Source of the DNA: Parvimonas micra
GTDB lineage: Bacteria; Bacillota; Clostridia; Tissierellales; Peptoniphilaceae
Length of the DNA: 64,000 bases
NCBI RefSeq assembly: GCF_021300775.1
Contig: NZ_JAJTJP010000001.1
Location: 434,001-498,000 of the forward strand
Direction: 5' to 3'
Part shown: positions 1 through 64,000 of the stretch, piece by piece
Numbering within the stretch: position 1 is the first letter of the stretch
Layout of the letters: each line of letters begins with the position of its first letter
Notes under the pieces: generated by a model
What the model was told of the DNA's origin: nothing
What the model saw: only the letters and a program-made list of their open reading frames with translations
Databases searched by the model: none
Made by a program: the position numbers and the translations under genes

Positions 1-399
1 GTAGATTTGAAAACAGAACATGAAAGATATATTTGTGAAAAAGTTGTAAAAGGGCCTGTTTTTTTAACTGATTATCCTAAAGAAATTAAAGCTTTTTATA
101 TGAGACTTAATGATGATAATAAGACTGTTGCAGCAACAGACATGTTAGTTCCAGGTATAGGCGAACTAATTGGTGGAAGCCAAAGAGAAGAAAGATTGGA
201 AGTATTAGAACAAAAAATGATAGATTCAAATATGAGTATTGAAGATTATTCTTGGTATTTAGATTTAAGAAGATTCGGCGGTACTAAGCATGGTGGTTAT
301 GGATTAGGATTTGAAAGAATGCTTATGTATTTAACAGGAATGCAAAATATTAGAGATGTATTACCTTTCCCAAGAACTGTTGGGTTATGTGAGTTTTAA
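1..399 (+). CDS. asnS: Asparaginyl-tRNA synthetase, C-terminal part (cut by window edge)
   Basis: The reading frame is open from base 1, so only the last 132 codons are present. The fragment carries the end of a class IIb aminoacyl-tRNA synthetase catalytic domain. It has a [14 protein letters not shown] segment and a class II motif 3 stretch, [15 protein letters not shown], in which the arginine contacts ATP. The ending [14 protein letters not shown] is typical of bacterial AsnRS, which attaches asparagine to tRNA-Asn in the cytoplasm. AspRS is the nearest alternative, but the short, extension-free C-terminus favours AsnRS. A strong terminator follows, so it ends its transcription unit. Confidence 0.93.
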
Positions 400-414
400 A
401 TTACCAAATTATTT

Positions 415-446
415 AATGAGATGTATTTTACATCTCATTTTTTATA
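415..446 (+). terminator. Intrinsic terminator after asnS
   Basis: An 11-bp perfect stem (AATGAGATGTA pairing with TACATCTCATT) with a 3-nt loop is followed by a run of T. It lies 15 bases after the asnS stop codon. Confidence 0.9.
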
Positions 447-507
447 TATTAAATTATTTTAATATATTTAGTTTATTCCTATAATATTAGATTTTTTTGT
501 AATAATA

Positions 508-516
508 TGATATAAT
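508..516 (+). promoter_or_regulatory. Extended -10 promoter for the comEA-sel operon
   Basis: TGATATAAT is a perfect extended -10 element (TGnTATAAT), about 48 bases before the comEA start. The -35 region is weak (TAGATT at 488-493 with a 17-bp spacer). It is the only good promoter between the asnS terminator and comEA, and may drive the whole run to 15.4 kb. Confidence 0.6.
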
Positions 517-563
517 TAAACTGTATCTTTATTTCGTAAATGCAATAATTGAGGTGTATTATT

Positions 564-1169
564 ATGAAGAATAAAAAAGACATAATTTTGATTGTTAGTT
601 TGTTTTTGGGATTATCAGTACTTGGATTTGGTTATAAATTTTTTGCTTCAAAAAATTATAATAAAGAAGATATACAATCAACTAAATTTGAGAATAAAAC
701 TAAAAATGATGATGAGCCTAGTGATAAAAGTAATACGAGTTCAGAAATTTTTATACATATTGATGGAGAAGTGAATAATCCAGGATTATATAAAATGTTT
801 AACGGGGATAGAATTGATGATGCAATTCGTGCAGCTGGTGGATTAACTGTCGATGCAGATAAATCAAAAATTAATTTAGCTATTAAATTAACAGATGAAA
901 TGAAAATACATATCTATAAAAAAGGTGAATCACATTCTGAATCTATTAATAGTTTAAATAATTCTAATTCTAATAATAAGTTAGTAAATATTAATACAGC
1001 AAGTAAAGAAGAACTTTGCAAATTACCAGGAATAGGCGAAAATAAGGCAAAACTTATAATTGAATATAGGGAAAAACATAAATTTACAAAAATTGAAGAT
1101 ATTACAAAAGTTTCTGGAATAGGAAAAAAAACTTTTGAAAAAATAAAAAATGACATTACAGTAGAATAG
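564..1169 (+). CDS. comEA: ComEA-like DNA-binding competence protein
   Basis: The protein has 201 residues. An N-terminal membrane anchor (about 7-27) is followed by a polar linker, an SLBB-type domain (about 62-118, containing HIDGEVNNPGLY and AIRAAGG) and a C-terminal pair of helix-hairpin-helix motifs. The first motif is LPGIGENKAKLIIEYR and the second VSGIGKKTFEKI. This is the architecture of Gram-positive ComEA, a membrane-bound receptor that binds double-stranded DNA during uptake. The ATG at 564 is chosen over an in-frame TTG at 549 because GAGGTG lies 7 bases upstream of it. No comEC follows, which is unusual, so a role in competence is inferred only. Eight bases separate it from selD. 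Confidence 0.85.
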   Translation: MKNKKDIILIVSLFLGLSVLGFGYKFFASKNYNKEDIQSTKFENKTKNDDEPSDKSNTSSEIFIHIDGEVNNPGLYKMFNGDRIDDAIRAAGGLTVDADKSKINLAIKLTDEMKIHIYKKGESHSESINSLNNSNSNNKLVNINTASKEELCKLPGIGENKAKLIIEYREKHKFTKIEDITKVSGIGKKTFEKIKNDITVE

Positions 1170-1177
1170 GAGATTAT

Positions 1178-2233
1178 ATGAAAAATATTGATTTAAAAGA
1201 TATAAAATTAACATCATATGCAAAAACGTCTGGATGAGCTGCTAAAGTAGGTCCAGATATTCTGGACGAGGTTTTATCTGGTTTAGATAATAGAACTTCT
1301 AGAAGTGAAGATTTACTAGTTGGAATTGAAACTTCTGATGATGCTGCAGTATATAGAATCAATGATGAACTAGCTTTAATTGAAACGTTAGACTTTTTTA
1401 CTCCAATAGTAGATGATCCTTTTACCTTTGGAAAAATAGCTGCTACTAATTCTCTATCAGATGTTTATGCTATGGGAGGAGAACCAACTATGGCTATGAA
1501 TATAGTATGTTTTCCAAATTGTTTACCGCCAAAAGTATTAACTGAAATACTTAGAGGTGGACTAGAAAAAATGAAAGAAGCAGAATGTTTACTTATAGGT
1601 GGACATACTGTGCAAGATGATGAACCAAAATATGGATTAAGTGTTTCCGGTTTTGTTCATCCTAAAAAGGTTTGGAAAAATTCATCTGCTAGAGTAGGTG
1701 ATGTTCTAATTATAACTAAACCTATTGGACTTGGTGTTATAAATACAGCTATAAAGGGTGGAATAGCAACAAGCGAAGAAATAGCAGATGCAACTCATAC
1801 AATGGAAACACTAAATAAATATGCAAAAAGAGCAGTAGAAAATAATACAATAAATTCATGTACAGATATAACAGGATTTGGTTTAATGGGACACTGTTAC
1901 GAAATGGCAAAGGGATCAAATACTACATTTGAACTAGATAGTTCTAATATGCCTATTTTAAATGGCGCCTTAGATTATGCAAATATGGGATTAATTCCTA
2001 AAGGATGCTATGATAATAAAAAATTTGTTGGAAATAACTATATTTTAGAAAATGAAATCGATGAATCTTTACTAAATGTAATGTTTAATCCAGAAACTTC
2101 AGGTGGATTACTTATAACTGTTCCTGAAAATGAAGTAGAAGATATATTAGAAAAATTGAAGGAAATACCTACTAGATTTGCTGTAATAGGAAGAGTAGTA
2201 GAAAAATCTGAAAAATATTTGACTATTAAATAA
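1178..2233 (+). CDS. selD: Selenide, water dikinase containing selenocysteine (in-frame UGA)
   Basis: SelD makes selenophosphate, the selenium donor for selenocysteine, from selenide and ATP. The frame opens at ATG 1178 (RBS AGGAGAT) and contains one in-frame TGA at codon 20 (1235-1237). Read as Sec, the N-terminus is TSG-U-AAKVGP, matching the family's catalytic (Cys/Sec)-x-x-Lys motif. The downstream frame is intact and family-like (GGEPTMAMNIVCFPN, GGHTVQDDEPKYG, TDITGFGLMGH, NPETSGGLL), giving 351 residues, close to the usual length. A conventional gene caller would start at 1472 and lose 98 residues. A hairpin just after the UGA supports recoding, as do selA and selB immediately downstream. 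Confidence 0.95.
1251..1267 (+). promoter_or_regulatory. SECIS-like hairpin for UGA recoding in selD
   Basis: GTCCAGA and TCTGGAC form a perfect 7-bp stem around TAT, starting 13 bases after the UGA. The apex lies about 21 bases downstream of the UGA, within the window used by bacterial SECIS elements bound by SelB. If only the GTCC/GGAC stem closes, the loop has G at its second position, which fits the bacterial SECIS rule as I recall it. The fold is read by eye. Confidence 0.75.
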
Positions 2234-2244
2234 TGGAGATATTT

Positions 2245-3633
2245 ATGAATTTGTACAAAATGATACCTAAAGTTGATCAACTTTTAGAAAATGATGTAAT
2301 TAATAAACTATTAAAAAGTAATTCTAAAAATTTAGTTATGGAGTCGATCCATGAAGAGCTAGATAATATTAGAAATAAAATTTCAAGTGGTTATGACGAA
2401 AATTCAATAACTAATTATATTAAAAATTTAGTAAGTAGTATTGAGAAAAATGTATATAATAAAAATATATTAAATTTAAGAAAAGTAATTAATGCTTCTG
2501 GTGTAGTTATTCATACGAATCTAGGAAGATCTGTATTAAATGAGGAAATATTCGAAAATATTAAGAATGTATCAATCGGATACTCCAATCTTGAATATGA
2601 TTTAGAAAAAGGTGAAAGAGGCTCTAGATATTCTCATTTAACAAATATTATTAAGAAAATTACTGGAGCAGAAGACTGCATTGTTGTAAATAATAATGCT
2701 GCGGCTGTAATGTTAATTTTATCTACAATGGCAAAAGGAAAGAATGTAATTACTAGTAGAAGTGAATTAGTTGAAATAGGTGGATCATTTAGAATACCTG
2801 ATGTATGTAGAGAAAGTGGAGCTGAACTTAAAGAGATTGGAACTACAAATAAAACACATCTTAGTGATTATGAAAATGCAATAGATGAAAATACATCAGC
2901 ATTCTTTAAAGTTCATCAAAGCAATTTTAAAATCTTAGGCTTTACTGAATCGGTATCTTCTTTTGAGTTAAATGAATTGAAAGAAAAATATAATATTCCA
3001 ATAATAGAAGATTTAGGTTCAGGAGTTTTAATAGATTTATCTAAATATGGGTTATGTCATGAACCTACAGTTCAAGAATGCATCAAAAATGGGGTAGATA
3101 TTGTAAGTTTTAGTGGTGATAAACTTCTAGGTGGAGTACAGGCTGGTATTATTGTTGGAAAAAAAGAATATATTCAAAAAATGAAAAAGAACCAGTTAAC
3201 AAGAGCATTAAGAGTAGATAAATTTACTCTTTCTGCACTAGAATCTGTGTTTTCTTACTATATTGATGAAGAAGTTGCGGTATCAAAGATACCCACTTTA
3301 AATATGCTAACTATAAGTATAGAAAAACTTAATGAAAAAGCAGAAAAACTAATTGAATATATTAGTAAAAGTTCAGAATTTGAATTTGAAATTATTAATA
3401 TTAATTCAGAAGTTGGTGCAGGTTCACTACCAACTCAAAAATTACCTTCAAAAGCAATAAAAATAATATCTAAATCTTATACAGAAAATGAATTGGAACA
3501 AAAACTAAGAGGTTATAGAATTCCAATTATTGCTAGAATTTATAAAGGTAACTTAATTTTAGATGTTAGAACAATTTTTGAGAATGAATTTTATATAATT
3601 AAAGAAGCAATTGAATCTTTAATAGGAGAATAG
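2245..3633 (+). CDS. selA: L-seryl-tRNA(Sec) selenium transferase
   Basis: SelA converts Ser-tRNA(Sec) to Sec-tRNA(Sec) with selenophosphate, using pyridoxal phosphate. The 462-residue product has the family N-terminus (IPKVDQLLEN) and INASGVVIHTNLGRS. It also has the PLP-lysine segment SFSGDKLLGGVQAG, with the lysine at about residue 293, equivalent to the known Lys of E. coli SelA. An in-frame ATG at 2233 exists, but GGAG lies just upstream of the ATG at 2245, which gives the standard N-terminus. One base separates it from selB. Confidence 0.95.
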   Translation: MNLYKMIPKVDQLLENDVINKLLKSNSKNLVMESIHEELDNIRNKISSGYDENSITNYIKNLVSSIEKNVYNKNILNLRKVINASGVVIHTNLGRSVLNEEIFENIKNVSIGYSNLEYDLEKGERGSRYSHLTNIIKKITGAEDCIVVNNNAAAVMLILSTMAKGKNVITSRSELVEIGGSFRIPDVCRESGAELKEIGTTNKTHLSDYENAIDENTSAFFKVHQSNFKILGFTESVSSFELNELKEKYNIPIIEDLGSGVLIDLSKYGLCHEPTVQECIKNGVDIVSFSGDKLLGGVQAGIIVGKKEYIQKMKKNQLTRALRVDKFTLSALESVFSYYIDEEVAVSKIPTLNMLTISIEKLNEKAEKLIEYISKSSEFEFEIININSEVGAGSLPTQKLPSKAIKIISKSYTENELEQKLRGYRIPIIARIYKGNLILDVRTIFENEFYIIKEAIESLIGE

Positions 3634-3634
3634 T

Positions 3635-5539
3635 ATGGATAATAAAAAAAATATTATCGTTGGAACTGCCGGTCATATTGATCATGGAAAAACAACATTA
3701 ATTAAAGCAATAACTGGCAGAAATACTGATAGACTAAAAGAAGAACAAAGTAGGGGAATATCAATCGAGCTAGGTTTTACTCATTTTGACTTAAATGATG
3801 ATTTGAGGGTTGGTATTATTGATGTTCCTGGACATGAAAAATTTATAAAAAATATGCTTTCTGGTGTTTGTGGTATGGATATTATCATATTAGTAGTAGC
3901 TGCTGATGAAGGAATCATGGCACAAACAAAAGAACATTTAGATATTTTAAATTTAATCGGAATAAAAAATGGTATAATCGCGTTAACAAAGTGTGATTTA
4001 GTAGATAAAGATTGGATTGAACTTGTTAAATTGGATATTTCTGACGAAGTTAAAGGAACTTTCTTAGAAGATGCAAGAATAATTGAAATATCCTCAATTG
4101 AAAAAACAGGTATTGATATTTTAAAAAACGAAATAATTAGAATTGTTGATACTTTACCCGAAAAAGATTTAAATTCAAATCCAAGACTATATGTAGATAG
4201 ATCTTTTTCAATTACTGGATTTGGTACTGTAGTTACAGGAACCTTAATTTCAGGAACTTTAAAAATAGATGATGAACTTTTAATTTATCCTGAAAACAAA
4301 TTAACAAAAGTTAGAAATTTACAAGTTCATGATAGTAATGTTAATGCAGCTTTTGCAGGACAACGTGTTGCTATAAATTTAGCAAATGTAAAAAAAGAAG
4401 ACGTCCCAAAAGGCTCTGTATTGGTTCCAAATAATACTTTTACTGAAAGTAGTATTATAGATATTAAATTGAAAACTGTAAATTTGCCTTTTGCAATAAC
4501 TAATAGAACTAGATTTCATCTATATATAGGATCAAATGAGGTTTTATGTAGAGCAATTTTATTAGAAGACGAGGAATTAGAATCTAATAAAGAATATATA
4601 ATTCAATTAAGATTAGAAGAGCCAATAATCAGTAAAAGAAATGATAAGTTCATCCTTAGACTTTTTTCTCCTCTATATACTATAGGTGGAGGGTATATTA
4701 TTGACTCTAACGCTACTAAGAAAAAAAGATATAATTCTAATGATATTGATAAAATTAAACAACTTGATAATTGTACCTTTAAGGAGTATATTTATAATTA
4801 TATAGATAGATTTAGTAATAATTTTTACTCCGAAAAAAATTATTATAGTTTATTTTCTGATTCTTCTGAAAATATCACAAATCTTATTAATGATTTAATT
4901 TCAGAAAAAGAAATTATTTCTTTTGGAAATGGTCCGGATAGATTAATTATTTCTAAAAATTTTATGAATAATTTAATTAATAAAATTACTTTATTTATTG
5001 GAGAATTTCACAAGAAATTTCCAAAGAGAATAGGTGTATCTAAAGAAACTTTGAAATCTAAGTTTTTTGATACACTAAATGGTAAAATAAAAAATGAATT
5101 TATAAACTATTTAATATCTGATAAATTTAATGTATCCGATGAATATGTTTCTTTATTAGATTTTAAAATTTCACTTGATGACTTAGATTATAAAAGAATT
5201 GAATCTATAAAGAATACATTCAATTCTGATAAGTTTTCTATAATCAATTTTGAAGATTTTAAAATTGATATATCTATAGAACACTTTAAAGAACTAATTT
5301 TATATTTAATAAGTAATAAAGAGGTAATAAAATTAGACTCTGGTTATATGCTAAAAACAAACTATGATTTAGCTGTAAATAAGATAAAAGAATTTATTGT
5401 AAATAATGGATCGATTTCCGTTTCAGATGCTAGAGATTTACTTAATTCAAACAGAAAATCAACAATGGAATTACTTGAATTCTTAGATAAAGAAAAAATA
5501 ACTTTAAGAAAAGATAACGAGAGAATATTAGTAAAATAG
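3635..5539 (+). CDS. selB: Selenocysteine-specific elongation factor SelB
   Basis: SelB is the EF-Tu-like GTPase that delivers Sec-tRNA to UGA codons marked by SECIS. The 634-residue protein has GTPase motifs GHIDHGKT (13-20), DVPGHEK and TKCD; SelB proteins usually have TKxD in place of NKxD. Translation-factor beta-barrel domains follow. A C-terminal winged-helix region of about 250 residues binds the SECIS RNA. The length matches bacterial SelB. It sits in the same operon as selD and selA. The cognate tRNA gene selC was not found in this window. Confidence 0.95.
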   Translation: MDNKKNIIVGTAGHIDHGKTTLIKAITGRNTDRLKEEQSRGISIELGFTHFDLNDDLRVGIIDVPGHEKFIKNMLSGVCGMDIIILVVAADEGIMAQTKEHLDILNLIGIKNGIIALTKCDLVDKDWIELVKLDISDEVKGTFLEDARIIEISSIEKTGIDILKNEIIRIVDTLPEKDLNSNPRLYVDRSFSITGFGTVVTGTLISGTLKIDDELLIYPENKLTKVRNLQVHDSNVNAAFAGQRVAINLANVKKEDVPKGSVLVPNNTFTESSIIDIKLKTVNLPFAITNRTRFHLYIGSNEVLCRAILLEDEELESNKEYIIQLRLEEPIISKRNDKFILRLFSPLYTIGGGYIIDSNATKKKRYNSNDIDKIKQLDNCTFKEYIYNYIDRFSNNFYSEKNYYSLFSDSSENITNLINDLISEKEIISFGNGPDRLIISKNFMNNLINKITLFIGEFHKKFPKRIGVSKETLKSKFFDTLNGKIKNEFINYLISDKFNVSDEYVSLLDFKISLDDLDYKRIESIKNTFNSDKFSIINFEDFKIDISIEHFKELILYLISNKEVIKLDSGYMLKTNYDLAVNKIKEFIVNNGSISVSDARDLLNSNRKSTMELLEFLDKEKITLRKDNERILVK

Positions 5540-5549
5540 GAGTTGTTTT

Positions 5550-6233
5550 ATGAAATTAAAAATATTAATGGCTTTACCTATTGATTCACAAATTAATGAC
5601 TTGATGTACTCAATGTTAGAAGATGAAAATTATGAAATTACAACAGCCAATAATATTGAAGATACTATAATTTTGGCTGATCAGAAAAATTTTGACATTA
5701 TAATCATGGATATGAATTTTAAAGATGGTACTGGGTTAGATTTGAAAAGAAAATTAAATGAATTTTGTGATGTACCAACAATCATAACAACAACATTAAA
5801 AGATGATATGCAAAAAATTTTAATTTTTGAGTATGGTGCTGATGATTACTTAATTTATCCATTTAATATTCTTGAATTAAAAGCAAGGATTCGTGCAATA
5901 ATGAGAAGATTTGGTCAAAGGAGAACAGATATAGATAATTTAATATTTGCTGATGATTTAGAGTTTAATATTGTTGGAAGGACAGTAAAGCTAAAAGGTG
6001 AAGAAGTAGATTTAACTGGAAAAGAGTTCGATATTTTGTATATAATGGCTATTAACCCAGAAAAAATATTTAGTAGAGAAGATATAGCAAAAATAGTATG
6101 GAAAGAAGAACATGTTAGCGACTATAGAAAAATAGATGTACATATCCGAAGATTACGTGAAAAAATTAATAAAGGTGATGTAACATATATTCAAACTAAG
6201 TGGGGAGAAGGCTACTATTATAAAAAAATATAA
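5550..6233 (+). CDS. Orphan OmpR-type response regulator with degenerate receiver
   Basis: The 227-residue protein has an N-terminal receiver-like domain (1-120) and a C-terminal OmpR/PhoB winged helix (about 130-227; LTGKEFDILYIMAINPEKIFSRE, DVHIRRLREKI, WGEGYYY). The phospho-acceptor Asp is present (D54 in IIIMDMNF). The N-terminal acidic pair is replaced by L9-P10, and the conserved Lys of the KPF motif is replaced by Y103 in LIYPF. No histidine kinase gene is nearby. The gene lies 10 bases after selB and 19 before pheS with an AGGAG site. It is probably a DNA-binding regulator whose receiver is not switched by ordinary phosphorylation; its targets are unknown. Confidence 0.85.
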   Translation: MKLKILMALPIDSQINDLMYSMLEDENYEITTANNIEDTIILADQKNFDIIIMDMNFKDGTGLDLKRKLNEFCDVPTIITTTLKDDMQKILIFEYGADDYLIYPFNILELKARIRAIMRRFGQRRTDIDNLIFADDLEFNIVGRTVKLKGEEVDLTGKEFDILYIMAINPEKIFSREDIAKIVWKEEHVSDYRKIDVHIRRLREKINKGDVTYIQTKWGEGYYYKKI

Positions 6234-6252
6234 TCTTAAATAGGAGAAAGAC

Positions 6253-7272
6253 ATGAGAGAATTAATTAGTAATTTAAAAGAAAAAATTTTAAGTGAAATA
6301 AAAGATTCTGATAAAAATACATTAGAAGAAATTAGAATAAAATATTTGGGTAAAAAAGGTGAATTTACAAGTATTTTAAGAAATATGGCAAATGTTTCAA
6401 AAGAAGAAAGACCAAAAATTGGGGAACTTATTAATCAAACTAAAACAGAAATTGAAAATAAGATTAATGATAAAATAGAATTTTTCAATAAAAAAGAACT
6501 TGAAAAAAGAATTAAACAAGAAACTATAGATGTGACAATCAACAAAAAATTTATAGATATGGGTCATAGACATCCTCTTAACCAAACAATGGAAGAGCTT
6601 GAAAACTTTTTTATTTCTATGGGTTTTTCTATTATTGATGGACCAGAAATCGAAACGGTAGAAAATAATTTTGACAAATTAAACTCTCCAATGGATCATC
6701 CTTCAAGAGAGATGTCAGATACATTTTATATTGATAAAGATTTATTATTAAGAACTCACACTTCCCCTGTTCAAATTAGAACTATGTTATCAACAAAACC
6801 ACCTATTAAAATGGTTTCTGCCGGAAGAACATTTAGATTTGATGAGGTAGATGATACTCATTCTCCGATGTTTCATCAAATTGAAGGACTTGTAGTAGAT
6901 GAAAATATAAATATGAGTAATTTAATTGAAACACTTAATACTTTTATTAAAGAATTTTTTGGGGAAGATATGCAAACTAGATATAGACCGCATTATTTTC
7001 CATTTACTGAACCTAGCGCAGAAGTAGATGTATCATGCTTTAATTGTAAAGGTAAAGGATGTAAAGTATGTAATGGAACTGGTTGGAGTATGGAATTACT
7101 AGGATGTGGAATGGTTCACCCTAATGTATTAGAAGCATGTGGAATTGATTCTAAAAAATATTCTGGATTTGCTTTTGGCATGGGAATTGATAGAATTACA
7201 ATGGTTAAACATAAAATTAATAATATTAGACTTTTATATGATAATGATAAAAGATTTTTAGAACAATTTTAA
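6253..7272 (+). CDS. pheS: Phenylalanyl-tRNA synthetase alpha subunit
   Basis: PheS is the catalytic subunit of the alpha2-beta2 PheRS that charges tRNA-Phe. The 339-residue protein has an N-terminal coiled-coil tRNA-binding region (1-100), then class II motifs: GHRHPLNQTMEELENFF, RTHTSPVQIRTM, motif 2 (AGRTFRFDEVDDTHSPMFHQIEG) and motif 3 (GFAFGMGIDRITM). A CxxC pair region (SCFNCKGKGCKVCNGTGW) resembles the zinc-like insertion seen in many Firmicutes PheS. pheT follows after 10 bases. No T-box leader is present upstream. Confidence 0.97.
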   Translation: MRELISNLKEKILSEIKDSDKNTLEEIRIKYLGKKGEFTSILRNMANVSKEERPKIGELINQTKTEIENKINDKIEFFNKKELEKRIKQETIDVTINKKFIDMGHRHPLNQTMEELENFFISMGFSIIDGPEIETVENNFDKLNSPMDHPSREMSDTFYIDKDLLLRTHTSPVQIRTMLSTKPPIKMVSAGRTFRFDEVDDTHSPMFHQIEGLVVDENINMSNLIETLNTFIKEFFGEDMQTRYRPHYFPFTEPSAEVDVSCFNCKGKGCKVCNGTGWSMELLGCGMVHPNVLEACGIDSKKYSGFAFGMGIDRITMVKHKINNIRLLYDNDKRFLEQF

Positions 7273-7282
7273 GGGGGCTTAT

Positions 7283-9646
7283 ATGTTATTACCAATTAAC
7301 TGGGCAAAAGAATATATTGATATAGATAATGATATTATGGATATATGTGATAAAGTTACTTTAACAGGATCTCATGTTGAATCTATTGCAAAACTAGGTA
7401 CAAATATAAGTAATATTGTTGTAGGTAGAATTATAGATATTTATAGACATGAAAACTCTAATAAACTATGGATTACGAAAGTTGATATTGGAGATGAAAT
7501 TGTACAAATTGTAACTGCTGCTCAAAATTTAAAACAATTTGATTATGTTCCTGTTGCAAAGGTAAACTCAACACTAGCAGATAATACAAAAATTAAAGAA
7601 GCAAAATTAGTAGGAGAACTTTCTCAAGGAATGTTCTGTAGCTATAAAGAATTAGGTTATCCTGACTCAGTAATCCCTAAAGAATATAAAGATGGAGTAT
7701 TAAGAATTTTTGATGATAATTTAATTTTAGGCTCTGATATTAGAGAAGTTTTAGACTTAAATGATACTGTTGTTGAATTTGAAATTACGCCTAATAGACC
7801 CGATTGCTTATCTATTGTTGGTATGGCAAGAGAAATAGCTGCTAGTTTTAATAAGAAATTAAATAAAATCAACTTTAAAAATTTAACAGATCTTATTAAT
7901 AATAAACTTAGTATTAATATAAATAGCGAAAATTGTCAAAGATATTCAGCTAGTATAATAAGAAATGTAATAATTGAAGAATCAAATAGAAAGATTCAAA
8001 ATTATTTATTAAACTCAGGTATTAGACCAATTAATAATATAGTAGATTTAACAAATTTTGTAATGCTTGAATTAGGTCAACCGCTTCATGCATTTGATTT
8101 AGATAAATTAGAAGGAAATATTACAATAAGAAATGCTTTTGAAGGAGAAAAAGTTGTTACTTTAGATGACGTTGAAAGAGTACTATCCTGTGATGATATG
8201 CTCATTTGTGATGATGTTAAACCTATTGCAATAGCTGGTGTAATGGGGCTAAAAAATTCTGAAATAGATTCTAATACAAAAAACATACTAATTGAGTCTG
8301 CTTATTTTACAAAAAAATCAATCAAATCTACTTCAAAAAAATTAGGTTTAAAATCTGAAGCTTCAATTAGATATGAAAAAGGTTTAACATCTGAACATAC
8401 TTTGAATGTACTATCTAGATTTTTATATTTACTTGAAAAATATGTTAAATGCGAAATTCAATCTGTATCTGATGTAAAAAACGGATTAAACAATGAAACA
8501 ATTATTGAATTTGATCCGATTTTAGTAAAGAGATTATTAGGAGTCGAAATAGATAATTCAGAGATTATTAATTACTTAAATTTATTAGAAATTAAAACTG
8601 AAGAAAAGAATAATATCATTATTTGTTATATACCTTATTTTAGAATAGATTTGTCAATTAAAGAAGATATTGTTGAAGAAATAGGTAGACTATATGGCTA
8701 TTCTAATCTTAATCCTACGCCTATTTTAGGGCCAAATACAATAGGTAGAAAAAGCAAGAAGAGAGTTTTTGAAGATAAAGTAAAAAGTATTTTATTAAAT
8801 TTAGGATTATATGAAATTACTACTTATTCATTTATTGGTGGAAATATAATTTCTAAGTCAAAAATGGATACTAATAATACAGTTAAAATTTTAAACCCAT
8901 TAGGTGAAGAATTTAGCATAATGAGAAAGTCTTTACTACCAAATATTTTTGACGTTTTATCAAAAAATTTAAATTATAAAAATGAAGATTTGCTAATTTA
9001 TGAATTAGGTAATACTTTCCACGCTATTAACGGTGAAAAAGTTCCATTAGAAATGAAAAAAATTGTTATAGGTTCTTACGGAAAATATGATTTTTACTAT
9101 ATTAAAGATATTATATTTAATTTATTCAATAGTTTAAATATAAAAAACTTTGAATTTGTAAAGAATAGTGCAATAGAATATTTTCACCCTGGAGTTTGTG
9201 CAGATATATTAGTAGATGGTGAAAAACTTGGAGAAATAGGTCAAGTATCATATGAAGTTTGTAAAAATTTTTCAATTAAAAAAAATATTTTTGCTTGCGA
9301 AATTGATATAGAAAAGCTAAGAGAAAAATCAAGTTTAATAAAAATTTATGAACCTTTAATCAAATATCCTGCAGTTAAAAGAGATTTGGCTATAATAGTT
9401 GATAAAACAACTGATAGTGGTACTGTTGAGAAAATAATAAGAAATAATTCAAATGATTTATTAAAAAATGTTGAACTATTTGATATCTATACTGGAAATC
9501 AAATTGATGAAGGAAAAAAATCAATGGCATATAAATTAACTTTCCAATCTAAGGATAAAACTTTAGTTGATGAAGATATAAATAGTATAATTGACTGTAT
9601 ACTTAAAGATTTAAAAGACAAATTAGGTGCTTATTTAAGATTTTAA
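7283..9646 (+). CDS. pheT: Phenylalanyl-tRNA synthetase beta subunit
   Basis: The 787-residue beta subunit carries an N-terminal EMAP/OB tRNA-binding domain (about 40-150), B3/B4 editing domain (GIRPINNIVDLTNFVMLELGQPLHAFD), B5 domain, a catalytic-like domain and the C-terminal ferredoxin-fold anticodon-binding domain (IKYPAVKRDLAIIVD, YKLTFQSKDKTLVDEDI). Editing of mischarged Tyr-tRNA(Phe) is the known role of B3/B4. The start has a GGGGG site. Length and order are normal for the family. Confidence 0.96.
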   Translation: MLLPINWAKEYIDIDNDIMDICDKVTLTGSHVESIAKLGTNISNIVVGRIIDIYRHENSNKLWITKVDIGDEIVQIVTAAQNLKQFDYVPVAKVNSTLADNTKIKEAKLVGELSQGMFCSYKELGYPDSVIPKEYKDGVLRIFDDNLILGSDIREVLDLNDTVVEFEITPNRPDCLSIVGMAREIAASFNKKLNKINFKNLTDLINNKLSININSENCQRYSASIIRNVIIEESNRKIQNYLLNSGIRPINNIVDLTNFVMLELGQPLHAFDLDKLEGNITIRNAFEGEKVVTLDDVERVLSCDDMLICDDVKPIAIAGVMGLKNSEIDSNTKNILIESAYFTKKSIKSTSKKLGLKSEASIRYEKGLTSEHTLNVLSRFLYLLEKYVKCEIQSVSDVKNGLNNETIIEFDPILVKRLLGVEIDNSEIINYLNLLEIKTEEKNNIIICYIPYFRIDLSIKEDIVEEIGRLYGYSNLNPTPILGPNTIGRKSKKRVFEDKVKSILLNLGLYEITTYSFIGGNIISKSKMDTNNTVKILNPLGEEFSIMRKSLLPNIFDVLSKNLNYKNEDLLIYELGNTFHAINGEKVPLEMKKIVIGSYGKYDFYYIKDIIFNLFNSLNIKNFEFVKNSAIEYFHPGVCADILVDGEKLGEIGQVSYEVCKNFSIKKNIFACEIDIEKLREKSSLIKIYEPLIKYPAVKRDLAIIVDKTTDSGTVEKIIRNNSNDLLKNVELFDIYTGNQIDEGKKSMAYKLTFQSKDKTLVDEDINSIIDCILKDLKDKLGAYLRF

Positions 9647-9659
9647 TTAGGAGAATATT

Positions 9660-10190
9660 ATGGATACTAACAAGATTAAAGTTAATATCGCGGGGACTGT
9701 TTATACAATTATTGGTGAAAAAACTAGAGCTGAAGTAGAAGAGATTGCAAATTTTGTTGATGAGGAAATAAAAAAAATTACATCTCACAACTACTTATTA
9801 AATTCTACTATGGCTGCTACTTTAGTTGCTTTAAACATCTCAAGTGATTATTTTGATTTAAAGAAAGAGATTAACTTATTAAGTGAAGATAGTGAATTTC
9901 CTATAAAAAAACAAGAAGAATTCTTAAAGAATAATCAAAAAATAGAAAAAGAAAATGAAGAATTAAAAGAAACAATTAATGAATTAAATGATAAAAATAA
10001 TATATTAACGAAAACAATAAGTTCCGTTGAAAAAAGATATGAAAATTTAGAAAAATTATCTTACGAACATTTTTATCAATTAAAACAAAAAAATGAAATA
10101 ATAATAGAATTACAAAATGAAATTCTAAAATTAAAGAATGAATATATTAACAAAATAAAAAAAATGGAGATAATGAATAATAATGAATAA
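9660..10190 (+). CDS. zapA: Cell division protein ZapA
   Basis: The 176-residue protein begins with a ZapA domain (NKIKVNIAGTVYTIIGEKTRAEVEEIANFVDEEI) and continues as a long coiled coil (about 85-170) rich in Glu, Lys and Asn. ZapA binds and bundles FtsZ at the division septum. It is longer than the roughly 90-residue Bacillus ZapA because of the coiled-coil tail. Its end overlaps the mutS2 start by 8 bases. The position between pheT and mutS2 is the usual Firmicutes one. Confidence 0.88.
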   Translation: MDTNKIKVNIAGTVYTIIGEKTRAEVEEIANFVDEEIKKITSHNYLLNSTMAATLVALNISSDYFDLKKEINLLSEDSEFPIKKQEEFLKNNQKIEKENEELKETINELNDKNNILTKTISSVEKRYENLEKLSYEHFYQLKQKNEIIIELQNEILKLKNEYINKIKKMEIMNNNE

Positions 10191-12537
10191 TAAAGTACTT
10201 AAAACTTTAGAATTTTATAAAATTATAAATATGTTATTAGATCGTTCTCAAAGTATAATAGGAAAAAATGTTATAAAAAATTCGCATATTTCTAAAGAAT
10301 TATCAGAAGTTCAAAAATTATTAGATGAAACTGATGAAGCTTATAGATTTATTATAAAACATAGGTTACCAGGTATTTCTAATATAGATAACTTAGATGA
10401 AGACTTTAAACTTATTGAGCTAGGTCACTTTTTATTACCAAAAAAACTTCTAGAAGTTTGGAAACTTCTTAATACATCAAAGTCTTTAAAGAATATAATT
10501 ACAGAAGAAGAATCAATAGAGTATAATAATATTTATTCCTTGTTAAATTCATTAAATATTTATGCTCAATTAGAAAGAGATTTAGAAGTTTCTATAATTT
10601 CAGCTGAAGAAATTTCAGATGAAGCAAGTCATGAATTAAAAAGAATTAGAAGGATGATTAAGTCCAAAAATGACTTAATTAGAGATAGATTAAATCAACT
10701 AATTTCAACATCAGATAAATTAATGGATAATATATATACATTAAGAGATGGTAGATATGTAGTACCAGTTAGAAGTGAATTTAAAAATTCTTTTAAAGGT
10801 ATTGTTCATGATCAATCTTCATCAGGTCAAACAGTCTTCATAGAACCAATGTTTGTAATTGACTTAAATAATGATTTAAAAAAATTAGAAATAGAAGAAG
10901 AAAAAGAAATCGAAAGAATTTTAAGAGAATTTTCAAAGAGAATTTATGAAATTCTACCACAATTAATTACTAATTTATCAATTATTTCAAGCATTGATTT
11001 TATTTTTGCTAGAGGTAAATTAGCATATGATATGGAAGCTATAAAGCCGATTATTAATGATAATGGTATTATTTCTTTAAAGTCAGCAAAACATCCTCTT
11101 ATCGATAAAGATAAGGTTGTTCCTATTGATATATCTCTTGGAAATAGTTTCAACACTTTAGTAATTACTGGACCTAATACCGGTGGAAAAACTGTTACTT
11201 TAAAAACTGTTGGTATTTTAACATTAATGACACAATTTGGCTTAATGATTCCTTGTTTTGATAATTCTGAAGTAGCTATTTTTGATGAGATATTTGCAGA
11301 TATAGGAGATGAACAAAGTATTGAACAATCTTTAAGTACTTTCTCTTCCCATATGAAAAATATAATAGATATAATAAATAACGCTAAGACTAATTCTCTA
11401 ATTCTTTTTGATGAACTAGGATCAGGAACAGATCCAGAGGAAGGATCAGGTCTATCTATTTCTATATTAAATTATTTCTTAGAAAAAAATATCAGGACAA
11501 TAGCAACAACACATTATAGTCAATTAAAAATGTATGCTATGTCAACTGAAAATGTTCAAAATGGAGCAATGGAATTTAATGTAGAAAAATTAGAGCCTAC
11601 TTATAAATTAATAATTGGAATTTCTGGAAAATCAAATGCATTTGAAATTTCAAAAAAATTAGGGCTTGATGATAGCTTTATAATTAATGCAAAAAAATTT
11701 ATTTCTAATAATGATTTATCTTTTGATAAATTAGTTAGTAATGTTGATAATAGACGTAAAGAATATGAAGAGCTTATTATAGAACAAAGAGAATTATTAA
11801 ATTTTAATAAAAAAATTAAGCAAGAATACGAAAACAAACTTGAAAAATTTAATAGTCAAAAAGAAAAAAGAATAAAAAAATTAGAAGAATATATTGAAAA
11901 TTCTATTAATGAAACTGATAAATTCTGTAGAGAAACTATTAATCATATAAATAAAGCTAGATCAAAAGAACAATCTCACAAATTAAAGAAAATTTCAGAA
12001 GAAATATTGGAGAAAATTGAAAAAATAAATCATAATAAATCTATTAAAAATGATATTAATTCTAATATATCTAATGAACCTTTAATGTTAGGAGAAGAAG
12101 TTAAAGTTCTAAGTTTAAATGAAAATGGTTTTATTCAAACTTTACCTGATAAAAACGGAAATGTTCAGGTTAAAATAGGAATTTTAAAAGTAAACGCTAG
12201 TATAAATGATATTATAAGAATAGAAAATATTATTGATAAATCTAAAGAGAAAACTTCTTATTCAAAATCTACATTTATAAAAAGTGATAAATTGTATAGT
12301 AACAAGATTGATGTTAGAGGTTATAATACAGAAGATGCAATCTATGAAATTGATAAATTTTTAGATGATTCTTTCATTGCAAATTTAAATGAGGTAACAA
12401 TAGTTCATGGAAAAGGAACTGGTATTTTAAGAAATAACATAACAGATTTCTTAAAAAAACATAAATTAGTTAAATCATTTAGCTTTGGAAAGTTAAATGA
12501 AGGTGGCGATGGTGCTACAGTTGTAAAATTAAAATAG
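10183..12537 (+). CDS. mutS2: MutS2 / Smr-domain ATPase
   Basis: The 784-residue protein has a MutS-type core with Walker A TGPNTGGKT and Walker B DELGSGTDPEEGS. A long coiled-coil clamp follows (about 500-640). It ends with an Smr domain (IDVRGYNTEDAIYEIDKFLDD, IVHGKGTGILRNNI, GGDGATVV). MutS2 lacks the MutS mismatch-recognition domain. It is known to limit recombination and, in Bacillus, to act on collided ribosomes. The canonical MutS is encoded separately at 23.6 kb. Confidence 0.95.
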   Translation: MNNKVLKTLEFYKIINMLLDRSQSIIGKNVIKNSHISKELSEVQKLLDETDEAYRFIIKHRLPGISNIDNLDEDFKLIELGHFLLPKKLLEVWKLLNTSKSLKNIITEEESIEYNNIYSLLNSLNIYAQLERDLEVSIISAEEISDEASHELKRIRRMIKSKNDLIRDRLNQLISTSDKLMDNIYTLRDGRYVVPVRSEFKNSFKGIVHDQSSSGQTVFIEPMFVIDLNNDLKKLEIEEEKEIERILREFSKRIYEILPQLITNLSIISSIDFIFARGKLAYDMEAIKPIINDNGIISLKSAKHPLIDKDKVVPIDISLGNSFNTLVITGPNTGGKTVTLKTVGILTLMTQFGLMIPCFDNSEVAIFDEIFADIGDEQSIEQSLSTFSSHMKNIIDIINNAKTNSLILFDELGSGTDPEEGSGLSISILNYFLEKNIRTIATTHYSQLKMYAMSTENVQNGAMEFNVEKLEPTYKLIIGISGKSNAFEISKKLGLDDSFIINAKKFISNNDLSFDKLVSNVDNRRKEYEELIIEQRELLNFNKKIKQEYENKLEKFNSQKEKRIKKLEEYIENSINETDKFCRETINHINKARSKEQSHKLKKISEEILEKIEKINHNKSIKNDINSNISNEPLMLGEEVKVLSLNENGFIQTLPDKNGNVQVKIGILKVNASINDIIRIENIIDKSKEKTSYSKSTFIKSDKLYSNKIDVRGYNTEDAIYEIDKFLDDSFIANLNEVTIVHGKGTGILRNNITDFLKKHKLVKSFSFGKLNEGGDGATVVKLK

Positions 12538-12546
12538 GAGTAAATT

Positions 12547-14283
12547 ATGATAAAATTTAAAGATATAGTAGTAGATACTATTTTTAACTTAGATATAAAT
12601 TTAAGTAAAGATGAAATTAAAGAATTAATAGAAACTCCCCCAAATCCAGAAATGGGAGACTATTCTTTTCCTTGTTTTAAATTATCAAAAGAGCTAAGAA
12701 AGGCACCAAATATTATAGCACAAGAATTAGTTAATAGAATCAATATTGAAGATAGTGTTTTCTTTAAAATAAGCAATGTTGGACCATATATTAATTTTTT
12801 TATAAAACCAACAGAATACTTTAGTAACGTTATTTCTGAAATGATTTTAAGGAAATATGATTATGGTTCTTCAAAAAATAATTTAGACAAAACTATTGTC
12901 ATTGACTATTCATCAACTAATATAGCTAAGCCATTTCATATTGGTCATATTAGAAGTACCCTAATAGGAAATGTTATAAAGAATATTTATAAATTTTTAG
13001 GCTATAATACAATTGGAGTAAACCATCTTGGAGATTATGGAACTCAATTTGGTAAAATAATTGCAGCATATAAGTTATGGGGAAATGATGATCAAATTAA
13101 TGCAGATCCTATTAATCAATTACTAAAATTATACGTTGACTTCAATAATCTATGCAAGACAGATGAAAATATGTTAGAAACTGCTAGAAATTATTTTAAT
13201 AGACTAGAAAATGGTGATGAAGAATCTGTCAAGCTTTGGAATTGGTTTAAAGATATAAGTTTATTGGAATTTCAAAAAGTATATGATAAATTAAAAGTTG
13301 AATTTGATTCCTATAGAGGTGAGGCATATCACTCTCAATTTATTAATGATGTTGTTAAAGAACTTGAAGAGAAAAACTTATTAACTGAAAGTGATGGATG
13401 TAAAATAGTAAATCTAGATAAATATAACCTACCACCAGCTTTAATTTTAAAGAGTAATTCTTCAAGTACATATATCACAAGAGATATAGCAACCGCTTTA
13501 ACAAGAAAAAAAGATTATAATTTTAGTAAAAATATTTATGTTGTTGCAACTCAACAAAAATTACATTTTGAACAATTAATCGCTGTTCTTAAAGAAATGG
13601 GATATGAATGGGCTAATGATTGTATACATGTATCCTTTGGAATGGTAAGTGTAAAAGATGATTTTTTAGGAACTTCTGCAAAACTTAGTACAAGGGAAGG
13701 TAATGTAATATTCTTAAATGACGTACTAGAAAAGAGTGTAGAAAAAACATTAGAAATTATAAACGAAAGAAATAATACATTAGAAAATAAAGAAATTGTT
13801 GCTAAAGAAGTTGGTATTGGAGCTGTAATATTCCAAGAATTATTTAATACAAGAATTAAAGATTATTCTTTTGACTGGAATAATGTTCTTAATTTTGAAG
13901 GAGAAACTGGCCCGTATGTTCAATATTCAGCTGCAAGAGCCTATAGTATTTTAGAAAAAAATGATTTTTACTCAAAAATTAATAATATTGATATTTCGAA
14001 ATTTTCTAATTACGAAATGAATGTGGATGAATTAGCTTTGGTAAAGTCTATATATAAATTTGAAGATATATTATTAGATTCTGCAAAAAAATATGAGCCT
14101 TCTATACTTGCTAGGTATATAACTGAAGTAGCAAAGTTGTTTAATAAGTTTTATAATTCTTGTCCTATAAATAATCAAGAAGAGAATATTAAAGAGTTTC
14201 GTTTAGTACTTACTTATTGTTCAAGGATATTAATAGAAATAGGTTTAGGTCTTCTAGGTATGGATACACCCAAAAAAATGTAG
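12547..14283 (+). CDS. argS: Arginyl-tRNA synthetase
   Basis: This 578-residue class I synthetase charges tRNA-Arg. The N-terminal additional domain binds the tRNA D-loop. The HIGH motif appears as FHIGHIRST and the KMSKS-like segment as AKLSTREGNVIFL; ArgRS often lacks a canonical KMSKS lysine. A helical DALR anticodon-binding domain follows (GPYVQYSAARAYSIL onward) and the protein ends in the expected GLGLLGMDTPKKM. RBS AGGAG precedes the ATG. It is close to the usual bacterial length. Confidence 0.96.
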   Translation: MIKFKDIVVDTIFNLDINLSKDEIKELIETPPNPEMGDYSFPCFKLSKELRKAPNIIAQELVNRINIEDSVFFKISNVGPYINFFIKPTEYFSNVISEMILRKYDYGSSKNNLDKTIVIDYSSTNIAKPFHIGHIRSTLIGNVIKNIYKFLGYNTIGVNHLGDYGTQFGKIIAAYKLWGNDDQINADPINQLLKLYVDFNNLCKTDENMLETARNYFNRLENGDEESVKLWNWFKDISLLEFQKVYDKLKVEFDSYRGEAYHSQFINDVVKELEEKNLLTESDGCKIVNLDKYNLPPALILKSNSSSTYITRDIATALTRKKDYNFSKNIYVVATQQKLHFEQLIAVLKEMGYEWANDCIHVSFGMVSVKDDFLGTSAKLSTREGNVIFLNDVLEKSVEKTLEIINERNNTLENKEIVAKEVGIGAVIFQELFNTRIKDYSFDWNNVLNFEGETGPYVQYSAARAYSILEKNDFYSKINNIDISKFSNYEMNVDELALVKSIYKFEDILLDSAKKYEPSILARYITEVAKLFNKFYNSCPINNQEENIKEFRLVLTYCSRILIEIGLGLLGMDTPKKM

Positions 14284-14289
14284 GTGACT

Positions 14290-15405
14290 ATGGATAATTT
14301 ATACAATTATTTTATTAAATTTTCTGAGAGAATATATTTTCTAACAGTAAAAAAAATAGATATTAACGGTAAAATATATGAAAATATTGATATTCCAATT
14401 AACTCTAATGTTTTAATAGACAATATTAAGAATAATAATTTTAATGAAAATATTAATTTAGAATATTTTTTTGAAGGGATTTTATTATTAAATGGTATTG
14501 ATTCTAAATTTAGTAATATAACAGTACTTAATAATTTTATCAAATCAAAAAACATTAACTTATTAGAATTTGTTAAATCTAAAATTGGATTTAATAGCAA
14601 TAATTTGGATAGTATTATATACAACTTATTAATTATAAGAGGACTGCTAAATTTAGAGATATATGATGATTTTATAAGAAAAATTTATGTTAGATTCTTA
14701 TTATCAATAATAGATTATGATAATACTTATCAAAATATGTTTTTAAACGAAATAAAAATATTATTATCAGATTTAAGTAGAAATATTGAAAATGATTCAT
14801 TAATTAATATGTTATATGGTGATTTATACGTTAAGGAAAAATTTTATATAAAAGCAAGTTTATATTATAAGAAATCTATTACTAACACTAATTTCAAAAT
14901 TGATAATATTATCAATAACAAAATTGAAGAAATTAGTAATAAAATCAAAATTGAAGAATTATTACAACTAGTTGATAGATTTAAGTATAATGATTGTTAT
15001 AAAATTTTAGATTCCATAGATAAATTAAATCTTGATAAGGAAGATCTCTATTGGATTGGATATATTTATAATAAATTAAATGAAATTGATAAATCTATTT
15101 ACTATTATGAAAAAGCATTGGATTTAAATGCCGATTTTTTAAATATTTTTTTAGAATTAGGGTTATTATATTACAAGTCGAATAAAATTGAAAAATCGCT
15201 TAAAATTTTCGAAAAAGGACTATCTGTATATATTGATGATGAAAAATTGCTCTTTAATAAGATAGTAATAGAGTTAAAATTAAAAAAATTTAAAAATGCA
15301 AAGGATGACATAGATAAGTTACTGTTGTATGAAGATATAGATAACTCTATAATGAATGATGTATTTTATTTGAAAGAACTGTATAAGGAAGAGTTAGATT
15401 TTTAG
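14290..15405 (+). CDS. TPR-repeat protein of unknown function
   Basis: The protein has 371 residues. I do not recognise the first half (about 1-185), which is Asn/Ile/Leu-rich. The second half contains tetratricopeptide-like helical repeats (ALYYKKSITNTNFK, YWIGYIYNKLNEIDKSIYYYEKALDLNADF, LELGLLYYKSNKIEKSLKIFEKGLSVY). There is no signal peptide or membrane segment. The ATG at 14290 is preferred to the GTG at 14284 because AGGTGA lies just before it. It is the last gene of the comEA-argS run, only 6 bases after argS. TPR proteins usually scaffold other proteins; the partner is not evident. Confidence 0.7.
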   Translation: MDNLYNYFIKFSERIYFLTVKKIDINGKIYENIDIPINSNVLIDNIKNNNFNENINLEYFFEGILLLNGIDSKFSNITVLNNFIKSKNINLLEFVKSKIGFNSNNLDSIIYNLLIIRGLLNLEIYDDFIRKIYVRFLLSIIDYDNTYQNMFLNEIKILLSDLSRNIENDSLINMLYGDLYVKEKFYIKASLYYKKSITNTNFKIDNIINNKIEEISNKIKIEELLQLVDRFKYNDCYKILDSIDKLNLDKEDLYWIGYIYNKLNEIDKSIYYYEKALDLNADFLNIFLELGLLYYKSNKIEKSLKIFEKGLSVYIDDEKLLFNKIVIELKLKKFKNAKDDIDKLLLYEDIDNSIMNDVFYLKELYKEELDF

Positions 15406-15415
15406 TTAAAAAATC

Positions 15416-15444
15416 TTGACTAATAATTAAAAATATAATATAAT
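15416..15444 (+). promoter_or_regulatory. Sigma-A promoter of the tyrosine recombinase gene
   Basis: TTGACT, a 17-bp spacer and a perfect TATAAT. The predicted start site, near 15451, gives a leader of about 110 nt that contains the dif-like inverted repeat. Confidence 0.85.
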
Positions 15445-15503
15445 CTATATATAAATAGAGTAGAGGTTAAATAACAATCTCTTCTTTATTTTAGCTTTTT
15501 TTA

Positions 15504-15531
15504 TTTTCGCAAAATTATAGTTTTGCGAAAA
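15504..15531 (-). other. Candidate dif (Xer recombination) site
   Basis: Two perfectly inverted 11-bp arms (TTTTCGCAAAA and TTTTGCGAAAA) flank a 6-bp centre, TTATAG on + or CTATAA on -. This is the 11-6-11 architecture of Xer dif sites. The - strand centre plus inner arms (AAAACTATAATTTT) resembles, from memory, the core of the streptococcal/lactococcal difSL site used by the single recombinase XerS. It lies 30 bases upstream of a tyrosine recombinase gene and about 1 kb from the point where gene direction flips from all + to all -. It is not a normal terminator, because neither strand has a T-run after the stem. The alternative is an RNA hairpin in the leader. Confidence 0.7.
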
Positions 15532-15561
15532 AAATATTGTAAAAATATTTAGGAGGATTTA

Positions 15562-16536
15562 ATGATTCATTTTGATGATTGCCCAGTAATTTTAGATGAT
15601 TATTTAAATTATTTACTAACAATTAAAGGTCGTTCTAATTTAACTGTTAAAGAATATTATTATGACTTAAAAAGGTTTTTAAAATTCATAATTATGCGAA
15701 AAAAATTATTTGGTTATAATTTAAATTCTGATATAAATGAAGTTTCAATATTATCAATTAATAAACGAGATATTTTAGATATAGATATTACAGATTTACA
15801 CGCATACATATCCTATTGTGATTCTTATTATAACGATTCGACAAAAACAAAAGCAAGAAAAATTTCTGCAATTAAGTCTTGGTTTAAATATCTTCATAAT
15901 ACTGTTGAATTAATTGATAAAAACCCTTCCGAAAAGTTAGAATTACCTAAATTACAAAAAAGAAATCCTGTTTATTTAACCTTATCAGAATCAGAAAAAG
16001 TAATAAATGCAATAAAGTTAGAAGAAAACGAATTTAATAGAGCTAGAGATTTATGTATTATATTAATTTTTTTAACATGTGGTTTAAGAATATCTGAACT
16101 AACAGGTATTAATATTGAGTCTATTAAAGATGATAAATTAAATGTTATAGGAAAAGGAAATAAAGAACGTACTGTTTTTTTAAACGAAAACTGTCTTTAT
16201 GCTATTAAATGCTATTTAAAATTAAGACCTATAACTCCAGATACAACTGCACTATTTATTAGTTCACATAAGAAAAGAATTTCAAATAGATCAATTCAAA
16301 TAAGGTTAAAAAAATATATACAATTAGCAGGGTTAGATCCTAACATCTATACACCGCACAAACTTAGGCATACTGCTGCTACCTTAATGTATAAATACGG
16401 AGACGTAGATATAAGAACAATTCAAAGTATTTTAGGTCATACAAGTGTTGCTACCACGCAAATATACACTCATTTAGATGATGATGACATTAAGAAAGGA
16501 ATTTCTAAAAATCCTATTTCAAAACTAAAAATATAA
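15562..16536 (+). CDS. xerC/xerD-like: Tyrosine recombinase, Xer type
   Basis: The 324-residue protein has an N-terminal SAM-like core-binding domain (about 10-115; LDDYLNYLLTIKGRSNLTVKEY) and a C-terminal catalytic domain. All catalytic residues are present: R176 (CGLRISEL), K198 (GKGNKERTV), H266 and R269 (PHKLRHTAATLM), H293 (LGHTSVATT) and the nucleophile Y302 (QIYTH). Such enzymes resolve chromosome dimers at dif, with FtsK. It has its own promoter and AGGAGG site, and a dif-like palindrome lies just upstream. No phage or integron genes are near, so a housekeeping Xer role is more likely than an integrase role. Whether it is XerC, XerD or a single-recombinase type cannot be settled from sequence alone. 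Confidence 0.9.
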   Translation: MIHFDDCPVILDDYLNYLLTIKGRSNLTVKEYYYDLKRFLKFIIMRKKLFGYNLNSDINEVSILSINKRDILDIDITDLHAYISYCDSYYNDSTKTKARKISAIKSWFKYLHNTVELIDKNPSEKLELPKLQKRNPVYLTLSESEKVINAIKLEENEFNRARDLCIILIFLTCGLRISELTGINIESIKDDKLNVIGKGNKERTVFLNENCLYAIKCYLKLRPITPDTTALFISSHKKRISNRSIQIRLKKYIQLAGLDPNIYTPHKLRHTAATLMYKYGDVDIRTIQSILGHTSVATTQIYTHLDDDDIKKGISKNPISKLKI

Positions 16537-16545
16537 ATTTTAATA

Positions 16546-16577
16546 AAAAAAGACAAGTTTTATAACTTGTCTTTTTT
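16546..16577. terminator. Bidirectional terminator between xer and efp
   Basis: A 14-bp perfect stem, AAAAAAGACAAGTT with its complement around a TTAT loop, gives a T-run on both strands. It serves the convergent recombinase (+) and efp (-) genes and marks the transcription convergence point. Confidence 0.95.
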
Positions 16578-16580
16578 CTA

Positions 16581-17138
16581 TTAAACTCTTGATAAATATT
16601 CATTAGTTCTAGTATCAATTTTAATTTTATCTCCATTATTAATGAATAACGGAACAGTAACAACAGCACCAGTTTCTACCTTAGCCGGTTTGTTAGCTCC
16701 AGTTGCTGAATCACCTTTAACACCAGGTTCAGTTTCAACAACTTCTAATTCTACGAAGTTTGGAGCATTAACTTGAAATGCCTTTCCATCATGAAATCTT
16801 ATAGTCGCATTATCATTCTCTCTTAAATATAAAAGCGCGTCTTCAACAACATCAAAATTTAATGGTAACTGTTCATAAGTTTCTGTATCCATAAAGTAAT
16901 ATAGTTCACCATCAGAATATAAATATTGCATTTCTTTAGTTTCAATCTTAGCAATTTCATATTTATCATTTGGATTAAAAGTCATTTCTCTTGAACCGCC
17001 ATTTTTTACTGACTTAATTTTTGTCCTAACAAACGCAGCACCTTTTCCAGGTTTTACATGTTGAAAATCTATAATTTGGTAAACATCTCCATCCATTTCA
17101 AATGTTGTGCCTTTTCTAAAATCTCCAGCTGATATCAT
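16581..17138 (-). CDS. efp: Elongation factor P
   Basis: EF-P relieves ribosome stalling at polyproline stretches. The 185-residue product has the KOW-like N-terminal domain with the conserved loop [14 protein letters not shown], where the tip lysine is the usual modification site. Two OB domains follow, ending in [21 protein letters not shown]. Length is standard. RBS AGGAGG sits 7 bases before ATG. It has its own promoter and its transcript ends at the shared terminator. Confidence 0.97.
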
Positions 17139-17175
17139 TAATTTTCCTCCTAAATTTATAAATAATTCAAAAGAT

Positions 17176-17184
17176 ATTATAACA
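17176..17184 (-). promoter_or_regulatory. Extended -10 promoter of efp
   Basis: On the - strand TGTTATAAT is a perfect extended -10 element, about 40 bases before the efp ATG. The -35 region is not recognisable. Confidence 0.6.
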
Positions 17185-17208
17185 TATTATATTAAAAATA
17201 TCTATATA

Positions 17209-18657
17209 TTAATCATTTTTATTACCTTTATCTTTATCTTTTTCCTTATCCTTATCTTTTTCATTTTTTGCTGGTTCTTCAGTAGTTGCCTTTTTTGTAC
17301 CAACTTTTACTATTTGTTTTTTTGGCTGATAATAGTCACTATTTAATAAGACAGGACTTTCACCATCTTTTTGCTTGTATGAGGAACCTCTATATCCTGG
17401 GAATCCTTTTTCAACTACAACTTTTTTCCCTTCAGGTAAAGTTGGATCTGGTATTTCTTCTACTGGCATTCTAATTGTAGAAACGTCAGTTGTAAATAAT
17501 TTAATGTTATAATTTTTCTTATCTGTATCTCCTAAAATTTTAAAAGTTAATTCCCCATTTGATACATAACTTGTTATAACTACAGGAAAATCAAAAGTAT
17601 TTTGAAATTTTAAATCACTTTGACCTTCATAAAACATAGCGTCTAATCCTATAGTACAGTATGGAACTCTCATAGAATGTTGATTTCTTTCAACAATTTT
17701 CAAATCCGCTTTTACTAAAGCTTGATATAATGTAGATGTAACTTGACAAATTCCACCACCAATTGAATCAACAATTTTATTATTAAGAAATGTTCCAGCT
17801 GGTTTGTAACCTGCACTTTTAGTTACTTCTCCAATAACTTTTGAAAAAGAAAAAGTTTCACCAGGATTTACAACATATTCATTTACTTTATCAGCAGAAA
17901 TTTTTATATTTGTATTTCTATTAGGCTGATTATCGAATTTAGTAGTTGACTCTCCTATAACTCCTTTTATTGATGATAACAAATTTTTATCTATTCTTTT
18001 ATAATCTGATGAAATTATTGGAATTTCAATGTTAGAACTTGATGGTACATTTTTAAAAATATCTAGTATTTTATCTTCATCAACCTTAATTCCAGTTTTT
18101 CCATCAATAACAGATATTTTTTCTGATGCAAAGCCAAATTTCTCGTCTACAGGATCGGAGTTTAATTTTTCTGAGATTTCTTTTATTATTTCATTTAATT
18201 TAGTAGCATCAAAAGTAGTTTTGAGTTCAAATTTTCTAGGATTTTTCAATAATTCTTTTAATGTATTTATCCTTTCATCATCTGTCCCTTGTCTTCCAAT
18301 ATTAAATGCTTCATTAATGACATCTTCATAATTATATGAAAAATTTATATCTTTAAGTGCTATTTTTTTTGTATAATCATTAAAGCTTAGTATAATATCG
18401 TCACCTATATTTATACTATCCTTTACTTTTTTTATAGCTTCTTCTTTTGTTAAATCTTTTAAGTCAATTCCATTAATATATATTCCTTCAAAAAATTTAT
18501 CATATGCCAAAAGTTCTTCTTTATTCAAATTTTTAGTCTCACCAGATGCACTACTTAATGGTTTTCTGAAAAATAGAAAATAACCACTAATACAACAAAT
18601 AATTACTACTGCTAGTACTGCTGTAACAATACCAGATACTTTTAGATATTTTCTCAT
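17209..18657 (-). CDS. VanW-family cell-surface protein with peptidoglycan-binding-like domain
   Basis: The 482-residue protein has a short cytoplasmic N-terminus, one transmembrane anchor (about 8-30), and an extracellular region. Residues 60-230 resemble the domain usually found before VanW. A VanW domain follows (about 250-385), with NPGETFSFSKVIGEVTKSAGYKPAGTF, SIGGGICQVTSTLYQALVKADLKIVERNQHS and YCTIGLDAMFYEG. The tail from about 440 is low-complexity Lys/Asp/Glu. The vanW gene was named for a vancomycin resistance cluster, but the biochemical function of the domain is unknown. Nothing here suggests resistance. AGGAGG precedes the ATG. Confidence 0.85.
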   Translation of the reverse strand: MRKYLKVSGIVTAVLAVVIICCISGYFLFFRKPLSSASGETKNLNKEELLAYDKFFEGIYINGIDLKDLTKEEAIKKVKDSINIGDDIILSFNDYTKKIALKDINFSYNYEDVINEAFNIGRQGTDDERINTLKELLKNPRKFELKTTFDATKLNEIIKEISEKLNSDPVDEKFGFASEKISVIDGKTGIKVDEDKILDIFKNVPSSSNIEIPIISSDYKRIDKNLLSSIKGVIGESTTKFDNQPNRNTNIKISADKVNEYVVNPGETFSFSKVIGEVTKSAGYKPAGTFLNNKIVDSIGGGICQVTSTLYQALVKADLKIVERNQHSMRVPYCTIGLDAMFYEGQSDLKFQNTFDFPVVITSYVSNGELTFKILGDTDKKNYNIKLFTTDVSTIRMPVEEIPDPTLPEGKKVVVEKGFPGYRGSSYKQKDGESPVLLNSDYYQPKKQIVKVGTKKATTEEPAKNEKDKDKEKDKDKGNKND

Positions 18658-18665
18658 TAATCCTC

Positions 18666-19304
18666 CTATAAATTTTTATAATATAAACATTCAGTGTTAA
18701 TAATACACTTTTCACAACATGGTTTTCTTGATTTACATAATCTTCTACCATGAAAAATAAATAAATGATGCGCTTTATTCCACGAACTTTTTTTTAACTT
18801 TTTCATTAATGAAAATTCTGAGTCTAACACATTATCCTCTTGAATTATTCCAATTCTATTAGTAACTCTAAATACATGAGTATCTACAGCTAAAGATGGA
18901 ATATTAAAAGCACAAGACCTCACAACATTTGCAGTTTTTCTTCCAACTCCTGGTAATTTTGTTAAAGAATCCATATCATATGGAACTTTAGACTCATATT
19001 TATCAACTAAAATTTTACATGTTTCTAATATATTCTTACTTTTTGAGTTATAAAAACCACAACTATGTATATATTTAGATAAATCATCAATTGTTAGACT
19101 CAAAAAGTCCTCAGGAGTTTTAAAATCTTTAAATAACTCTTTAGTAACTTTATTAACTCTAACATCCGTGCATTGTGCAGACAAAATAGTCGCTATTAAT
19201 AGTTCAAAACTATTAGAAAAATTTAACTCTGGTTTTGCATCAGGATATAAATTTTCTAATTTTTCCATTACAATGTTTATTTTTTCTTTGGATAAACATT
19301 TCAA
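18666..19304 (-). CDS. nth: Endonuclease III (DNA glycosylase/AP lyase)
   Basis: Nth removes oxidised pyrimidines in base excision repair. The 212-residue product has the helix-hairpin-helix LPGVGRKTANVVRS with the catalytic Lys, the catalytic Asp in AVDTHVFRVTNR, and a C-terminal four-cysteine [4Fe-4S] cluster spaced C-x6-C-x2-C-x5-C. A TTG at 19304 is proposed as start because GGAG lies 7 bases upstream. A TTG at 19322 would give 6 more residues but has no RBS. It has an extended -10 promoter upstream. Confidence 0.93.
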   Translation of the reverse strand: MKCLSKEKINIVMEKLENLYPDAKPELNFSNSFELLIATILSAQCTDVRVNKVTKELFKDFKTPEDFLSLTIDDLSKYIHSCGFYNSKSKNILETCKILVDKYESKVPYDMDSLTKLPGVGRKTANVVRSCAFNIPSLAVDTHVFRVTNRIGIIQEDNVLDSEFSLMKKLKKSSWNKAHHLFIFHGRRLCKSRKPCCEKCIINTECLYYKNL

Positions 19305-19419
19305 ATTCTTCACTCCAATCAATTACAAGACTGTTTATTTAGTTAAAAATTATAAATTAAGTAAAATACTATATAATACTAAATTTATTTCTTATTCCGT
19401 AAAGCATAAAACTATAAAT

Positions 19420-19428
19420 ATTATACCA
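19420..19428 (-). promoter_or_regulatory. Extended -10 promoter of nth
   Basis: TGGTATAAT on the - strand is a perfect extended -10 element. It lies about 115 bases before the nth start, so the transcript would carry a leader of about 110 nt. I see no riboswitch-like fold in it. Confidence 0.55.
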
Positions 19429-19471
19429 CATTTTTTAATAATATAACTAAATATATCTAATTATTTATATA

Positions 19472-20752
19472 TTAAATAGATATATATTTTTTTCTATTAA
19501 AAGTATTTAAAACATTAATTAATGCAATTTTTGCCTGATAATAATTAAGTCCACCTTGATAGTATACATTAAATGGTTCTCTTAAAGGACCATCAGCACT
19601 TAGTTCAATACTTGACCCATCTATAAAACTACCAGATGCCATTATTATTTTATCTGAATATCCCGGCATATCCCACGGATATGGCGTTACATGGCTATCT
19701 ACACAACAATATTCTTGGATTGATCTGCAAAAATCTATAACTTTATTTTCATCTTTTAAAGTTATTACTTGTATAATATCACTTCTATTATCGTTATATT
19801 TAGGAATTGTTTCATATCCTAATTTTTCAAATGCATAAGAAAATAGTTTTGCACTTTTAATCGCTTCATTTACAACATGTGGTGCAAAATATAAACCTTG
19901 AACAATAGCTCTCGTTGTGCCAAAACTAACTCCTACATGTTTACCAAGACCAGGAGAAGTTAACCTATTCGATATTGACTCAATTAATTTTGTAGATTTA
20001 GAAACTATGTATCCCCCATTTAAAGTTATACCTGCACCTAAATTTTTTAACAGTGATCCTACTACAATATCAGCACCAACTTCTATTGGTTCCTTAGTTT
20101 CTACGAACTCGCAGTAACAATTATCAACCATAATAATTAAATTTGGATACTTTTCTTTAATTCGTTTAATAGCTGTTTCTAATTCAGATGTGGAAAGACA
20201 TTGTCTACTACTATACCCAGGAGATCTCTGAATTGCTAAAAGTTTAGTTTTTGAATTTATTTTTTCTAACACTTTTTCAATATTTATTTTATTATTTATT
20301 AAATCAACTTTACCATACTTTATTCCGTAGTCAGATAAAGTTCCTTTTTCATTGCCACTTAGACCTATAACTTTTAAAAGAGTATCATATGGTGTTCCTG
20401 TTATATATATAAATTCATCTCCAGGATATAGTGTTCCTTGTAAAGCTAATGAAATTGCATGAGTCCCACAAGTTATTTCTTGTCTGACAATTGCATCATT
20501 AGCTTTAAAAATATCACAGTATATTCTTTCTAATTTTTCTCTTCCAAAATCTCCATACCCATATCCTGTAGTCCACGAAAAATCTGTTGCTGATAATTTT
20601 TGTTTTTTAAATGCATTTAAAACTTTTAATTGATTATATTCTTCAACTATTTTTAAGTTTTCAAAATCTTTTTCTATTTCTTCACTGCATTTATTTACAA
20701 ATTCTATTATTTTAGATTCAAATCTAAAATCAGTATCCAAGTAATTATCCAA
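19472..20752 (-). CDS. Methionine gamma-lyase-family PLP enzyme (aluminium-resistance type)
   Basis: The 426-residue protein belongs to the fold-type I PLP family usually annotated 'methionine gamma-lyase family' or 'aluminium resistance protein'. It has TGYGYGDFGREKLERIY and RQEITCGTHAISLALQG, with a PLP-lysine region (VVGSLLKNLGAGITLNGGYIV). The Asp that pairs with the cofactor nitrogen lies in IIMVDNCYCEF. The substrate is not established, so lyase activity on sulfur amino acids is only an inference. The start is a TTG with GGAG 9 bases upstream, overlapping the end of the miaA operon. It is the last gene of the rnr-miaA run. Confidence 0.85.
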   Translation of the reverse strand: MDNYLDTDFRFESKIIEFVNKCSEEIEKDFENLKIVEEYNQLKVLNAFKKQKLSATDFSWTTGYGYGDFGREKLERIYCDIFKANDAIVRQEITCGTHAISLALQGTLYPGDEFIYITGTPYDTLLKVIGLSGNEKGTLSDYGIKYGKVDLINNKINIEKVLEKINSKTKLLAIQRSPGYSSRQCLSTSELETAIKRIKEKYPNLIIMVDNCYCEFVETKEPIEVGADIVVGSLLKNLGAGITLNGGYIVSKSTKLIESISNRLTSPGLGKHVGVSFGTTRAIVQGLYFAPHVVNEAIKSAKLFSYAFEKLGYETIPKYNDNRSDIIQVITLKDENKVIDFCRSIQEYCCVDSHVTPYPWDMPGYSDKIIMASGSFIDGSSIELSADGPLREPFNVYYQGGLNYYQAKIALINVLNTFNRKKYISI

Positions 20753-20753
20753 T

Positions 20754-21692
20754 TTATATATCTCCTTTATTTAAAAACTCTTTTATTAATTGTATTGATT
20801 TAATTAAAACATTATCATATCCAATTTCTACATCAATCCATTCAATATTCTTATTTTTATTGAACCATGTAAATTGTCTTTTAGCATATTTTCTTGAATT
20901 TTGTTTTATATTTTTAATACACTCTTCAATAGTTATTTCGTTGTAAAAATATGGAATAAATTCTTTATATCCTATAGCAGTAAATGGTTGCGAAAATTCA
21001 CCATATTTATAATATAATCTAGTTACTTCTTCAACTAATCCATTATTTATCATCATATCAACTCTAGTATTAATTCTATCATACAATTTTTTTCTATCTA
21101 AAGTTAATCCTACTATTAAATAATCATACTTTGCATTATTAAAATAGTCATTACATTGTTTAGAAAATTCTTTTTTTGTACTTAAGCATACTTCGATTGC
21201 TCTAATTACTCTTTTTACATTATTTTTATGAATTTTTTCTTTACTTGAGTAATCTAAGTACAATAACAAATCATAAAGTATGTCTAAACCATTTTCTTCG
21301 TAAAATTTTATTATTTTATTCCTTAAATCTTCTGATTGTGTTGCTTCTGTAAATTTAAAATCATAAACTAATGAATTTACATAGAGTCCTGTCCCTCCAA
21401 CAAAAATAGGTATTTTATTATTACTAGAAATATAATCTATGTATTTTTCTGCCATATTTTTATAATCTGATACATTAAAAGTTTCATCACCATCTAGAAT
21501 ATCAATCATATAATGATTAATTCCACAGGATTCTTCAGAAGTAACCTTAGCTGTACCTATATTAAATTCTTTGTAAATCTGCATAGAATCACATGAAATA
21601 ATTTCTCCAGAAAATTCTTTCGAAATATCTATACCTAATTTTGTTTTACCAACTGATGTCGGTCCAACAATAAAAATTATTTTTTTCTTCAT
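20754..21692 (-). CDS. miaA: tRNA dimethylallyltransferase
   Basis: MiaA adds a dimethylallyl group to A37 of tRNAs that read UNN codons. The 312-residue protein has P-loop IVGPTSVGKTKLGI, the DSMQIYKEFNIGTAK segment, FVGGTGLYVNSLVYDF and RRQFTW-like KRQFTWFNK. MiaB, which acts next on the same base, is encoded upstream in the same run. Its ATG lies 2 bases after the mutL stop. Confidence 0.96.
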   Translation of the reverse strand: MKKKIIFIVGPTSVGKTKLGIDISKEFSGEIISCDSMQIYKEFNIGTAKVTSEESCGINHYMIDILDGDETFNVSDYKNMAEKYIDYISSNNKIPIFVGGTGLYVNSLVYDFKFTEATQSEDLRNKIIKFYEENGLDILYDLLLYLDYSSKEKIHKNNVKRVIRAIEVCLSTKKEFSKQCNDYFNNAKYDYLIVGLTLDRKKLYDRINTRVDMMINNGLVEEVTRLYYKYGEFSQPFTAIGYKEFIPYFYNEITIEECIKNIKQNSRKYAKRQFTWFNKNKNIEWIDVEIGYDNVLIKSIQLIKEFLNKGDI

Positions 21693-21694
21693 AT

Positions 21695-23545
21695 TTAATC
21701 CTTAAAAAATATTTTTTCAAAGTCTAACTTAGAAACTTTTCTTAAGATTTTTTTATCATAAAAATTTATATCTATGTTTATTTTAGATAAATTCATCAAT
21801 AATTCTTTAACTTCAAAATCTGTTAGATTAGTATTAATTTTTTTCTTACAAACAATTTTATATAATGACTCATCAAACACTCTATTATCTTTCAATAATA
21901 ATTCATCAAACATAGCTCTTATATCTTCTTTATCTATATTATCATTTAATTCCGTTGGCATTGTTCTTATAGCTATTGAATATTCATCAAACATATCAGC
22001 TTCGATACCTAAATTATCTAGTTTATCTTTAATATTTTCAAATATAGTCATTTTATACTCATTTAATTCTAAAATAATTGGAAATAAAAGAAGTTGTTTA
22101 GTTATAGTTTTCTTATAATAATTATTTAATAAATTTTCATATAACAATCTATATTTTGCATTTAAAATGTCTATAATTATAAATTCATCATAATCTGATA
22201 ACAATATATATTTTTCAAATATTTTTCCCAATATTTTATAATCTATTATATTCTTAATATCATTTTCATTATTATTTGTTAATTTTATTTGTTCTTTAAT
22301 AGGAGTTTGTTCAATTGTATTATTATCAATGATGTAACTCTCTGTATCATCTTGTTCATTTATTATTTTTATATCATCATTTTGCACTTTGAATAAATCT
22401 TCATAAGAAAATTTATTTATTATGTTTTGATCATTATAGTCTTCATCATAAACAATAGTTTCAACTATATCATTTTCTTCAGGTTGTTTTTTGATATTAT
22501 CATTGATATATAAAATTTTATCATTTTGTTCCGTTTTTAATGATATAAAATCACTAGTTGTATTTTTTAATACAATATCAGTAATATTGTTATTCAAAAG
22601 ATTTAATAATTTATCTTCAAAAATAAATTTAATTTTTCTTTTATTAGGGTGTACATTAATATCTATTAAACTCGGATTTACTTCAATAAATATTACAAAA
22701 GAAGGAAATTTTCCTTTTGGTATTAAAGTAGATATTGATTTTTCAATTATATTTCGAATCTTTTCATCAAAAATATATCTTCCATTAACAAATAAATACT
22801 GACAATTCCTACTCCCTTTATAAAAATGATTATTTGAAATGTAACCATATATTTTATAGTCAGAATCGTTTATATCAACTGCCATTAAATTTTTATAAAA
22901 ATCATCTTTAAATATATATTTTATATTATCTTTAAGTTGATTTTTTCCTGTAGTTTCAAATACTACTTTAGAATCTTTAATATATTTAAAAGATATATTA
23001 GGATTCGATAGAGCAAACGAATTCATTAAAGTAGTAATAATTGAACTTTCATAAGCATCTGATTTTAAAAATTTTTTTCTAATAGGTACATTATAAAATA
23101 AATCTCTTATATATATAGTTGTTCCAAAATTCATACCTATCTTATTTTTTCTTTTAATTTTAGTATTTTCTATAAAACAATGAATACCAAACTCACTATT
23201 TTTTGTTCTAGTATTTATGTCTACCTTTGAGATTGATGAAATACTAGCTAATGCCTCTCCTCTAAAACCAAAAGATAGAATTGAATAAATATCTTCAAAA
23301 TTATTTAATTTTGATGTTGCATGTTTTGTAAAAGCTAGTTCAATTTCATTTTCTTCAATTCCGCAACCATTATCTGAAATCATTATTTCTTTTTTTCCAG
23401 CATTTTTAATTTCAACTTTAATTGTAGTCGCTCCTGAATCAATTGAATTTTCAACTAGTTCTTTTATTACAGAGTATGGATTTTCTATAACCTCTCCAGC
23501 AGCAATTTTTTGAATTGTATCCTCTGATAGTAGTTTAATAGACAT
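21695..23545 (-). CDS. mutL: DNA mismatch repair protein MutL lacking recognisable endonuclease motifs
   Basis: The 616-residue protein has an intact GHKL ATPase N-terminus (ELVENSIDSGATTIKVEI, ISDNGCGI, SFGFRGEALASISSIS) and transducer domain, then an acidic linker and a C-terminal dimerisation domain. In most Firmicutes MutL the C-terminal domain carries DQHAxxExxxxE, an ACxxxI motif and CPHGRP. Here the aligned stretches are DILNAKYRLLYE (from about residue 459), VCKKKINT (about 565) and FYDKKI (about 595). Only the first Asp and last Glu of motif 1 remain. It is probably a mismatch-repair ATPase without nicking activity. It lies 13 bases after mutS. Confidence 0.92.
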   Translation of the reverse strand: MSIKLLSEDTIQKIAAGEVIENPYSVIKELVENSIDSGATTIKVEIKNAGKKEIMISDNGCGIEENEIELAFTKHATSKLNNFEDIYSILSFGFRGEALASISSISKVDINTRTKNSEFGIHCFIENTKIKRKNKIGMNFGTTIYIRDLFYNVPIRKKFLKSDAYESSIITTLMNSFALSNPNISFKYIKDSKVVFETTGKNQLKDNIKYIFKDDFYKNLMAVDINDSDYKIYGYISNNHFYKGSRNCQYLFVNGRYIFDEKIRNIIEKSISTLIPKGKFPSFVIFIEVNPSLIDINVHPNKRKIKFIFEDKLLNLLNNNITDIVLKNTTSDFISLKTEQNDKILYINDNIKKQPEENDIVETIVYDEDYNDQNIINKFSYEDLFKVQNDDIKIINEQDDTESYIIDNNTIEQTPIKEQIKLTNNNENDIKNIIDYKILGKIFEKYILLSDYDEFIIIDILNAKYRLLYENLLNNYYKKTITKQLLLFPIILELNEYKMTIFENIKDKLDNLGIEADMFDEYSIAIRTMPTELNDNIDKEDIRAMFDELLLKDNRVFDESLYKIVCKKKINTNLTDFEVKELLMNLSKINIDINFYDKKILRKVSKLDFEKIFFKD

Positions 23546-23558
23546 AAATTTCTCCTAA

Positions 23559-26144
23559 TTAATTATTTTCATTTTTTGAAATATTTATTAAATCATTTAA
23601 TATTGCAAAAGCTTCCATCGGACTAATTTTTTCTATATTAATATTATTTAAATTAGTTATTATTTTATTACTATTTATTGAATTATCTATATTTGTATTT
23701 TTGGAAATATCTTTTTCAATCTCTATCTCTTTTCTTTCAATACTATCTAAGATAATTTTTGATCGGTTAATTACTTCAATTGGAATACCTGCTAATTTTG
23801 CAACAGCAATTCCATAACTTTTATTCGCACCACCATCCATTATTTTTCTCAGAAATACAATTTCATCATTTTCATTATCCTCTATAACTTGGATGTGTTT
23901 GTTTTTTACACAATTAAACACATGCTCTAAATCTATGAGTTCATGATAATGAGTAGCAAATAATGTTTTTGAATGAATTTTATTTATAATATATTCTAAA
24001 ATTGCCCATGCAAGACTAAGCCCATCAAATGTTGAAGTTCCTCTACCTACTTCATCTAATATTATCAAACTGTCTTTTGTTGCATGTCTTAATATATTAT
24101 TAACCTCTTTCATCTCAACCATAAATGTACTTTCACCTTTATATAGATTATCAGAAGCTCCTATTCGTGTAAAGATTTTATCAACAATAGAAATATTGGC
24201 ACTTTCTGCTGGAACAAATGAACCAATTTGAGCTAAAATAATAATTAAGGCTAATTGCCTAATATAAGTTGACTTACCACTCATATTTGGTCCAGTAATA
24301 ATTTGTACTAAATTATTTTTTTGTCCTATAATTAAATCATTTGGAATAAATTCGTTTGATGAATTTAAAAAATTTTCAATAACTGGATGTCTACCATTTG
24401 TTATCTCAATTATTCCATCTTTATTAATATTTGGTTTACAGTAATTATACTTAAATGCAACAACTGAAAGTGAAAATATTGAATCAATAAAAGAAATAAT
24501 ATCTGATAATTCTTGTAATATTTTTATATTCATCTTTATTGTATTTCTTATTGATATAAATATTTCATATTCTTTTTCAATAATAACACTCTCAGACCCA
24601 AAAATCATATTTTCAATATTAGTTAACTCATCTGTTTTGTATCTATTTGCATTTGTAAGAGTTTGCTTTAATTCAAAATACTCAGGAACTAAGCTTTGAT
24701 ATGACTTTGTTACTTCAAAAAAATAGCCTGTTTTTTTATTATATATTAATCTTAAATTTTTTATTCCAGTATTTATTTTTTGTTCAACCTCATATTTAAT
24801 TAATTTTTCTTTTCCTTGTATTTTACTATTTCTAATTTTATCTAATTCTTCATCGTATCCTATTTTTATTAGATTACCTTCTTTTAGTAGTATACCAACA
24901 TCTTCTTGTATTGATGAATCAATTAAATTATATATATAAGTAGTGTCAGGTATTTTTAAAGCTAAACTTGAAAATAAAGAGTTACCATTTAAAAATAGAG
25001 TTTTAATCTTTGGAGCTGCAGATAAAGAATTTTTTAAATGAATTAAATCCCTAGCATTACAATTTCCAAAAGATATTTTAGAATTTATTCTTTCGATATC
25101 AGAAATATTGCTTAATTCTTCTTCTAAATCATTTCTTAATTGTGGATTAAAAATTAAAGTCTCAACTAAATCTTGCCTAATTTTTATCTTTTCAATTTCA
25201 ACAAGTGGTTGATCTAACCATTTACTTAGTAATCTAAATCCCATTGGAGTTTTAGTAAAATTTATTACTGATAGTAATGATCCATTAATATCGTTACTAA
25301 AATTATTTTTTTTAAGTTCTAAATTAATTCTTGAATTTGCATCAATTCTAAGATAGTCTGTTAATTTATATATATTAATATTCTTAAAGTCATTTAATTT
25401 AACATTAAATCTACATACATAACTATAAAAATTATCCACTGAGAAAAGTAAAATTTTATTATTAAGATTATCTTTATAAAATTCCTTATTATTATCAATT
25501 AAAGATTTAAAATTTAAATCAATATCAACTTTAGTATTCATAATTCTGAGATTTTTAAATAATTTATTTATACTCTTTTCAAGAGATTTTAATATATTTG
25601 AGTTAATAATAACTTCCGATGGGTTTATTCGAATTACTTCTTCTTCAAGAACTGTTATTAAATTATCTCTATTCATTTCAAATATACTTGTACAAAATAT
25701 TTCACTAGTAGAAATGTCAGAATAAGTAATACTTAAATTAGTTGAATCCATATAAATACTCATTATATAGTTATTCTTATTACCAGATATTTCATCAAAT
25801 TCATCAATTGTACCTGGTGTAACAAGTTTAATAACTTCTCTCTTAACAATACCTTTTGCAATTTTTGGATCTTGAACTTGTTCGCATATAGCTACCTTAA
25901 ATCCTTCAGATACTAACTTATATAAGTAAGGTTTAACAACATGATGAGGAATTCCACACATTGGCGCAGTTTTTCCGCCGCCGCAATCTCTTTTTGTTAA
26001 AGCTAAATCTAATATTTTTGAAACTACTTTTGCATCTTCAAAAAACATTTCATAAAAGTCACCAAGCCTATAAAAAATAATACAATCATTATAATTAGAC
26101 TTAACTTCTAGATATTGTTTCATCATTGGTGTAAAATCACTCAT
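23559..26144 (-). CDS. mutS: DNA mismatch repair protein MutS
   Basis: The 861-residue MutS recognises mismatches and signals to MutL. It has the N-terminal mismatch-binding FYRLGDFYEMFFEDA (Phe-x-Glu wedge), connector and clamp regions, Walker A TGPNMSGKSTYIRQLA, Walker B LIILDEVGRGTSTFDG and THYHEL. A short C-terminal extension contains ISPMEAFAILNDL. Length and motifs are normal. AGGAG precedes ATG. It is co-directional with miaB 11 bases upstream. Confidence 0.97.
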   Translation of the reverse strand: MSDFTPMMKQYLEVKSNYNDCIIFYRLGDFYEMFFEDAKVVSKILDLALTKRDCGGGKTAPMCGIPHHVVKPYLYKLVSEGFKVAICEQVQDPKIAKGIVKREVIKLVTPGTIDEFDEISGNKNNYIMSIYMDSTNLSITYSDISTSEIFCTSIFEMNRDNLITVLEEEVIRINPSEVIINSNILKSLEKSINKLFKNLRIMNTKVDIDLNFKSLIDNNKEFYKDNLNNKILLFSVDNFYSYVCRFNVKLNDFKNINIYKLTDYLRIDANSRINLELKKNNFSNDINGSLLSVINFTKTPMGFRLLSKWLDQPLVEIEKIKIRQDLVETLIFNPQLRNDLEEELSNISDIERINSKISFGNCNARDLIHLKNSLSAAPKIKTLFLNGNSLFSSLALKIPDTTYIYNLIDSSIQEDVGILLKEGNLIKIGYDEELDKIRNSKIQGKEKLIKYEVEQKINTGIKNLRLIYNKKTGYFFEVTKSYQSLVPEYFELKQTLTNANRYKTDELTNIENMIFGSESVIIEKEYEIFISIRNTIKMNIKILQELSDIISFIDSIFSLSVVAFKYNYCKPNINKDGIIEITNGRHPVIENFLNSSNEFIPNDLIIGQKNNLVQIITGPNMSGKSTYIRQLALIIILAQIGSFVPAESANISIVDKIFTRIGASDNLYKGESTFMVEMKEVNNILRHATKDSLIILDEVGRGTSTFDGLSLAWAILEYIINKIHSKTLFATHYHELIDLEHVFNCVKNKHIQVIEDNENDEIVFLRKIMDGGANKSYGIAVAKLAGIPIEVINRSKIILDSIERKEIEIEKDISKNTNIDNSINSNKIITNLNNINIEKISPMEAFAILNDLINISKNENN

Positions 26145-26155
26145 AATTACTCCTT

Positions 26156-27472
26156 CTAAACTAATTCTCCTTCAAGTGCAAATGAATTATGTCCAGTTAT
26201 TTTTACATTGACTAACTGTCCAATATTTCTCTTTCCACCTTTAAAATGTACTAATTTATATCCTCTTGTTCTTCCAGTAAGAATTTCTGAATTATTCTTA
26301 CTTATACCTTCAACTAACACTTCATATGTTTTACCAACACACTCTTTATTTTTTTTGTAAAATATATCGTACATGGTATCAATAAGTCGTTGAAATCTTT
26401 CTTGCTTAATATCATGAGGTATTTGTTCATTCATTTCAGCAGCTTTTGTACCTTTTCTTATAGAATATAAAAAGGTAAACCCTTGGTCATATTCAACATT
26501 TTCAACTAAACTTAAAGTATCATTAAAGTCTTCTTCAGTTTCACCAGGAAAACCTACTATTATATCTGTTGAAAGTGTAATATTAGGTACCTTTTTCTTT
26601 AATTTTCTAATTAAATCTAAATAATGTTCTCTAGTATAAACTCTATGCATATCTTTTAATATTCTATTACTTCCTGATTGAAAAGGTAAGTGTATATTTT
26701 CACAAACTTTATCTAGATTAGCAATTGCTTCTATTAACTCATCTGAACAATCTTTTGGATGACTTGTTAAAAATCTTATTCTTTCAATACCTTCAACTTC
26801 ATTTACCATTTTTAACAATTCAGGAAATGAAACTTTTGGTCTTAATGTTTTTCCATATGAATTAACATTTTGTCCTAATAATGTTATTTCTTTATATCCT
26901 TTATTAGCTAATTCTTTTATTTCAGTAATAATACTTTCAGGGGTTCTACTAATTTCTTTTCCTCTTGCATATGGAACTATACAAAAAGTACAATAATTAT
27001 TACATCCTGTCATTATATTAACATATGCAATAAATGGGTGTTCTCTATTTATTGGAGTATCATCATCCAATATATCTTCTTCTTCAATATCTACAATTAC
27101 CTCTCCCGTACTTCTATGTCTAGATATTAGAGAAGGCAATCTTGAAATATTTTTTGTTCCAAAAATTATATCAACATGTTTATATTTAGAAATTATTGTT
27201 GCTCTAGCATCTCCCGTTTGCATCATACAACCACAAACAGCAATTATCATCTCAGGCTTTTTTCTTTTTAAATTTTTTAGTGCACCTAATTGTCCATAAA
27301 CTTTTAATTCTGCATTTTCCCTTACTAAACATGTATTATAAATAATAAAATCAGATTTTTCTATATCATTTTCTTTTTCATAACCTAAATTCTCAAGTAA
27401 GTAAGATATTTTTTCTGAATCATGATGATTCATTTGACATCCATAAGTTATAATTGTATATTTTTTATTCAA
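26156..27472 (-). CDS. miaB: tRNA-2-methylthio-N6-dimethylallyladenosine synthase
   Basis: MiaB is a radical-SAM methylthiotransferase acting on i6A37 made by MiaA. The three N-terminal cluster cysteines are in TYGCQMN, YNTCLVRE and VCGCMMQ. The radical-SAM motif CNNYCTFC lies in MTGCNNYCTFCIVPYARGKE, and a C-terminal TRAM domain follows (GKTYEVLVEGISKNN... LTGRTRGYKLVHF). A TTG at 27472 with AGGTGA 6 bases upstream is a better start than the GTG at 27481, giving 438 residues. smpB ends just upstream. Confidence 0.95.
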   Translation of the reverse strand: MNKKYTIITYGCQMNHHDSEKISYLLENLGYEKENDIEKSDFIIYNTCLVRENAELKVYGQLGALKNLKRKKPEMIIAVCGCMMQTGDARATIISKYKHVDIIFGTKNISRLPSLISRHRSTGEVIVDIEEEDILDDDTPINREHPFIAYVNIMTGCNNYCTFCIVPYARGKEISRTPESIITEIKELANKGYKEITLLGQNVNSYGKTLRPKVSFPELLKMVNEVEGIERIRFLTSHPKDCSDELIEAIANLDKVCENIHLPFQSGSNRILKDMHRVYTREHYLDLIRKLKKKVPNITLSTDIIVGFPGETEEDFNDTLSLVENVEYDQGFTFLYSIRKGTKAAEMNEQIPHDIKQERFQRLIDTMYDIFYKKNKECVGKTYEVLVEGISKNNSEILTGRTRGYKLVHFKGGKRNIGQLVNVKITGHNSFALEGELV

Positions 27473-27483
27473 AAAATTCACCT

Positions 27484-27951
27484 CTATTTATATTTGTTTT
27501 TTAACGCATATTGAATATTTCTTTCGTGTTCTTTTTCAAGCATACTATCTCTCTTATCATAATTTTTCTTACCACGAGCAAGTGCAATATCTAGTTTTAT
27601 CCAACCATTTTTAATATGAACATTTAATGGTATTAATGAATATCCTTTTTCCTTAGTTTGACCAATAAGTTTATTTATTTCTCGTTTATTTAATAGTAAT
27701 TTTCTTTCTCTAGTAGGTTCTAAATTAAAAATATTACCATGGTCATAAGGTGTTATATTCATTCCATAAATATATACTTCTGCTTTTTTTATTAAACAGT
27801 AACTTTCCTTAATAGAAACTTTTCCTTGTCTAATACTTTTAACCTCTGTACCGGCTAAAGAAATTCCTGCTTCTATAATATTTTCTATAAAGTAATCATG
27901 TCTTGCTTTTTTATTGTTAGCAATTGTCTTTATAGTAGTTCTATCTCTCAT
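27484..27951 (-). CDS. smpB: SsrA-binding protein SmpB
   Basis: SmpB partners tmRNA in rescuing stalled ribosomes. The 155-residue product shows NNKKARHDYFIENIIEAGISLAGTEVKSIRQGKVSIKESY, an OB-fold core, and the basic C-terminal tail KKNYDKRDSMLEKEHERNIQYALKNKY that enters the ribosomal mRNA channel. It follows rnr directly (4 bases), the usual pairing with RNase R in trans-translation. No tmRNA gene is visible here. Confidence 0.97.
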   Translation of the reverse strand: MRDRTTIKTIANNKKARHDYFIENIIEAGISLAGTEVKSIRQGKVSIKESYCLIKKAEVYIYGMNITPYDHGNIFNLEPTRERKLLLNKREINKLIGQTKEKGYSLIPLNVHIKNGWIKLDIALARGKKNYDKRDSMLEKEHERNIQYALKNKYK

Positions 27952-27955
27952 TTTA

Positions 27956-30058
27956 TCACCTATTTAAATAAAAATATATTTCATTGCTAATTTCATTAAC
28001 TTTCGCTACAATTATTTCAATTTCCATACCAATATCAAATACATTTCTACTTCTCTTTCCAACAGCAGTCAAAGTTTGTTCATTAAATTCATAATAATCA
28101 TCTGCAATATCTTCATATTTAACAAGACCTTCAACTGTATTATCTAATTGTACAAAAATTCCAAATGATGTTACCGAAACAATAATTCCATTAAAAACTT
28201 GTCCAATCTTATTTTTCATAAATTCAACTTTTTTGATATCCTCTAATTTCCTTTCAGCATCTATAGCAATTATCTCTGTATCATTGATATGATTAGAAGT
28301 TATATCTAAATAATCTAAATAATTTTTAGTTGTCTCATTATTAGCATGTAAATAATTTTTTAATGTTCTATGAACAGTTAAGTCGGCATATCTTCTAATA
28401 GGAGAAGTAAAATGACAATATAAAAAAGTTGCTAACCCAAAATGAATATCAATATTTGAAGAATATTGTGCTTTTGACATTGATCGTAAGATAGTATAGT
28501 TTACAAAACTTGATTTATTAGAGTCCTTAAACTTTTCAATTATATTACTTAAAAATTTTGGTGTAATTTGATCAATAGATTGGATATTTATATTTAAATG
28601 TCTTAAATAATTTTTTAAAATTTCTAGCTTTTCTTCAGTTGGTTTTGGATGAAGTCTATATATTATTGGAATATCTTCATTTCCAAAATGTTTGCCAACA
28701 ACTTCATTTGCACAAACCATAAAAGATTCTATTATTCTATTAGCTACACCATTTGTTTTTTTAGATATATTTTCAACTTCACCATATTTATTAAACGATA
28801 TATCAATCTCTGGTAATTCAAAGTCTATTGTACCTCTATTTTTTCTTTTAATAGTAAGTATTTCATCTAATTCTTTCATTAAATGCAGTTTTTCTTTTAA
28901 AACATCATCTTTATAAATATTACTATTATTAGCATTAGTATCTAAAAACATTGATACATCATCATATACTAATCTATAATCACTATTTATAACTGACTCG
29001 TAGAATTTATAATCTTTTACAATTCCAGAATTACTTATTGTCATTTTAACAGTAATAGCCAGTTTATCAGTATTTGGATTTAAAGAACAAAGCTGATTAG
29101 ATAATAGTTCAGGTAACATAGGTACAACATAATCAAATAAATATACACTATTACCTCTTTTGTAGGCTTCTCTATCTAATTTGCTATCTTTTTTTACAAA
29201 ATGAGATACATCTGCAATATGAACATAAAGTATATAATTATTATCTTTTTTTTCAATTGAAATTGCATCATCAAAATCTTTCGAGTCTTTACCGTCAATT
29301 GTAACAGTAAATAACTTTCTAAAATCTACTCTATTTTTTATTTCTTTTTTTATATCAAAAACTTCTAATTCTTCTAATTCTTTATATAATTTATTAGGAA
29401 ACTTATATGGAATTCCCATTTCTTCTAAAATAGAAAGTATCTGAACATTTTTATTATTTTTATTTCCTAAAACTTCAATTATTACACCTTCTGGATTTTT
29501 CTTTTTGTCAGGATACTCAGTAATTTTACATATTACTTTGTCATCTGTTTTAGCGCCATTTTTATCACCTTTTTTGATAAAAATATCATAGTTATATTTA
29601 AGGTCATCTGGAACTACAAATCCAAAATTTTTGTTTTCAGTGAAAGTTCCTATAATTATATTATTATTCCTATTTAGAACTTTTACTACCCTGCCTTCTG
29701 CTTTTCTATTTATTTCTTTATCCTTTGTTATTTCTATCTCTACATCATCACAATGATTTGCGTTATTTAGCTCATTTTTGGGAATAAAAATATCATCAAT
29801 TTCATCATCAGATACAAAAAAAGCATTTCCTTTTGGTGTAAAAATAATTTTACCTTTTAATAATTTCTTTTTTTCATAAATACTATATTTATAATCATTA
29901 CATGATATTTTTTTACTCTTAATTAGAGAATCTAATATATTAAAAAAATGTTTTAAATTAGCAAAATTGATATCTAATGCAACTGCAAGTTCTTCCTTAG
30001 TTAGCGGAAAATAATTCTTTTTTTTCATAAAATTTAATATTTGTTTTTCTAAATCCAT
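27956..30058 (-). CDS. rnr: Ribonuclease R
   Basis: This 3'-5' exoribonuclease degrades structured RNA, including trans-translation targets. The 700-residue protein has an N-terminal winged-helix region, cold-shock domains (FTENKNFGFVVPDDLKYNYDIFI), the RNB catalytic domain with DGKDSKDFDDAISIE (metal-binding Asp cluster) and a C-terminal S1 domain (FNGIIVSVTSFGIFVQLDNTVEGLV). GGAG precedes the ATG. It follows rnpB and its terminator, with no clear promoter of its own in between. Confidence 0.95.
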   Translation of the reverse strand: MDLEKQILNFMKKKNYFPLTKEELAVALDINFANLKHFFNILDSLIKSKKISCNDYKYSIYEKKKLLKGKIIFTPKGNAFFVSDDEIDDIFIPKNELNNANHCDDVEIEITKDKEINRKAEGRVVKVLNRNNNIIIGTFTENKNFGFVVPDDLKYNYDIFIKKGDKNGAKTDDKVICKITEYPDKKKNPEGVIIEVLGNKNNKNVQILSILEEMGIPYKFPNKLYKELEELEVFDIKKEIKNRVDFRKLFTVTIDGKDSKDFDDAISIEKKDNNYILYVHIADVSHFVKKDSKLDREAYKRGNSVYLFDYVVPMLPELLSNQLCSLNPNTDKLAITVKMTISNSGIVKDYKFYESVINSDYRLVYDDVSMFLDTNANNSNIYKDDVLKEKLHLMKELDEILTIKRKNRGTIDFELPEIDISFNKYGEVENISKKTNGVANRIIESFMVCANEVVGKHFGNEDIPIIYRLHPKPTEEKLEILKNYLRHLNINIQSIDQITPKFLSNIIEKFKDSNKSSFVNYTILRSMSKAQYSSNIDIHFGLATFLYCHFTSPIRRYADLTVHRTLKNYLHANNETTKNYLDYLDITSNHINDTEIIAIDAERKLEDIKKVEFMKNKIGQVFNGIIVSVTSFGIFVQLDNTVEGLVKYEDIADDYYEFNEQTLTAVGKRSRNVFDIGMEIEIIVAKVNEISNEIYFYLNR

Positions 30059-30080
30059 TAAACTCTCCTTTTATAAAAGT

Positions 30081-30110
30081 AAAAAAATATAAGGTAATAC
30101 CTTATATTAA
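30081..30110 (-). terminator. Intrinsic terminator of rnpB
   Basis: On the - strand AATATAAGG and CCTTATATT form a 9-bp stem around a 5-nt loop, followed by a T-run. It begins about 8 bases after the 3' end of RNase P RNA. rnr lies downstream, so it may be partial. Confidence 0.85.
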
Positions 30111-30117
30111 ATTATGT

Positions 30118-30450
30118 ATATTAAGCAAAACTATAAGCCGTGTTCTGTATTTGACAATCATCTATCTAGACAAATTGTTACCAATTTGTTCAAGCAATCT
30201 ACCTATGAACGTAGCGAGCAACTACAAAAGTTCAATCTTGATCTTGCACCGAATGGGGTTTACATAGCCATATAGTCTCCTATATGCTGGTAAGCTCTTA
30301 CCTCACCTTTCCACCCTTACCATAAATGGCGGTATATCTCTGTTGCACTAGCCTTAGGGTCGCCCCCACTGGACGTTATCCAGCATTCTGCTCTATGGTG
30401 CACGGACTTTCCTCGTGAATAATCACGCGATTGTCTGTCTTACTTAATAT
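30118..30450 (-). ncRNA. rnpB: RNase P RNA
   Basis: The 394 bases between rnr and the nif3-like gene hold the catalytic RNA of RNase P, which matures tRNA 5' ends. Read on the - strand, the conserved 5' block GAGGAAAGTCCGTGC (about 30400-30414) and the 3' block ACAGAACACGGCTTATAG (about 30131-30148) form the P4 region. A middle block containing GGTGAGGTAAGAGC and the AGATAGATGATTG segment are also present. Ends were set by the P1 helix: 14 bases at 30437-30450 pair continuously with 30118-30131 (with G-U pairs). Total is about 333 nt. The 5' end is only 2 bases from the upstream stop codon. Confidence 0.95.
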
Positions 30451-30452
30451 TT

Positions 30453-31235
30453 TTAAAATATATTTCTTTTAAAAATGTTATTATTGTAAATTGAAATCTT
30501 TAAATTAATATTTTTACTTTTTAGAAATTCTAGTAAAGATTCTAATACAATGACTTCTGATTCATAATGACCTAAGTCAATTATATTAATATTATTTTCT
30601 AATGCGTATTGAACATCATGGTACTTAAAATCAGAACTAATTAGTATATCTACATTTTTACTTATTGCATGATTTATAGAAAATGCTCCAGAACCTCCAA
30701 GTACTGCAATCTTATAAATATTCTTTTCGATGTCTCCATAAAACACTATAGGTTGTATAAAATTTTCTTTTATTTTTTCTATATAATCTTTACAACTTAT
30801 TAAATCAATATTAGCAAAAATTCCATAGCCTAGTCCATTTTTATATTCAACAAAAACTTGTCTTTCATTTTGTAAAAAACATTTATCAGCTAATACTTTA
30901 TTAACACCATTTGAATGTAAATCTAGTGGTGTATGAATAGAAATTACATTAATTTTATTTTTTATTAACAATTCAATTTTTCTATAACTATCTGATTTTG
31001 AGTCTAAAAATTTAATCTTTTCAAAGAATAAAGGATGATGAGTTATAATACAATTTAATTTATTTTCTATAGCAAATTTAATTGCGTCGATAGTAATATC
31101 AAGTGATAATAAAATTCCTTTTACAGGGTCATCATAATTACCAAATTGAAATCCAGTATTATCCCAATCTTCTTGTAAAAAAAATGAATACTCTTTATCC
31201 AATATTCTTAAAAGATCTCCAACTTTAAAAACCAT
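30453..31235 (-). CDS. Nif3-like dinuclear metal centre protein (YqfO family)
   Basis: The 260-residue protein has the Nif3/DUF34 signatures: EDWDNTGFQFG, IITHHPLFFEKI, SIHTPLDLHSNGVN and, at the end, DLGHYESEVIVLESL, which supply metal-binding His and Glu residues. Members form hexamers with two metals; the cellular reaction is unsettled. It overlaps trmK by 11 bases, a conserved pairing in Firmicutes, which hints at a linked role. Confidence 0.9.
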   Translation of the reverse strand: MVFKVGDLLRILDKEYSFFLQEDWDNTGFQFGNYDDPVKGILLSLDITIDAIKFAIENKLNCIITHHPLFFEKIKFLDSKSDSYRKIELLIKNKINVISIHTPLDLHSNGVNKVLADKCFLQNERQVFVEYKNGLGYGIFANIDLISCKDYIEKIKENFIQPIVFYGDIEKNIYKIAVLGGSGAFSINHAISKNVDILISSDFKYHDVQYALENNINIIDLGHYESEVIVLESLLEFLKSKNINLKISIYNNNIFKRNIF

Positions 31236-31905
31236 TCAAGATTCCTCTTATACTTTCAACTAATTTATTTATTTCAATAATTCTACTATTAGTAGTACTC
31301 TCAGTTTTTATTTTTTCAATGATAATACTATATTTTTTTAATTCACTCTCTAAATAATTTTTTAAATTTTCAGATTTGTTTTTTATAAGTTCTTTACCAT
31401 ATAAAAATTCAAGGTCACTCTTATAAAAGTCTTTTCCTCTTTTAACTTTTATAATTTGATAGTATTTTTTATTTTCAATAGCATCAGATTCCTTATCAAT
31501 AACAAAATTATTTTCAAATAAAAATTTCCTTAAAATATCTAGCGAATTATTTGGTGATAGAATTAAATAATTTGCAGTCTTTGCTATATGAAGATTTTTT
31601 TCTAGTATTTCTTTTATGAGTATACCACCCATTCCAGATATTATTATAGTGTCAACTTCAAATTCTTCTAAACAATCTAATCCATCAGATACTCTAGTAT
31701 CAATATTTGTAATATTATTATTGTACAAAAGTTTTTGTTCTAACTTTTCTAAAGAATTCTTACTTATATCAGTAGCAATTATTTTTTTTGAAATAGATTT
31801 TTTTGATAATTCAATTGGAATTATACCATGATCTGTTCCTATATCAGCAACAATTGAATTATAATCAACTAAATCACAAATTATTTTTAACCTTAAACTA
31901 CTCAT
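31225..31905 (-). CDS. trmK: tRNA (adenine(22)-N(1))-methyltransferase
   Basis: TrmK methylates A22 of bacterial tRNAs. The 226-residue protein starts MSSLRLKIICDLVDYNSIVADIGTDHG, containing the SAM-binding loop DIGTDHG. It continues with VDTIIISGMGGILIKEIL (motif with GMGG) and LILSPNNSLDILRKFLFENNF. It sits between rpoD and a nif3-like gene, the standard Firmicutes order. RBS is weak, and translation may be coupled to rpoD, which ends 4 bases upstream. Confidence 0.92.
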   Translation of the reverse strand: MSSLRLKIICDLVDYNSIVADIGTDHGIIPIELSKKSISKKIIATDISKNSLEKLEQKLLYNNNITNIDTRVSDGLDCLEEFEVDTIIISGMGGILIKEILEKNLHIAKTANYLILSPNNSLDILRKFLFENNFVIDKESDAIENKKYYQIIKVKRGKDFYKSDLEFLYGKELIKNKSENLKNYLESELKKYSIIIEKIKTESTTNSRIIEINKLVESIRGILNGF

Positions 31906-31909
31906 AATT

Positions 31910-33058
31910 TTATTCCAAGAAATCTTTTAGTTTTTGGCTTCTACTAGGATGTTTTAGCTTTCTAAGAGCTTTTGCTTCTATCTGTCTTATTCTTTCTCTT
32001 GTAACTTCAAATTCTTTTCCAACTTCTTCCAATGTTCTTGGAGTACCATCATTTAAACCAAATCTTAGTTCTAAAACTTTTTTTTCTCTATCTGACAGAG
32101 TACTTAAAACTTGATTTAACTGTTCTTTTAGCATTGAAAAATTAGCTGCTTCATCAGGAGCAATAGCTGTTTCATCTTCAATAAAATCTCCTAAATGACT
32201 ATCATCCTCTTCTCCAATTGGAGTTTCCAAACTTACAGGTTCTTGCGCAATTTTTCTAATTTCATTAACTTTATCAACTTCAATGCCCATATGCTCTGAT
32301 ATTTCTTCATTTGTAGGTTCTCTACCAAGCTCTTGAACTAATTGTCTTTCAATTCTTACTAGTTTATTTATAGTTTCAACCATATGAACTGGTATTCTTA
32401 TAGTTCTTGCTTGGTCTGCTATTGATCTAGTTATTGCTTGCCTAATCCACCAAGTTGCGTAAGTACTGAATTTGAATCCCCTTCTAAAATCAAACTTTTC
32501 AACGGCTTTCATTAAACCCATATTTCCTTCTTGTATTAAATCTAAAAATTGCATTCCCCTACCAACGTATCTTTTTGCAATACTAACTACAAGTCTTAGA
32601 TTGGTTTCAGCCAATTTCTTTTTAGCCTCTATATCTCCAGCTTCCATATTTTCAGCCAATATTCTCTCTTCATCTGCACTAAGTAATGGGATTTTTCCAA
32701 TTTCTTTTAAGTACATTTTTACTGGGTCATCAATGTTAAAACCTTTTAAATCTGAAAAATCTTCCAATTTTATTTCTTCATCTTCAACGTCGTCTTTTTC
32801 ATCATCTAAGTCGATTAAATCATCACTAATCTCAATATCTTCTAAATTTTCGCTTTCATCAATAAATTCAACTTGATTTTCAGCTAATTTAGTTTTTATT
32901 TCTTCTATATCATCAATATCAATAAAATTAAACAAATCTAAAGATTCAAGGTACTTATTGTTAACAAATCCGTTATGTTCATTAGCATACTTTGTTAGCT
33001 CCTCAATTATTAAAATTTTTACTTCATCATATTCAATATCATTTAATTTATTACTCAT
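31910..33058 (-). CDS. rpoD: Primary sigma factor SigA
   Basis: This is the housekeeping sigma-70 factor. The 382-residue protein has an acidic N-terminal region 1.1, then region 1.2 ([21 protein letters not shown]) and region 2 ([45 protein letters not shown]). Region 3 and region 4 follow ([31 protein letters not shown]). The in-frame start at 33076 is rejected, because GGGG lies 6 bases before the ATG at 33058. The start overlaps the end of dnaG by 8 bases, the classic dnaG-rpoD arrangement. Confidence 0.97.
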
Positions 33059-34862
33059 GATGAACCCCTTTCTCAATATTTTTAAGTTTTTTATTTAACT
33101 CCATCAACTTTTTAACATTAAAATTTAGATTAGAAATTACATCTTCATTATTTCTATCCATATTTCTTAATGTTTCTATGTTTTTAGTTGTTTTTCTAAT
33201 TTCAAAATTTAAAACTGTAATATCTAATAATTTGATATAATCTAAAATTGATAGTTCAACTTTTTCATCATAACATTTTACAATATATTCCACAATTTTT
33301 AAATCTTCACCACTATTTGAAAATTTATCAATTAATTTAGATGGAACAGTTATCGTATTATTCTCTGCATTATTTTTAACATAGCAAAAAACATTATATA
33401 AACTTGTACCTTTTATTAACTGTTCAAGTTTATAACTAATTTTTAATACTTTACTTTCACATCTCATTAGTAATATAATACCCATTATTAATACTTTTTT
33501 GTCAGAATTTAATAATAAACTTCCTACTTTATCTCTTTCATCGGATATTTCAGTATTTTGAATTCTTTCGCTATCTTTTTGATAAAAATTCTTGTAGTCT
33601 TCCTTCAATGATTCTTTATCTAACCCAAACTCATTAGATATCTTATTGATATATAAATCTCTTAGTATATTAGTATCAATTTTTGATAAAAACAATAAAA
33701 TATTCTCATAAAAAATCGAATTTTCAGTTATAGAATTCGAATTTTTTTTGTTTTTTTTCAAAATTTCATAATTAAATCCATTAATATCATATGGATTGTC
33801 AATCAACTTATTAAATTCACTTATGCCAAATTTTTTAATATAATCATCAGGATCTAGTTTATCTGGAAGAAGAATAATATTTGGTTTAATAGATATTTCA
33901 TTAAATATCTGGTTAGTCTTATTAGCAGCACTTATACCAGCATTATCCCCATCGTAACACAAATATATATTATTTCTGAAGTACCTTTTAATTAATTTAG
34001 ATTGAGTCTCTGTAAAAGCAGTTCCTAAACCAGCAACAGCATTTGTTATACCTCTTTGATATAATGAAATAACATCCATATAGCCCTCTACAATTAGAAC
34101 TTTATCTCTAATATTATTTTCTATTATTTTGTCAAGTCCATAAATATTTTCTCCTTTTTTAAATATAATACTTTCAGGAGAATTTAAGTATTTAGCGTTA
34201 TCATTAACAATTGTTCTTCCACCAAATCCTATTATCTTTTTTTTCACATTTAAAATAGGAAATATTATTCTATTTCTAAATCTATCAATATAATCTCCAT
34301 TTTTTGTTTTAATAATAAGACCTAATTCTTCAGCAATATCTATATTTAAGTTTTTTAATTTTAAATCGTTATATAATGATTTCCAATTATCATCAGCATA
34401 GCCAATAAAAAATAAGTTAATTGATTTCTGATTTATACCTCTATTAAGTAAATACTGTTTAGGTGTAGAATTTTCCATCATATTTTTATAATAAAATCTA
34501 GCAGCAAATTCATTTATTTTATAATAATCTTCATAATTTTTATTTTCAGAAAAATTATTTGAACTATCATATTCGATTTGAATACCAAATTTATCTGCTA
34601 ATTTTTTTATTGTACTAACATAGTCCATTGAATCAATTTCCATTACAAAAGATATGCTATCACCGTGCTTTCCACAACCAAAACAATGAAAACTATTAGT
34701 TTCGGGATAAATAAAAAAAGAAGGTGTTTTTTCATTATGAAAAGGACAATTTCCCGTGTAATATCTTCCACTCTTTTTTATAGATAAATAATCACTAACT
34801 ACAGAAACAATATCTGCTTTTTCTTTAATTTCTTCGATTTTTTCTTTTTTTATATAAGACAT
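33051..34862 (-). CDS. dnaG: DNA primase
   Basis: DnaG makes RNA primers at the replication fork. The 603-residue protein has the CHC2 zinc finger ([26 protein letters not shown]), the RNA polymerase domain, TOPRIM ([26 protein letters not shown]) and a C-terminal helicase-binding region of low similarity. The second ATG (34862) is preferred because AAGGTGA is too close to the first. It overlaps rpoD and follows recO by a few bases. Confidence 0.95.
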
Positions 34863-34866
34863 CATA

Positions 34867-35565
34867 TCACCTTAAATTATAACTATTCAATCTATATACA
34901 TTAAAATTAAGACATAATGCATTTACTAAAAGTCCAAGAATTCTTTCCTTATTTACTTTAAAGTCTATAGTTTCAATGTTTCTAGTACTGTCTAAATGAT
35001 AAAGCAAATAAATATAGTCATATTCAAAATTATTAAGAAGATAATTATATTTTGTATGCATTTTTAAATTTGAATTTATTAGTAACTCAGAAATATCAAA
35101 ATTATAATAATCTAAGTATTTATTGTTTTCAAATATTATATGGTATCCATTATAAAGTAAATATTTTAAAATAAAATAAGTTAATAACATATTATAATCT
35201 AAATCTTTTGTCTGTAATATCTCATCGATTAAGTTATATACTTCTATATTCTTTAACTCTTGAACATTAGTTTTTAAAATAATTTCAGAAATTATATTTA
35301 AAAAAAGTATCTGTTCTTTAGATTTAAATTTATAAAAATCTATTAATTCATATTCGTTACAATAAAAAAATTCATTTTTATACATTAGTTTAAAATTATA
35401 GTTAGAGTACAAAGATAAAAACATCTCTGTATTTTTAGTGAAAATAGATATAAATCCAAATTCATCTGTATAAACTTTATAAATTTTTCCTTTATTTATA
35501 TATGTATTTTCCGAAATAACAAATCCATTTACACTATTATAAATATTATTTTCTGAAATATCCAA
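34867..35565 (-). CDS. recO: Divergent RecO-like DNA repair protein
   Basis: RecO anneals single-stranded DNA and helps load RecA in the RecFOR pathway. The 232-residue product has only a weak RecO-like N-terminal OB region (NGFVISENTYINKGKIYKVYTDEFGFISIFTKNT) and a helical C-terminal region. It lacks the four-cysteine zinc site common in Firmicutes RecO and is very Asn/Tyr/Leu-rich. The assignment leans on position between era and dnaG, the conserved Firmicutes slot. The start is a TTG with AAGGTGA 6 bases upstream, overlapping era by 20 bases. Confidence 0.7.
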   Translation of the reverse strand: MDISENNIYNSVNGFVISENTYINKGKIYKVYTDEFGFISIFTKNTEMFLSLYSNYNFKLMYKNEFFYCNEYELIDFYKFKSKEQILFLNIISEIILKTNVQELKNIEVYNLIDEILQTKDLDYNMLLTYFILKYLLYNGYHIIFENNKYLDYYNFDISELLINSNLKMHTKYNYLLNNFEYDYIYLLYHLDSTRNIETIDFKVNKERILGLLVNALCLNFNVYRLNSYNLR

Positions 35566-36442
35566 ATTCTTTCACCTTAAATGATTTACTTCTCCAATCA
35601 TCATCTATTTTAACAAATAATTTCAAATTTACTTTTGAGTCTAAAAATTTTTCTATATCTAATCTTGCAAATTTTCCTATTTTTAAAATCATACTTCCGT
35701 TTTTACCAATAACCATTCCCTTATGAGATTTTTTTTCAACACAAATTACTGCATCAATGTCAATTATTGGTTTATATTTTCTTAAAGAAAATTTTTCAAT
35801 TAAAATATTGATACCATGAGGAATTTCGTCTCTTAATAGATTAAGTGTTTTTTCTCTTATTATTTCTGCAACTATATCTCTTTCTGTTAAATCTGTAATC
35901 ATATCATCAGAATAATATCTTGGCCCAAATGGTAAAAATGATTTTATACTATCAATTAGATTATATACATTAGTTCCTTCTGATGCAGATATTGGTATAA
36001 TTTTGTCAAATAAGTTTATATCTTCATATTTTAATATAATTTTAGATAAATCTTCAGAATTTAAAGTATCAATTTTATTTATTACACAAATTTTTGGAAG
36101 ATTGATTTTTTCAAGAATATCAATTATTTTATTATCTAGTTCACCAATTTCTAGATTACTATCAACCATATACAAAATTAAATCGACATCTTTTAAAGAA
36201 TTTTTTGACTCTTTGAGCATAAATTCTCCTAATTTATTTTTAGGATTTTGTACACCTGGAGTATCAACAAATATTATTTGAGAATCAAGTGAATTGTATA
36301 TTAACTTTAAATTAAATCTTGTTGTTTGAGGTTTGTTAGATATTATGGAAATTTTTTCTCCAATAATTCTATTCAATAACGTTGATTTTCCAACATTAGA
36401 TCTCCCAACAATACTAACAAATCCTGATTTTAAATTATTCAT
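35546..36442 (-). CDS. era: GTPase Era
   Basis: Era binds 16S rRNA near its 3' end and couples 30S assembly to growth. The 298-residue protein has GTPase motifs GRSNVGKSTLLN, DTPGVQNPKN and NKID, and a C-terminal KH domain with GMVIGKNGSMILKIG. The ATG at 36442 (AGAGG 9 bases upstream) is chosen over an in-frame TTG at 36463. It follows cdd after 1 base. Confidence 0.96.
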   Translation of the reverse strand: MNNLKSGFVSIVGRSNVGKSTLLNRIIGEKISIISNKPQTTRFNLKLIYNSLDSQIIFVDTPGVQNPKNKLGEFMLKESKNSLKDVDLILYMVDSNLEIGELDNKIIDILEKINLPKICVINKIDTLNSEDLSKIILKYEDINLFDKIIPISASEGTNVYNLIDSIKSFLPFGPRYYSDDMITDLTERDIVAEIIREKTLNLLRDEIPHGINILIEKFSLRKYKPIIDIDAVICVEKKSHKGMVIGKNGSMILKIGKFARLDIEKFLDSKVNLKLFVKIDDDWRSKSFKVKEFGYFRK

Positions 36443-36443
36443 A

Positions 36444-36845
36444 CTATAAATCCTCTGGTCCAAAACTATAAGGTAATAAATCTAAAAAATTAATTATCTT
36501 ATATTCATTTTCACTTTTTACTATTATAATTTCACAGTCTTCTGTACAAAATTCTCTAATAACTTGTCTACAAACTCCGCAAGGATATGTAAAAGAATTT
36601 TTCTTTCCAACAACTGCAATTTTTTTGATTTTCATTTCTCCATCAAAAATAGCTTTAAATATAGCCACTCTTTCCGCACACACTGTTGGAGTATATGAAG
36701 CATTCTCTATATTACAACCACCATAAATCTTTCCAGATTCTGTAAGTACTGCAGCTCCAACTTTAAATTGTGAGTATGGAGTATATGCTTTATTTTGACT
36801 ATTTAAAGCACAATCTATCAAATCTTTATAAACATTTAAATTCAT
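36444..36845 (-). CDS. cdd: Cytidine deaminase
   Basis: Cdd converts cytidine or deoxycytidine to uridine forms in pyrimidine salvage. The 133-residue product has the zinc-site motifs NIENASYTPTVCAERVA (Cys-Ala-Glu) and YPCGVCRQVIREF (PCxxC). This is the homotetrameric short class. It lies between dgkA and era in the usual Firmicutes cluster. Confidence 0.96.
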   Translation of the reverse strand: MNLNVYKDLIDCALNSQNKAYTPYSQFKVGAAVLTESGKIYGGCNIENASYTPTVCAERVAIFKAIFDGEMKIKKIAVVGKKNSFTYPCGVCRQVIREFCTEDCEIIIVKSENEYKIINFLDLLPYSFGPEDL

Positions 36846-37217
36846 TTAATCACCAATAAAAACTATTATTTTAGGAATAAAAATTAATAGCCCAACAATT
36901 ATTGCAATAAAAGCTGATACTAAAACTGCTCCTGCTGCCATATCTTTTATTATTTTTACATTCAAATTATAATCTTTACATAAAAAATCCATAATATTTT
37001 CAGTGATAGTATTAATAATTTCAAGTACTAAAACAATAGCTATCATAATAAATATTATAGATAATTCAAGAAAAGATATTTTAAGAATTAAAGATAATGT
37101 TATAGCTAGCACAGAAAAAAAAATATGAACTCTAAAATTTCTCTCTGCATTAATAACATGTATTATTCCTTTAAATGCACAAATTAAGCTCTGTATAAAA
37201 TTAGAATTCTTTTTCAT
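36846..37217 (-). CDS. dgkA: Diacylglycerol/undecaprenol kinase family protein
   Basis: The 123-residue membrane protein has three hydrophobic helices and the family motif EIINTITENIMDFL. After GALKGI-like SLICAFKGIIHVINAERNFRVHIFFS comes a first membrane segment. In Gram-positives this family mainly phosphorylates undecaprenol for cell wall synthesis, so that role is more likely than diacylglycerol. It overlaps ybeY by 17 bases. Confidence 0.93.
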   Translation of the reverse strand: MKKNSNFIQSLICAFKGIIHVINAERNFRVHIFFSVLAITLSLILKISFLELSIIFIMIAIVLVLEIINTITENIMDFLCKDYNLNVKIIKDMAAGAVLVSAFIAIIVGLLIFIPKIIVFIGD

Positions 37218-37671
37218 TTTTAAAAATTCCCATAATTTTCATAGTTTCTTTTTCCTTATTTCTCATAATCATTTTATCTGATTCATCAATATGATCATAT
37301 CCTAACAAATGAAACACCGAATGACAAACTAAATATAAAATTTCTCTATCGATACTGTGTCTAAAATCTTTTGCTTGTTCAATTGATCTTTCTGTAGAAA
37401 TTATAATATCACCTAACATATACGGCATATTTTCTTCATAAAATTCAAAATCCATTGGAAATGATAAAACATCTGTCTCTTTATCTATACCTCTAAATTC
37501 TGAGTTTATATGTTTGATTTCTTCACTTGTTACAAAAGAAACTGAAACTTCAATATTATTCCTATATTTATTCTCAACTTTTAATGCTGTTTCTATACAT
37601 TCTATTATTTTTTTTTTAAGAATATCAGATATTATAAAATAATCTTGCCTATCATCAAATAAAACATTCAT
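37201..37671 (-). CDS. ybeY: Endoribonuclease YbeY
   Basis: YbeY is a metal-dependent RNase involved in 16S rRNA 3'-end maturation and 70S quality control. The 156-residue protein has ELSVSFVT-like VSVSFVTSEEIKHINSEFRGIDKETDVLSFPMDF and the zinc motif HSVFHLLGYDH (HxxxHxxxxxH). Its ATG overlaps the phoH stop by one base. Confidence 0.96.
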   Translation of the reverse strand: MNVLFDDRQDYFIISDILKKKIIECIETALKVENKYRNNIEVSVSFVTSEEIKHINSEFRGIDKETDVLSFPMDFEFYEENMPYMLGDIIISTERSIEQAKDFRHSIDREILYLVCHSVFHLLGYDHIDESDKMIMRNKEKETMKIMGIFKNEKEF

Positions 37672-38639
37672 TATTTTTTCTCCACTATATTATCTTCATA
37701 TCTAGTATATGCTTCTATTATTTTCATGACAATACTGTGTCTTACAACATCTGAACTATCAAAATAATTAAAATTAATCCCTTTAATATTATTTAAAATT
37801 TTACTTACTGAAACAAGTCCAGAATTTTTTCTTCTACCTAAATCAATTTGAGTAATATCTCCAGTAATTACTGCTTTAGATTCAAATCCAATTCTTGTTA
37901 AAAACATCTTCATTTGTTCATTTGTAGCATTTTGGGCTTCATCAAGAATTATAAACGCATCATCTAAAGTTCTACCTCTCATATAGGCCAAAGGTGCAAC
38001 TTCAATAATACCTTTTTCTTTTAGCTTAAGGAAATTATCGTATCCTAATATGCTATATAATGAATCATAAAGCGGTCTTAAATAAGGATCTATTTTTTCT
38101 TGTAAATCTCCTGGTAAAAAACCTAAATTTTCACCCGCTTCAACTGCAGGTCTTGTTAAAACAATTTTAGATACTGAATTATTTTTTAAAGCTTTTGCAG
38201 CCATCGCTATAGCCAAAAAAGTTTTTCCTGTACCAGCTGGTCCTATACCAAAAGTTATTATATTTTCTTCAATTGCTGAAATATACTTTTTTTGACCTAA
38301 TGTTTTTGGCTTAATAGGTTTAAGTTTTGAATTTAAACATATAACATAATCTAGCCAATCATTTAATATTTCTTTGTTTTCAGATTTTACTTTTTCTATA
38401 ATATAAGATACTTTTTGCCTATCTAAATTTTCAGAAGGATTATCTTTAAGAAGAAATTCGATTGTTTTTTTACATAACAATACCATTTTTTCATCTCCAA
38501 TAATAGATAAACCTTCTTCATTATTTTTTATTGATACATCAAATTTTTTAGAAATAAAATCTATATTAGAATCTAGATGTCCAAATAGATTTCTAATATC
38601 ATCAATATCTAAAATTAAATTTTCAGTAACTCTATTCAT
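37671..38639 (-). CDS. phoH: PhoH-family ATPase
   Basis: The 322-residue protein has an N-terminal KH-like region and a PhoH ATPase domain with Walker A FGIGPAGTGKTFLAIAMAAKAL, TRPAVEAGENLGFLPGD and the Walker B region AFIILDEAQNATNEQMKMFLTRIG. The family is predicted to act on RNA, and its link with YbeY suggests ribosome work. Exact function is unknown. GGAG precedes the ATG. Confidence 0.94.
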   Translation of the reverse strand: MNRVTENLILDIDDIRNLFGHLDSNIDFISKKFDVSIKNNEEGLSIIGDEKMVLLCKKTIEFLLKDNPSENLDRQKVSYIIEKVKSENKEILNDWLDYVICLNSKLKPIKPKTLGQKKYISAIEENIITFGIGPAGTGKTFLAIAMAAKALKNNSVSKIVLTRPAVEAGENLGFLPGDLQEKIDPYLRPLYDSLYSILGYDNFLKLKEKGIIEVAPLAYMRGRTLDDAFIILDEAQNATNEQMKMFLTRIGFESKAVITGDITQIDLGRRKNSGLVSVSKILNNIKGINFNYFDSSDVVRHSIVMKIIEAYTRYEDNIVEKK

Positions 38640-38650
38640 CTGTTCTCCAA

Positions 38651-39124
38651 TTATTTTCTTAACTCACTTCTGTTATTATCTAAAACAGTAATTAAATCTC
38701 TTAATTTTTCTTGAGTTTTAGATAAAACATCATCAACATAAGTATTAGTTTGCATTTTAATAGTTTTTGCATTTTGTTCTGCTTTTAATAATATTTCATT
38801 TGCCTTACTTTCGGCAGCAACAACTACATCATTTTCGTTTATCATTTTTTCATATCTTGCTTCAGCATCAGCTTTAATTTGGGACGCTTCTTTATTTGCT
38901 TGTTCTATAATTTGATTAGCATCTTTAGTTGCGTCATTTAAAATTCTATCTTTTTCTTCATGAATCCATTCAGCTTGTTTAATTTCTTCAGGAATGCTTT
39001 CTCTCATTTCTTTTAAAATGAAAAATAATGCTTCAGAATCTACCATTACTTTCTTAGAAAACGGTAAACTTGAGCTTTCTTCTACTAAATCTTCAATACG
39101 ATCAATTAATTCTAAAATTTCCAT
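38651..39124 (-). CDS. Coiled-coil protein, DivIVA / ATPase-subunit-like
   Basis: The 157-residue protein starts MEILELIDRIEDLVEESSSLPFSKKVMVD and is mostly a charged coiled coil (about 45-150; KDANQIIEQANKEASQIKADAEARYEKM). Such proteins next to coaD in Clostridia are annotated as DivIVA-like or as ATPase, because the helix resembles ATPase stalk subunits; I see no nucleotide-binding motif. Function is unknown. RBS AGGAGG. Confidence 0.75.
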   Translation of the reverse strand: MEILELIDRIEDLVEESSSLPFSKKVMVDSEALFFILKEMRESIPEEIKQAEWIHEEKDRILNDATKDANQIIEQANKEASQIKADAEARYEKMINENDVVVAAESKANEILLKAEQNAKTIKMQTNTYVDDVLSKTQEKLRDLITVLDNNRSELRK

Positions 39125-39126
39125 AA

Positions 39127-39603
39127 CTATTTCCTCCTAAATTTTTCACTTAATATATCTAAAACAATTTTATCTACATATCTAGCTATACTACCACCAT
39201 TAAAATAAATATCTTTAACTACTGTAGAGCTTATATGTTCATCTGAGCTATCAGAAAAGAATAAAACTGTTTCTACACCACAAAGTTCTTTATTTACTTT
39301 AGCATTAATCTTTTCAGATTCAAAGTCTAAAGTATTTCTAACTCCTCTAACAATAATATTAACATCATTATTTTCAATATATTCACTTAATAATCCTGAA
39401 TATAATTCAACACTAACGTTATTATAATCTCTAAATATATTTGAAATAATATCTTTTCTTTCTTCTAGTGTAAAAAGTGATTTTTTATTTATATTATTTA
39501 AAATTAAAATATTAACGGATTCAAAAATTCTTAAAGCCTTTAAAATAACTTTTTTATGTCCATTCGTTAAAGGATCAAAACTTCCAGGAAAAACTATCTT
39601 CAT
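39127..39603 (-). CDS. coaD: Phosphopantetheine adenylyltransferase
   Basis: CoaD makes dephospho-CoA from phosphopantetheine and ATP. The 158-residue product has the nucleotidyltransferase motif FPGSFDPLTNGHKKVI (TxGH), IIVRGVRNTLDFESE and the C-terminal HISSTVVKDI (ISSTxVK). It follows rsmD by 2 bases, a standard pairing. Confidence 0.97.
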   Translation of the reverse strand: MKIVFPGSFDPLTNGHKKVILKALRIFESVNILILNNINKKSLFTLEERKDIISNIFRDYNNVSVELYSGLLSEYIENNDVNIIVRGVRNTLDFESEKINAKVNKELCGVETVLFFSDSSDEHISSTVVKDIYFNGGSIARYVDKIVLDILSEKFRRK

Positions 39604-39605
39604 TA

Positions 39606-40148
39606 TTATCTTTTCCTTTCTAAAAATAAGACTCTAATTTTAGAGTATTTTTTTTCTTTTATAATACTAAAGTTTTCTATAGAAATATCTTTATCCGTTT
39701 CTATAATTATAATTCCGTCAGTATTCAAAATATTCTTATTATAAATAAATTTTAATGTTTCTTCTATATATTCAAACTTATATGGAGGGTCTAAAAAAAT
39801 ATAGTCAAATTTTAAATCATTATTATAAAAATAATTTAAACAATCAATAAAGTCCTTGTTAATAATTATATAATTATCATTAAATTCACAATTCTGAAGA
39901 TTTTTCTTTGTAATATTTACGCTTTGTTCTGAAATGTCACAAAAATAAACCATTTTAGCTCCTCTGCTTAAAAACTCAATTCCAATAGCACCGCTTCCAC
40001 AAAATAAATCTAAAACTAATGAATTATCATCAATATCAAATAATATATTAAAAATAGACTCTTTAATTTTATCCGTAGTTGGTCTTACTTTATTATCTAA
40101 TGGAGATAATAACTTTAATCCTTTTTTCTTCCCAGATATAACTCTCAT
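39606..40148 (-). CDS. rsmD: 16S rRNA (guanine(966)-N(2))-methyltransferase
   Basis: The 180-residue enzyme has the family start MRVISGKKKGLKLLSP, VRPTTDKIKESIFNIL, SAM-binding VLDLFCGSGAIGIEFLSRGA and catalytic FLDPPYKF. It is the first gene of the long - strand run that reaches at least to rpoD, preceded by a strong promoter. Confidence 0.96.
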   Translation of the reverse strand: MRVISGKKKGLKLLSPLDNKVRPTTDKIKESIFNILFDIDDNSLVLDLFCGSGAIGIEFLSRGAKMVYFCDISEQSVNITKKNLQNCEFNDNYIIINKDFIDCLNYFYNNDLKFDYIFLDPPYKFEYIEETLKFIYNKNILNTDGIIIIETDKDISIENFSIIKEKKYSKIRVLFLERKR

Positions 40149-40230
40149 TTTTTAACCCTGATTTTATAAATTTTTATAAATAGTATACATAAAATAAAAA
40201 ATATCATTTACATAAATATATACATGTTGA

Positions 40231-40259
40231 ATTATATCATAAAAATATTAATTTTTCAA
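40231..40259 (-). promoter_or_regulatory. Sigma-A promoter of the rsmD-coaD-phoH-era-rpoD run
   Basis: On the - strand TTGAAA, a 17-bp spacer and TGATATAAT, a -10 with an extended TGn. The transcript would have a leader of about 75 nt before rsmD. No other strong promoter was seen down to rpoD. Confidence 0.85.
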
Positions 40260-40354
40260 CATTTAATTATTAATTTTTACACTTTTTTTCTAATTTATTT
40301 TTTTGTTATTTATTTAGTTTTTTAAGAAAAATGTATTTTATTAAATATAAAATA

Positions 40355-40363
40355 TGTTATAAT
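40355..40363 (+). promoter_or_regulatory. Extended -10 promoter of the mgtE pair
   Basis: TGTTATAAT is a perfect extended -10, about 40 bases before the first mgtE ATG. The leader is too short for an M-box magnesium riboswitch. The remainder of the 256-base gap from rsmD is A+T-rich, with no other feature seen. Confidence 0.65.
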
Positions 40364-40404
40364 ATAAGATAAGGGAATTATATTATAGAAAAAGGAGGAT
40401 ATAT

Positions 40405-41799
40405 ATGAACTTAAAAGAGAATTCTTTGGAAAAAAGCAAAATGATAGCTAATGAGATAAAAAATTCTTTAGAAGAAAAAAATATTTTTCATTTAAGAGAT
40501 ATTATTTATGATACAAATGAAGTTACTCTTGCAAATATTTTTGAACAATATTTTGATATTAAAGAAATTTTATTTATGTTCAAAGTTATAAAAAAAGAAA
40601 AATCTTCAGAGATTTTTGCTTATCTTCCTCAAAATATGAAACAACAAGTAATAAACGGATTACAAGATCATGAAATCAAAGTAATGCTTGATTATATGTT
40701 CACTGATGATATTAGTGAATTTTTAGAAGAATTACCTGCTAACATTGTTAAAAGAGTTTTAAATTCTGCTTCTAATCAAAGAAGAAGTGAAATTAATATG
40801 ATATTAAATTTTAAAGAAAATAGTGCTGGTTCTGTAATGAGTACCGATTATGTGGAACTTGATCCTGAAATCACAGCTGACGAAGCTTTAAAAATGATAA
40901 AAGATAAAGAAAGACTTGCCGAAACTATCTCTTACTGCTATATAACCAACAATCAACATATACTTTTAGGATTTGTTTCAATGAGGAGTATATTATTAGC
41001 TTCCTCAAATACATTGATTTCTGATATAATGGAAACTGACGTAATTTCTGTAGAGTGTGATGAAGATCAAGAACAAGTAGCTAAAATATTTTCAAAATAT
41101 GACTTATTAGTTTTACCAGTTGTAAATGATCAACATAGACTTATTGGAATTATAACAATTGATGATGTTTATGACATTATTCAAGATGAAGTTACAGAGG
41201 ACTTGCAAAAAATGGGTGGTATCACTCCTATTGAAGGTTCCTATGTTAATATGCCAATATTAGAAATGGTAAAAAGTAGAATTACATGGTTATTAATCCT
41301 TATGATTTCAGCTACAATTTCTGGTCATATTTTATCAATAAACAGTGATTTAACTTTAAAATTTCCGTCATTAATAATTTTTATACCTATGTTAATGGAT
41401 ACTGCTGGAAATGCTGGTAGTCAATCAAGTGCAATGGTAGTAAGAGGAATTGCTATTGATAATTTAAATATTTCTGATTTTAAGTATGTAATTAAAACAG
41501 AATTTCTAAATTCTTTGATATTAGGTGCAATATTATTTACTGTAAACATTCTTAGAATTTTATTATTTATGCCAAATATTTCACTTTCAATTGCAATTTT
41601 AATATCTGCTACTATTTATATAATTATAACAATCGCTAATTTAATTGGTGGAATTTTACCATTATTAGCTAGTACTATAAAACAAGATCCTGCATCAATG
41701 AGTGGACCAATATTGACAACCGTATGTGATGCAATTTCTCTTACAATATATTTTTCATTAGCATCTATGTTTTTAGGAGGTGTAATATATGGAATATAA
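40405..41799 (+). CDS. mgtE: Magnesium transporter MgtE (first of two)
   Basis: The 464-residue channel-like Mg2+ transporter has the cytosolic N domain (superhelical repeats, about 30-140), two CBS domains (about 150-270; SAGSVMSTDYVELDP, LIGIITIDDVYDII) and a five-helix membrane domain. That domain has the selectivity stretch PMLMDTAGNAGSQSS and the late-helix Asp in CDAISL. In the family, the N and CBS domains sense Mg2+ and close the pore. AGGAGG precedes the ATG. It overlaps the second mgtE by 11 bases. Confidence 0.96.
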   Translation: MNLKENSLEKSKMIANEIKNSLEEKNIFHLRDIIYDTNEVTLANIFEQYFDIKEILFMFKVIKKEKSSEIFAYLPQNMKQQVINGLQDHEIKVMLDYMFTDDISEFLEELPANIVKRVLNSASNQRRSEINMILNFKENSAGSVMSTDYVELDPEITADEALKMIKDKERLAETISYCYITNNQHILLGFVSMRSILLASSNTLISDIMETDVISVECDEDQEQVAKIFSKYDLLVLPVVNDQHRLIGIITIDDVYDIIQDEVTEDLQKMGGITPIEGSYVNMPILEMVKSRITWLLILMISATISGHILSINSDLTLKFPSLIIFIPMLMDTAGNAGSQSSAMVVRGIAIDNLNISDFKYVIKTEFLNSLILGAILFTVNILRILLFMPNISLSIAILISATIYIIITIANLIGGILPLLASTIKQDPASMSGPILTTVCDAISLTIYFSLASMFLGGVIYGI

Positions 41800-43165
41800 T
41801 TTTTTAGAATATAGTAAAGAGCAATTATCTTCCCTACTTCCTGAACTTATAAGGCAAAAGAAAGTTCTATTAATTAGAGAAATTTTTGATGAGTATAATA
41901 TTGTTGACTTAAGTGAAATATTTAGTGAATTAGAACTTGATGAAGCAATGTTTGTTTTTAAAATTTTACCAAAAGATATTTCAGCTGATTTATTTACTTA
42001 TTTAGATTCAGAACATCAAGAAAGATTAATTTCAGCATTATCATCTATTGAACTTCAAAGCATGTTAGATAATATGTTTAGTGATGATATTTTAGATTTC
42101 TTAGAAGAAATGCCAGCAAATGTAATTAAGTACATTCTAGAAAATGTACCAGCTGACCATAGAAAAGAAATTAATACATTATTAAGTTATGGAGAAAATA
42201 CCGCTGGATCAGTAATGAGTACTGACTTTGTAGAACTTAGAGAAGAGGATACTGTTGAAGAGGCTATTGTTAAAATAAAAAAACAAGCATCTATAGCAGA
42301 AACAATTAATGTTTGTTTTGTAATAAATAAAAGAAGAGTATTAGTCGGTATTGTAAACTTAAGAGATATAATAATAGCAAAAAATGATAAATTAATATCC
42401 GAAATAATGGATAAGAATATTCATTATGTTTATACAAATACAGATCAAGAAGAGGTTGCTAGTTTACTAAGCAAATACGATTTAACTACAATATGTGTTC
42501 TCAATGATCAACACTGCTTAATAGGAATTGTAACAGCAGATGATGTTTTAGATATTTTGACAGAAGAAGCAACAGAAGATATTCATAAAATGAGTGGTAT
42601 TAGTCCCACAGATGGATCATACTTAAAAACAAGTATAAAAGAAATGGTTAAGTCAAGAATATCTTGGCTATTAATTCTTATGATTTCTGCTACTTTTACA
42701 GGATATATATTACAATTTTTTGAAGATAAACTTAGTGCAGTAGCGATGCTCTCAGCATCAATACCAATAATAATGTCAACAGCAGGAAATGCAGGTACTC
42801 AGAGTTCAACTATGGTAATTAGAGGTATTGCTGTTGATGATTTAAATATAAAAGATATTTTTATAGTTTTTAGAAAAGAGTTATTTGTTAGTTTACTTTG
42901 TGGTGCAATTTTATTTGTAACAAATTTTATAAGACTATATATATTTGGGTCAAAAAACACTACATTTTCAATTAGTTTTGTTGTTAGCCTTACAATAACC
43001 ATATCCCTTATTTCAGCTAATATAGCAGGAGGTATTCTCCCGTTAATAGCTAAAAAGTTAAAGATGGATCCTGCTAGTGTTGCGGCTCCATTAATTACAA
43101 CAATTGTAGATGCTACTAGTTTAATAATTTATTTTATGTTAGCTATAGTAATCTTGAAAATCTAG
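41789..43165 (+). CDS. mgtE: Magnesium transporter MgtE (second of two)
   Basis: The 458-residue protein is a paralogue of the preceding gene, with the same order of domains: N domain (LLPELIRQKKVLLIREIF...), CBS pair (TAGSVMSTDFVELRE, LIGIVTADDVLDIL) and membrane domain with PIIMSTAGNAGTQSS and VDATSL. It starts inside the end of the first gene, so translation is probably coupled. Tandem duplication with divergence is the simplest origin; a mixed dimer is possible because MgtE works as a dimer, but that is inference. Confidence 0.96.
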   Translation: MEYNFLEYSKEQLSSLLPELIRQKKVLLIREIFDEYNIVDLSEIFSELELDEAMFVFKILPKDISADLFTYLDSEHQERLISALSSIELQSMLDNMFSDDILDFLEEMPANVIKYILENVPADHRKEINTLLSYGENTAGSVMSTDFVELREEDTVEEAIVKIKKQASIAETINVCFVINKRRVLVGIVNLRDIIIAKNDKLISEIMDKNIHYVYTNTDQEEVASLLSKYDLTTICVLNDQHCLIGIVTADDVLDILTEEATEDIHKMSGISPTDGSYLKTSIKEMVKSRISWLLILMISATFTGYILQFFEDKLSAVAMLSASIPIIMSTAGNAGTQSSTMVIRGIAVDDLNIKDIFIVFRKELFVSLLCGAILFVTNFIRLYIFGSKNTTFSISFVVSLTITISLISANIAGGILPLIAKKLKMDPASVAAPLITTIVDATSLIIYFMLAIVILKI

Positions 43166-43186
43166 ATATTATGTTATATTATAAAT

Positions 43187-43220
43187 AAAAAAAGTGTAGA
43201 TAAAAATCTACACTTTTTTT
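43187..43220. terminator. Bidirectional terminator between mgtE and the repressor gene
   Basis: A 15-bp perfect stem (AAAAAAAGTGTAGAT and its complement) around AAAA gives T-runs in both directions. It serves mgtE (+) and the convergent S24 repressor (-). Confidence 0.95.
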
Positions 43221-43231
43221 ATAAAAAATAA

Positions 43232-43870
43232 TTATAAATTTACACAGTACATAACAACTTTACCTAATATACTAAACTCATCATCTTTAGAAAATTTAAA
43301 ATCTGTAAAGGAATGATAAGTAGAAGCTGGCCTAAAAATAATATCTTCACCATCTCTAAAAAATAATTTTAAACTATACTCACCATTATTTGAAAATACA
43401 ACAATATCTTCATCTTCTAAATTATATATTGGATAGTTCATTTTAACTGCAATATAGCTTCCATTAGGAATTATTTTATTCATACTTTCTCCATTAACAT
43501 GCATTATTAAAATATCATCATCATTTGCATATGGCCCCATTACAGAATCACTAATCTCTATTTTTTCTAAATCTACTTCATAGTTCGGTCCATCTGGGAT
43601 TCCTGCTGAAACACCATATGGTAAGTAATTATATACTGAAGCTTTGGTTGAATTTGGATTATTAGAATAATGCTCCCAACCTAAAATTTCAATTGGACTT
43701 GTATTATATATTTCTGCTAATTTAACAAGTCTATCAATCGGAATATTAGTAATTATGTCGTTCTCATATTTAAATAAATTTTGCTTACTAGTTCCTATTA
43801 ATTCACCAGCATCTTGTAATGTAAGATTAGCTTTTTGCCTAAGTTCTTTTAATCTATCCCCTGTAGTCAT
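43232..43870 (-). CDS. LexA/HdiR-like repressor: XRE helix-turn-helix plus S24 self-cleavage domain
   Basis: The 212-residue protein has an XRE/HTH_3 DNA-binding domain (5-62; LTLQDAGELIGTSKQNLFKYE) and a C-terminal S24 peptidase domain. The likely cleavage site is A89-G90 (YGVSAGIP). The catalytic Ser is S129 (NGESMNKIIPNG) and the Lys is K168 (YSLKLFFRDG). This layout matches phage CI and lactococcal HdiR rather than winged-helix LexA. In that family, RecA filaments trigger self-cleavage and derepression. Its promoter faces that of a 43-residue membrane protein and shares operator-like repeats. No phage genes are near, so it may be a chromosomal damage-response regulator; the inducing signal is inferred. 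Confidence 0.88.
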   Translation of the reverse strand: MTTGDRLKELRQKANLTLQDAGELIGTSKQNLFKYENDIITNIPIDRLVKLAEIYNTSPIEILGWEHYSNNPNSTKASVYNYLPYGVSAGIPDGPNYEVDLEKIEISDSVMGPYANDDDILIMHVNGESMNKIIPNGSYIAVKMNYPIYNLEDEDIVVFSNNGEYSLKLFFRDGEDIIFRPASTYHSFTDFKFSKDDEFSILGKVVMYCVNL

Positions 43871-43896
43871 ATTATCACCCCTATTATTCTATACTA

Positions 43897-43925
43897 ATTA
43901 TACACTAAAATAACTTAAAAAGCAA
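43897..43925 (-). promoter_or_regulatory. Promoter of the S24 repressor gene
   Basis: On the - strand TTGCTT, a 17-bp spacer and a perfect TATAAT, about 25 bases before the ATG with an AGGGGTGAT ribosome site. Operator-like copy A (43911-43931) covers the -35 and half the spacer, which suggests autoregulation. Confidence 0.8.
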
Positions 43926-43931
43926 TTTATT
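43911..43931 (+). promoter_or_regulatory. Operator-like repeat, copy A
   Basis: This 21-base element begins TAACTTAAAAAG and matches copy B at 19 of 21 positions in the same orientation. It overlaps the -35 hexamer of the repressor's own promoter. The binding protein is inferred. Confidence 0.6.
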
Positions 43932-43964
43932 TTAAAATTTTTTCATTTTTTTTAAAAAAGTAGC

Positions 43965-43993
43965 TTGACAAGTTATTTTTTTAAGTGTATAAT
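43965..43993 (+). promoter_or_regulatory. Consensus sigma-A promoter of the small membrane protein
   Basis: A perfect TTGACA, a 17-bp spacer and a perfect TATAAT, the strongest promoter match in the window. The spacer contains ACTTAAAAA on the opposite strand, a third partial copy of the operator-like core. Such a strong promoter normally needs a repressor. Confidence 0.92.
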
Positions 43994-43998
43994 ATAAG

Positions 43999-44019
43999 TA
44001 ACTTAAAAAGTGATTTATT
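43999..44019 (+). promoter_or_regulatory. Operator-like repeat, copy B
   Basis: This copy contains the imperfect palindrome TAACTT-AAA-AAGTGA and covers the predicted transcription start of the small gene. It matches copy A at 19 of 21 bases. A repressor here would block the strong promoter just upstream. Confidence 0.6.
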
Positions 44020-44036
44020 GATTGGAGGAAATTATA

Positions 44037-44168
44037 ATGCAAAAAAGAAAAACTAGAAATTCAGATATCAATACTTTAGAAATGTTTAAATTACTACTTA
44101 CATTTACAACTTTTACTTTATCATGTTTTTTTATGATAATGTATGGAGTAACTGGAAAGTTGATTTAA
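44037..44168 (+). CDS. Small membrane protein (43 residues), divergent from S24 repressor
   Basis: A 43-codon frame starts at ATG 44037 after an ideal TTGGAGGAA site (7-base spacing) and a consensus promoter. It was too short for standard calling. The N-terminus is polar and basic (MQKRKTRNSDINT). Residues about 16-37 (MFKLLLTFTTFTLSCFFMIM) form one probable transmembrane helix with a short C-terminal tail (YGVTGKLI). I do not recognise a family. By position it resembles damage-induced small proteins divergent from lexA, such as YneA-type division inhibitors, or a small membrane-acting toxin. Both are inferences from context. Confidence 0.72.
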   Translation: MQKRKTRNSDINTLEMFKLLLTFTTFTLSCFFMIMYGVTGKLI

Positions 44169-44231
44169 TAAAAAATAAATTATTATGAAATAATTTTATT
44201 TATAATAACATGTTGAGCAATACTGGATTTT

Positions 44232-44275
44232 AGAAGCATCTTAATTATTTTATATATTGAGATGCTTCTTTATTT
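44232..44275 (+). terminator. Terminator of the small membrane protein unit
   Basis: AGAAGCATCTTAAT pairs with ATTGAGATGCTTCT (14 bp, one G-U) around a 10-nt loop, followed by a T-rich tract. Its 3' arm contains the -35 of the maf promoter. Confidence 0.88.
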
Positions 44276-44285
44276 TTGATATAAT
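44257..44285 (+). promoter_or_regulatory. Sigma-A promoter of maf, embedded in the preceding terminator
   Basis: TTGAGA, a 17-bp spacer and TGATATAAT (extended -10). The -35 lies inside the 3' arm of the upstream terminator hairpin. The transcript would start about 20 bases before the maf ATG. Confidence 0.8.
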
Positions 44286-44313
44286 TTATATAATAAAAAT
44301 TAAGGAGACTTTT

Positions 44314-44928
44314 ATGGAAGACTACGATATTATACTTGCAAGTAATTCTAAACAAAGAAAGGATTTACTAAAATATATTTTTAATGAATTTAAAATAATT
44401 CCAGCAAAAATTGATGAAAGAAAGTTAGAAAAAGATTTTTTAGATTCTAATTTTAAGGATAATATGTCAAGATTTAGTGAATTATGTGAAAAATTATCTT
44501 ATGAAAAATGTAAATATGTAAGTAAAAAATATAATAATTCTCTTATTATTTCTGCTGATACTATCGTTTTTGATAATAATGTTATATTTGGAAAGCCAAA
44601 AAATATTTTAGAAGCAAGAAATATGTTAGAATATTTATCTGGCAAGGAGCATATAGTTCAAACATCTGTTACAATATTTTTTAAAAATATTTATCATACA
44701 TTTTCAGTAAAAAGTTATGTAACTTTTTACGATTTAGATTCATTACAAAAAAGAACAATAGAAAGCTATATAAACACTGATTTACCATATGATAAAGCTG
44801 GAGGTTACGGAATACAAGATAATGGTAATTTTTTAATTAGGAGTACTAAAGGTGATTTTTACAATATTGTAGGCTTACCCATTTCAAAATTGTATAGAAA
44901 AATAATGAAAATAACAAATTTAAAATAA
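44314..44928 (+). CDS. maf: Maf-family nucleotide pyrophosphatase
   Basis: Maf proteins hydrolyse non-canonical or modified NTPs (dTTP/UTP class in many bacteria) and were first linked with septum formation. The 204-residue product has IILASNSKQRKDLLKYI, ADTIVFDNNVIFGKPKNILEARNMLEYLSGKEHIVQTSV and the conserved YDKAGGYGIQ. The frame extends back to 44257, but AAGGAG sits before the ATG at 44314 and that start gives the standard N-terminus. It is a single-gene unit with its own promoter and terminator. Confidence 0.93.
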   Translation: MEDYDIILASNSKQRKDLLKYIFNEFKIIPAKIDERKLEKDFLDSNFKDNMSRFSELCEKLSYEKCKYVSKKYNNSLIISADTIVFDNNVIFGKPKNILEARNMLEYLSGKEHIVQTSVTIFFKNIYHTFSVKSYVTFYDLDSLQKRTIESYINTDLPYDKAGGYGIQDNGNFLIRSTKGDFYNIVGLPISKLYRKIMKITNLK

Positions 44929-44961
44929 AAAAATCTAATGATCAAGTCATTAGATTTTTTT
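44927..44961. terminator. Bidirectional terminator between maf and truB
   Basis: A 15-bp stem, AAAAAAATCTAATGA and its complement around TCAAG, gives T-runs both ways. It overlaps the maf stop codon and lies about 50 bases beyond the truB stop. Confidence 0.92.
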
Positions 44962-45014
44962 CATTAATATACATCTTTAATTTTTGATAGTTAATTTAAT
45001 AATTATTCTAAAAA

Positions 45015-45905
45015 TTAAACATTATTTTTATAAAATATATTTAACATCTTTAAAATTTTCCTATCTTGTTCAGGAACTAATTCACCAATTCCAATAAAAA
45101 CATTATCACAATATATTTTGAATATTCCACTTTTGTCAATATAAAATGATTTTCTTAATCCATTAGAAATATGCTTAAAATATTTTTTTTCAAAATCAAT
45201 TTTGTCATATTCTATTACATCTTCTATCTTTATTAAAGATTCTTTTAATTTTATATTATCAAGTCTTTTAAGTCTTTCAATTGAAATAGAATTTTCAATT
45301 TTAAAAATTCCATATTTATTCCTACATAGAGAACTCATATACGAAAAATTATTTGTATCAAATCCTATATCATTAAATAAACTTCTTATATATGTTCCTT
45401 TAGAACAGTTAACCTCAAATCTTATCTTATTATCATAGAAATTTAGGATTAAAAGTGAATAGATATCAACTTCTCTTTTTTCTCTTTCAATTTCTATTCC
45501 ATTTCTAGCTAACTCATATAATCTTTTTCCATCTTTTTTTAAAGCCGAAAACATCGGAGGCATTTGCATTATTTTTTTATTATCATAATTTTGTATAACA
45601 TCAAAAAAAATATTTTTATTATAATTAATAACCTTTGAATCTATACTTTTTCCCCAAATATCTAAAGTATCTGTTTCTATACCTAAAGTCATTTCTCCTA
45701 TATATGATTTTCCCATTGTTTGAATATAGTCTACAATTTTTGTAGCATTTCCAATAGCAATCGGTAAAACACCAGTAGCATTAGGGTCAAGAGTTCCAGC
45801 ATGTCCAACTTTTTTTGTATTATATATTTTTCTAACGATATTTACTATATCTCTACTAGTAAATCCTTTTGGTTTATAAACATTCAATATTCCGTTAAAA
45901 CTCAT
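45015..45905 (-). CDS. truB: tRNA pseudouridine(55) synthase
   Basis: TruB makes pseudouridine 55 in the T-arm of tRNAs. The 296-residue protein has NGILNVYKPKGFTSRDIVNIVRKI and the catalytic motif GHAGTLDPNATGVLPIAIG with the active-site Asp. QMPPMFSALKKDGKRLYELARNG and CSKGTYIRSL follow. An in-frame GTG at 45917 exists, but the ATG at 45905 gives the usual N-terminus. It overlaps the nrnA stop. It ends the rimP-truB run; ribF, which often follows, is absent. Confidence 0.95.
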   Translation of the reverse strand: MSFNGILNVYKPKGFTSRDIVNIVRKIYNTKKVGHAGTLDPNATGVLPIAIGNATKIVDYIQTMGKSYIGEMTLGIETDTLDIWGKSIDSKVINYNKNIFFDVIQNYDNKKIMQMPPMFSALKKDGKRLYELARNGIEIEREKREVDIYSLLILNFYDNKIRFEVNCSKGTYIRSLFNDIGFDTNNFSYMSSLCRNKYGIFKIENSISIERLKRLDNIKLKESLIKIEDVIEYDKIDFEKKYFKHISNGLRKSFYIDKSGIFKIYCDNVFIGIGELVPEQDRKILKMLNIFYKNNV

Positions 45906-46884
45906 CTGGATACTCACTTTTTAGTTTTTCTAAAAATAAATTAACAACTGTTTTAAAATCCCCCTCTATAACGCAACCTGCAGATCTTGTGTGTCCACCA
46001 CCATTGAAATAAGAACAAACTTTTGAAACATCAACAAATTCTTTACTTCTTATACTACCTTTAAATATATTATGGTTAATTTCTTTAAATAGAATAGATA
46101 CTTCAAATCCGTTTATGTCTCTATAATAATTTACTATATCATCTACCATATCCATAGTTAAATTGGTACCTTCAAAATCAGATTCAAACATACCAATTAC
46201 AGCAACTCTATTATTAAAATATAAGTCAGCTCTAGCTATCAATCTATTCTTTATCATTTCAACTTCAAAACAATTATTTTGATATAGTTTTTTATAAATA
46301 TAGTCTTTATTCGCTCCTAAATCATAAAGATTAGCACATGCTCTTAAAGTAGAAGATGTGGAGGATTCGTATAAAAATCTATACGTATCAGTATTAATCC
46401 CTATTAACAGTGCATTTGCAACATCTTTTGAAATATTAAAATTAAATTCTTTAAATAAATTAAATATTATTTCACAAGTTGAACTCATGTTAGGAAATAC
46501 ATAATTTAAATCTCCAAAAAAATTATTAGTCTTATGATGATCTATATTAATTATTTTTTTAGCTCTTTTTCTAAAAAGTTCACCAATATCTCCAGGTCTA
46601 TCTATTTCTCCACAGTCAACATATATTAACAAATCTAAATCCTGTTCTGAAACTTCTTTTATATTTACAAGAGTATCTAAAAAAAGTATATTTTTTGGAA
46701 ATTCATCAACTTTTATTCCAAATATTGATTTATCTAAATTTTCCCTTATACCAAGTATCATAGAAATTGTAGATCCTATATTGTCTCCATCAGGATTTTT
46801 ATGTGAGATTACTCCAATTTTACTTGAAGATTTTATCAATCCTAATATTTCTTCAGGACTATTATTCATCTTCATCATTACCAT
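45895..46884 (-). CDS. nrnA: DHH-family phosphoesterase, NrnA-like (oligoribonuclease/pAp phosphatase)
   Basis: The 329-residue protein has DHH domain motifs SHKNPDGDNIGS, YVDCGEIDRPGD and INIDHHKTNNFFGD, with a C-terminal DHHA1 domain containing GGGHTRSAG. NrnA degrades nanoRNAs and pAp. The position between rbfA and truB is typical of Firmicutes. Several ATGs cluster at the start. 46884 follows GAGAGG by 5 bases and overlaps rbfA by 23. Confidence 0.93.
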   Translation of the reverse strand: MVMMKMNNSPEEILGLIKSSSKIGVISHKNPDGDNIGSTISMILGIRENLDKSIFGIKVDEFPKNILFLDTLVNIKEVSEQDLDLLIYVDCGEIDRPGDIGELFRKRAKKIINIDHHKTNNFFGDLNYVFPNMSSTCEIIFNLFKEFNFNISKDVANALLIGINTDTYRFLYESSTSSTLRACANLYDLGANKDYIYKKLYQNNCFEVEMIKNRLIARADLYFNNRVAVIGMFESDFEGTNLTMDMVDDIVNYYRDINGFEVSILFKEINHNIFKGSIRSKEFVDVSKVCSYFNGGGHTRSAGCVIEGDFKTVVNLFLEKLKSEYPDEF

Positions 46885-47254
46885 ATATTCCTCTCTTTTC
46901 TCTATCTTCTTTTGATACTTTTATTATTAACTCATTCATTAATGCAGCTTTTTCAAAAGATTCATCAAGTTTAAAAACTAATTTAGGAGTATGTCTTAAA
47001 TCTAAGGTTTCTGAAATTCTCTTTTTCATATAACCTGTGGCACTTTCTAGTCCTTTTATAGTTTTATCCTTAGTTTTTTCATCTCCAAAAATACCAATGC
47101 TAACGTAACAAATTCCTAAATCATTTGTTACGCTAACTTTAGTAATATTTGTAATAGATGGATCTATTCTATTATCTTTAATACCATTATAAATAGCATC
47201 TGATAAAACTCTATTAATTTCAGATTCTATTCTTCCAAGTCTTTTTGTATTCAT
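46862..47254 (-). CDS. rbfA: 30S ribosome-binding factor RbfA
   Basis: RbfA helps late 30S maturation and cold adaptation. The 130-residue product has KRLGRIESEINRVLSDAIYNGI, DLGICYVSIGIFGD and LRHTPKLVFKLDESFEKAALMNELI. It follows infB after 8 bases, the standard order, with AGAGG before the ATG. Confidence 0.96.
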   Translation of the reverse strand: MNTKRLGRIESEINRVLSDAIYNGIKDNRIDPSITNITKVSVTNDLGICYVSIGIFGDEKTKDKTIKGLESATGYMKKRISETLDLRHTPKLVFKLDESFEKAALMNELIIKVSKEDREKRGIYGNDEDE

Positions 47255-47262
47255 AAAAACCT

Positions 47263-49917
47263 CTATCTTTCAACTTCCTTATCAATATAAGCCTCAATTA
47301 TATCAGTTTCTTTTAAATCATTATAATTGGAAATTCCTAATCCACCTTCATATCCAGTTAAAAGTTCTTTAGCATCATCTTTAAATCTCTTCAACGAACT
47401 TATTTCTCCTTCATGAAGAATAATTCCATCTCTAAGAAGTCTTACTTTTGCATTTCTAGTTACCTTTCCATTTAAAACGTAAACTCCTGCTACAGTACCA
47501 ATTCCTGGAACTTTAAAAGTAGCTCTAACTTCAGCTCTACCAATTACTTCTTCAACATAAGTAGGGGCTAACATTCCTTTTACTGCTAATTTAATATCTT
47601 CTATTGCATCATATATAACTCTATATGTTCTTACATCAACATTTTCATGTCTTGATAAGTCTATGGCACCTTGTGAAGGTCTTACATTAAATCCAATAAT
47701 AATAGCATTACTTGCTGCTGCAAGCATTACATCAGATTCATTTATACTACCAACAGCTCCATGTATTATATTAACTTTCACTTCTTCATTACTTAGTTTT
47801 TCTAATGAATTTTTAACGGCATCAACTGTTCCTTTAACATCTGTCTTAATTATTATTTTTATTTCTTTTAAATTTCCATCTTGTATCTTATCAAACAAAT
47901 CATCTAATGATACTTTATTTCCAGAAGCTATCATATTTTCTTTTTGAACGTTAATAATCCTTTGAGCATAACCTCTTGCTGTTTTTTCATCTTTTACAGC
48001 ATAAATAAAGCTTCCTGCTTCAGGTACTTCTGAAAGCCCTAAAATAACAGCTGGTGTTGATGGAGTTGCTTTTTTAATTTTCTTTCCTTTATCATCAAAC
48101 ATCGCTCTTATTCTACCAGTAGAAGTCCCTGAAATTACCATATCACCAGAATTAAGAGTTCCTTTTTGAACTAAAATTGTAGCAACGGGACCTCTTCCTT
48201 TATCAAGCTGAGCTTCAATTACTGTACCTATAGCCATTCTATTTGGATTTGCTTTTAATTCTTCAACTTCTGCAACCATAAGAACCATTTCTAGTAATTC
48301 ATCAATGCCTTGTCCTGTTTTTGCAGATACTGGCATTGTTATTACATCTCCACCCCAATCTTCAGGTAACAAACCGTTATCTGCTAATTCAGTTTTTACT
48401 CTTTCAGGATTTGCTCCATCTTTATCAATTTTATTTATAGCAACAATTATTGGAACTCCTGCAGCTTTTGAATGGTTTATTGCTTCTATAGTTTGAGGCA
48501 TAACACCATCATCAGCTGCTACTACTAAAATAGAAATATCAGTTACTTTTGCACCTCTTGATCTCATAGCTGTAAAAGCTTCATGACCTGGAGTATCTAA
48601 AAATACAATTTTACTATTATTTACATTTACTGTATATGCACCGATATGTTGTGTAATTCCACCAGCTTCTTGAGTTGTTACTTTAGATTTTCTAATATAA
48701 TCTAATAAAGATGTTTTTCCATGATCAACATGACCCATTACTGTTACAACTGGTGGTCTTGTTACTAAATCTTCTTTTTTATCTTCATAATCTAGAGAAA
48801 TAATTTCATTCTCTTCAGTTATTTCTGGAGTTTCTAAGACGGTAACTTTACCAAATTCTTCTGCTATTAAGCTTGCACAATCAAAATCAATTTCTTGATT
48901 TATTCCTGCCATTATACCAAGTGATATTAATTTTGAAATAACTTGTGAACTATTAACTCCTAATGCTTCAGAAAATTCTTTAACTGTTATACTTTCAGGA
49001 ATTCTAATTTCTCCAGTATTTTCTACTTTATTTTCAAATTCTAAATCACTATCACTTTTAGTTTTATGATTAGCTTTATTCTTCTTTTTTGCTGGTTTTA
49101 AAATAACATTTGGATTTCTATCTTCCCTCTTCTTATGTTCGTTTATAGACTTATTTTTTTTGTTCTTTTCTTGACCTTGTAAATGAGTTTTTCTTGCATC
49201 TCTTTTTTCAATAGCTGGATCAACAACTTCTACCACATCATCTAAAAATTCTCTTTTTCTATCATCAAATTTCTTTCCAAAATCTTTTTTATCTTTATTA
49301 TATGGTCTACTGTCTTTGTTAAAACCTTCTTTTTTATCTTTATTATATGGTCTACTATCTTTATTGAAGCCTTCTTTTTTGTCTTTATTGTATGGTCTAC
49401 TATCTTTGTTAAAACCTTCTTTTTTGTCTTTATTATATGGTCTACTATCTTTGTTGAAGCCTTCTTTTTTGTCTTTATTATATGGTCTACTATCTTTGTT
49501 AAAGCCTTCTTTTTTGTCTTTATTATATGGTCTACTATCTTTGTTGAAGCCTTCTTTTTTGTCTTTATTATATGGTCTACTATCTTTGTTGAAGCCTTCT
49601 TTTTTGTCTTTATTATATGGTCTATTATCTTTATTAAAATCTTCTTTTAAATTTTTATTATCTTTATTCAAATTTTCTTTTCTATCCTTATTAAAACTAT
49701 TTTTTTTATCTTCAGTTTTAACTTCCTTTTTTTCTTCTTTTTTTGATTTTTCAGATTCAAGTTTTCTAAAATGTCCTATTACAATTTCTAAATCTTTACC
49801 TTCAAGAATTGACATATGACTTTTTACATCAACTCCTAAACCAGTAATTATATTAATTAATTCCTTGCTTTGTAAATTTAAACCTTTTGCAAGTTCATGT
49901 ACTCTAACTTTACTCAT
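47263..49917 (-). CDS. infB: Translation initiation factor IF-2 with tandem-repeat N-terminus
   Basis: IF-2 brings fMet-tRNA to the 30S subunit. The 884-residue protein begins with an IF2_N domain ([31 protein letters not shown]), then a long charged linker with eight 15-residue repeats (94-213), a second IF2_N domain ([27 protein letters not shown]), the G domain ([26 protein letters not shown]) and domains II-IV. The linker is hydrophilic, with Lys, Asn and Asp dominating. The repeat block is unlike the rest of the gene. It sits in the nusA operon as expected. Confidence 0.97.
49279..49638 (-). repeat. Eight tandem 45-bp repeats within infB
   Basis: Eight contiguous units encode [15 protein letters not shown] with few changes: the first has N for S, and the last ends in DF instead of EG. 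At DNA level the copies differ at only a few bases, which points to recent expansion or gene-conversion homogenisation. The period of exactly 45 bp keeps frame, so copy number can vary without disrupting IF-2. Confidence 0.95.
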
Positions 49918-49932
49918 ACTAGCACCCCTTTG

Positions 49933-50202
49933 CTATTCAATAGAATCTACATATCTTTTCAGTTCGTCATAAAATTCACTATTTATCTCTGATTCTAATG
50001 CAACATTTAGTCTCTTATTTTTCTTCGCCTTATCTATACATTTACTAGAATTACAAATATAAGCACCTCTTCCGTTCTTTTTACCTGAAACATCTAGTAA
50101 AATACCTTCTTCTTTATTATTTACAATTCTTAATAATTCTTTCTTTTCTTTTTGTTCACCGCAGGAAACACATTTTCTCATAGGAATTTTTTTTGCTTTC
50201 AT
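49933..50202 (-). CDS. ylxR: YlxR-family RNA-binding protein
   Basis: The 89-residue protein starts KKIPMRKCVSCGEQKEKKELLRIV and has the GRGAYICNSSKCI motif of the YlxR/DUF448 family. It sits between nusA and infB as in most Firmicutes. The family is predicted to bind RNA, and reports link it to RNase P and gene regulation. The companion L7Ae-like ylxQ gene that often follows is absent. Confidence 0.93.
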   Translation of the reverse strand: MKAKKIPMRKCVSCGEQKEKKELLRIVNNKEEGILLDVSGKKNGRGAYICNSSKCIDKAKKNKRLNVALESEINSEFYDELKRYVDSIE

Positions 50203-50210
50203 ATAATCAC

Positions 50211-51326
50211 CTATAATTCAAATCCATTGTCTATAAATTCTTGTTCTCCATCAAAACCTACTTCAATATTTCCGTTGATTAGATCTTCTTTATACTTTTC
50301 TAATCCTTTAATATCTATTCTCCAATTAGTTAGTTTAGCTGCTAATCTAGCGTTTTGTCCTTCTTTTCCTATTGCTAATGATAATTGAGAATCTGGAACA
50401 ATAATTCTTGCTCTATTTTCACTTTCATTTGTAAAAACAGCTATAACTTCTGAAGGACTAAGAGAGTTAGATAAATATTCTTTTACATCTTTACTAAAAA
50501 CAATAATATCTATTTTTTCTCCTTTTAATTCATTTATAATTGAACTTACTCTTGATCTCTTATATCCTACGCATGCACCTACAGGATCTACATCATCATT
50601 TTTAGAAAAAACAGAAATTTTTGTTCTACTACCTGGTTCTCTAGCAATTGATTGTATTTCTACAGTTCCATCTAATATTTCAGGAACTTCTAATTCAAAT
50701 AATCTTAAAACAAAATTAACATCTGATCTAGAAAGCAAAACTTGTGCGCCTTTTGTTGTATTTTTTACTTCCTTAACATAAAATTTCAATCTTTCACCTA
50801 CACGATAAACTTCATTTTTAATTTGCTCCGGTGGTGTTACAATTGCTTCAAGTTTTCCAAGATTTACAAATAAATTGTTTCTATCAATTCGTTGAATTTG
50901 TCCAGAGATAAGTTCTCTTTCTTTATCTTGAAAATCATTGTATATTACTTCTCTCTCTGCATCTTTAATTTTTTGTATTACTATATTTCGTGCAGTTTGG
51001 GCAGCAACTCTTCCAAAGTCCATAGTTTTAAGTTTAATTGAAACTTCATCACCAAGAGAGTACTTTGAACTAATTGCTTTAGCATCTTCCAAAGATATCT
51101 CCGTTATATTATCTTCAACAACTTCAACTACAGTTTTTAGTGAAAATAATTCGACTTTTCCATTTGTTCTATTAATATTTATTTTTACATTTTCATACTC
51201 GCCAAAGTTTTTTTCATAACTTTTTAAAAGTGCTTTTTCTAAAGAATCAAAAATTATTTCTTTTGATACACCTTTATCACGTTCTATTTCGTCTAATGCT
51301 CTTAAAAAATCTGTTGTTCCTTTCAT
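50211..51326 (-). CDS. nusA: Transcription termination/antitermination factor NusA
   Basis: NusA binds RNA polymerase and modulates pausing and termination. The 371-residue protein has the N-terminal domain (FLRALDEIERDKGVSKEIIFDSLEKALLKSYEKNFG), S1 domain (ISGQIQRIDRNNLFVNLGKLEAIVTPPEQ) and two KH domains (DPVGACVGYKRSRVSSIINELKGEKIDII; PDSQLSLAIGKEGQNARLAAKLTNWRIDI). It lacks the C-terminal acidic repeats found in E. coli, as usual for Firmicutes. Confidence 0.97.
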   Translation of the reverse strand: MKGTTDFLRALDEIERDKGVSKEIIFDSLEKALLKSYEKNFGEYENVKININRTNGKVELFSLKTVVEVVEDNITEISLEDAKAISSKYSLGDEVSIKLKTMDFGRVAAQTARNIVIQKIKDAEREVIYNDFQDKERELISGQIQRIDRNNLFVNLGKLEAIVTPPEQIKNEVYRVGERLKFYVKEVKNTTKGAQVLLSRSDVNFVLRLFELEVPEILDGTVEIQSIAREPGSRTKISVFSKNDDVDPVGACVGYKRSRVSSIINELKGEKIDIIVFSKDVKEYLSNSLSPSEVIAVFTNESENRARIIVPDSQLSLAIGKEGQNARLAAKLTNWRIDIKGLEKYKEDLINGNIEVGFDGEQEFIDNGFEL

Positions 51327-51336
51327 AATTATCTCC

Positions 51337-51801
51337 TTAAATTTCTATTTGTGATTTTATTATTGCTATATCTTTTCTATAAAAAATAACTTCTGATTGC
51401 CCTACATATAAAGTTAAATTTTCTTTATCAAAAGATTTTAAATATCCAATAAACTCTTTTTCATTATTTATCTTTTTATAACACTTTACTAATATCTTTT
51501 TATCAATATATGTCAATAGTTGTTCATCGCTTTTTATTTCTCTCTCAGCACCAGGAGATGAAACTTCTAAGAAATATGAATCATCTATTGGATCTATTTC
51601 ATCAAGCCAATCGCTAACAAGATTACTAGCCATCTCACAAGAATCCAAATCAACACCATCATCTTTATCAATAAATATCCTTAGTACATTTCCCTTAGGT
51701 TCCTTTACATACTCTGCATCTACAAAATAAATACCTTTTTCAAGAAATAACTTAGTAAAAGTATCCTCAATAGTTTTTAATAATTCATTTTCTTTTTTCA
51801 A
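51337..51801 (-). CDS. rimP: Ribosome maturation factor RimP
   Basis: RimP assists 30S assembly. The 154-residue product has YFVDAEYVKEPKGNVLRIFIDKDDGVDLDSCEMASNLVSDWLDEIDPI and YFLEVSSPGAEREIKSDEQL. The start is TTG, with AAAGGAG 7 bases upstream. It is the first gene of the rimP-nusA-ylxR-infB-rbfA-nrnA-truB operon. Confidence 0.95.
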   Translation of the reverse strand: MKKENELLKTIEDTFTKLFLEKGIYFVDAEYVKEPKGNVLRIFIDKDDGVDLDSCEMASNLVSDWLDEIDPIDDSYFLEVSSPGAEREIKSDEQLLTYIDKKILVKCYKKINNEKEFIGYLKSFDKENLTLYVGQSEVIFYRKDIAIIKSQIEI

Positions 51802-51838
51802 AATTATCTCCTTTCAAACATAATTTAAACTAAAACGA

Positions 51839-51860
51839 AAGAGTGGGCTTACCCACTCTT
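51839..51860 (-). promoter_or_regulatory. Leader hairpin upstream of rimP (possible attenuator)
   Basis: On the - strand AAGAGTGGG and CCCACTCTT form a perfect 9-bp G+C-containing stem with a 4-nt loop, followed by TCGTTTTAGTTT. It lies between the rimP promoter and the start codon, so it can only affect the nusA operon transcript, or stop readthrough from the gene upstream. NusA acts on such hairpins, so autoregulation by attenuation is plausible. Confidence 0.7.
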
Positions 51861-51885
51861 CTCATAATAAGAATATTTTTTTATT

Positions 51886-51914
51886 ATTATAACACAAATC
51901 ATATACAAAATCAA
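51886..51914 (-). promoter_or_regulatory. Sigma-A promoter of the rimP-nusA-infB operon
   Basis: On the - strand TTGATT, a 17-bp spacer and a perfect TATAAT. The transcript start would be about 78 bases before rimP, leaving the hairpin in the leader. Confidence 0.85.
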
Positions 51915-51930
51915 GCAATACTATAAGAAA

Positions 51931-52275
51931 TTACATATCTCTTGTTGCTATAATATCAGCACCTGTATTTAATATATTTTTTAATACTACATCACCAACT
52001 TTAATTGGAGATGAAACTTCTAATTTATTTAATTCTCTCATAATATCAAAAATCATATTTTTAGGAATTTCTGTAGAAGTTTTTACAGGTAATCTATTAT
52101 GAATTGCGTTTTTTATCTTAACAGTTGAAGTGATTGTTCTAGTTGGAAAAGTTAACTCTTTTTTTCCATAAGTAGCTCCTTTTGGGCACTTATTTCCAAT
52201 TACTGAATAATCATTTTCTTCATCTACAGAGATTCTACACCCAACTGGACAAACAATACAAACCATATCTTTCAT
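51931..52275 (-). CDS. DUF1667 cysteine-rich protein
   Basis: The 114-residue protein starts MKDMVCIVCPVGCRISVDEEND and has a second Cys in IGNKCPKGATYGKKE, a CxxCxxxC-type cluster-binding pattern. Members of this family are encoded beside anaerobic glycerol-3-phosphate dehydrogenase-like flavoproteins and may form a small iron-sulfur subunit. The role is inferred from that context. It lies 2 bases after the oxidoreductase gene. Confidence 0.85.
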   Translation of the reverse strand: MKDMVCIVCPVGCRISVDEENDYSVIGNKCPKGATYGKKELTFPTRTITSTVKIKNAIHNRLPVKTSTEIPKNMIFDIMRELNKLEVSSPIKVGDVVLKNILNTGADIIATRDM

Positions 52276-52277
52276 TG

Positions 52278-53543
52278 TTATTCTCCCTTTTTCATTGAAA
52301 TGAATACCTTATTAGTTGATACTGCCTCAAATTGTTTTTTTGTTAATGCTATTTTCTCCATTTCAGCAGGTGCAACATGCGGTCTCTTAAATTCTTTTAT
52401 TATTTTACCATCTTCATCAGAAATTGAAATAATTACATTTTTTTCAACACTTTTAACTCTAAAAAATATTTCTAGCTTACTATCCATATTTTCAATTCTA
52501 ACTTTTTGAGGAACAGTATAAAAAATTCCTTCGCCATTTTTAATTTCAATAGTAGTTACATTAGAATTAGAAATATCGTTAATATACTTCGCAGCTGATC
52601 TTCCGGCTTTTTGACTTTCTCCAGTAACAAAATCAACTAAATCATGAACATGACATACATTTCCACACGCAAAAACTCCATCCATACTTGTTTCCATATT
52701 TTCAAATACAAATGCACCTTTTGTTCTCGTATCAATATTAATTCCTACTTCTCTAGTAATTTCATTTTCTGGAATTAGTCCAACAGATAATAAAAGTGTA
52801 TCACATTCTAATTCTATTTCTGTACCTTTAATAGGCATTCTATTATCGTCAACTTTACTTATAACAACTTTTTCTAGTCTACCTTTACCTACTATATCAG
52901 TAACAGTATGAGACAATAGTAAAGGAATATTATAGTCATGTAAACATTGAACAATATTTCTTGCTAATCCATTAGAATATGGCATAAGTTCAACACAAGC
53001 AATAACTTCAGCTCCTTCTAAAGCTAATCTTCTTGCCATTATTAATCCAATATCACCAGATCCTAAAATAACTATTTTTTTTCCACACATAAGACCTTGC
53101 ATATTTACATACATTTGTGCTGAACCAGCTGTTAATACTCCAGAAGGTCTATCACCTGGAATTGAAATAGCACCTCTCGTTCTTTCTCGACACCCCATTG
53201 CAAGTATGATAGCTTTAGCTTTAATAATTTGATAACCATAATCTTTGCTTACTGCCTGTATAATTTTTTCATTATTAAACTCTAATACCATTGTATTTAA
53301 TCTAATTTCAACTTTGTACTCTTTAGCTAAATCTATAAATCTCTGTGCATATTCTGGTCCTGTAAGTTCCTCTTTGAAATAGTGAAGTCCAAAACCATTA
53401 TGAATACACTGATTTAATATTCCACCAGCTTCTTTATCTCTTTCTAAAATTAAAACTTTATCTATTCCATTTTTCTTTGCTTCACAAGCAGCAGCAAGTC
53501 CTGCTGGACCTCCTCCTATTACAACCAAATCATAAAATTCCAT
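52278..53543 (-). CDS. FAD-dependent NAD(P)-disulfide-type oxidoreductase
   Basis: The 421-residue flavoprotein has an N-terminal FAD fold (DLVVIGGGPAGLAAACEAKKNG), AIILAMGCRERTRGAISIPGDRPSG, an internal NAD-binding fold (KIVILGSGDIGLIMARRLALEGAEV) and FACGNVCHVHDLVDFVTGES near the end. It resembles the partner subunit of GlpA-type dehydrogenases and HcnB-like proteins. With its neighbours it probably forms a membrane-independent dehydrogenase; the substrate is unproven. Confidence 0.87.
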   Translation of the reverse strand: MEFYDLVVIGGGPAGLAAACEAKKNGIDKVLILERDKEAGGILNQCIHNGFGLHYFKEELTGPEYAQRFIDLAKEYKVEIRLNTMVLEFNNEKIIQAVSKDYGYQIIKAKAIILAMGCRERTRGAISIPGDRPSGVLTAGSAQMYVNMQGLMCGKKIVILGSGDIGLIMARRLALEGAEVIACVELMPYSNGLARNIVQCLHDYNIPLLLSHTVTDIVGKGRLEKVVISKVDDNRMPIKGTEIELECDTLLLSVGLIPENEITREVGINIDTRTKGAFVFENMETSMDGVFACGNVCHVHDLVDFVTGESQKAGRSAAKYINDISNSNVTTIEIKNGEGIFYTVPQKVRIENMDSKLEIFFRVKSVEKNVIISISDEDGKIIKEFKRPHVAPAEMEKIALTKKQFEAVSTNKVFISMKKGE

Positions 53544-53553
53544 ATTAGCTAAT

Positions 53554-54990
53554 TTACTCCTCTTCTTTTGTCTTTCCAGTTATAATATAACTACCAAAAT
53601 TTGTATTATATACTTCTTCCGGAGGAATATTTAATTCTCTTGAAATTATTTCTAATACTTTAGGTCCACAAAAACCACCTAAGCAACGTCCCATTCCAGC
53701 TCCTGTTCTTTTCTTTACAGCTCCAAGTGTTCTTGGAGGTAGAGGCATCTTTAAAGAATCTATTATTTCTCCCTCAGAAACCGTAATACATCTGCATATT
53801 ATATTACCATATAGTGGATTTTCTTTAATTTTTTCAGCTCTTTCTTCTGGTGACAAATGTTTAATTCTAATTACTTTTCTACTATCATTATAGCTATCTT
53901 TTTTAACAAAAGTAACTCCAATTTCTTTTAATATATCCAAACACATTAAACCGATGGCAGCGCATGAAGCCAATCCTGGAGATTTTATTCCCGCTAAATC
54001 AATAAAATTTTTACAATTTTTTGATTCTCTAATAATAAAATCCGACTCAGTACTATTAGCTCTTAAACCAGAAAAATTATTAATATTTTCCCAATATGGA
54101 ACATTAGATATTGTTTTTGAAATTTTATCTTTTACTTCATTAAGACCTTCAAATGTTGTTGACTTATCATCAACTAGAGAATTACTTTCTGCATTTGGTC
54201 CAATAATAATATTATTATGTGCTGTAGGAGCAATTAATACACCTTTTCCTACTTTTGAAGGACATTGAAATAAAACATGTTTAACTAAATCTTTTTGACT
54301 TTTATCTAAAATGTAGTACTGTCCTTTTGAAGGGAGTATTTCAAATTCTTTTTCACAAACCATATTATGAACTTTATCCGAATTAACTCCAGCTGCATTA
54401 ACAATATATTTTGATGAGTAAGAATTATCTTTAGTTTTTACAATAAAGTTATCACTTAACTTTTCTATACTAGTAACCTCACTCTCTAACTTAATTTCTA
54501 CCCCATTAGAAACTGCAACTTGTGACATCGCTATACATAATTCCCAAGGATCAATAACTCCAGCTCCAGGTGAAAATAGCGCTTTAGTAACTGTTTTATT
54601 TATATTTGGTTCAATTCTTTCAACTTCTAATTTATCAATAATTTTTAAATTTTCTACACCATTTTTAATTCCGTTATCTAGTAATTTTTCCAAAGTTTTT
54701 TCATCTTCTTCATTAAATGCTAAGACTAAAGAACCACATTCATTATATTGAACATCCAATTTTTTTACTATATCTTTAATCCTTCTTGAACCTTCAACAT
54801 TAAGTTTTGCCATTAATGTTCCTGGTTCCGGGTCATAACCTGAATGAAGTATACCACTATTTGCTTTTGTGGTTCCATCAGCAACATCTATTTCTTTCTC
54901 TAGTACTAAAACTTTTAGATGATACTTTGATAACTCATATGCAACATTACTTCCTATTACTCCACAACCAATTACTATAATATCATACAT
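53554..54990 (-). CDS. GlpA-like FAD-dependent dehydrogenase with C-terminal [2Fe-2S] domain
   Basis: The 478-residue protein has an FAD fold (DIIVIGCGVIGSNVAYELSKYHLKVLVLEKE), the DAO-type core (NSGILHSGYDPEPGTLMAKLN) and a C-terminal BFD-like cluster domain (ICRCITVSEGEI, then GMGRCLGGFCGPKV). The Cys pattern is CxC and CxxxxC. This matches clostridial anaerobic glycerol-3-phosphate dehydrogenase-like proteins. No glycerol kinase or facilitator gene is adjacent, so the substrate is left open. Confidence 0.87.
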   Translation of the reverse strand: MYDIIVIGCGVIGSNVAYELSKYHLKVLVLEKEIDVADGTTKANSGILHSGYDPEPGTLMAKLNVEGSRRIKDIVKKLDVQYNECGSLVLAFNEEDEKTLEKLLDNGIKNGVENLKIIDKLEVERIEPNINKTVTKALFSPGAGVIDPWELCIAMSQVAVSNGVEIKLESEVTSIEKLSDNFIVKTKDNSYSSKYIVNAAGVNSDKVHNMVCEKEFEILPSKGQYYILDKSQKDLVKHVLFQCPSKVGKGVLIAPTAHNNIIIGPNAESNSLVDDKSTTFEGLNEVKDKISKTISNVPYWENINNFSGLRANSTESDFIIRESKNCKNFIDLAGIKSPGLASCAAIGLMCLDILKEIGVTFVKKDSYNDSRKVIRIKHLSPEERAEKIKENPLYGNIICRCITVSEGEIIDSLKMPLPPRTLGAVKKRTGAGMGRCLGGFCGPKVLEIISRELNIPPEEVYNTNFGSYIITGKTKEEE

Positions 54991-55005
54991 CTTTTGTATC
55001 TCCTA

Positions 55006-55635
55006 TCAACCATTTAAATTCTTCATAAATGGATTATTGTTTTTTTCAAAACACAAATTACTTTCTGCTCCATGTCCTGGTAATACTCTGTAATCATTTT
55101 CTAGATTAAATAATTTTTTTACTGAATTTATTATTTCCTCAGTATTACCTGTTGGAAGATCACTTCTTCCAATACTCATTCTAAAAAGTGTATCTCCTGA
55201 AAAAATTATATCTCCCAAAAATGCACAGATGCTCCCCTCTGTATGACCAGGTGTTTCCATAATTACAATAGTATCACCATAAAAATCTATTTTCTCATTA
55301 TCACAAAGCCATCTATCTGCTTCTAACTCAATCCCCTTAAATGGTGGAATAGACTTAGATAAATTTGTTATACAATTATTTAATAATGCTTTTTCCTTCA
55401 TACTAGCATAAACTTGTAAATTATATTTTTCCTTTAATAAATTCACTGCTCCTATATGATCACCATGTCCATGAGTAAGGAGTATAAAATCTACGTTAAT
55501 ATTTTCTTGTTCTATAAAATTAATAATATCCTCACTATCTCCACCTGGATCAACTATAAATCCTTTTTTGTTATCATTATATACGATATAGCAATTTACA
55601 GCATAAACTCCAACAACTATTCTTTTAACATTCAT
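55006..55635 (-). CDS. MBL-fold metallo-hydrolase (glyoxalase II-like)
   Basis: The 209-residue protein has the metal-binding motif LLTHGHGDHIGAV (HxHxDH), METPGHTEGS, FSGDTLFRMSIGRSDLPTGN and LPGHGAESN, all typical of the single-domain glyoxalase-II-like group. The substrate is unknown. It follows dtd after 9 bases, a common pairing after relA in Firmicutes. Confidence 0.9.
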   Translation of the reverse strand: MNVKRIVVGVYAVNCYIVYNDNKKGFIVDPGGDSEDIINFIEQENINVDFILLTHGHGDHIGAVNLLKEKYNLQVYASMKEKALLNNCITNLSKSIPPFKGIELEADRWLCDNEKIDFYGDTIVIMETPGHTEGSICAFLGDIIFSGDTLFRMSIGRSDLPTGNTEEIINSVKKLFNLENDYRVLPGHGAESNLCFEKNNNPFMKNLNG

Positions 55636-55644
55636 AAATAACTC

Positions 55645-56094
55645 CTAGTAATTTTTTTTAGAATCTAATTGCATTGTAACAGGTCCATCATTTTCTAAAA
55701 GTACTTTCATATCAGCTTGAAATATTCCTGTTTTAACTGAAATATTATTCTCTTTAAATATCTCTAAAAATTCCTCATATTTTTCTCTAGCTTCAATACT
55801 AGATAAACTGTTATCAAAACTAGGCCTATTTCCTTTTCTACAATCACCATATAGAGTAAATTGCGATACAATTAAAATCTCATATGATTTATCAATAACT
55901 GATAAATTCATTTTAGAATTATTATCTTCAAATATTCTTAGATTTACAACTTTTCTAAAAATATAATTTAAATCTTCAATAGAATCATTTTTTCCAAATC
56001 CGACAAAAAGAAGAAGTCCCTTATTTATTCTGGACACTTCTTTTTTATCAACTTCCACACTAGCAAAATTAACTCTCTGTAATATGGCTCTCAT
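55645..56094 (-). CDS. dtd: D-aminoacyl-tRNA deacylase
   Basis: Dtd removes D-amino acids from tRNA. The 149-residue product has MRAILQRVNFASVEVD, SQFTLYGDCRKGNRPSF and the late NDGPVTMQLDS motif (GPVT). Length is normal. Its ATG overlaps the relA stop by one base. Confidence 0.96.
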   Translation of the reverse strand: MRAILQRVNFASVEVDKKEVSRINKGLLLFVGFGKNDSIEDLNYIFRKVVNLRIFEDNNSKMNLSVIDKSYEILIVSQFTLYGDCRKGNRPSFDNSLSSIEAREKYEEFLEIFKENNISVKTGIFQADMKVLLENDGPVTMQLDSKKNY

Positions 56095-58247
56095 TATGCA
56101 CCTACTCTATAAACGTCGAGAATACCTTTTAAAGATTTTATTTTATTAATTAATCTATCAAGTTCATCAATATTCTTAATTTCTACAACAAAATTTGTTA
56201 TAAAAGTTTTATCTTTACCTGTTTTTGCAGTAATTCCTACCAAGTTTAATTTTGATTCTGAAATGATATGAGCAACATCAGCCAATGCTCCAACTTGATC
56301 TAGAGATATAACAGCAACTTCAACTTTATAATATAAGTTTTTAGCATTTGTCCACTCTACAGAAATTAGTCTATCTCTATTTGAAACACTTTTTACATTT
56401 GGACAATTACAATTATGAACGGAAATTCCTCTTCCTTTTGTAATATACCCAACTATTTCATCCCCTGGAAGAGGATTACAGCATTTTGCAAAACTAACTT
56501 CTATATTGTCAATGCCTTTTACAATTACACCTTTTGAATTAAGTTGATTTCCTGATTTTTCACTCTTAACTCTATTAATAATATCATCAGCAGATTCCTG
56601 ATAATATTCTGTATAAAAATCTTTTAATTTTGGAATAATTTGTTTAATGCTAATACTTCCAAATCCTATTCCTGCATACATTTCATCAATAGTATTAAAA
56701 CTTAGTTTTTTTGCAATCTGTAATAACCACTCATCTTTTAAAATTTTACTATAAGTAAATCCTAGTCTTCTAACTTCTTTTTCAAGCATATCTCTACCTT
56801 GAACTATATTTAAAGCTCTATTTTCTTTTTTGAACCATTGTTTTATTTTAGTTCTTGCTTGAGAAGATTTTACTATTTTTAACCAATCTTTACTTGGACC
56901 TGATGAATTTGGATTTGTAAGTATTTCTACAATATTTCCATTTTTTAATTTATGATTTAATGGTACTATTCTTCCATCTACTTTTGCTCCTACACAGTTG
57001 TTACCAACAGCAGTATGAACTTTGTATGCAAAATCAATAGGTGTTGCACCAGCAACCAAGTTAATAACATCACCCTTTGGAGAAAAAACGAATACTTCAT
57101 CAGAAATAAAATCCTCTTTAAATGATGTGATAAATTCTCTATTATCATTTACTTCTCTTTGCCAGTCCATAAGTTGTCTAAGCCAAGTTAATTTATCATC
57201 AAAACTGGTACTTCTATCTACTCCAGCTTTATATTTCCAATGAGCAGCAATTCCATATTCTGCAGTTTTATGCATTTCAAAAGTCCTAATTTGAACTTCA
57301 AAAACATCTCCTGAATTACTTATTAAAGTATTGTGTAATGATTGATATAAATTAGGTTTTGGTACAGCAATATAATCTTTAAATCTTGAAGGTATGGGTT
57401 TCCATTTTGAATGAACAATTCCCAAAACTGCATAACAATCACTAATAGTAGGAACAATTATTCTAACTGCTGTTAAATCGAAAATCTCATCAAAACTTTT
57501 ATTTTGTTTATACATTTTTTTATAGATACTATATAAACTTTTTGGTCTTCCACTAATTTCACCTTGAATATTATGTTCTTTTAAACTAATAGTTATTTCA
57601 TCAATAATATCATTAATTATTTTTTCTCTTTCACTTCTTTTTTTCTTAACTCTCTCAGCTAAATCATAATATATTTCTGGCTCAAGATATCTTAGAGATA
57701 AGTCTTCTAGTTCCCATTTAACATTACTCATACCTAATCGATAAGCTAAAGGTGCATAAATTTCTAAAGTTTCTTTTGCCTTTTCTAATTGCTTGGCTTT
57801 TTTCATATATTCTAAAGTTCTTATATTATGAAGTCTATCTGCTATCTTAATAATAATAACTCTAATATCTGAATTCATAGCTAATAACATTTTTCTTAAA
57901 TTATCTGCTTGAGATTCTTGTTTACTTTGATACTTTATTTTCTTTAATTTAGTAACACCATTAACAAGATTAGCAATTTCCTCATCAAACATTTCTGCCA
58001 TCTCTTTAAATGTTACTTCCGTATCTTCCAAAATATCATGCATAAGTCCTGCTATAATAGTAGCGTCATCCATATATAAATCAGCTAGAATATTAGCAAC
58101 AGCAACAGGATGAATAAAATATGGCTCTCCTGAATTTCTAAATTGTCCTTCATGGCACTCCTTTGTAAAATTATATGCTTTTGAAATTTTTTCAAGATCA
58201 GAATTAGGGTTATAGCTTTTAATTTTTAATAATAATTCATCTAACAT
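56094..58247 (-). CDS. relA: Bifunctional (p)ppGpp synthetase/hydrolase RelA/SpoT
   Basis: This long RSH protein (717 residues) controls the stringent response. It has an HD hydrolase domain (HEGQFRNSGEPYFIHPVAVANILADL, GLMHDILEDTEVT), a synthetase domain (RPKSLYSIYKKM, FDLTAVRIIV, NLYQSLHNTLI), TGS (VFVFSPKGDVINLVAGATPIDFAYKVHTAVG), a Cys-rich segment (FAKCCNPLPGDEIVGYITKGRGISVHNCNCPN) and a C-terminal ACT domain. Both catalytic domains look intact. The ATG at 58247 follows AGGAGGTGA and is preferred to a GTG at 58256. Confidence 0.96.
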   Translation of the reverse strand: MLDELLLKIKSYNPNSDLEKISKAYNFTKECHEGQFRNSGEPYFIHPVAVANILADLYMDDATIIAGLMHDILEDTEVTFKEMAEMFDEEIANLVNGVTKLKKIKYQSKQESQADNLRKMLLAMNSDIRVIIIKIADRLHNIRTLEYMKKAKQLEKAKETLEIYAPLAYRLGMSNVKWELEDLSLRYLEPEIYYDLAERVKKKRSEREKIINDIIDEITISLKEHNIQGEISGRPKSLYSIYKKMYKQNKSFDEIFDLTAVRIIVPTISDCYAVLGIVHSKWKPIPSRFKDYIAVPKPNLYQSLHNTLISNSGDVFEVQIRTFEMHKTAEYGIAAHWKYKAGVDRSTSFDDKLTWLRQLMDWQREVNDNREFITSFKEDFISDEVFVFSPKGDVINLVAGATPIDFAYKVHTAVGNNCVGAKVDGRIVPLNHKLKNGNIVEILTNPNSSGPSKDWLKIVKSSQARTKIKQWFKKENRALNIVQGRDMLEKEVRRLGFTYSKILKDEWLLQIAKKLSFNTIDEMYAGIGFGSISIKQIIPKLKDFYTEYYQESADDIINRVKSEKSGNQLNSKGVIVKGIDNIEVSFAKCCNPLPGDEIVGYITKGRGISVHNCNCPNVKSVSNRDRLISVEWTNAKNLYYKVEVAVISLDQVGALADVAHIISESKLNLVGITAKTGKDKTFITNFVVEIKNIDELDRLINKIKSLKGILDVYRVGA

Positions 58248-58259
58248 TACACTCACCTC

Positions 58260-60005
58260 CTACCTTAAATCTTTTATTAATAATTGAATAGACTTTGTAT
58301 TCATATATTCATTAATTACAGGTGTATACAAAATATCTATAAATTTATTTTTTATATTATATTGTTCATTTACTATATCACTAGTTTCAAATTTCTTATT
58401 TAGATACAGAATATACTTATCAAAATTTGTAAAAATAATTCCACTATACTCATTTTCATCTTGACTTAAAACTAATTTAATAACATTTTTATTATTCCCG
58501 ATAATAGATAAAGATTTTATTTCTACATTTCTAGTACCAAATAAAGGTTCAGGATTTGCTTTACCATATGGTTCTAGCAATTTTAACTCTTCTACTATAT
58601 TAAAATTTAGTAATTTAAAATCTAATGAACAATCTATTTTAACCTTTTCTATAAAATCTTCTGAATTTAAACCAGAATTTTTATTTAGTTCAACTCTTAA
58701 TACGTCTAAATTATTTATATTAATCGTAAAACCAGCAGCCATTGCATGTCCACCTAATTTTTCAAATAAATTTGGAAATTCTCTAAGCTTTGAAATAATA
58801 TCATAATCTTCAATACTTCTTGCGCTTCCCTTTAACATACCTTCTTCTTTCGCATTAGTAAAAACTAAAGTTGGTTTATAATAAAAATCTTTAATTCTCC
58901 CAGCAACAATTCCAGCAATTGATTCATGAATAGATTCGTCATAAACTACTATAATATCATCTTCATAGTACATATTTTCTTTTATTTTTAAAATCACCCT
59001 TGAATATGCTTCAGTAGTTAAGCTTTTTCTTTTTTCGTTTAGGTCAACTAATTTTTTTGCATAATTTTCAGCAACTTCTTCATTAGTTTCTAGAAATAAA
59101 TCTACTCCAATACTTGCTGATTCAAGTCTACCAGCAGCATTAATACATGGTCCTAATTTAAAACCTAAAGAAGTAGTAGTAACTTTAGTTACTCCATTTT
59201 CTACTTTTAATTTGTTTACTCCTATATTATCACTTGTATTTAATATTTCTAATCCTTTTTTTACGAAAAATCTATTTTCATCAACCAAATCAACAACATC
59301 ACAAACGGTTCCCATAGAAACAAACTGTAACAAGTCAATTAAATAATTTTCATCTCCACCTAATTCATCAAATAATGCTTGCATCAATTTAAAAGCCACA
59401 CCGGCACCACATAATTCTTTAAAAGGATACTCACAATCTACTCTATGAGGATTTATAACAGCTATAGCTTTAGGTAATATTTGATTTCCTTCATCGTCAA
59501 AACACAATTGATGATGATCAGTTATAATCATTTGGATATTAAGTGAATTTGAATATTCAACAACATCAAAAGCTGAAATTCCATTATCGCAAGTTATGAT
59601 TAAATCAACTCCATCTTCTTTTGCATTATCTACAATACCTTTTGAAATACCATATCCATCCTCAATTCTATGTGGAATAGCAAAGCTTATATTATCTGTG
59701 AAATAGCTAAGTCCTTTATATAAAACAACTGTTGCTGAATTCCCATCTTGATCATAATCACCAACAATTTGAATATGTAAATTGCTATCTATTGCTTCTA
59801 CAAGTATTTCTATTGCTGTATCTAAATCTTTCATCAAAAAAGGATTATGAAGGTATTTATAATCTGGATATAAAAATTTTTTAACGTTATTGTAGTCTAT
59901 TTTTCTATTTGCTAAAAGTTGACATGTAATATATGAAAATTCACTATTATTTAAGAAATTTTCCTTAGTTAATCCATTATCAGATTTTATAAACCATTTT
60001 TTCAT
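58260..60005 (-). CDS. recJ: Single-stranded-DNA-specific exonuclease RecJ
   Basis: RecJ degrades 5' ends of single-stranded DNA in recombination and repair. The 581-residue product has the DHH motifs IVGDYDQDGNSATV, LIITCDNGISAFDVV, ITDHHQ, the LCGAGVAFKL segment, GPCINAAGRLESA, and DHHA1 (LGGHAMAAGFTI). A C-terminal OB-like domain follows. It is short of the longer Bacillus form. GGGGG precedes the ATG at 60005. A few bases separate it from relA. Confidence 0.93.
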   Translation of the reverse strand: MKKWFIKSDNGLTKENFLNNSEFSYITCQLLANRKIDYNNVKKFLYPDYKYLHNPFLMKDLDTAIEILVEAIDSNLHIQIVGDYDQDGNSATVVLYKGLSYFTDNISFAIPHRIEDGYGISKGIVDNAKEDGVDLIITCDNGISAFDVVEYSNSLNIQMIITDHHQLCFDDEGNQILPKAIAVINPHRVDCEYPFKELCGAGVAFKLMQALFDELGGDENYLIDLLQFVSMGTVCDVVDLVDENRFFVKKGLEILNTSDNIGVNKLKVENGVTKVTTTSLGFKLGPCINAAGRLESASIGVDLFLETNEEVAENYAKKLVDLNEKRKSLTTEAYSRVILKIKENMYYEDDIIVVYDESIHESIAGIVAGRIKDFYYKPTLVFTNAKEEGMLKGSARSIEDYDIISKLREFPNLFEKLGGHAMAAGFTININNLDVLRVELNKNSGLNSEDFIEKVKIDCSLDFKLLNFNIVEELKLLEPYGKANPEPLFGTRNVEIKSLSIIGNNKNVIKLVLSQDENEYSGIIFTNFDKYILYLNKKFETSDIVNEQYNIKNKFIDILYTPVINEYMNTKSIQLLIKDLR

Positions 60006-60044
60006 AAATACCCCCAAATTATTGATATATTATTTATAAAGAAA

Positions 60045-60067
60045 AAATAGACGAAATCCGTCTATTT
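60045..60067 (-). terminator. Intrinsic terminator of yajC
   Basis: AAATAGACG and CGTCTATTT form a 9-bp stem around a 5-nt loop, continuing into three more T on the - strand. It starts 8 bases after the yajC stop. Confidence 0.85.
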
Positions 60068-60075
60068 GTTTTAAA

Positions 60076-60393
60076 TTAATTTTCTTCAGTATTATTATCT
60101 TCATCCTCATCTTCTAAAGATGTTTCTGATTCGTTAATTGTAGAATGAATAGCAGATTTTATAAATTCTAATTTAGTTCCATCATCAGATGTTTCAATTA
60201 CAACATCAGTATCAGTTAGCTTTACAATTTTGCCTTTAATACCACCTATAGTTATAATACTATCTCCTATTTTCAAATTATTTCTCATTTCCATTATTTC
60301 TTTTTGTCTTTTCTTTTGTGGTTTTATCATAAAAACATATGCTAATAACATAAAGCCACCAATCAAAACAAATTGCATAGTTAATTGATCCAT
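60076..60393 (-). CDS. yajC: Preprotein translocase subunit YajC
   Basis: YajC is a small accessory subunit of the SecDF translocase complex. The 105-residue protein has one N-terminal transmembrane helix (about 6-25; FVLIGGFMLLAYVFMI) and then KPQKKRQKEIMEMRNNLKIGDSIITIGGIKGKIVKL. The acidic tail is DEDEDNNTEEN. The open frame reaches 60435, but AGGAGG precedes the ATG at 60393. It is a single-gene unit here; secD and secF are not adjacent. Confidence 0.93.
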   Translation of the reverse strand: MDQLTMQFVLIGGFMLLAYVFMIKPQKKRQKEIMEMRNNLKIGDSIITIGGIKGKIVKLTDTDVVIETSDDGTKLEFIKSAIHSTINESETSLEDEDEDNNTEEN

Positions 60394-60425
60394 ATTATTC
60401 CTCCTAAATTGAAATATATGTCTAT

Positions 60426-60454
60426 ATTTTAACATAAAATCAATTATAATTCAA
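60426..60454 (-). promoter_or_regulatory. Promoter of yajC
   Basis: On the - strand TTGAAT, a 17-bp spacer and TGTTAAAAT (extended -10 with one mismatch). It lies about 33 bases before the start codon. Confidence 0.7.
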
Positions 60455-60488
60455 ATATTTCTAAGATAATTTATAAATAAAAAATTTT

Positions 60489-60519
60489 AAAAAAGCTAAG
60501 AATTTTCTTAGCTTTTTTT
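60489..60519 (-). terminator. Terminator after clpB
   Basis: AAAAAAGCTAAGAA and its complement form a long stem with T-runs on both strands. It lies 19 bases after the clpB stop codon and upstream of the yajC promoter. Confidence 0.9.
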
Positions 60520-60537
60520 ATTATTTATTAATATTTT

Positions 60538-63105
60538 TTATGAAATACAAATTTTTCCATCTAAATTTACAAATTTAATTGTAGAATTAGGTTGAATTTT
60601 ACCTTCTATTATTTTTGTAGCTAATTCAGTTTCTATATGTTTTTGAATGTATCTTTTTATAATTCTAGCTCCATAATTATAAGAGTACGTTGAATCTAAA
60701 ATTAACTTTTTACAGCTATCATCTAAAATTATTTTTAAACCAATATCTTTTAATCTATCCTCTATTTCTGAAATAGTCATATCAATAATCTTGTAAAGCT
60801 CTTCTTTTTGTAAAGGTTTAAATAATACTATATCATCAACCCTGTTTAAAAACTCAGGTCTAAAAGAATTTTTTAATTCATTCATAACTTTATCTTCAGC
60901 TTCTTTAATTATTTTACCATTTTCATCTATTCCATTTAGCAAGTAGTCAGAACCTATATTAGAAGTCATAATAATGATTGTATTTTTAAAATCTACAACT
61001 CGTCCTTGATTATCTGTTAGTCTTCCATCATCTAATACTTGTAATAGAATATTAAATACATCAGGATGTGCTTTTTCTATTTCATCAAATAAAATGACAC
61101 AATATGGATTTCTTCTAACTCTTTCTGTAAGTTGTCCTCCTTCATCATAACCTACATATCCTGGAGGAGCTCCTATTAATCTTGATACAGAATGTTTTTC
61201 CATATATTCACTCATATCTATTCTAACTAAATTTTTCTCGTTATCAAACATACTTTCACATAATGTTTTTGCTAACTCTGTTTTACCAACACCCGTAGGG
61301 CCTAGGAAAATAAATGACCCAATAGGTTTAGTTTCATCTTTTAATCCACTTCTTGATCTTAATATGCATTCTTTTACTAAATTAATAGCTTCGTCTTGTC
61401 CAACTACTCTTTTGTGTAAAATTTCTCCAAGGTGTAATAATTTTTCTTTTTCACCTTCTACTAATTTCTTAATAGGTATATTTGTCCACTTAGAAATTAC
61501 CTCTGCGATAGTTTCCTCGGTTACTTCTTCTTTTAAATAACTTTCTTTTTCTTTCTTTTTCTCATTAAGCTCAGCTAATTTTAATTCCAGATTTGCAAGC
61601 TTGCCATATCTCAATTCTGAAAGTTTTTCAAAGTCATATTCTCTTTCTGCTTTTTCAATATCAATTCTAACTGAATCAATTTCTGATTTTACAGTCTTAA
61701 TTTCATTAATATCCTTTTTATCACTTTCCCATTTAGCAAGCTCAACATTATATAAATTTTTAACATTAGAAAGTTCAATTTCTAAGTCTTCTAATCTTTT
61801 TTTACTAATTTCATCAGTTTCTTTAATTAAACCAGCTTTTTCAATTTCTAATTGAAGAACTTTTCTTCTTAAATTATCAATTTCTTGAGGCATTGAATCT
61901 ATTTCAGTTCTTATCATAGAAGAAGCTTCATCCATTAAGTCAATAGCTTTATCTGGCAAAAATCTATCTGTTATATATCTATCACTTAAAGTTACACAAG
62001 CAATTACAGCAGCATCTGTTATTTTAATTCCATGGTGAATTTCATATTTTTCTTTAATTCCTCTAAGTATTGAAATTGTATCTTCAACAGTAGGTTCTTT
62101 TACTAATACCTTTTGGAATCTTCTTTCTAACGCGCCATCTTTTTCTATATATTTTCTATATTCATCTAATGTTGTTGCTCCAATTGTATGCAATTCTCCT
62201 CTAGCAAGCATAGGTTTTAACATATTAGAAGCATCTAAAGCTCCATCAGTTTTTCCTGCACCAACAAGAGTATGAATTTCATCAATAAATAATATTATTT
62301 CCCCGTCTGAATTTTTTATTTCTTCTAGAACTACTTTTAGTCTTTCTTCAAATTCTCCTCTAAATTTTGCTCCAGCAATTAAACTTCCCATATCTAGTGA
62401 AAATATTATTTTATCTTTTAAACCATCCGGAACATCATTATTAACAATTCTTTGAGCTAAACCTTCAACAATTGCAGTTTTACCAACACCTGGCTCGCCA
62501 ATTAATACGGGATTATTTTTTGTTCTTCTTGATAATATTCTAATTGAATTTCTAATTTCTTCATCTCTACCAATAACTGGATCTAATTTACCATTTTTAG
62601 CTTCTTCAGTTAAATTTCTTCCATATTTTAGTAATTCTTCACTAGTACTACCATCTTTACGATCATTTTTCATATTCTTAATTCCCATTAATGCATATTT
62701 GAACGAATTATAAGTGATATCATACTTTTTAAAAATATCTGATGATTTTATATTTTTTTCTTTTAGAAGAGAAAGATATATATGTTCAGGTAAAATTAAA
62801 CTATCTCCAGTTCCATTTATCTCATCTTCAGAATTAAGTAGAATTCTTTGATAAACAGTATTTGGATAAATGTTAGTTGAGCCATATTGTGATGGTAAAT
62901 TTTCCAGTGCTACCTTTACATCATTTCTATAATCTTCAATTTTTACATTCATAATATTTAAAATCTTAATAATAATATTGTCTTTATTAATTAATGCTAT
63001 ATGTAGATGTAAATCTGATATTTCTACATTCGCATGTTTAATTGCTATACTCTGTGATTCTTCAACTATATTCATTGCATCACTACTAAATTTTTCTAAA
63101 TTCAT
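60538..63105 (-). CDS. clpB: Chaperone disaggregase ClpB
   Basis: ClpB works with DnaK/DnaJ to pull apart aggregates. The 855-residue protein has an N domain, AAA-1 ([32 protein letters not shown]), a coiled-coil middle domain (about 400-520), AAA-2 ([32 protein letters not shown]) and the C-terminal domain. The ClpP-binding loop of ClpA/ClpC is not seen. No CIRCE or CtsR-type operator was found in the 120 bases upstream. A J-protein gene lies upstream. Confidence 0.96.
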
Positions 63106-63225
63106 CGTATTCCTCCTTCTATTTTGTTAATATTTTTTTATTAAACTTATAATAATTTTTTTAATATATATTATCACAAAAATAAATTATTTAATTTTAA
63201 AAATAAAAATTTTATTCTTTTCATA

Positions 63226-64000
63226 TTAATTCTCCATTAATTTTTTATACAATTCTAATTTATCAGGTGATAAATTCTTAGGATTATTTATAACCATTTC
63301 AAGATATAAATCTCCAGTTCTTCCTTTTAAATCTGTATATCCTTTATTTGGAATTCTAATTTTTTTCATGCTTTCTATATTAGCAGGTATTTTTACTCTA
63401 ACATTTCCATTTAAAGTTTTAATAACCTTTGTAACTCCAAAGTATGCTTCCCATGGATACAAACTAACAGTTTTTATTAAATCTAAATCTTCTAATCTAT
63501 ATTCATCATTTATAACATTAATTTTTACAAAAATATCTCCATCAAGTTTATATTTATCTCCATTAACTTTTACTTTTTTTCCTGATGTAATTCCTTTAGG
63601 AATTTTTACTGTTATTTTTTGAGGAGAATTATTTATATTTACATAAAGTTCCCTTTCAATACCAGAATATGCTTCTTTAACTGATAAGTTAATGCTTGTT
63701 TCATATTTTTGTCTTTGTGGTTGTCTTTCAAATCCTGAAAATGGTCTAGAATTAGTAAAACCATCAAAACTTGAAAATCCACTAAAACTAGAAGAATTTT
63801 CACTACCAAAAAACATATTAAAAAAATCAGAAAATTCTCCCATACTACTTGAGTTATAGGATGTTTTAAACCCATAATTTCTTGGGTCAAAATTATCTCC
63901 ACCATTAAAATTATAATTAGAACCAAACATATCATACTGTTTTCTTTTTTCCTTATCTGATAATACTTCATAAGCTTCATTTATTTCTTTGAACTTATTA
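63226..64000 (-). CDS. DnaJ-like (class B, CbpA-type) co-chaperone, 5' end missing
   Basis: The frame runs off the right edge. What remains is the end of the J domain (NKFKEINEAYEVLSDKEKRKQYD), a Gly/Phe/Ser/Asn-rich stretch and the C-terminal substrate-binding domains (INLSVKEAYSGIERELYVNI, TVKIPKGITSGKKVKVNG, VSLYPWEAYFGVTKVIKTLNG). The Cys-rich zinc finger of DnaJ proper is absent, so this is a class B J-protein like CbpA. It is upstream of clpB in the same direction, fitting a shared disaggregation role with DnaK. Confidence 0.9.
   Translation of the reverse strand, partial: NKFKEINEAYEVLSDKEKRKQYDMFGSNYNFNGGDNFDPRNYGFKTSYNSSSMGEFSDFFNMFFGSENSSSFSGFSSFDGFTNSRPFSGFERQPQRQKYETSINLSVKEAYSGIERELYVNINNSPQKITVKIPKGITSGKKVKVNGDKYKLDGDIFVKINVINDEYRLEDLDLIKTVSLYPWEAYFGVTKVIKTLNGNVRVKIPANIESMKKIRIPNKGYTDLKGRTGDLYLEMVINNPKNLSPDKLELYKKLMEN

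Follow-up and report, generated by a model that had tools for sequence, protein, structure and literature searches.

The best reading of a 28-bp palindrome and its adjoining gene in Parvimonas micra is an Xer/dif system with a single recombinase, different from XerS/difSL, in which the encoded protein is the presumed catalyst. The palindrome was studied in a window of 64 kb, by which the whole stretch of DNA analysed is meant. It is very probably the dif site of the chromosome, and the adjoining gene its only recombinase; we infer that the protein would bind and cleave the site, depend on FtsK and resolve chromosome dimers. One enzyme thus probably separates fused chromosomes at this site before cell division. 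The observations are the uniqueness of the site, a switch in GC skew together with a position opposite dnaA, arms that are conserved and change jointly, a centre kept asymmetric, an association with one family of recombinases, and a single natural insertion, both ends of which fall within the site. The system is spread through Clostridia and is not private to P. micra. The features are collected in the table.

Table. Coordinates of the site, of the neighbouring recombinase gene and its leader (positions in the window), and of the element found in a relative (positions in its contig)
Feature	Coordinates	Strand	Remarks
dif-like site	15504..15531	.	arms 15504-15514 and 15521-15531; 6-bp centre TTATAG 15515-15520
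Xer-type tyrosine recombinase gene, 324 aa	15562..16536	+	only one detected in the genome
Ribosome-binding sequence AGGAGG of the recombinase gene	15551..15556	+	read directly
Promoter-like TTGACT-17-TATAAT (11/12 match)	15416..15444	+	pattern scan
Leader stem-loop, predicted	15453..15491	+	folding prediction; between the promoter-like sequence and the site
Plasmid-like element in the site	G002:C1:732120-752242		loci L131, L132, L225; 20-kb Rep_3/MobL conjugative type

The perfect 11-6-11 inverted repeat with a CTATAA centre on the minus strand, which had been described in the initial annotation, was read as two exactly inverted 11-bp arms, TTTTCGCAAAA-TTATAG-TTTTGCGAAAA. The complete tyrosine recombinase gene that it had placed next to the repeat was found as an open reading frame of 324 residues, the ATG of which (15562) follows the end of the site after a gap of 30 bases. 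Perfect 11-6-11 palindromes are not rare, as the window contains four of them including the site, and the palindrome by itself is therefore little proof. The other three (at 16548, 43190 and 60490) stay perfect with centres of 4, 8 or 10 bases, in the manner of stem-loops. A single copy of the motif had been expected in the genome, and in a whole-genome search (1,476,176 bases in 5 contigs, 98.71% complete) the arms of the site were found with at most three mismatches at one place only. A scan with a site model, built from a set of sites that includes this one, gave 38.2 bits at the site versus 19.8 bits at the runner-up place. Nor was a better dif encountered elsewhere: the canonical XerCD-type core, in what we take to be its consensus, was absent from the genome with 0 or 1 mismatch, and with up to three mismatches this same consensus gave 230 + 265 matches versus 303 + 294 in the reversed control.

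The recombinase has a Phage_integrase domain and an N-terminal SAM-like domain. Profile searches with PF00589, TIGR02224 and TIGR02225 yielded one match each in the genome, all on this gene, so that no XerC/XerD pair, which would have spoken against the initial annotation, was found; a serine recombinase gene (PF00239) is present on another contig. The protein missed the cut-offs of the profiles for XerC (211.2 versus 335.15 bits), XerD (196 versus 329.6 bits), XerA (NF040815, 197.7 versus 220 bits, although close) and XerS (NF003462, 142.2 versus 267 bits). The last of these values, together with a site geometry that differs from that of difSL, supports the placement outside the XerS lineage that had been proposed. 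Six residues, R176, K198, H266, R269, H293 and Y302, were invariant among 39 orthologues, and we take them to match the catalytic set of tyrosine recombinases. In the AlphaFold2 model (mean pLDDT 85.9, pTM 0.64) residues 294-304 were below 50. Foldseek ranked the archaeal XerA (5hxy, 4a8e) first for this model, followed by XerD and, lower, XerH, all at low TM-scores of about 0.4-0.5; the family profile scored 184.4 bits for XerA, 172.2 for XerD and 105.8 for XerH. In a quick tree of 109 proteins, 58 rows, all from Clostridia and the recombinase among them, form one set (SH-aLRT 100, stem 0.96); the XerC and XerD of E. coli and 11 XerD-like proteins from the recombinase's own order fall outside it. 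The orthologue from Peptoniphilus gorbachii has its place in the tree among members of the same family, which points to kinship with Peptoniphilaceae (order Tissierellales). This tree took in 22 of the 39 A2 proteins and no XerS, XerH, XerA or XerL; it left out L051, L052, L073, L078, L091 and L110 as well as the XerD-like L147 and L148.

GC skew amounted to +0.247 over positions 1-15503 versus -0.260 over 16581-64000, and its cumulative maximum, at 16165, is inside the recombinase gene. Between 7.3 and 26.1 kb, all listed open reading frames of at least 120 aa point rightward through the recombinase and leftward beyond it. The recombinase gene was located at 0.445-0.538 of the circumference from dnaA in all eight single-contig relatives. 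A wider sample of 47 loci with 2.5-6 kb on each side showed a left skew exceeding the right one in 38 and a clean flip in 22, the signal being weaker away from near relatives. An FtsK gamma domain is encoded approximately 34 kb from the site, and this domain was present in 10 of the 11 genomes searched. A dent in the skew at 39-45 kb coincides with genes on the other strand; two tandem MgtE-type-like transporter genes (recognized by eye) are found there at 40405-43165, in the orientation opposite to that of the neighbouring genes. The sole match of an Rfam scan was a bacterial RNase P class A RNA at 30118-30446 on the minus strand.

At the level of the order, an orthologue of the recombinase was present in 40 of 41 genomes, its own included. 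The site was situated within 2.5 kb of the gene, on either side, in 35 of these 40 (the adjacent copy in G002 being degenerate) and about 4.7-25 kb away in G011, G013, G019 and G024; in G017 no site was found. Usually it starts 34-82 bp upstream of the gene. It is downstream in G006, G007, G009, G012, G014 and G022, overlaps the 3' end of the gene in G018, and is separated from it by ordinary-looking genes (by eye) in G013 and G024. When sites were chosen by core alone, the 2.5-kb surroundings of 78 orthologous genes, that of the window among them, contained 56 CAAAA-N6-TTTTG cores in 54 loci versus 2.5 in shuffles, and the outer arms were complementary at 5 or more of 6 positions in 47 of the 56 cores versus 0.05 in shuffles. 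The recombinase gene of G003 (G003:C1:40695-41662) contains one TGA and one TAA, either an assembly error or decay.

Altogether 74 sites were collected, of which 64 are distinct; 56 of the 74 have perfect arms. The set is without the G024 site, the two junction copies of G002 and the sites of G001, G003, G005, L198, L201, L209, L210 and L211, which are identical to listed ones; as its members were collected by palindrome or core, arm symmetry is biased upwards, though the centre should be unaffected. The collected sites have 32 different left arms and mostly perfect pairing, which implies that both arms change jointly between lineages. A palindromic 6-bp centre was found in none of the 64 distinct sites. 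The inner four bases of the centre were palindromic in two of them versus 9.2 expected from column shuffles, which ignore kinship between sites (P 0.002). These two sites, both of this genus, have T..G or C..A at the outer centre pair, so that their centres are asymmetric as well. An asymmetric centre is what a recombination site directed by its crossover region requires; an operator does not require it.

The palindrome might instead serve only as an operator that lies in the recombinase leader and is bound by the recombinase itself or by another dimeric regulator. It mostly precedes the gene by no more than 100 bp, is positioned here downstream of a promoter-like sequence, and has a symmetry that fits a dimer. 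However, it is downstream of the gene or overlaps its 3' end in the genomes named above and is 0.7-25 kb off in others, and an operator would leave the terminus position and the element in G002 (see below) unexplained. Because the position of the site varies and the centres avoid symmetry, a role as operator only was rejected as unlikely. Autoregulation alongside dif function is possible. Nine promoter-like sites were found in the region versus 12.6 in shuffles, and the one at 15416-15444 is therefore suggestive at most; if used, it would place the site inside the 5' leader of the gene. The order in this leader from 15416-15491 onward, promoter-like sequence, predicted stem-loop, site, leaves room for autoregulation. 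Just upstream of the site, AGGAWW-N11-16-GAAT, which we take to be the sigma-H consensus, occurs in 9 of 21 loci (L010, L012, L013, L016, L020, L022, L024, L025 and L052; at 61-101 bp before the recombinase gene) versus 0.38 in shuffles. To judge from this motif, spore-forming relatives may start to express the recombinase as they enter sporulation.

A dif worked by two recombinases would imply that the second one was lost, was missed in an assembly that is 98.71% complete, or is a XerD as in spore-forming relatives. A XerD above the cut-off is indeed present in addition in 7 of the 41 genomes, all from other families of the order. One of these, G033, also has unequal arms, as has G034, and in the seven genomes the site may be used by two enzymes. 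Against this, the arms in P. micra are identical, and no second tyrosine recombinase was detected in its genome or in nine relatives, which gave one match each to the XerC and XerD profiles (G003 is 89% and G015 81% complete). We regard a second recombinase at the P. micra site as improbable. The extra XerD limits the term 'single recombinase' to this genome and the nine relatives, and for these the independent single-recombinase system suggested in the initial annotation is supported. In several genomes of other families XerD-like proteins (L136-L146) are encoded near the lone recombinase, the two being 39 kb apart in G029.

In a sample of the class Clostridia the recombinase gene was detected in 78 of 118 genomes (E <=1e-40). 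The 28 class-level loci inspected are the new ones among the best-scoring 30 matches for these 78 genomes and are a non-random choice; in 22 of them a palindrome with 10-11 of 11 pairs and an AAA-N6-TTT core was present near the gene, and in six (L205, L208, L212, L213, L214 and L218) no such site was seen in the flanks read. The expectation that orthologues elsewhere would have the palindrome near them was thus borne out in the order and in most of these loci. In the named genome collection, where 40 of the 41 loci L051-L091 were scanned (L084 was omitted), the site was present in 23 and absent from the flanks read in 17. Carriers include Clostridium hydrogeniformans (L057), Clostridium lacusfryxellense (L063), Pseudoflavonifractor gallinarum (L072) and Peptoniphilus gorbachii (L058). 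Two or three recombinase-family matches each were obtained in G074, G114 and G132, for which duplicated or mobile copies are possible.

In one genome of the same genus, the single-contig G002, the TPR gene and the recombinase gene, which are neighbours in the window, are parted by an insert. The site copy beside the TPR gene reads TTTTCGCAAAA-TAATAG-TTTTGCGAAAA, the one beside the recombinase TTTTCACAACT-TTATAG-TTTTGCGAAAA with the insert-side arm altered, and 20,067 bases separate the two. Judged by eye, the flanking chromosome looks like the corresponding DNA of the window as far as each copy. On the insert are genes for a Rep_3 initiator, a MobL relaxase, a T4SS coupling protein and, as a weak match, a TraG-type ATPase, and also for lysozyme-like/NlpC-P60, RadC-domain and SpaA/TED surface proteins; its Rep and relaxase have plasmid matches only at less than 60% identity. 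No match to any recombinase family was obtained among 18 of its open reading frame stretches and the coupling protein (overlapping antisense frames being outside the scan). In the G002 genome both profiles detected a single tyrosine recombinase, and a serine recombinase (PF00239) was not found. The simplest reading of this single case is that a plasmid-like element was integrated by the host Xer protein. Other elements are known to integrate at dif (PMC5357621, PMC9765430).

That the protein is a tyrosine recombinase and that one genome has an element in the site would also agree with a domesticated or recent integrase, for which the palindrome is the attachment site, with no tie to chromosome dimers. 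Yet orthologues are present in 40 of the 41 genomes and at the terminus in all eight closed ones, no element was seen beside the gene in the 64-kb window, and the G002 element sits between the gene and the far site copy without having the recombinase among its own genes. An integrase is therefore very hard to reconcile with these data. The second-best places of the site model in G008, G013, G022, G035 and G036 turned out to be palindromes whose arms differ. Inspection by eye of the listed open reading frame starts nearby revealed nothing element-like bounded by the site in G008, G013, G035 and G036. In viral contigs GTCRCAAAAT-N4-ATTTTGYGAC had 0 matches; the arms of the own genus matched 14 loci and those of Oscillospiraceae one. 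An Oscillospiraceae-type site (L182:1392-1417) is found beside a terminase-like frame (by eye) on a viral contig of 4.6 kb, which, to go by these letters, is possibly that of a phage using its host's site. Relatives of the recombinase also occur on virome scaffolds, which lack annotation and may be of bacterial origin; the four examined carry the label 'unverified'.

It is scarcely credible that the site is a chance palindrome or an intrinsic terminator, as the four perfect palindromes in the window and its predicted folding as an RNA hairpin could suggest. Conservation is far above that of shuffles, neither strand has a run of T after the stem, and a strict scan of 15200-16800, which misses the stem-loop at the end of the gene as well, found no terminator-like site.

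With the palindrome as dif, each of the two identical 11-bp arms would be occupied by one of two identical recombinase subunits, and the two copies of the site on a dimeric chromosome would pair. Strand exchange across the 6-bp centre would be activated by FtsK as it translocates DNA at the closing septum, and the chromosome dimer would thereby become two monomers. Since the two arms do not differ, direction must come from the asymmetric centre, and the order of strand exchange from either the centre or FtsK. We further consider it reasonably likely that much of Clostridia uses a Xer type that was not set apart before. It would form one clade outside XerC, XerD, XerS and XerA by the tests used here, with its own gene-linked 11-6-11 site of identical arms. 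Arm symmetry and centre asymmetry would both be under selection, so that direction and order would come from the centre or FtsK alone, unlike in XerCD, where the proteins differ, and in XerH, where the arms differ. The extra XerD of some spore-formers would have another task, and plasmid-like elements free of a recombinase would enter the chromosome via the site.

For many Clostridia these results offer a concrete candidate dif site and recombinase. HMM-based dif prediction failed for two AT-rich Clostridium genomes, as PMC3025954 reports, and some of the present sites may be in the predicted-dif list of that paper as ordinary dif. A natural symmetric site with one enzyme makes it testable what orders and directs exchange when proteins and arms are alike. 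The site may also give mobile elements access to the chromosome. Among the open-licence papers listed in literature searches, none described such a clostridial single-recombinase system.

The core AAAACTATAATTTT may be shared with difSL, as stated in the initial annotation. PMC5357621 gives the arm letters of difSL and its centre length of 11 bp: the site has 31 bp and unequal arms and adjoins the gene for XerS, a protein of 356 aa. The P. micra system resembles XerS/difSL in having one recombinase, a gene adjoining the site (at 30 bases), a terminus position, a Gram-positive host and an FtsK gamma domain. It differs in its 28-bp site with a 6-bp centre and identical arms, its protein of 324 aa and the unmet XerS profile. 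XerH/difH of Campylobacterota likewise combines one recombinase with a 6-bp centre (PMC5241119), the AAAACTATAATTTT core, which occurs in difH of two Arcobacter species (PMC3325230), and a site near the gene (PMC9765430). The arms of difH are unequal and order cleavage (PMC5241119), whereas they are identical here, and XerH matches the family profile below XerA and XerD, at the values given above.

Perfectly symmetric arms are described for XerL/dif of Legionellales, of 10 bp in Legionella and 12 bp in Coxiella, in PMC9765430, where the site was revealed by an integrating element. One recombinase, perfectly symmetric arms (11 bp here) and an element exposing the site are shared with this system, XerL being compared by description only. 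In L. pneumophila dif is more than 400 kb from xerL, whereas the site adjoins the gene here, and the XerL arms are unlike known Xer motifs (same paper). XerA/dif of Archaea has one recombinase and a 28-bp site and is described as acting independently of FtsK (PMC5357621). Both the single recombinase and the 28-bp site recur here, 5hxy is the best fold match, and the profile score is near the cut-off; the differences are that XerA/dif is archaeal and FtsK-independent, whereas an FtsK gamma domain is present here and the XerA cut-off was missed. With XerC-XerD/dif, in which two recombinases act on unlike arms (PMC5357621), the present system has in common a 28-bp 11-6-11 site at the terminus and an FtsK with a gamma domain. 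It differs in its one recombinase, its identical arms and a genome from which the canonical dif core is absent. The system thus fails the tested features of XerS, XerCD and XerA, and it shares something with each of the known systems.
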